From: a virus
Virus record (IMG/VR): IMGVR_UViG_3300046006_002524
Location: 1 to 22,476 of that record
DNA: 22,476 nucleotides
Reading direction: 5' to 3' (one strand)
A program made the position numbers and the translations under genes. Position 1 is the stretch's first letter; each line of letters opens with the position of its first letter. The notes below the pieces were generated by a model. The model searched no databases and had not been told where the DNA came from. It was given only the letters and a program-made list of their open reading frames with translations. Positions 1-22,476 of the stretch are shown piece by piece.

Positions 1-473
1 ATCCAATGGCTTTTACCGACACAAATAAGCTCATCATTTTCATTAAACTTCCAATGTTGGAAAGGGGGGAAATTGACTTTTTCGTGGCTATCAGCAACAC
101 TTTTGACAGTTTTCTTACGACCAGGCGCCATTGGAATATGATCAAATGTCATAATTCTAATAACAATGTCTGTTTTGGCAATAGTTTTATAATCCGGAGT
201 CACTTCGAGAAGTTTTATCTTCTTGTCTCCGCTCAATCTTGCTGCAACAAACGCTTCTAAGCCTAAGCGTTTTGCTTTAATTCTTTTAGCATCAGCAATA
301 GTTCTAATATTAATTTTGTCTAAACTTGGCAAAATTAAATCATGCTGATGATATTCTGGTTTAGTAAAACTACTATAGGAACATTTGCTTTTATGAATCT
401 CTGCTAATAAATCTCTATTGTTTAGATATTTTACTTTACGTCCTGTGGACAGTGATGTTGTTACAACGGTCAT
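1..473 (-). CDS. 55: Late-transcription sigma factor (T4 gp55-like), N-terminal part, cut by window edge
   Basis: This minus-strand frame is open from an ATG at 473-471 to the window edge, giving 157 codons with the 3' end missing. A strong ribosome binding site (AAGGAGG, 484-490) lies 10 bases before the ATG. The N-terminus reads STGRKVKYLNNRDLLAEIHK, which parallels the KYNYVNNKELL start of T4 gp55. The rest (IVIRIMTFDHIPMAPGRKK, then FPPFQHWKFNENDELICVGK) fits my recollection of the longer gp55 homologues of marine T4-like phages, in which the sigma-like region 2 lies further downstream and so outside this window. In T4, gp55 replaces the host sigma factor on RNA polymerase, recognises TATAAATA late promoters and works with gp33 and the sliding clamp gp45. 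The gene diverges from the baseplate operon. The family assignment is from memory and the diagnostic sigma region is not visible; an unassigned conserved T4-like protein is the alternative. Confidence 0.55.
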   Translation of the reverse strand, partial: MTVVTTSLSTGRKVKYLNNRDLLAEIHKSKCSYSSFTKPEYHQHDLILPSLDKINIRTIADAKRIKAKRLGLEAFVAARLSGDKKIKLLEVTPDYKTIAKTDIVIRIMTFDHIPMAPGRKKTVKSVADSHEKVNFPPFQHWKFNENDELICVGKSHW

Positions 474-483
474 CTATTCGCGA

Positions 484-490
484 CCTCCTT
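484..490 (-). promoter_or_regulatory. Strong Shine-Dalgarno site of the gp55-like gene
   Basis: The minus strand reads AAGGAGG, a nearly full anti-16S match, with 10 bases between it and the ATG at 473. It is the strongest ribosome binding site in the window and supports that start codon. Confidence 0.8.
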
Positions 491-496
491 ACAGTT

Positions 497-526
497 ATTA
501 TAAAGTATATAGGTTGACAAAGTCAA
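497..526 (-). promoter_or_regulatory. Sigma70-type promoter for the gp55-like gene
   Basis: On the minus strand there is a perfect -10 box TATAAT (plus coordinates 497-502) and a -35 box TTGACT (521-526, five of six consensus bases) with an 18-base spacer. Transcription would start near 490, so the leader would be under 20 bases and would begin at or inside the ribosome binding site. A host-type promoter is what one expects for a gene that must be expressed before late transcription. The elements are read directly; the activity is inferred. Confidence 0.7.
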
Positions 527-531
527 CCTAT
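509..531. repeat. Perfect 10-bp palindrome with 3-base centre between the divergent genes
   Basis: Bases 509-518 and 522-531 are exact reverse complements around the centre AAA; the core is GGTTGACAAAGTCAACC. Each arm carries a TTGAC hexamer start: TTGACA at 514-519 on the plus strand and TTGACT at 521-526 on the minus strand. The palindrome therefore contains a -35-like element for each direction. It has no T-tract and lies upstream of both genes, so it is not a terminator. It could be an operator, or simply two back-to-back -35 boxes. Confidence 0.75.
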
Positions 532-545
532 TAGTTAACTATACA
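514..545 (+). promoter_or_regulatory. Possible sigma70-type promoter for the baseplate operon
   Basis: A perfect -35 hexamer TTGACA (514-519) is followed 20 bases later by TATACA (540-545, four of six bases). Other choices at normal spacing, such as AACTAT at 537-542, match less well. The spacing is long, so this would be a weak promoter. It is listed because the -35 box is exact and correctly oriented. Confidence 0.3.
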
Positions 546-557
546 CTTTATTTATTG

Positions 558-565
558 GGTAAATA
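558..565 (+). promoter_or_regulatory. Degenerate T4-type late promoter before the tail-tube cap gene
   Basis: GGTAAATA keeps the last six bases of the T4 late box TATAAATA. With T4 geometry the start would be near 571, giving a leader of about 13 bases that still contains AAGGA. The first two positions deviate, so this is weak on its own; position and spacing resemble the better box before gp6. Confidence 0.3.
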
Positions 566-571
566 GTGTAT

Positions 572-576
572 AAGGA
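572..576 (+). promoter_or_regulatory. Ribosome binding site choosing the ATG at 584
   Basis: AAGGA ends seven bases before ATG 584. An in-frame GTG at 566 would put this site inside the gene, so the ATG at 584 is preferred as the start. Confidence 0.75.
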
Positions 577-583
577 AAATATT

Positions 584-1387
584 ATGGCGGATAACAAGCC
601 GGGATTATTAAGCACAATTGGTAATGCTACCATGAGTGTTGGAAGAGGAATAGCAGATCAATCCGGATTAACTAGACTTGTCGGAACTCTTAGCGAACGA
701 CGCCTTGGGCGAAAACCAGGCGCAGCTCCATCGCCACCAAATTTTGATGTTGCATTTATTGGTACCAAAGATTTTAGAGTAAAGATTAGAGTACCTAGTC
801 AATATCTTTATACATCGGGAGTTGCCTACACTGATCATTTGTTTGATATTCAAGGTATTGTATTTCCCTTTACACCATCTATCTCACAAGATTATACTGC
901 TAGTTACGCAACGGTAAATCCTACTCATTCTAACTATGCATTACATTTTTATAAAAGTAGTCAGCCTGGACCAATTTCTGTTACTGGAAAATTTACTGTT
1001 CAAAATAACGATGAGGCATACTTGTGGTTGCAAACAACTCACATATTAAGAGCAGTTACTAAAATGAAATTTGGCGAAGATGCTGATCGAGGATCGCCCC
1101 CACCAGTCTGTAGATTTGATGCCTACGGTGAACAACAATACAAAAATGTTCCAGTTGTAGTATCTAGCTTTAGAGTCGATCTACCAGATAGTGTAGATTA
1201 TTATGCAACAAAGATGGATGATCGTTTCGGCTCCGGATCCAAACCAACTGGTACTATGGTGCCTACAGTATCACAAATTACAGTTACGTTATTACCGATG
1301 TACAGCAGAAAAGAGTTGTTGGGACAAAAACAGGTTGATGATTACATTAGCGGAAATCCTAACTTACGAAGAAAAGGATTTCTATAA
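584..1387 (+). CDS. Baseplate tail-tube cap protein (T4 gp48-like)
   Basis: The 267-residue protein matches the pattern of the gp48/gp54 tail-tube cap and initiator proteins of T4-like phages, which sit on the hub and start polymerisation of the tail tube. Residues 1-50 are a variable, Gly/Ser/Pro-rich head. The conserved core runs from about residue 54: GIVFPFTPSISQDYTASYA (91-109), then PTHSNYALHFYKSSQPGPIS (113-132), KFTVQNNDEA (136-145), PPPVCRFDAYGEQQYKNVPV (172-191) and the C-terminal PMYSRKELL (238-246). The shared fold with tube proteins is family knowledge; I recall the 'NP.H.NY...FYKNS..G.ISV.GKF..Q' pattern from gp48-like proteins, but gp54 remains possible. It is shorter than T4 gp48 (364) and gp54 (320). 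Start at 584 is chosen from the ribosome binding site. The stop codon TAA directly abuts the ATG of the gp53-like gene, so the two are probably translationally coupled. Confidence 0.75.
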   Translation: MADNKPGLLSTIGNATMSVGRGIADQSGLTRLVGTLSERRLGRKPGAAPSPPNFDVAFIGTKDFRVKIRVPSQYLYTSGVAYTDHLFDIQGIVFPFTPSISQDYTASYATVNPTHSNYALHFYKSSQPGPISVTGKFTVQNNDEAYLWLQTTHILRAVTKMKFGEDADRGSPPPVCRFDAYGEQQYKNVPVVVSSFRVDLPDSVDYYATKMDDRFGSGSKPTGTMVPTVSQITVTLLPMYSRKELLGQKQVDDYISGNPNLRRKGFL

Positions 1388-1684
1388 ATGGCAACTTATA
1401 AAACTACTAGTCCTTATTTTAGTACTCCTATAACAGAGGGATATTTAGATATTGCAGCATTTAGAGATATTCCTAATGAGCCAACTGATATACTTTATGA
1501 AATATTAGCGCAACATCAGTACCGTCCTGATCTGCTAGCATATGATTTTTACGGTGATGTAAAATTATGGTGGGTATTTGCCGTTAGAAATAAAGATATT
1601 CTTAAAGATCCTGTGTACGATCTTATTGCCGGTCAAAAAATAAGAATACCACAACTTGATAATTTAAGAGCACTCGGTTTATAA
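1388..1684 (+). CDS. 53: Baseplate wedge protein gp53-like
   Basis: This 98-residue protein has the gp53-family signature in its second half: PDLLAYDFYGDVKLWWVFAV (47-66), then RNKDILKDPVYDLIAGQKIR (67-86) followed by IPQL. In T4, gp53 (196 residues) joins neighbouring wedges when they assemble around the hub. The C-terminal stretch resembles the LysM-like part of the family. This version is about half the T4 length and is close to the compact forms seen in other tailed phages. Its ATG follows the previous stop codon with no gap, and an AGGA motif (1375-1378) lies nine bases upstream inside the preceding gene. One base separates it from the next gene. Confidence 0.85.
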   Translation: MATYKTTSPYFSTPITEGYLDIAAFRDIPNEPTDILYEILAQHQYRPDLLAYDFYGDVKLWWVFAVRNKDILKDPVYDLIAGQKIRIPQLDNLRALGL

Positions 1685-1685
1685 T

Positions 1686-3881
1686 ATGGCTGAACAATCT
1701 CCTAATGTAGAACGGAAAACAACAGATCCGAATCCTCGTGCAAGGATAACCCCCGGAACCGGTACCCGTCCTGTAGCCAATGTTGATATTACCGGGGAAG
1801 CTCCTACCCCGGCTGCTGCTGCCACTAAATCGGATAAGGCTGAGACAAATGTCCTGCATAATTTTAGAACATTTACCTACAATTTTACGTTAGCAGCATT
1901 GCCTCCTACAGCACTTACAGATAACTCACAAATTAGAGCCGCAACTGAAAACTATGTTGTTCTTAAATCTTCCGGTAAAAAAATAAATGAAATTACAGGC
2001 GGCGACAAAGCATCAGGGTTCAATGATGGCAGTCCTGGCCGATTTGATATGTTTATTAATAATGTTGAAATCGAAACGTTAATGTCGTTTAATAATGTTA
2101 CTAACATGTCGATGGCAACAAAAATATCATTTGATGTGTTTGAACCTATGAGTATAAATGGTTTTATGGAAGCGTTACAAGTTGCAGCCGAAGCCGCTGG
2201 CAATGCAAATTATATTTCTGCTGCATTTGTATTAAAAATGGAATTTTTAGGTTATACAGATGACGATGATGGTCCATCTACTCGAGCTAAACTACTTAAA
2301 GAAGAGGGTACTCGACATTTTGTTATATTAATAACAAAAGTTGAAGCTAAGATGGACGAGAATGGAACTCGATATAGTGTTAAAGCAATTGCAAGAAACG
2401 AAATGGCATATTCTGATGACAATGTTATCAAAGAATCTATCCAAATGAGAGGCGCTAATGTTTTTGAAGTTTGTGAGTCGTTGATAAAGTCTCTAAACAT
2501 TGCCGCCAAGAATGCAGCTGAAGCTGAATCTCAAACTACATTATTTGATTCTTATGAAATTAAATTTCCTACTCCTGATTGGGCAAGCGGCAACTTTGAC
2601 TATGACAAGCCCTATGATAAATTTAAGGAGCAGGCTAGAATTAAAGAACTTACTAATAATCCTTCTATTTTTACGTTTCCGGCTCCTGGCACAGTTAAAT
2701 CAGCATACGATGCTAAACCAGAAGCAGGCGGTGGCCGCGGATTTGTAAATCCACCGTTAGTAGTTACTGTGTCTGATGGTCCGGAGGCTAAACCGTTACC
2801 AAAAAACGAATCTAACTCTTACGATCCTAACATATCTAGTGTAATGTTTGCCAAGGGTGCAAAAATACCCGACATTATTGCTAGTGTTATTAGAGATAGC
2901 GAATTTGGAAGAAAAATTATTAACGATGCCAAGAACCCGTCAGCTGATCAATTTATTGAATATTTTCATATTGCAGTAGAGATGGAAGTAAAAGATAAAT
3001 GGAATCCAGTCACTTCACAACCTACCTACATTTATCGATATATTGTATTACCTTATAAGATGCATATTTCAAGATTGGCGCTATATCAAAAAGAATTAAG
3101 TACATCGGAACAAAATTCTTTAATTAAAAATTATGTTAGAAGACAATATAACTATCTCTACACTGGACAAAATGTTGACGTTAGATCATTTAATTTAACA
3201 TTTAATCATTTGTATTTCCAAGCATATCCTAGAAGTATGAATAATGCATTATATGGCCCAACCGGCGGCGCTGGTGAGGAAAAGACTGGAGTAAAATTAA
3301 ATCCAGTATCTAACGAAAGTTCGTCAACGCCAGTTCCGCTTAGTCCTAGGGTTACTGATTCTAGGAGAGATGCTGTTGTAGGACCAGGAGGCAACGCAAC
3401 TCGTCCTGAATATGATTCGTACGATGCATTAGTTAAAAATATGCATCAGGCAATTTTAGACAATCTCAGTATGATTAAGTGTGATTTAGAAATTTTAGGT
3501 GATCCTTATTTCTTATGTACTGGCGGCATTGGTAATTTTAGACCTAAGATTATCGATTCAACAATTACTGATAACGGTGAAGCTCCGTATCAAGTTCATA
3601 ATGTTATGGTCGTTTTAACATTTCAAAATCCTGAAGACATCAATCCCAACACCGGAATGGTTATTTTTGACAAACAGCGTATTCCTTACAATGGCTGCTA
3701 TCAAGTTACTAAAGTTGTTTCTAAATTTCAAGACGGGTTGTTTACACAACGATTACAGTTGTTAAGAGTCCCAGGACAACCTGTTCTTTCATCTGGCCGT
3801 AGTGGTTCGGGACCTGCATCTGCTACAATCTTTAGTGATCTCTCTTTACCAAATAACGCAACCTCTTCAGCTGAAGCATAA
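1686..3881 (+). CDS. Large baseplate hub-region virion protein (in gp27 position)
   Basis: The 731-residue protein resembles a conserved virion structural protein that marine T4-like phages encode directly before gp5. Visible blocks are a Pro/Thr/Ala-rich N-terminus (1-50), FRTFTYNFTLAAL (about 60-72), SPGRFDMFINNVEIETLMSF (116-135), KISFDVFEPMSINGFMEALQ (146-165), the middle GAKIPDIIASVIRDSEFGRK, a Tyr-rich stretch (RRQYNYLYTGQNVDVRSFNL) and, near residue 595, SMIKCDLEILGDPYFLCTGG. The 'DLEILGDPY' motif recurs in hub and baseplate proteins of many phages. T4 carries gp27 (391 residues) as the hub trimer holding gp5, and the place beside gp5 suggests the same role, but no gp27 similarity is directly visible. 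The region 330-400 is rich in Pro, Lys and Asn and is probably a flexible linker. One base follows the gp53-like stop; no convincing ribosome binding site is present, so coupling is likely. Confidence 0.7.
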   Translation: MAEQSPNVERKTTDPNPRARITPGTGTRPVANVDITGEAPTPAAAATKSDKAETNVLHNFRTFTYNFTLAALPPTALTDNSQIRAATENYVVLKSSGKKINEITGGDKASGFNDGSPGRFDMFINNVEIETLMSFNNVTNMSMATKISFDVFEPMSINGFMEALQVAAEAAGNANYISAAFVLKMEFLGYTDDDDGPSTRAKLLKEEGTRHFVILITKVEAKMDENGTRYSVKAIARNEMAYSDDNVIKESIQMRGANVFEVCESLIKSLNIAAKNAAEAESQTTLFDSYEIKFPTPDWASGNFDYDKPYDKFKEQARIKELTNNPSIFTFPAPGTVKSAYDAKPEAGGGRGFVNPPLVVTVSDGPEAKPLPKNESNSYDPNISSVMFAKGAKIPDIIASVIRDSEFGRKIINDAKNPSADQFIEYFHIAVEMEVKDKWNPVTSQPTYIYRYIVLPYKMHISRLALYQKELSTSEQNSLIKNYVRRQYNYLYTGQNVDVRSFNLTFNHLYFQAYPRSMNNALYGPTGGAGEEKTGVKLNPVSNESSSTPVPLSPRVTDSRRDAVVGPGGNATRPEYDSYDALVKNMHQAILDNLSMIKCDLEILGDPYFLCTGGIGNFRPKIIDSTITDNGEAPYQVHNVMVVLTFQNPEDINPNTGMVIFDKQRIPYNGCYQVTKVVSKFQDGLFTQRLQLLRVPGQPVLSSGRSGSGPASATIFSDLSLPNNATSSAEA

Positions 3882-3884
3882 CCT

Positions 3885-6011
3885 ATGTCAGAAAGAAAAC
3901 GCACCCCCTCAAAGTTACCCCATCCTGGTCCATATATTGCTAGGATAACAAGTCATTTAGATCCTACATTTATGGGAGGAGTTGAAGCGGTACTAGAACA
4001 AGGTACACTTAACAATCCTGAATGGCAAGATTATGTATTTCCTTTGCAGTACTTGAGTCCATTTTACGGAGTTACCTCGTCAGATTTTGAAGGACCTGAT
4101 GAAAAAAACTTTTACGATGTGCAAAAAAGCTACGGAATGTGGATGGTTCCGCCAGATGTAGGAACTAGAGTTCTTTGTACATTTGTTGACGGAGATTCTA
4201 ATCAAGGATTTTGGATTGGTTGTATTGCTGACAAGCACCAAAATCATATGATACCCGGGTTGGCTGCAAGTTCCAATGTTGCATGGGCACCTGGACAAAA
4301 AGAAAAATACGATGTTGATGCAGTACCAGTTGCGGAATTTCATCGCAAAAAAATCAAAGGTGCATATGAGCCAAATAGTCAACCAAAACCAGTTCACCCA
4401 TTTGCAGATAGATTACTTACACAGGGGCTCCTTGCAGATGCTGCCCGTGGCGTTACTTCTAGTAGTTCTCGTCGAGAATTCCCTAGTAGAGTTTTTGGTA
4501 TAAGCACACCCGGCGCACCCGACGGGAAAAGTCCCGTGAAAGCTATCGGTTATAAAGATCCCGGCCAGACAATGGTTCCTTCTAGCAGACTTCCTGGGCA
4601 TCAGTTTGTAATGGACGACGGTGACAAGTCTGGAGAAAACAAACTAATACGATTACGATCAGGGGCCGGCCACCAGGTACTGTTAAACGATTCTCAAAAC
4701 ATCATTTATATTGCCAATGCAGAAGGCACAGCTTGGATGGAATTTACTGCAAGTGGAAAAATTGATATCTATGCTGCTGACTCAGTAAGTATCCATACTG
4801 AAGCTGATTTTAATTTTAGAGCTGATAGAGATATTAATTTAGAAGCTCTTCGTAATGTTAACATAAAAACTCATGAAGGTGATATGGTGTTAAATGTTAA
4901 AAAAGATTTTAATCTTAGAGTAGATAACACTGCTAAAATTTATATTAATGGTAATTATGACCAATACATTAAAGGCAACTACAATACTACTGTCGCCGGC
5001 TCAGTTAACTTCCTTAGTAACGAAAAAATGAATTTAACAGGCAAGGGAGATTTAAGTGTTATTACTCAAGGAAAATTTACAATTGCTGCGGCAGGCGGAA
5101 CAAAGCACGGAAAACCTGGAGCTATATCTGAACCTGCTGCTGCTGCTATTCAAGAAACTATTGCATTAAAAGAATTCTTTGTTCCAAAAGTAAATGTAGC
5201 AGTAGGGTGGCCAAAAAGAAAATATCAAGAGAGTGCTATCAAGAGTACTCTGCAACGTGTGCCAATGCATGAACCATGGAGTCAGCACGAAAGTTTATCA
5301 CCTGCAAAATATACTCCGACAGCAACAGATGTTAGCAATTCTACTACCCGTTCATTGACTCCTACTACTCCTACTACTCCTACTACTACTCCTACTACTA
5401 GTAGTGCGCCATCTAGTGCTGGTGCAAATCCGCCTGTGCCCGCGCCAAATCCTAACATGCCTGCAGATTGGGCCAAAGATACTGCATTTATTAATAAAGT
5501 TAAAGAAGTCGCTAAAAAATATAAGATGGATTATATCGACCTTCTGGCCATAATGATGATGGAATCTGGTATAGATCCTTCTAGAACAAATCCTCGAAGC
5601 AATGCAACTGGATTGATACAATTTACTGAAGTAGCTAGACCTAGTATAGGTAACGTTTCATTATCTCAGTTACGAGGTATGACACGAGAACAGCAAATGC
5701 ATTATGTTGATTTGTATTTGTCTAAATCTACCCCCGGACTTGCAAATTTATCAACAACAACATTAAATGATATATACATGGCGGTGTTTGCTCCGTTTAG
5801 AGGATTTGGTAAACCAGACAGTACAATCTTATACTCTGACAATCCTACTTGGTTAGAAAAATTTCCTAGTAACAAACAAAATTTTGAAAGATTATCCTAT
5901 CAACAAAATTCTTCACTTGATAAAAACGGTGATAGAGCTATTACTAAAGCTGAAGCATGTAGATTGTTAGTCGGTAAGCGGGCATTAGTTACTAGAGCAT
6001 TGGGTCTATAA
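3885..6011 (+). CDS. 5: Baseplate hub spike protein gp5 with C-terminal lytic transglycosylase domain
   Basis: The 708-residue protein forms the central spike that pierces the outer membrane and cell wall. Order of parts: an OB-fold-like N-terminus (about 10-135, with GDSNQGFWIGCIADKHQNHM); a connecting segment with KAIGYKDPGQTMVPSSRLPG; a beta-helix needle (about 245-410) opening with FVMDDGDKSGENKLIRLRSG and continuing in alternating short strands; a conserved block RVPMHEPWSQHESLSPAKYT; a Thr/Pro linker (about 484-526); and a C-terminal domain (about 527-675) of the SLT/goose-lysozyme type with MMMESGIDP (catalytic candidate Glu560) and SNATGLIQF (572-580). An EF-hand-like loop DKNGDRAITKAE follows (679-690). 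T4 gp5 (575 residues) instead has a T4-lysozyme domain between OB fold and needle; no such domain is seen here. It starts three bases after the previous stop. The gp5 identity is firm; the enzyme class rests on motifs. Confidence 0.88.
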   Translation: MSERKRTPSKLPHPGPYIARITSHLDPTFMGGVEAVLEQGTLNNPEWQDYVFPLQYLSPFYGVTSSDFEGPDEKNFYDVQKSYGMWMVPPDVGTRVLCTFVDGDSNQGFWIGCIADKHQNHMIPGLAASSNVAWAPGQKEKYDVDAVPVAEFHRKKIKGAYEPNSQPKPVHPFADRLLTQGLLADAARGVTSSSSRREFPSRVFGISTPGAPDGKSPVKAIGYKDPGQTMVPSSRLPGHQFVMDDGDKSGENKLIRLRSGAGHQVLLNDSQNIIYIANAEGTAWMEFTASGKIDIYAADSVSIHTEADFNFRADRDINLEALRNVNIKTHEGDMVLNVKKDFNLRVDNTAKIYINGNYDQYIKGNYNTTVAGSVNFLSNEKMNLTGKGDLSVITQGKFTIAAAGGTKHGKPGAISEPAAAAIQETIALKEFFVPKVNVAVGWPKRKYQESAIKSTLQRVPMHEPWSQHESLSPAKYTPTATDVSNSTTRSLTPTTPTTPTTTPTTSSAPSSAGANPPVPAPNPNMPADWAKDTAFINKVKEVAKKYKMDYIDLLAIMMMESGIDPSRTNPRSNATGLIQFTEVARPSIGNVSLSQLRGMTREQQMHYVDLYLSKSTPGLANLSTTTLNDIYMAVFAPFRGFGKPDSTILYSDNPTWLEKFPSNKQNFERLSYQQNSSLDKNGDRAITKAEACRLLVGKRALVTRALGL
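5358..5400 (+). repeat. CCTACTACT-type tandem repeat encoding the Thr/Pro linker of gp5
   Basis: The stretch is built from ACT and CCT codons in the order Pro-Thr-Thr repeated (peptide TPTTPTTPTTTPTT). It joins the needle part of gp5 to the C-terminal enzyme domain. Near-identical triplet units make it prone to replication slippage, so linker length may vary between relatives. Confidence 0.85.
5919..5954 (+). other. EF-hand-like calcium loop near the C-terminus of gp5
   Basis: Residues 679-690 read DKNGDRAITKAE: Asp1, Asn3, Asp5, Ile8, Thr9 and Glu12 fit the 12-residue EF-hand consensus; Gly is at position 4 rather than 6. It follows the transglycosylase-like domain directly and precedes an 18-residue basic tail. 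Calcium binding is inferred. Confidence 0.55.
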
Positions 6012-6014
6012 ATA
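6007..6014 (+). promoter_or_regulatory. T4-type late promoter TATAAATA before gp25
   Basis: An exact TATAAATA lies across the gp5 stop codon (TAA at 6009-6011). With T4 late-promoter geometry (box at -13 to -6), transcription would start at 6020, which is the A of the gp25 ATG, so the transcript would be leaderless. In an AT-rich genome a chance match is possible, but position at a gene boundary favours function. Confidence 0.5.
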
Positions 6015-6019
6015 TCATT

Positions 6020-6454
6020 ATGCCATACAAAAACATTGTTATTACTCCTCCTAAAGTTCCTAATCAGGACACTACTAAAGAAAGCCAATTTTATCGAGGC
6101 TTCAGTACGATCGATAATCTTTCAAATGTAAAGATATATGATTCTCTGTTAGTAAAACAGGACCTAATTAATCACTTTAATACAAAAAAAGGTGAGCGAT
6201 TGATGAATCCTGAATTTGGCACCATTATATGGGACTTGCTATATGATCCACTAACAGAGGCATTGAAACAAGATATAGAAGCAGATGTTAGAAATATTCT
6301 TAATAGCGATCCTAGGATCAATCCAATTGCAGTATCTATCGACGAAAAAGATTTTGGTATTTTAATAGAAGTTTCGATGACATATTCGGCCAATGATGAA
6401 ACAGATACTATGCGATTTTCTTTTGATAAAGATGCAGGGTTAATTGCTCAATAA
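6020..6454 (+). CDS. 25: Baseplate wedge protein gp25 (GPW/gp25 family)
   Basis: The 144-residue protein has the GPW/gp25 signature: KKGERLMNPEFGTIIWDLLY (56-75), then a helical stretch LTEALKQDIEADVRNILNSD and a C-terminal beta part ending in MRFSFDKD. gp25 is one of the most conserved contractile-tail components: it binds gp6 and gp53 in the wedge and its sheath-like part begins sheath assembly. Length is close to T4 gp25 (132 residues); the N-terminal 35 residues are extra and variable. It lies eight bases after gp5 with no ribosome binding site, which may mean leaderless translation from the late promoter at 6007-6014 or coupling to gp5. gp6, its structural partner, follows after 49 bases. 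Confidence 0.92.
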   Translation: MPYKNIVITPPKVPNQDTTKESQFYRGFSTIDNLSNVKIYDSLLVKQDLINHFNTKKGERLMNPEFGTIIWDLLYDPLTEALKQDIEADVRNILNSDPRINPIAVSIDEKDFGILIEVSMTYSANDETDTMRFSFDKDAGLIAQ

Positions 6455-6474
6455 TATACCTACTTTTTAATATT

Positions 6475-6482
6475 CATAAATA
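6475..6482 (+). promoter_or_regulatory. T4-type late promoter CATAAATA before gp6
   Basis: CATAAATA differs from the T4 late consensus only at the first base, a position that tolerates variation in T4-like phages. It lies in the only sizeable gap of the operon (6455-6503). The predicted start near 6488 leaves a leader of about 16 bases, with a weak GGAA ribosome binding site at 6490-6493. Confidence 0.6.
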
Positions 6483-6503
6483 CGGTATCGGAAAAATAAT
6501 TCT

Positions 6504-9500
6504 ATGATACCATCTACTACTAATCGATTACTTGTTGCAGAAGACTGGAAAAAAATATACCAGTCTTACAGAAATGCAGACTTTAAGAGCTATGACTTTG
6601 ACACTTTAAGAAGAACTATGATCACTTATCTAAGGGAAAATTATCCTGAAGATTTTAATGATTTCATTGATTCTAGTGAATACATTGCCTTAATTGATCT
6701 AATTGCATACCTTGGACAAAATGTCAGTTTCCGCATAGACTTAAATGCTCGTGAAAACTTTTTAGAAACTGCCCAGCGCCGTGACAGCGTACTACGTCTT
6801 GCTCGATTGATTAATTACAATGCAAAACGAACTGTGCCGGCATCTGGGATGCTTAAAATTATATCCCTGCAAACAACCGAAGGCGTATTTGATAACAACG
6901 GAAACAATTTAGCCAGTTCGATAGTTAGCTGGAACGATGCAACAAATTCCAATTGGTTTGAACAGTTTGTTACAGTATTAAATGCAGCAATGCCTGGCGC
7001 AGTTTCGTTCGGAAAACCAATTGCTTCTGATGTAATTGATGGCATTTCGACTGAAAAATACACCCTTAATAGTGTAACAGATGGTGTTCCTTTGTACTCT
7101 TTTTCTAAGAGTGTTAATGGTGTACAAATGACATTTGAGATCGTTAGTTCTGATTTTGATACTTCTATTGTCGAAGAAACTCCTAGACCTGGAAACACAT
7201 TTTCTTTTGTTTACAAAAATGATAACAGAGGAAACAGTTCATCTAATACCGGATTCTTTGTTCAATTCAAACAAGGCACACTATCTCTTTCTAGTTTTAA
7301 TATTGATAATCCTGTACCAAATGAAGTAATCGGCATTAACGCTAATAATATTAACGAATCTGATGTTTGGCTATGGCAGCTAAATCCAGACGGAACCTAT
7401 CCCGATCAAGCATGGACTAAAGTAAGCAATGTAACAGGCAACAATGTAATTTACAATAGTATTTCTCAAAATAATAGAAAGTTATATGCAGTCTCTACTA
7501 GAGAAAACGACCAAATTGACTTAAATTTCGCTGACGGCAGTTTTGGCGATCTTCCTAAAGGATTGTTTAGATTATTTTACAGGCAAAGTAATGGTCTAAC
7601 ATATTCCATCAAACCTGAGCAAATGCGTAACGTAGCATTCTCTGTTAATTATATCAATGCACAGGGACAACCGCATTCATTAAAAGTGTATGCAGCCTTG
7701 CAATATACTATTTCAAATTCTTCAGCATCTGAAACAAATGAAGCCATTAAGGTAAAAGCCCCTCAGGCATACTATTCTCAAAATAGAATGATTACGGGTG
7801 AGGATTATAACATTGTTCCGTTAACTGCTGGCACAGGTATTCTTAAAGTTAAAGCAATTAATAGGGTATCTAGTGGCATCTCAAAGTATTATGAAATGTC
7901 TGATGTATCTGGAAAATACAGCGATGTAAATATTTTTAGCTCAGACGGTATTTTATATAAAAATGCAAATGAGTATTTGTTTGAATATCCTGTTACTAAC
8001 AAAAACGAAGTTAGTTATAATCTAAAAACAAATCTAAACAAGGTGTTTAATCTTAAAGAATTTAGATCGTTTTATCTTGAAAATTATTCGAGACCTAGTT
8101 TAACCGAAAGTAATATTTCTTGGGTTAGGGCAACTGATACGACTAATCAAACTACAGGATATTTTACAATTGGTGGATTTCCAGTACCAGCCGGCGAGTT
8201 TTCTTCTAATAACCTAAAGTACGGATTGGTAGGATCTCTAATTAAATTTGTAGCACCTATAACAATTAATACAGCATTACCGCCCGGATCCGCTGCTCAA
8301 CAAACATATTTTTTACCTAATGGAAAATTAACATTTTCACAAGATAATACAACTACTTCAGTTAAGTGGGCCAAGATAATTTCTATTATCGGTGATGGAT
8401 ACAATGGTGGAAAAGGTGTGCTATCAACTGGAATTGGTCCTATTGTTATAACGGGTAATATACCGTCCGAATCAATTCCTGCAGAAGTAATTCCGAAATT
8501 TATAACATCGTTGGATCTTGACGTATTGACATTGGTTGTTAATCTATCAATGGCTAAAAAGAATTTTGGACTAAGCCTTGACCCATTAACATCTACCTGG
8601 TTTATTGTTGCTGATACAAATATTGATTTAGCATCTCCATTTAGTTTGTTAAATCAAGCAGATACTACAGATACTAATAGAGATGCTAGTTGGATGGTAG
8701 CATTTGTTTGGTCTGGTAACAAATATATTGTTCGATATAGAGTTACAGAATACATATTTGAAAGTGATAAAGAAACATCATTCTTTGTTGAACCGTATAA
8801 AGTTAATTACGATTATCTTAATGATACAGTTATTAAAGACAAAATTGTAATTTTTGGTATTAATTCTTCTCCTACTGCCGTATCAGGTGTATACTTAAAA
8901 GATGACCAAAACTGGCAAGTAGATAGTTCTGTAATTGAACTTGACGGATATCAAGAACCTAAAAAGATTAAGATTAGTTTTTATGATAAAGATGATGATG
9001 GTCAAATTGATAATCCTGATTCATTTACAAATATTGTACAACCTGACTCAATTAGTATTCAAACAACATTCAAAAATAAATTTGTTTACTTTGAAAAATT
9101 AACAGATGGGCTTCGATATAGATTAACATCTCCTGATAAATTTTATGCATGTCCTACAGAAAATGATGTGCCCGAATCAATGTTAGTAGACGGGCAATTA
9201 TTTTATTTTTATAGCCCTTCGATAAATGTTATAAAAACATGGAATTTAGGATCAACCTCATTTGATCTAAACACAACATACTTTGCAAAACCTGGTCGAT
9301 CAAATTTGAAATTTCAATACACTCACAAAGCTGCTGAAAACAGACGAATCGATCCTAGTAAAACAAATATCATGGACATTTACCTCCTAACAAAATCTTA
9401 TGATACTGAATTTAGAAATTGGATAACAGCATTATCGGGTGCCGAACCTCTAGCGCCTACCAGTCAAAGTTTAAGTTTATCATATTCTCCTACTTTGAAT

Positions 9501-9947
9501 AAAGTTAAAAGTATTAGTGATGAGTTAATTTTTCATCCTACTAATTATAAGATATTATTTGGCAATAAAGCAAGTCCTGTGTTACAAGCAGTGTTTAAGG
9601 CATCTAAAAATTCTTACAGGTCTAGTAGCGACAACGAATTAAAGACTAGAATTTTAACAGCAATTAACAGTTTCTTTTCAATAGAAAACTGGGAGTTCGG
9701 CCAAACATTTTATTTTAGCGAACTATCTACTTACGTTATGAACATTATGACTCCTGACATTACTAATTTTGTAATAGTTCCTAAGCAAAATAATTCTTTT
9801 GGCAGCTTATACGAAATTAAATGTCAAAGCAATGAAATATTTGTATCCGGTGCAACTATCTTAGATATAGAAATCATAGATTCTATAACTACATCAGAAA
9901 TTAAGGCGTTAGGCAATGTTGTTAATACAGTTGGGGGTCAACAGTAA
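6504..9947 (+). CDS. 6: Baseplate wedge protein gp6 (gpJ-like family), enlarged
   Basis: The 1,147-residue protein starts with the typical gp6 N-terminus (YDFDTLRRTMITYLRENYPE and SSEYIALIDLIAYLGQNVSF, within residues 1-80), followed by FLETAQRRDSVLRLARLINY. Residues 334-355 (DQIDLNFADGSFGDLPKGLF) and 420-436 (PQAYYSQNRMITGEDYN) match the 'FGDG..G..P' and 'aP...R..T.eDY' motifs shared with the P2 gpJ wedge family. gp6 dimers link wedges into the inner baseplate ring and hold gp25 and gp53. T4 gp6 has 660 residues; here about 480 extra residues lie mainly between the DY motif and the conserved C-terminus (about 1045-1147, starting LKTRILTAINSFFSIENWEF). Residues 828-839 (DKDDDGQIDNPD) form an EF-hand-like loop. 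Its stop overlaps the next start in TAATG. Confidence 0.9.
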   Translation: MIPSTTNRLLVAEDWKKIYQSYRNADFKSYDFDTLRRTMITYLRENYPEDFNDFIDSSEYIALIDLIAYLGQNVSFRIDLNARENFLETAQRRDSVLRLARLINYNAKRTVPASGMLKIISLQTTEGVFDNNGNNLASSIVSWNDATNSNWFEQFVTVLNAAMPGAVSFGKPIASDVIDGISTEKYTLNSVTDGVPLYSFSKSVNGVQMTFEIVSSDFDTSIVEETPRPGNTFSFVYKNDNRGNSSSNTGFFVQFKQGTLSLSSFNIDNPVPNEVIGINANNINESDVWLWQLNPDGTYPDQAWTKVSNVTGNNVIYNSISQNNRKLYAVSTRENDQIDLNFADGSFGDLPKGLFRLFYRQSNGLTYSIKPEQMRNVAFSVNYINAQGQPHSLKVYAALQYTISNSSASETNEAIKVKAPQAYYSQNRMITGEDYNIVPLTAGTGILKVKAINRVSSGISKYYEMSDVSGKYSDVNIFSSDGILYKNANEYLFEYPVTNKNEVSYNLKTNLNKVFNLKEFRSFYLENYSRPSLTESNISWVRATDTTNQTTGYFTIGGFPVPAGEFSSNNLKYGLVGSLIKFVAPITINTALPPGSAAQQTYFLPNGKLTFSQDNTTTSVKWAKIISIIGDGYNGGKGVLSTGIGPIVITGNIPSESIPAEVIPKFITSLDLDVLTLVVNLSMAKKNFGLSLDPLTSTWFIVADTNIDLASPFSLLNQADTTDTNRDASWMVAFVWSGNKYIVRYRVTEYIFESDKETSFFVEPYKVNYDYLNDTVIKDKIVIFGINSSPTAVSGVYLKDDQNWQVDSSVIELDGYQEPKKIKISFYDKDDDGQIDNPDSFTNIVQPDSISIQTTFKNKFVYFEKLTDGLRYRLTSPDKFYACPTENDVPESMLVDGQLFYFYSPSINVIKTWNLGSTSFDLNTTYFAKPGRSNLKFQYTHKAAENRRIDPSKTNIMDIYLLTKSYDTEFRNWITALSGAEPLAPTSQSLSLSYSPTLNKVKSISDELIFHPTNYKILFGNKASPVLQAVFKASKNSYRSSSDNELKTRILTAINSFFSIENWEFGQTFYFSELSTYVMNIMTPDITNFVIVPKQNNSFGSLYEIKCQSNEIFVSGATILDIEIIDSITTSEIKALGNVVNTVGGQQ
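8985..9020 (+). other. EF-hand-like calcium loop in gp6
   Basis: Residues 828-839 read DKDDDGQIDNPD. Acidic side chains at positions 1, 3, 5, 9 and 12, Gly at 6 and Ile at 8 follow the EF-hand/dockerin loop pattern, with Asp rather than Glu at position 12. I recall a similar acidic loop in gp6 of marine T4-like phages. Calcium binding is inferred. Confidence 0.55.
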
Positions 9948-12900
9948 TGGCCAATAATATTCGCAAGTCAGTTGATTTACTTCCTGCATATTTTAGAACA
10001 GAAAAAAATAATAAATTTTTATCTAGTACATTAGATCAGTTTATGTCTGTTCCTCAATTGAACAGAGTAGATGCATTTGTTGGAAGTAAAAATACTCCTA
10101 ACTACTCTAGTGATGATAGATACGTAGAAGAAACAAATCTTTTACGTCAATCATATCAACTAGAGCCTGCATTAATTGTCAAAACATTAACTCAAGAAAT
10201 TAAAAAAGCATTTGCATTAGACGATTTGCTAAATCAAATTGACAGTCATAATGGACATTCATCAAATTTAGATAGATTATTGCATCCTCAATTTTATTCT
10301 TATGATCCTAAAATTGATTGGGATAAATTTATCAACTTTCGAGAATATTTTTGGTTACCAACTGGTCCGGATTCGGTTAGTATTTCTGGAGATAGAAAAG
10401 CGTCACAGGTTGAGTATAATGTTACAGATGCTAGCGATGGCATCCAATTCTTCTTTAATAATTCTACTACTTCTCAACAATTAATTCTTTACAGAGGAAC
10501 TACTTACGTCTTTAATATAAAATCTATTCATAATTTTTATATTAAGTACACAAACACTGCTGACTCCGATAACATGTTTGATATGGGAATTACAGGAAAT
10601 GGTACTAACAATGGACAGATTGTTGTTACTATAACTGGTCAGACCCCGGAATACCTGTTCTATACATCTGATGATGACCAATTGGCCACTGGTCCAATTT
10701 TTGTAAAAGATCCTGAATTTAATTCATCCATTGATGTTGAAGCTGATATTATTGGAAAGAAATATTATACTTCTGCAACCGGTGTAGAATTTATTAATGG
10801 ATTAAAAATTAAATTTATTGGTACAGTATTTCCGGAATTTTATAGAGATGCTGAATTTATTGTTAATGGCGTTGGCAAATCTATTAATCTTATTAAGTTT
10901 AATGATTTAGCAACTCCTGATGTTATTGCCGATTTGTATAACACTAGATTTGATGGCACAAACTTTGATCAATTTCCGTTCGATAATTTTTCAAATATTC
11001 CGTTGGTGCCAGAATATGTAACTATTAGCAAGGCTAGTAAAGATCTAAATCCATGGACACGTTATAATAGATGGTTTCATTCTGATGTTATTCGAACAGC
11101 CGCCGCCGCCAATGGAACAGTGGCAGTGTATCCTGCCGAATATAGAGCAACTCGTCCTATTGTAGAATTTTTGCCAAACATGCAATTGTTTGATTTTGGT
11201 ACAACTGCAATTCCTAACGTAGATTTAATTGATACTGTTACAACAAATGCATTCTTAAAGATTGAAAATCAGTTTGGATTTTATATTGATGGTATATTAT
11301 TGGAAGAAGGATTTCGTGTAATCTTTACCGCCGACGTAGACCCGCTAGTTCGTGGCAAAATCTTTAGAGTACACTTTTCCCTAGTCGGTACAAATACTAA
11401 AATTGATTTAATTTTAGAAGATGATCAAACAGTTGACGGCTCTTGTGCATTAGTCAAACAAGGATTAGAACATGGTGGTACATCTTGGTGGTACAATGGT
11501 ACTATTTGGAATAAAGGACAACAAAGATCCACTAGAAACCAAGCTCCTCTTTTTGATCTGTTTGACGATACTGGTGCAAATTATTCTGATAGCAATTATA
11601 CAACTGATTTTGCTGGTAACAAAATTTTTGGTTACGGAATCGGAACTGGTGCTAACGATCCTATTTTAGGGTTTCCTTTATTATATAGAAATATAGGAGT
11701 TGAGGGAACTTATCTATTCAAGAATTATTTTGCAACAGAAGAATTTTTATTAGTAAAAAATAATATAACAGGATATACGCCTACCGCTAGCACTTATTTT
11801 AAGATTGATGGCGTTCTAACAAATGTCTGGGTAGAAACTGCGGATTATAGTATCCCATTAATTGACGGAGTATACGATGTTCCGTTAAATCTTAGTAATA
11901 ATCCGTTAAATGATCCTATTTCTGATTTTACTCTAACTGAATTATCTAACCATGTTAATTCTATGGTTGATCGAGATCCTAATTTTGTAGGAGTATTCCC
12001 AGGAGTAAGTAATCTTAAAGATCTTCCAGAAGTATCAAAGTATGGAACAAAATTAATTTCAAACTTAAATTCTTTAGCTTTTGCTCAACATTTTATAAGT
12101 GATGAAGAAAATAGTATCATATCTGCAATTAGACTTGTTGGTGAAAATTATTATCAATTTAAGTTAAATTTAATTAAGACAATATCGTCAGTGGATCAAA
12201 CGTTGTCGCCAGTTGATGCGCTTGATGCAGCCCTTCAAATCTTAAATCAAAATAAAACTACTACATTCCCTTACTACTATAGTGACATGATGCCACACGG
12301 ATCTGGAGCAGTTATTAGAAATTATACTGTTACTGATTCTAGAAATAAAAAATATTCAATTCCTGCAGATTTTAATCTCACTCAATTAAGTACTACTGGT
12401 ACATTAGTCTATCTAAATGGGCAGCAATTGTTGGTTAATGCAGATTATGTATTTGATTCCTATGATACTAACGTTGAAATTTTAACTCCACTAGAACGTA
12501 ATGATGTTGTTACTGTAAAATATTATAGCAACACTACTGGTAGTTTTATTCCTCCAACTCCTACTAAGTTAGGATTATATCCTAAATTTGAACCAGTAGT
12601 ATTTGAAGACAATACGTATGCATTAGATGCTCGACAAGTTTTACAAGGCCATGATGGTAGTATTACCATATTGTTTGACGACTATCGTGATAACATTTTA
12701 TTAGAATTTGAACGTAGAATTTTTAACAATATTAAAGTTGACTACAGACAAGATTTGTTTGATGTTAATTCTGTGTTGCCTGGCATATTTAGAGATCAAG
12801 AATATACATATTCTGAAATTTTAGATCCGGTACATCGAGATTTATTAAAATGGAAAACTACATACAGTGTTGAGACTGATGACAATTTAACGTTTGATAT

Positions 12901-15900
12901 TTCGTTACCAAGGACATTTAATTATAGTTCAGTTACTACCAACGGTATATCTCTACCAGGCAACTGGCGAGCCATCTTTAAGATGTATTTCGATACTGAC
13001 AGACCACACATTACTCCTTGGGAAATGTTAGGGTTTAGTGTTATGCCGGTATGGTGGGAAGATCAATATGGACCTGCCCCATACACATCAGGCAACACCT
13101 TACTATGGGAAGACATTCAAGCTGGCAGAATTAGGCAAGGCACTAGAGCAGGAATTGATCCTATCTATATTAGACAAGGACTGCTGAATATCTTGCCTGT
13201 AGATGAAAACGGCAATTTAGTAGATATTCGAACTTGGGGTCCTCTTGGTGCAGCATCATATCTAGATACCGCTGATCAACCATGGAAATTTGGTGATAGC
13301 GGCCCTGGAGAAACTGCCTGGAGAAGAGGTAGTTACTGGCCGTTTGCTGTGCAGATTATTATGGCAATACTAAAACCTGCCGCATACTCTGCATTAATGT
13401 TTGATACTAGTAGACTTGTTAAAAATGTAATAGGTCAGTATGTTTATTCCGAAGATAATTTATTCTTGAATCAATCTAGGGTATTGTTGCCTTACGAAAA
13501 AGTTAACAACGTTGTAACATTTACAGCAGGATACAGTGTATTTGCAATAGAAGCTGGACAAATTAGAAATTCTAAGTATCTATCATTTCTTAAAGAAGAG
13601 CTGCAAAATTCTACATTTAATTTGATGCACAAGGTTGGTGGATTTGTTAGCAAAGATAAATTAGAAATAGTAATTGACTCAGTTAATCCTAACAGTGTTA
13701 ATCCTGGAATCTTGTTACCTGTTGAAGATTATAATATTCATTTTAATGTTAGTAATCCTGTAAAAGTTGTTAATATTTCTGGATTCATTATTCAGAAGTT
13801 ACAAGGTAAATTTATTTTACGAGGGTATGATAAAGTAAAACCGTATTTTACAATACTACCTGCAATACACGAAAAGTCTGATACTTACATTACTGTTGGG
13901 GGTAAAAGCGAAGATTATTCAGTATGGTCTATAAACGTTTATTATCCAATTGGTCAGGTTATTCTTTATGAAAATTCATTTTATAGAGTAACTAATAATC
14001 ATAATTCGGGTACTACATTTAATTCATTAAACTATTCTGTACTTACTGAATTGCCTATAATTAATGCAACTGTAGTTGCGTATCCGGCAGCATTTGACAG
14101 CAATACAATCAATGTTCCGTACACTACTAGTTACACTTCTATTCAAGAAGTTGCTGATGTAATGGCTGGCTACGGCCGATGGTTAGAAACTCAAGGTTTT
14201 GAGTTTGACGAATATGGCAACGATATCGGCGAAACGTTAAATTGGAAATTTGCAATTAAAGAATTTGCCTATTGGTCTAGTCAAAATTGGGCAGATAATA
14301 GTGTAATTGCAATTAGTCCTTTTGCAAATTCTATTAAATTTACATTCCAAGACTCTGTTGTTGATGATATTTTTAGTAGTTTTTACGATTACACATTATT
14401 AAAAGCAGACGGATTATCCTTTCCATTTGCAGATTTAATCATTAGTCGAACAGACGGGCAATGTACAATTACATCAAAGAATGATCAAGAAGGTATATTT
14501 TTTGCAAGTCTAAGATTAGTACAAAAAGAACATGCATTAATCTTGAATAATACAAGTCGATTTAATGATGTTATATATGATATTGATACTGGTTATAGAC
14601 AACGTCGAATTAGACTAGTGGGATTTAAGACAGCTAACTGGAATGGTGACTATTTTAGTCCAGGATTTGTTTACGATGCTGCTGTTATTAAAACGTGGAA
14701 ATCGTACGAAGATTATGTTGCAGGAGATATTGTAGAATACACCGGCAGTTATTACTCTCTTGACAGAAACTTACCTGGTAAGGAAAGTTTTGATTTTACT
14801 GATTGGAATAAATTAGGTGCTAAACCTGTAGCTCAATTAATTCCAAACTTTGAATATAAATTAAATCAATTTGAAGATTTTTATAGTTTAGAAATTGATA
14901 ATTTTGATATTAGTCAACAAGAATTAGCACAACATTTAACTGGATATAGTTCAAGATTATATCTTAGCAATATGTTTGTTAACCACACTGCTCAATATAA
15001 ATTCTTTCAAGGATTTATTAAGGAAAAGGGCACACGAAATGCTCTTGACAAATTGGCAAAGGCAAGTGTACATAACCTACAGGGACAAATTGATTTTAAT
15101 GAAGAGTGGGCATTTAGAATTGGTGCGTTTGGTGCGTATGCATCGTTACAAGAATTAGAATTTCCGTTATCCGAATCTAAATTTGTCGACAATTCTCAAT
15201 TAATTAAATTTGTATCTGAGATTCCTGTTATAGAGTATGACTCTACATTATATGTAACTTCAGAGTTATTATCAATTAAACCGTTGGATTACAATGTTGA
15301 TACTACCTTTTTTACAAAAGATGCATTGTTTGATCTAAAACCTTTCCTACTACCAGTTGCAGGATATGTTCGATTAGAGGATGTTGATTATACCGTTAAG
15401 TCTAAACAAGACTTACTAAACTTTATTCCAGGTAAAACTGTTAATCAAGGTGATACATTTTGGGTAGCATTTGATAATAATAATGACTGGGGAGTGTATC
15501 GATATACAAGAATGCCGTCTGCAATTATTGGCGTGACTGATAATATTGCAGGCGAAAGTATTACATTTACAACCAATGCATATCACGGATTAACTGTTGG
15601 TGATATTATTGCAGTTACTCGATTTGCAGACGAAGTTAACGGAATTTATATTATTTCTGAAATTAATAGGTTAAATGAAATTGTAGTTAAAACTACAGTT
15701 ACTGCACCTACTAGTACTAATGATTTCGGTGTGTTGTTTAAGTTTGTTTCATCTAGATTTGAAAAATTTGATGATCTAGTTGACACAAAATATGTTGCTG
15801 ATATTTTTCCAGGTAGAAAAATTTGGGTCGACTCTAATGTAACTGGACAATGGGAAGTTTATGAAAAGATTAATAATTATACTCCTAGTATATTAACTAA

Positions 15901-18900
15901 CAGAATTTTATCTGACGGTTCTTTTTACGGTGAAGTAATTATTTCTAAAGAAAATTCTAATTTCTTAGTAGTGTCAGCGCCTCGATTGACTGACGACAAC
16001 GGATCTGGCCAGATTTTTATGTACACTAATACTGGTGGAACATTAAAGCTAATCAACAGCTATCCACTAAACCGTGGACTAAATCAATATTATGAAAATG
16101 GCGGCCAGCCTGCTGCAAAATTTGGATTTGGTTTAGACTTTGATGCTGTTGACGGCATAATAATAGCCGGCGCTCCGTATGCATCAAATGTTAATGCTGA
16201 TGCATCTGGCAGCACTAGATATGTTCAATCTATTAATGCTGGTATTGGAAATATTAACGACGGCATGATTGTTATTTCGACCCTCAATGTAGCAGGTAAT
16301 GCAGAACTGCGTCATGTTATGTTGGCCTGCCAAGAACCTGCTAATAATTTAGAATTTGGTTATAGTACATTTATTGCCAGTACCGCTTCTCAAAAGATTG
16401 CATTAGTTGGCGCCCCTGGTCACACAAATTCTACAGGTGCTGTATTCAGTTACGATGTTGCATATATTAAATCATTTGATAATTTATCAATTGAAGTTAA
16501 TGCAACTGCAACTTCTCAAATTAAGTTACCGTCTCCTGGCATATCAACCGGTGCTAGATTTGGCGATGTTATTGCTGGCGATCTTGTAGGTAAGAGAATT
16601 GCAGTCAGTGCTCCAGGATATAGTAACGGCAAGGGTGCAGTGTATGTTTACGAAAACACAGGGACTACATCTGATTACACATTTGTACAAAGTTTATTAT
16701 GGAATGATGCATCGTTAAACAGTGCTATTTCGTCAGACGGACAGTTTGGCTATGATATAGATATGGACGATTCTGGAAAGTATCTATTTGTCTCAGCGTT
16801 CAATGCATATGACAGCGTTTTGCAACGCGGCAAAGTTGTTATATATGAATGGACCGGTACCCAATATACTGCAACTCAAGTAATTGACAATCCAAGTACT
16901 ACTAATGGTTTGAAATTTGGATTTAGCATTGAAAGCGATTCTTCTGGAAATATTCTAACTGTTACTTCTCAAGGCCCTAACTATTTTGCAAGTGCAAGTT
17001 TTGATGAATATTCAACTACATTTGATTCTGAATCGACTCGCCTAGGCACCTTAGTTGAAGACTCTGGATCTGCATATGTTTACAATAGATACGAAGAAAA
17101 ATTTATTTTTGCTAGTGAGTTATACAATAGTTCAGTTCTACCTAATAGTTCATACGGATACTCTACTTCTGTAAGTAGAGAAACAGTTTATGTTAGTTCA
17201 CCGAGGCATATTAGCACTGGTACATTACGTACTGGTGCAATACATATATGGCAAGCAAACGATCCAGCTTCCAACAGTTGGAATTTAGTTCGCCAACAAA
17301 CTGAATTAGTTGATGTAGAAAAGATTAAACAAGTTAAGACTATTAATGTTTATGAAGATACCGTAATTGATTACCTTGAAATTTATGATCCTATCAAAGG
17401 AAAAATTCCACAAGTTGCTGATCAAGAAATTAGATTCAAGACATTTTTTGATCCTGCCGTATATAATACAGGTACCAACACTTCAGCTACAATAGATGTG
17501 TCTACTTCGTGGAGTTCAGAACACGTTGGCGAATTGTGGTGGGACCTATCTGCTGTTAAGTATACCTGGTACGAGCAAGGTGATGTTGAATTTAGAAAAA
17601 ATACATGGGGCTCAGTATTTCCAGGATGTTCGATTGATATTTACGAATGGGTAAAATCCGATTTCTTGCCAGAACAATGGGCTATTGATGCAGACACTAC
17701 CGCAGGCCTTGCAGCAAATATTAGTGGTACTCCTAGATATGTTGACAATTCTGCATACGTAGTAGAACAGACATACAGTTCAATAATGGATACTTTTGTA
17801 AACGTTTATTATTTCTGGGTAAGAAATACTGTAGTTGTTCCGGTAAGACAAGGTAGACAACTATCGGCATTTGATGTTGCAGGACTAATTGAAAATCCAA
17901 AATTATTTGGATTAAAATATATTGAGCCATTATCTAGTAACAGTGTATCTGTAGTAAATGTCAAGGGATCATTAATCAACGAACGTATTTCTTTGAATAT
18001 TCAAGTGGATGATATTGACAATGAGACAAATAAACATACCGAATGGTTACTGCTAGAAGAGAATAACAAACATAGTTTACCTACTCCTAGTTTAGAGAAA
18101 AAATTAATTGATAGTTTGTTAGGACAAGATTCTTTAGGTAATGTTGTTCCTGATCCTATGCTTTCTGATAGACAAAAATACGGTATTGGTATTCGTCCTA
18201 GACAAAGTATGTTTAAGGATAGATTTTCAGCGTTACGTAACTTCATTGAATATGTTAACAATGTTTTTGCCAATAATTTAATTACAGATTTTTGTAATTT
18301 AGATAGACTTAATTCTAAAGAAGCTATACCTGATACAGCTCTTGCTGAATACGATGTAGTAGTAGGTGACATTAGTCAACGTAACGAAATAAACATCAGT
18401 AAAGTTAAATTGGCAAGTGTATCCTGTACTGTTGAACACGGAAGAATTGCCAGTGTTAAAATTTTAGATCCCGGATTTGGATATGGAAAATTAAATCCGT
18501 TAACATTTGATGATTTGGGAGTTGCGTTAACATGGCGCGGCCCAGCAGTCGAAGTTTTTAATGATCAAAATAATAGTAAATTAGAATCTATTATTGATGA
18601 ACTGGGTAGAATTATAAATGTTCAAATTGTTAATAGCGGATCGGGATACGAAGCTACTCCAGAAATTTTTGTTAGACCGTACACCGTAATTGTCTCTTCT
18701 GATGAAAATTCTAGAGGACGTTGGGCAAAATATATATTAAGCGACAGCGGCTGGTCAAAAATTCAAACACAAAGTTTTGATACAACTCTATATTGGGATC
18801 TTATAGATTGGGTATCTGCTGAATTTAATCAATATCACCGATTAACTGCAATTGTAGGGCAACGTGCCGAGTTAGATGAGTTATATCTAACAGCAGGAGA

Positions 18901-21900
18901 TTACGTAAAAGTATTGAATAACGGCGCTGGTCGATACATAATCCTTAGAAAAACAGCATTAGGTGTACATGGTACATATGACCTTAATTTTGATATAATA
19001 TATAGTGAAAAAGGTACAGTATACATTAAAGATTCTATATGGAAATTAGTAGATTCTCAATTAGGATGGGATCAACTTTCACCGTATGACAACAATTTCT
19101 GGGATCAATCAGCTAATACAGAATTAAAAAATATTATACTTTCTTTAAGAGATGATATTTTTATTGGCAACTTAAAAGTATATTGGAATACATCTTTCTT
19201 TGCTGCGGTAAAATATGCACTAACTGAACAAAAATTCTTAGATTGGGCATTCAAAACTAGTTTTATTTCTGTACATAATAAAGCCGGAGAATTAACTCAA
19301 CGGTCGGTTTATAAATTTCAAGATGCACAGTGGTACGAAGATTATTTGAATGAAATTAAACCATATCATACAAAGATTAGAAATTACTATCTTGCATATG
19401 ATGTAACAGAACCTACTAACACATACACTACAGACTTTGATTTGCCAGTTGTGTATGATAGCGGGACTGATTCTTTTATTACTCTATCAGAAAATGAACC
19501 ATTGGCGCAAACCACATATCCCTATAAAGGATGGTACGATAATAGAACATTAGTAGTTGGTTCAATTGTCGTAGACAACGGTGGTACTGGTTATATTGAA
19601 AATCCAATAGTACAAATTATTCCGGCGCCCGGAGATAATGTTATTAGACATGCAACTGCGGAAGCTGTGCTTTCCTCGGGACAGATTGATAGATTTGAGA
19701 TTATAGATTCTGGAGAAGGATATACATTAAATCCTACGGTATTAATTACTGGCGGCGGCAAAACTCCTACAGATACTATAGCAAGAGCTTCTGCACATTT
19801 AGTAAACGGAAAAGTTAGATCAAATCTAATAGGAATGAAGTTTGATAGGATTTCTAAATCTAGATTAGTTACAACCAAATATTTTACTGATGATTTTGTA
19901 GGAGACGGAGTAACTAATCAATTTGATTTATCTTGGCCATCTCATCCAGATAAAACAGAAATTGTATTAAAAATAAACGGAGTACCGGTTGCATCATCAT
20001 CGTACGAAATTGAAGACTATACAAATAATGCCAATGGTTATACACAACAATACACTAGATTAATCTTATCTAATGTGCCAACAGCCGCTGCAAGTATTCG
20101 TATTACATATCTAAAGAGTATAGACATTTATTCTGCGTATGATAGAATTGCAAACTACTACAACACCGTGCCGCTAGATTCGCCTGGTGCAAATCCTGCT
20201 GAAAATTATGCTCAATTAATGGCAGGCATGGAATATCCTGGAACTGAGATTATTTCTCAAGATTTATGGTATGATTTTACATGGGATTCTAGTCCATACA
20301 GTTCATTGCCATGGGATAAACAAAGTTTTGACACAACTGATTTAGATACAATTATTGATGGAGGTACTGTATTAACTACCGGAACTACTAAAGTATTTTC
20401 TACAGCAGCTGGCATTAATCCAGAAGATATTATTTTAGACGGTGATACATTTATTTCTCCTATAAGAAGTTATGCTCCTGAAGAAATGATTCCGGGAGAG
20501 TTAAGAGAATCTATTGGAATTAGTGTATTCAATAGGAGTGTTTCTGGTAGTGCAACGATCTACAATCAATTACAAAACTCAATTGCTGGAGTTAATACAG
20601 TTATTAATTTAAGTGTATTATCTCCTTCTGTTGGGTCTATTTCAGTAACTCGTGATAATAAACTATTAATTAACGGTATTGATTACGAAATTGACTTTGC
20701 AACTAGAAGTATAACAGTTTATGCAACTCCTGTCTCTGATACAATTGCAGTTGTTTGTATGGATGTTGGCGGTACTGGATTTATTAGTCTAAATTCTAAT
20801 GTTACAGAAGGATCGACAATTGGAGCAGTACTTGGCGATTGCCAATATTCACAAGTTAAGAGTATGTATGTAACATTAAACGGTCAAAGAATTTATACAA
20901 GTGGTACTTTCCTTGCTCAACAAGTCTATTACACATTTGGCGAATCTAATCCAGGAGTTGATGGTAGAGCTAAAGTTACAGTGTACGGATTAGGTACTGA
21001 CGGAAAGAATACAATTACCGCAGCATTTTTTACATCTGTTTTCAAAGGATTTAGTGAAGTATTAGAACAGCGATACTTTAATGTAAAAGAAGATGACAGA
21101 GTTATTACATTAACTCAACCACCTGGCACACTAGGTCCAGCATCTGCTAACTCTATTGTAGAATTTAATAAGAAAAGATTAGTTCCTCCTAATACAACTT
21201 ATTATGAAATTATTAATGTAAATCAAACTACCTTCTTAATAAGTTCTAAAGAAGTGTATCCTCCAAATTCTTTTGACAAGACAAGAATTGAAGTGTACAT
21301 AAATGGTAAACAAATTATTCCTACAGATTATTATCTAGATGATATTAATAATAGTATTATATTTGAAGCTGACACTTTTGCAATCGGAGATGTAGTAGCT
21401 ATCACTGCATTAATAGATTACGATTACTTAATTAGAGGTACTGATTTAATAATTAATGGTAGAGTTTCCTTACCATCAGAAAACTATCTAAGAATTTTAA
21501 CATTTACAAATCACGATGCTGCATTAATTAGGACTGAAGTTTATAACGCAAGTTCTACAAGAATGTACAAGATATCTAGAAAAATACTAAACGATAATTT
21601 AGTATGGGTTTCCATAGGAGACAATACATTACTTGGCGGAATTGATTTTGAAGTGTTAGGAGATGGAATGACAATTATAGTTGATCAAGCTATTCCGTTT
21701 AATGCTGAAGACCAAGTTATTATTACTAGTTTTGCTCAAAGCACTGCCGGTAAGACGGTTGGTTGGAAAATTTTCAGAGATATGATCGGACGAACACACT
21801 TCAAGCGATTGAGCAATACTGATACTACCTATTTGATTGCACCGTTAGGTCTTACTGATACAGAAATACACGTAGAGAATGGTGGTGTATTACCCAATGC

Positions 21901-22476
21901 AGATAGTAAATCTAATAGTCCTGGTATTATCTTTATTGCAGGTGAGCGCATCGAGTATCTTGAAAAGAATGGAAATATCTTATCTCGTATTAAGCGAGCT
22001 ACTATGGGTACTGGTGCAAAAGAACATTATATGATAGGAACTTGGGTATTTGATCAAGGCAAACAACAGACTATTCCTTATCAAGAAAGTGTAGTAATTG
22101 AGTCGACAGTGACCACAATATCAACATCTTCTGTTACTATAGAATTAGATACAAATAAATTTGTATTTAGAGATAATGTTAGCTTACACGATCAAGTAGA
22201 AGTTTACTACGGTGGCCGTTTGTTAGAAAAGCCTACAAAAGCAGGAGTCGATGTGTTAATTCACGATGCAGCATCGTATTATAATCCTATAAATATGACT
22301 GTAAAAGTTCCAGAATTTACTATTACTGGGTCGATTACAACTGCAACACTTACTATTACTACTGCTACACTTGCAAGCGTTGAAATTAAAATTGTTCAAC
22401 GTACTGGAAAAATATGGTCTACTTTCTCAGGAAAACCAATGTTTGAACAGGCTACACCGCAAGCTGCATTTATTAA
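9947..22476 (+). CDS. Giant multi-domain virion structural protein, C-terminus beyond window
   Basis: Reading from ATG 9947 (overlapping the gp6 stop by one base), the frame stays open to the last base: 4,176 complete codons without a stop. The start MANNIRKSVDLLPAYFRTEK is typical of a phage structural protein. Recognisable parts: APLFDLFDDTG with GYGIGTGANDPILGFPL (530-575), related to giant structural proteins of marine T4-like phages; an aromatic-rich core (about 906-1170, e.g. WEMLGFSVMPVWWEDQYGP); two CBM5/12-like motifs (1327-1366, 1582-1625); QGFIKEKGTRNALDKL (near 1690); seven FG-GAP-type repeats (1991-2436); paired GxGY repeats (2832-2910, 3205-3270); NGxxxxxxDY beta modules; and a GERIEY module near 4000. 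It sits where T4 has gp7 (1,032 residues), so a peripheral baseplate or receptor-facing role is likely, but gp7 homology is not visible. No late promoter or good ribosome binding site precedes it, so coupling to gp6 is inferred. Confidence 0.88.
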   Translation, partial: MANNIRKSVDLLPAYFRTEKNNKFLSSTLDQFMSVPQLNRVDAFVGSKNTPNYSSDDRYVEETNLLRQSYQLEPALIVKTLTQEIKKAFALDDLLNQIDSHNGHSSNLDRLLHPQFYSYDPKIDWDKFINFREYFWLPTGPDSVSISGDRKASQVEYNVTDASDGIQFFFNNSTTSQQLILYRGTTYVFNIKSIHNFYIKYTNTADSDNMFDMGITGNGTNNGQIVVTITGQTPEYLFYTSDDDQLATGPIFVKDPEFNSSIDVEADIIGKKYYTSATGVEFINGLKIKFIGTVFPEFYRDAEFIVNGVGKSINLIKFNDLATPDVIADLYNTRFDGTNFDQFPFDNFSNIPLVPEYVTISKASKDLNPWTRYNRWFHSDVIRTAAAANGTVAVYPAEYRATRPIVEFLPNMQLFDFGTTAIPNVDLIDTVTTNAFLKIENQFGFYIDGILLEEGFRVIFTADVDPLVRGKIFRVHFSLVGTNTKIDLILEDDQTVDGSCALVKQGLEHGGTSWWYNGTIWNKGQQRSTRNQAPLFDLFDDTGANYSDSNYTTDFAGNKIFGYGIGTGANDPILGFPLLYRNIGVEGTYLFKNYFATEEFLLVKNNITGYTPTASTYFKIDGVLTNVWVETADYSIPLIDGVYDVPLNLSNNPLNDPISDFTLTELSNHVNSMVDRDPNFVGVFPGVSNLKDLPEVSKYGTKLISNLNSLAFAQHFISDEENSIISAIRLVGENYYQFKLNLIKTISSVDQTLSPVDALDAALQILNQNKTTTFPYYYSDMMPHGSGAVIRNYTVTDSRNKKYSIPADFNLTQLSTTGTLVYLNGQQLLVNADYVFDSYDTNVEILTPLERNDVVTVKYYSNTTGSFIPPTPTKLGLYPKFEPVVFEDNTYALDARQVLQGHDGSITILFDDYRDNILLEFERRIFNNIKVDYRQDLFDVNSVLPGIFRDQEYTYSEILDPVHRDLLKWKTTYSVETDDNLTFDISLPRTFNYSSVTTNGISLPGNWRAIFKMYFDTDRPHITPWEMLGFSVMPVWWEDQYGPAPYTSGNTLLWEDIQAGRIRQGTRAGIDPIYIRQGLLNILPVDENGNLVDIRTWGPLGAASYLDTADQPWKFGDSGPGETAWRRGSYWPFAVQIIMAILKPAAYSALMFDTSRLVKNVIGQYVYSEDNLFLNQSRVLLPYEKVNNVVTFTAGYSVFAIEAGQIRNSKYLSFLKEELQNSTFNLMHKVGGFVSKDKLEIVIDSVNPNSVNPGILLPVEDYNIHFNVSNPVKVVNISGFIIQKLQGKFILRGYDKVKPYFTILPAIHEKSDTYITVGGKSEDYSVWSINVYYPIGQVILYENSFYRVTNNHNSGTTFNSLNYSVLTELPIINATVVAYPAAFDSNTINVPYTTSYTSIQEVADVMAGYGRWLETQGFEFDEYGNDIGETLNWKFAIKEFAYWSSQNWADNSVIAISPFANSIKFTFQDSVVDDIFSSFYDYTLLKADGLSFPFADLIISRTDGQCTITSKNDQEGIFFASLRLVQKEHALILNNTSRFNDVIYDIDTGYRQRRIRLVGFKTANWNGDYFSPGFVYDAAVIKTWKSYEDYVAGDIVEYTGSYYSLDRNLPGKESFDFTDWNKLGAKPVAQLIPNFEYKLNQFEDFYSLEIDNFDISQQELAQHLTGYSSRLYLSNMFVNHTAQYKFFQGFIKEKGTRNALDKLAKASVHNLQGQIDFNEEWAFRIGAFGAYASLQELEFPLSESKFVDNSQLIKFVSEIPVIEYDSTLYVTSELLSIKPLDYNVDTTFFTKDALFDLKPFLLPVAGYVRLEDVDYTVKSKQDLLNFIPGKTVNQGDTFWVAFDNNNDWGVYRYTRMPSAIIGVTDNIAGESITFTTNAYHGLTVGDIIAVTRFADEVNGIYIISEINRLNEIVVKTTVTAPTSTNDFGVLFKFVSSRFEKFDDLVDTKYVADIFPGRKIWVDSNVTGQWEVYEKINNYTPSILTNRILSDGSFYGEVIISKENSNFLVVSAPRLTDDNGSGQIFMYTNTGGTLKLINSYPLNRGLNQYYENGGQPAAKFGFGLDFDAVDGIIIAGAPYASNVNADASGSTRYVQSINAGIGNINDGMIVISTLNVAGNAELRHVMLACQEPANNLEFGYSTFIASTASQKIALVGAPGHTNSTGAVFSYDVAYIKSFDNLSIEVNATATSQIKLPSPGISTGARFGDVIAGDLVGKRIAVSAPGYSNGKGAVYVYENTGTTSDYTFVQSLLWNDASLNSAISSDGQFGYDIDMDDSGKYLFVSAFNAYDSVLQRGKVVIYEWTGTQYTATQVIDNPSTTNGLKFGFSIESDSSGNILTVTSQGPNYFASASFDEYSTTFDSESTRLGTLVEDSGSAYVYNRYEEKFIFASELYNSSVLPNSSYGYSTSVSRETVYVSSPRHISTGTLRTGAIHIWQANDPASNSWNLVRQQTELVDVEKIKQVKTINVYEDTVIDYLEIYDPIKGKIPQVADQEIRFKTFFDPAVYNTGTNTSATIDVSTSWSSEHVGELWWDLSAVKYTWYEQGDVEFRKNTWGSVFPGCSIDIYEWVKSDFLPEQWAIDADTTAGLAANISGTPRYVDNSAYVVEQTYSSIMDTFVNVYYFWVRNTVVVPVRQGRQLSAFDVAGLIENPKLFGLKYIEPLSSNSVSVVNVKGSLINERISLNIQVDDIDNETNKHTEWLLLEENNKHSLPTPSLEKKLIDSLLGQDSLGNVVPDPMLSDRQKYGIGIRPRQSMFKDRFSALRNFIEYVNNVFANNLITDFCNLDRLNSKEAIPDTALAEYDVVVGDISQRNEINISKVKLASVSCTVEHGRIASVKILDPGFGYGKLNPLTFDDLGVALTWRGPAVEVFNDQNNSKLESIIDELGRIINVQIVNSGSGYEATPEIFVRPYTVIVSSDENSRGRWAKYILSDSGWSKIQTQSFDTTLYWDLIDWVSAEFNQYHRLTAIVGQRAELDELYLTAGDYVKVLNNGAGRYIILRKTALGVHGTYDLNFDIIYSEKGTVYIKDSIWKLVDSQLGWDQLSPYDNNFWDQSANTELKNIILSLRDDIFIGNLKVYWNTSFFAAVKYALTEQKFLDWAFKTSFISVHNKAGELTQRSVYKFQDAQWYEDYLNEIKPYHTKIRNYYLAYDVTEPTNTYTTDFDLPVVYDSGTDSFITLSENEPLAQTTYPYKGWYDNRTLVVGSIVVDNGGTGYIENPIVQIIPAPGDNVIRHATAEAVLSSGQIDRFEIIDSGEGYTLNPTVLITGGGKTPTDTIARASAHLVNGKVRSNLIGMKFDRISKSRLVTTKYFTDDFVGDGVTNQFDLSWPSHPDKTEIVLKINGVPVASSSYEIEDYTNNANGYTQQYTRLILSNVPTAAASIRITYLKSIDIYSAYDRIANYYNTVPLDSPGANPAENYAQLMAGMEYPGTEIISQDLWYDFTWDSSPYSSLPWDKQSFDTTDLDTIIDGGTVLTTGTTKVFSTAAGINPEDIILDGDTFISPIRSYAPEEMIPGELRESIGISVFNRSVSGSATIYNQLQNSIAGVNTVINLSVLSPSVGSISVTRDNKLLINGIDYEIDFATRSITVYATPVSDTIAVVCMDVGGTGFISLNSNVTEGSTIGAVLGDCQYSQVKSMYVTLNGQRIYTSGTFLAQQVYYTFGESNPGVDGRAKVTVYGLGTDGKNTITAAFFTSVFKGFSEVLEQRYFNVKEDDRVITLTQPPGTLGPASANSIVEFNKKRLVPPNTTYYEIINVNQTTFLISSKEVYPPNSFDKTRIEVYINGKQIIPTDYYLDDINNSIIFEADTFAIGDVVAITALIDYDYLIRGTDLIINGRVSLPSENYLRILTFTNHDAALIRTEVYNASSTRMYKISRKILNDNLVWVSIGDNTLLGGIDFEVLGDGMTIIVDQAIPFNAEDQVIITSFAQSTAGKTVGWKIFRDMIGRTHFKRLSNTDTTYLIAPLGLTDTEIHVENGGVLPNADSKSNSPGIIFIAGERIEYLEKNGNILSRIKRATMGTGAKEHYMIGTWVFDQGKQQTIPYQESVVIESTVTTISTSSVTIELDTNKFVFRDNVSLHDQVEVYYGGRLLEKPTKAGVDVLIHDAASYYNPINMTVKVPEFTITGSITTATLTITTATLASVEIKIVQRTGKIWSTFSGKPMFEQATPQAAFI
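13925..14043 (+). other. CBM5/12-like carbohydrate-binding motif, first copy
   Basis: Residues 1327-1366 of the giant protein: WSINVYYPIGQVILYENSFY followed by RVTNNHNSGTTF. The spacing W..., Y.P.GQ.V.Y..., FYR.T matches the 'W....Y..GD.V.y.g..Y.a....' pattern of chitin/cellulose-binding modules (CBM5/12) that recur in phage tail proteins. Glycan binding is inferred. Confidence 0.45.
14690..14824 (+). other. CBM5/12-like carbohydrate-binding motif, second copy
   Basis: Residues 1582-1625 of the giant protein: TWKSYEDYVAGDIVEYTGSY followed by YSLDRNLPG and closing W-N-K-L-G (Trp1620). It has both framing tryptophans and the central GDIVEYTGSYY, so it fits the CBM5/12 pattern better than the first copy, about 255 residues upstream. 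Confidence 0.55.
15917..17254 (+). other. Seven FG-GAP-like repeats (integrin-alpha-type beta-propeller) in the giant protein
   Basis: Residues 1991-2436 contain seven units of the form F/Y-G-x-x-(15 to 20)-VSAP/VGAP-x-G-x-h-x-h-Y. Openings are SFYGEVIIS, AKFGFGLDF, LEFGYSTFI, ARFGDVIAG, GQFGYDIDM, LKFGFSIES and SSYGYSTSV; cores are VVSAP, IAGAP, LVGAP, AVSAP, FVSAF, TVTSQ and YVSSP; several close with strands such as GAVYVYE or GAIHIWQ. Seven blades are what a closed integrin-alpha-type propeller needs. Acidic loops (DMDDSG, ESDSSG) may bind calcium. Confidence 0.7.
18419..18687 (+). other. First pair of GxGY repeats in the giant protein
   Basis: Two units, GRIASVKILDPGFGYGKLNP (Asp2841 at the loop) and GRIINVQIVNSGSGYEATPE (Asn2896 at the loop), share the plan G-x-I-x-x-V-x-I-x-x-x-G-x-G-Y. 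This repeat type is common in bacterial and phage fibre-like structural proteins. Confidence 0.6.
19559..19762 (+). other. Second pair of GxGY repeats in the giant protein
   Basis: SIVVDNGGTGYIENPIVQII and, after HATAEAVLSSGQ, IDRFEIIDSGEGYTLNPTVL give two tandem units with GxGY at residues 3213-3216 and 3256-3259. The arrangement 'GTGY..P.V.I ... ATAEAVL..G.I....I.DSGEGY..NPTV.I.GGG' is the classic two-unit form. Confidence 0.65.
21758..22081 (+). other. Conserved GERIEY module near the visible end of the giant protein
   Basis: The segment reads GWKIFRDMIGRTHFKRLSNT, then an acidic strand region, GIIFIAGERIEYLEKNGNIL, SRIKRATMGTGAKEHYMIGT and a closing QQTIPYQ. I recall this order (GRT.FKRL, GERIEY, R.T.GTG..H, IPY) from giant structural proteins of marine T4-like phages. 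Function unknown. Confidence 0.5.

Follow-up and report, generated by a model that had tools for sequence, protein, structure and literature searches.

The window analyzed here is an entire IMG/VR virus record of 22,476 bases. Its plus strand carries a T4-like baseplate operon that encodes a gp53-like protein, a hub protein, a gp5-like hub with a transglycosylase domain, gp25 and gp6 (Table 1). A giant reading frame follows directly after gp6 and runs open into the contig end (4,176 aa). A near-identical locus, L002, whose propeller region (see below) is identical to that of the window, gave the full giant protein of 4,214 aa. This protein matched phrog_10938, a jumbo-phage virion structural protein, with 1050.6 bits; the BLAST segments ran along the body, and the position after gp6 fits the assignment. 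The first 1,000 aa matched 57 phage records, the best being PA5oct-type Pseudomonas phages (~30%). Judged by gene order alone, the giant protein may be the counterpart of T4 gp7. A profile of the N-terminal 1,774 aa retrieved no gp7 or other baseplate protein from PDB, and gp7 was absent among the matches listed for a model of the body of L036, a relative described below (a modest model, pLDDT 66.7).

Several further features were seen along the operon. In the gp5-like hub, an ACT/CCT triplet repeat at 5358–5400 encodes a Thr/Pro linker ahead of the transglycosylase domain. The giant protein contains a CBM5/12 chitin-binding-type motif at aa 1583–1604 (14693–14758) that scored under the Pfam cut-off, and its N-terminal profile also matched chitinase A1 (E 0.0073). 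In a clade of four loci (L102, L114, L146 and L158), the giant protein has an open frame of 5,894 to 6,334 aa. In locus L005, the gene next after the giant protein (16687–19200 of L005) encodes collagen repeats and a pectate-lyase-type domain.

Table 1. Features of the baseplate operon and of the giant protein (positions in the window; aa numbering of the giant protein)
Feature	Position	Strand	Remark
gp53-like baseplate wedge protein	1388..1684	+	
gp5-like hub with SLT transglycosylase domain	3885..6011	+	
gp25-like baseplate wedge protein	6020..6454	+	
gp6-like baseplate wedge protein	6504..9947	+	
Giant baseplate-operon protein	9947..22474	+	4176 aa within window; phrog_10938 virion structural protein
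Small beta-barrel domain, endosialidase-barrel-like (aa about 1857-1940)	15515..15766	+	weak; via L036 model
Host hairpin, first strand (WEVYEK, aa 1969-1974)	15851..15868	+	
Seven-bladed integrin-alpha-type (FG-GAP) propeller (aa 1978-2450)	15878..17296	+	
FG-GAP unit 1 (aa 1991-2056)	15917..16114	+	
FG-GAP unit 2 (aa 2057-2134)	16115..16348	+	long B-C loop
FG-GAP unit 3 (aa 2135-2202)	16349..16552	+	
FG-GAP unit 4 (aa 2203-2265)	16553..16741	+	
FG-GAP unit 5 (aa 2266-2322)	16742..16912	+	
FG-GAP unit 6 (aa 2323-2402)	16913..17152	+	long conserved B-C loop
Conserved blade-6 loop, [TS]FD...TTFD.x.ST.F (aa 2351-2366)	16997..17044	+	candidate functional site
FG-GAP unit 7 (aa 2403-2455)	17153..17311	+	
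Host hairpin, second strand (SWNLVRQ, aa 2444-2450)	17276..17296	+	short turn joins both strands in L036
Conserved body segment 3' of propeller (aa 2463-2752)	17333..18202	+	query for finding relatives

A preliminary description of this DNA had proposed that 15917–17254 (aa 1991–2436, in the single unbroken frame beginning at 9947) holds exactly seven FG-GAP-type units that make up an integrin-alpha-like propeller in the middle of a giant baseplate protein. We searched the full-length L002 protein with a blade HMM built from 280 relatives' units; the window and its close relatives L016, L017 and L018 were left out of the training. Seven domains scored above 0 bits, all of them within aa 1992–2454 and none elsewhere in the 4,214 aa, in agreement with the proposed number. 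For each of the seven units, 0 of 500 shuffles matched the score. Because the window itself set the boundaries at which the training units were cut, the HMM is mildly circular, a point that does not touch the evidence from the fold and from PDB given below. The core residues are kept in most units, as had been claimed: aromatic-Gly and the Gly before strand C are present in 7/7 units each and the GAP-type Pro in 5/7, being missing from blades 5 and 6. The location also stood, but the proposed limits were slightly short and missed the first and last strands (aa 1978–1984 and 2444–2450); with these included, the domain extends over 15878–17296 and lies mid-chain, as described.

Searches with single sequences returned little. 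A Pfam scan of the full-length giant protein gave no FG-GAP match, and the window propeller reached the cut-off solely as an excised domain, with one repeat. PHROGs and NCBIfam contained no family for the window propeller, tblastn of it gave no match among 50,697 phage records, and phmmer of the single propeller sequence against PDB gave just a chance antibody match. The propeller of another locus, L070, gave two weak phage matches (E 0.09 and 0.2). Searching genome contigs for a bacterial source with the L070 query yielded 28 pattern matches and 0 confirmed ones; this search reaches close relatives, and the origin may still be bacterial. At the level of the family, 38 of 44 members matched Pfam FG-GAP_2 (PF14312). 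A profile of the 44-row family matched 52 distinct PDB sequences (E up to 1), and 51 of these are integrin alpha subunits, the best being alpha-4 (E 8.6e-17). Known domains in giant phage proteins can escape single-sequence annotation.

The predicted structure points the same way. An AlphaFold2 model of aa 1775–2752 had a mean pLDDT of 76.7, with the propeller blocks mostly at 80–95. Foldseek with this model ranked integrin alpha first, and VIA-align placed model residues 202–672 on alphaM over 363 residues (Z 37.5, rmsd 2.8 Å). All of the 50 matches listed in the structural alignment were integrin alpha (Z 33.2–37.5). DSSP assigned at least three residues to 27 of the 28 expected strands, strand A of blade 1 having only two. 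From the superposition across the whole range we infer that the predicted fold is a closed ring of seven blades, neither fewer nor more. Integrins are part of the AlphaFold2 training, but the sequence-profile match to integrin alpha is independent of the model. Together, the profile match and the superposition of the model over the whole ring bear out the integrin-alpha-like seven-blade propeller.

The likeness ends at the metal sites. In integrins, DxDxDG calcium loops lie between strands A and B of several blades, according to PMC3192720 and PMC8023676. The strict motif was found in 0/44 family members and a loose motif in 5/44. The A-B loops average 4.1 residues and are therefore too short for a DxDxDG calcium loop. 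Calcium binding by the phage propeller, considered by analogy with integrins, was rejected as unsupported, the strict motif being absent and the A-B loops short. The phage propeller is thus integrin-type in fold and in FG-GAP motif, but not in metal sites.

One relative, L036, lacks the propeller and presents an empty site, which reads ...KWAVYKKGVYSWAQYRTQ.... Here, ...IWVDENTNNKWAVYKKGVYSWAQYRTQVDSVD... of L036 corresponds to ...WVDSNVTGQWEVYEKIN-[propeller]-SNSWNLVRQQTELVD... of the window. In the L036 model, residues 579–583 and 588–593 form adjacent strands with a short turn between them (block pLDDT about 85). The hairpin of L036 is thus bare, which places the insertion of the propeller at a beta-hairpin tip. 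No propeller was found elsewhere in the 353-kb record of L036.

The L036 model also contains a small barrel (residues 459–545) that corresponds to a domain upstream of the window propeller and comes after a similar W-x-V-Y-R motif. This barrel could be aligned to that of a phage endosialidase (4hiz, Z 8.6, 20% identity) and also to the ubiquitin-E1 barrel and to tail-tube domains; Pfam End_beta_barrel gave a weak match in 5/36. The ubiquitin-E1 and endosialidase matches are confined to this one small domain.

Relatives were found through the conserved body segment downstream of the propeller. At least 583 were confirmed in viral contigs, and the best 80 were kept. In 79 of these, an upstream BLAST match to the window propeller was obtained, L036 being the one without. 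Seven units were present in 63 of 76 anchored inserts of this closer set, the inserts measuring 430–779 residues. Scans seeded on L008 and SCTP-2 were added, giving 187 non-redundant loci. Counting units above 5 bits, 70 loci had seven, 41 had six, 22 had five, 19 had four and 8 had three; eight units were counted in 6 loci, two in 2, and nine and one in 1 locus each, and 17 loci had none. The shuffled regions of the same 187 loci contained 0 units in 182 cases and 1 unit in 5. A FastTree was calculated from the body segments of 185 loci, after two of the 187 had been dropped as too short or misplaced. The propeller is present in 169 tree rows (among them L217, which has a single strong unit and was scored as propeller-bearing) and absent in 16. 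Two changes suffice on this tree, whose sample is weighted to near relatives of the three seeds and in which the propeller-free rows are joined by long branches. L036 is nearest to propeller-bearing rows. Thus, the propeller was apparently gained once and retained in nearly all members examined.

The downstream segment is also present in 58 isolate records. The phrog_10938 protein of RaK2-, PA5oct-, Atu_ph07- and GAP32-type jumbo phages is the same giant protein at the same operon position; unlike in the window, no FG-GAP unit was detected at the propeller site in the six cultivated representatives tested. Between the anchors, RaK2 has 122 residues and GAP32 has 120, and the other cultivated representatives hold different material. 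In Atu_ph07 and Phosso (L011 and L014), about 920 residues lie between the same anchors; the Atu_ph07 stretch matched nothing in Pfam. By eye, a LamG-like domain was suspected at the SCTP-2 site. Pfam found nothing there, so the domain is not claimed.

We then compared the propeller with its flanks. Median identity to the window was 0.37 before the propeller, 0.30 within it and 0.52 after it. Set against the segment that follows, the propeller had the lower identity in 42 of 43 relatives; set against the preceding segment, it did so in 43/43. Propeller and flank distances were correlated (Mantel r 0.855, a value reached in 0 of 999 permutations), hence the propeller is inherited along with the body. 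For the pair L002 and L005, dN/dS was 0.042 for the propeller, 0.083 for the N-terminal part and 0.119 for the C-terminal part. Positive selection on the propeller was sought and not found; for the pair L002–L007, dS was saturated.

Loop lengths varied unequally in the 44-row family, the mean SD being 3.81 for B-C, 1.69 for D-A, 1.06 for C-D and 0.66 for A-B loops. Propeller topology assigns the B-C and D-A loops to the FG-GAP face. Residue entropy, by contrast, did not differ between the propeller faces. Among the extra insertions of 25 or more residues listed for non-truncated loci, 12 of 13 lie in B-C or D-A loops, a count that omits L064 (start missing, row misaligned). L066 has 256 residues inserted in C5-D5, and by eye the same loop also holds the insert of L064 and one insert of L072. 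A restriction of the inserts to D-A loop domains is ruled out by these C5-D5 inserts. The loop inserts of L064 (390–1721) and L066 (5687–6568) gave no convincing family in Pfam and consist of repeated SRA-V-I-AY...YP-E-IR-WM..GL units. Outside the core, the strongest conserved feature is the B-C loop of blade 6, in which D2360 and T2364 are present in 44/44 rows. T-x-F-D was found in 156 of 169 propeller rows versus 2 of the 16 rows without propeller.

We propose that the seven-blade FG-GAP propeller, inserted at the hairpin tip of the giant protein after gp6 in jumbo-type phages, probably serves as a binding platform that is exposed and independent of metal, either gripping a partner or making contact with the host surface. 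With chain entry and exit sharing a single hairpin, the disk would be held off the protein body, and its FG-GAP face, made up of the D-A and B-C loops, would bear the loops of variable length and, in some relatives, entire additional domains. The partner could be, for example, a fiber or the spike of the next gene; alternatively, the host surface may be contacted. A large uncultivated lineage would have acquired the propeller once and then kept it under purifying selection, with clean loss being possible. The conserved ring, the variable loop lengths and the tolerated extra domains fit a binding platform; against it count the extra insertions on more than one face (L066 and, by eye, L064 and L072) and an entropy that singles out no face. 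The preliminary description had envisaged a receptor- or partner-binding head and proposed comparing its top-face loops for hypervariability. The binding head finds partial support: the position at the hairpin tip and the greater length variation of the FG-GAP-face loops fit it, but residue entropy is alike on the faces, and the low dN/dS between close relatives and the high Mantel correlation with the body are unlike a fast-swapped receptor tip. This purifying selection and co-inheritance slightly favor a partner, or else a surface feature that is conserved. The platform reading has a sharper form in which the variable face directly binds a cell-surface glycan or protein and so sets the host range. 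The hairpin-tip position, the length-variable FG-GAP-face loops with their extra domains, the faster divergence relative to both flanks and the site without propeller in six cultivated representatives speak for it. Set against these are the strong short-range purifying selection, the inheritance together with the body, and the collagen and pectate-lyase-type protein of the next gene (seen in L005), a more usual receptor-binding candidate; we regard a host-receptor head as possible but rather doubtful.

The constant blade number and the low dN/dS could also be explained if the propeller were an internal brace, a rigid spacer between baseplate subunits with no exposed ligand, and beta-propellers often scaffold assemblies. 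L036, however, cleanly lost the propeller within a propeller-bearing clade, and loop insertions of domain size are tolerated, which makes a brace unlikely. A generic propeller of the WD40, VCBS or other class that is merely integrin-like is already disfavored. It could appeal to the marginal Pfam support from single sequences and to eIF3i, a WD40 protein, which appeared once among the Foldseek top 50. With integrin alpha accounting for 51/52 profile matches and all 50 structural matches listed, and with FG-GAP_2 in 38/44 members, this reading is very improbable. In addition to the binding platform favored above, we tentatively consider an integrin-alpha-type adhesion device, that is, a calcium-free hairpin-tip propeller with inter-blade extra domains in which the blade-6 loop (TTFD...T) would be the binding site; it seems to us about as doubtful as the host-receptor head.

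The N-terminal propeller of integrin alpha (e.g. alphaM, 9t3y; alpha4, 3v4p) has seven FG-GAP units and the same fold as the phage propeller. In both, domains are inserted between blades; the extra domain of integrin propellers sits between blades 2 and 3. The presence of this extra domain is stated in PMC3585415. Unlike integrin alpha, the phage propeller is without calcium loops, is set on the hairpin tip of a virion protein and is flanked by phage baseplate protein. Prokaryotic proteins with seven FG-GAP/Cage repeats, as in the phage propeller, were described by Chouhan et al. (2011; PMC3192720); each of the seven blades of those bacterial integrin-type propellers bears a calcium motif, in contrast to the complete lack of the strict motif in the phage family. 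Bacterial integrin-type propellers are already known from that work, and FG-GAP propellers in viral proteins from database annotation. We found no description of a propeller in this giant protein or in a phage baseplate protein in the open-licence PMC literature; the viral FG-GAP database entries are annotation only, and the hairpin and the distribution are described in no paper that we found. In this locus, the tail machine of a large phage lineage includes an integrin-alpha-type adhesion fold, and the hairpin site is one at which baseplates take up entire domains. With the natural empty site of L036 and the hairpin boundaries exactly defined, the function of the propeller can be tested directly by deletion.

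Other viral proteins resemble the model as well. In BFVD, it matched FG-GAP and YHYH proteins of uncultured Caudovirales phages (A0A6J5L0K2 and A0A6J5S3H5). One A0A6J5L0K2 fragment is 29% identical and probably belongs to the same giant-protein family. The model was also matched by a hemagglutinin protein of Atu_ph07 and by a virion protein of S-TIM5; integrin-class propellers thus occur in other isolate proteins, for example a 393-aa protein of Atu_ph07 and the S-TIM5 virion protein.
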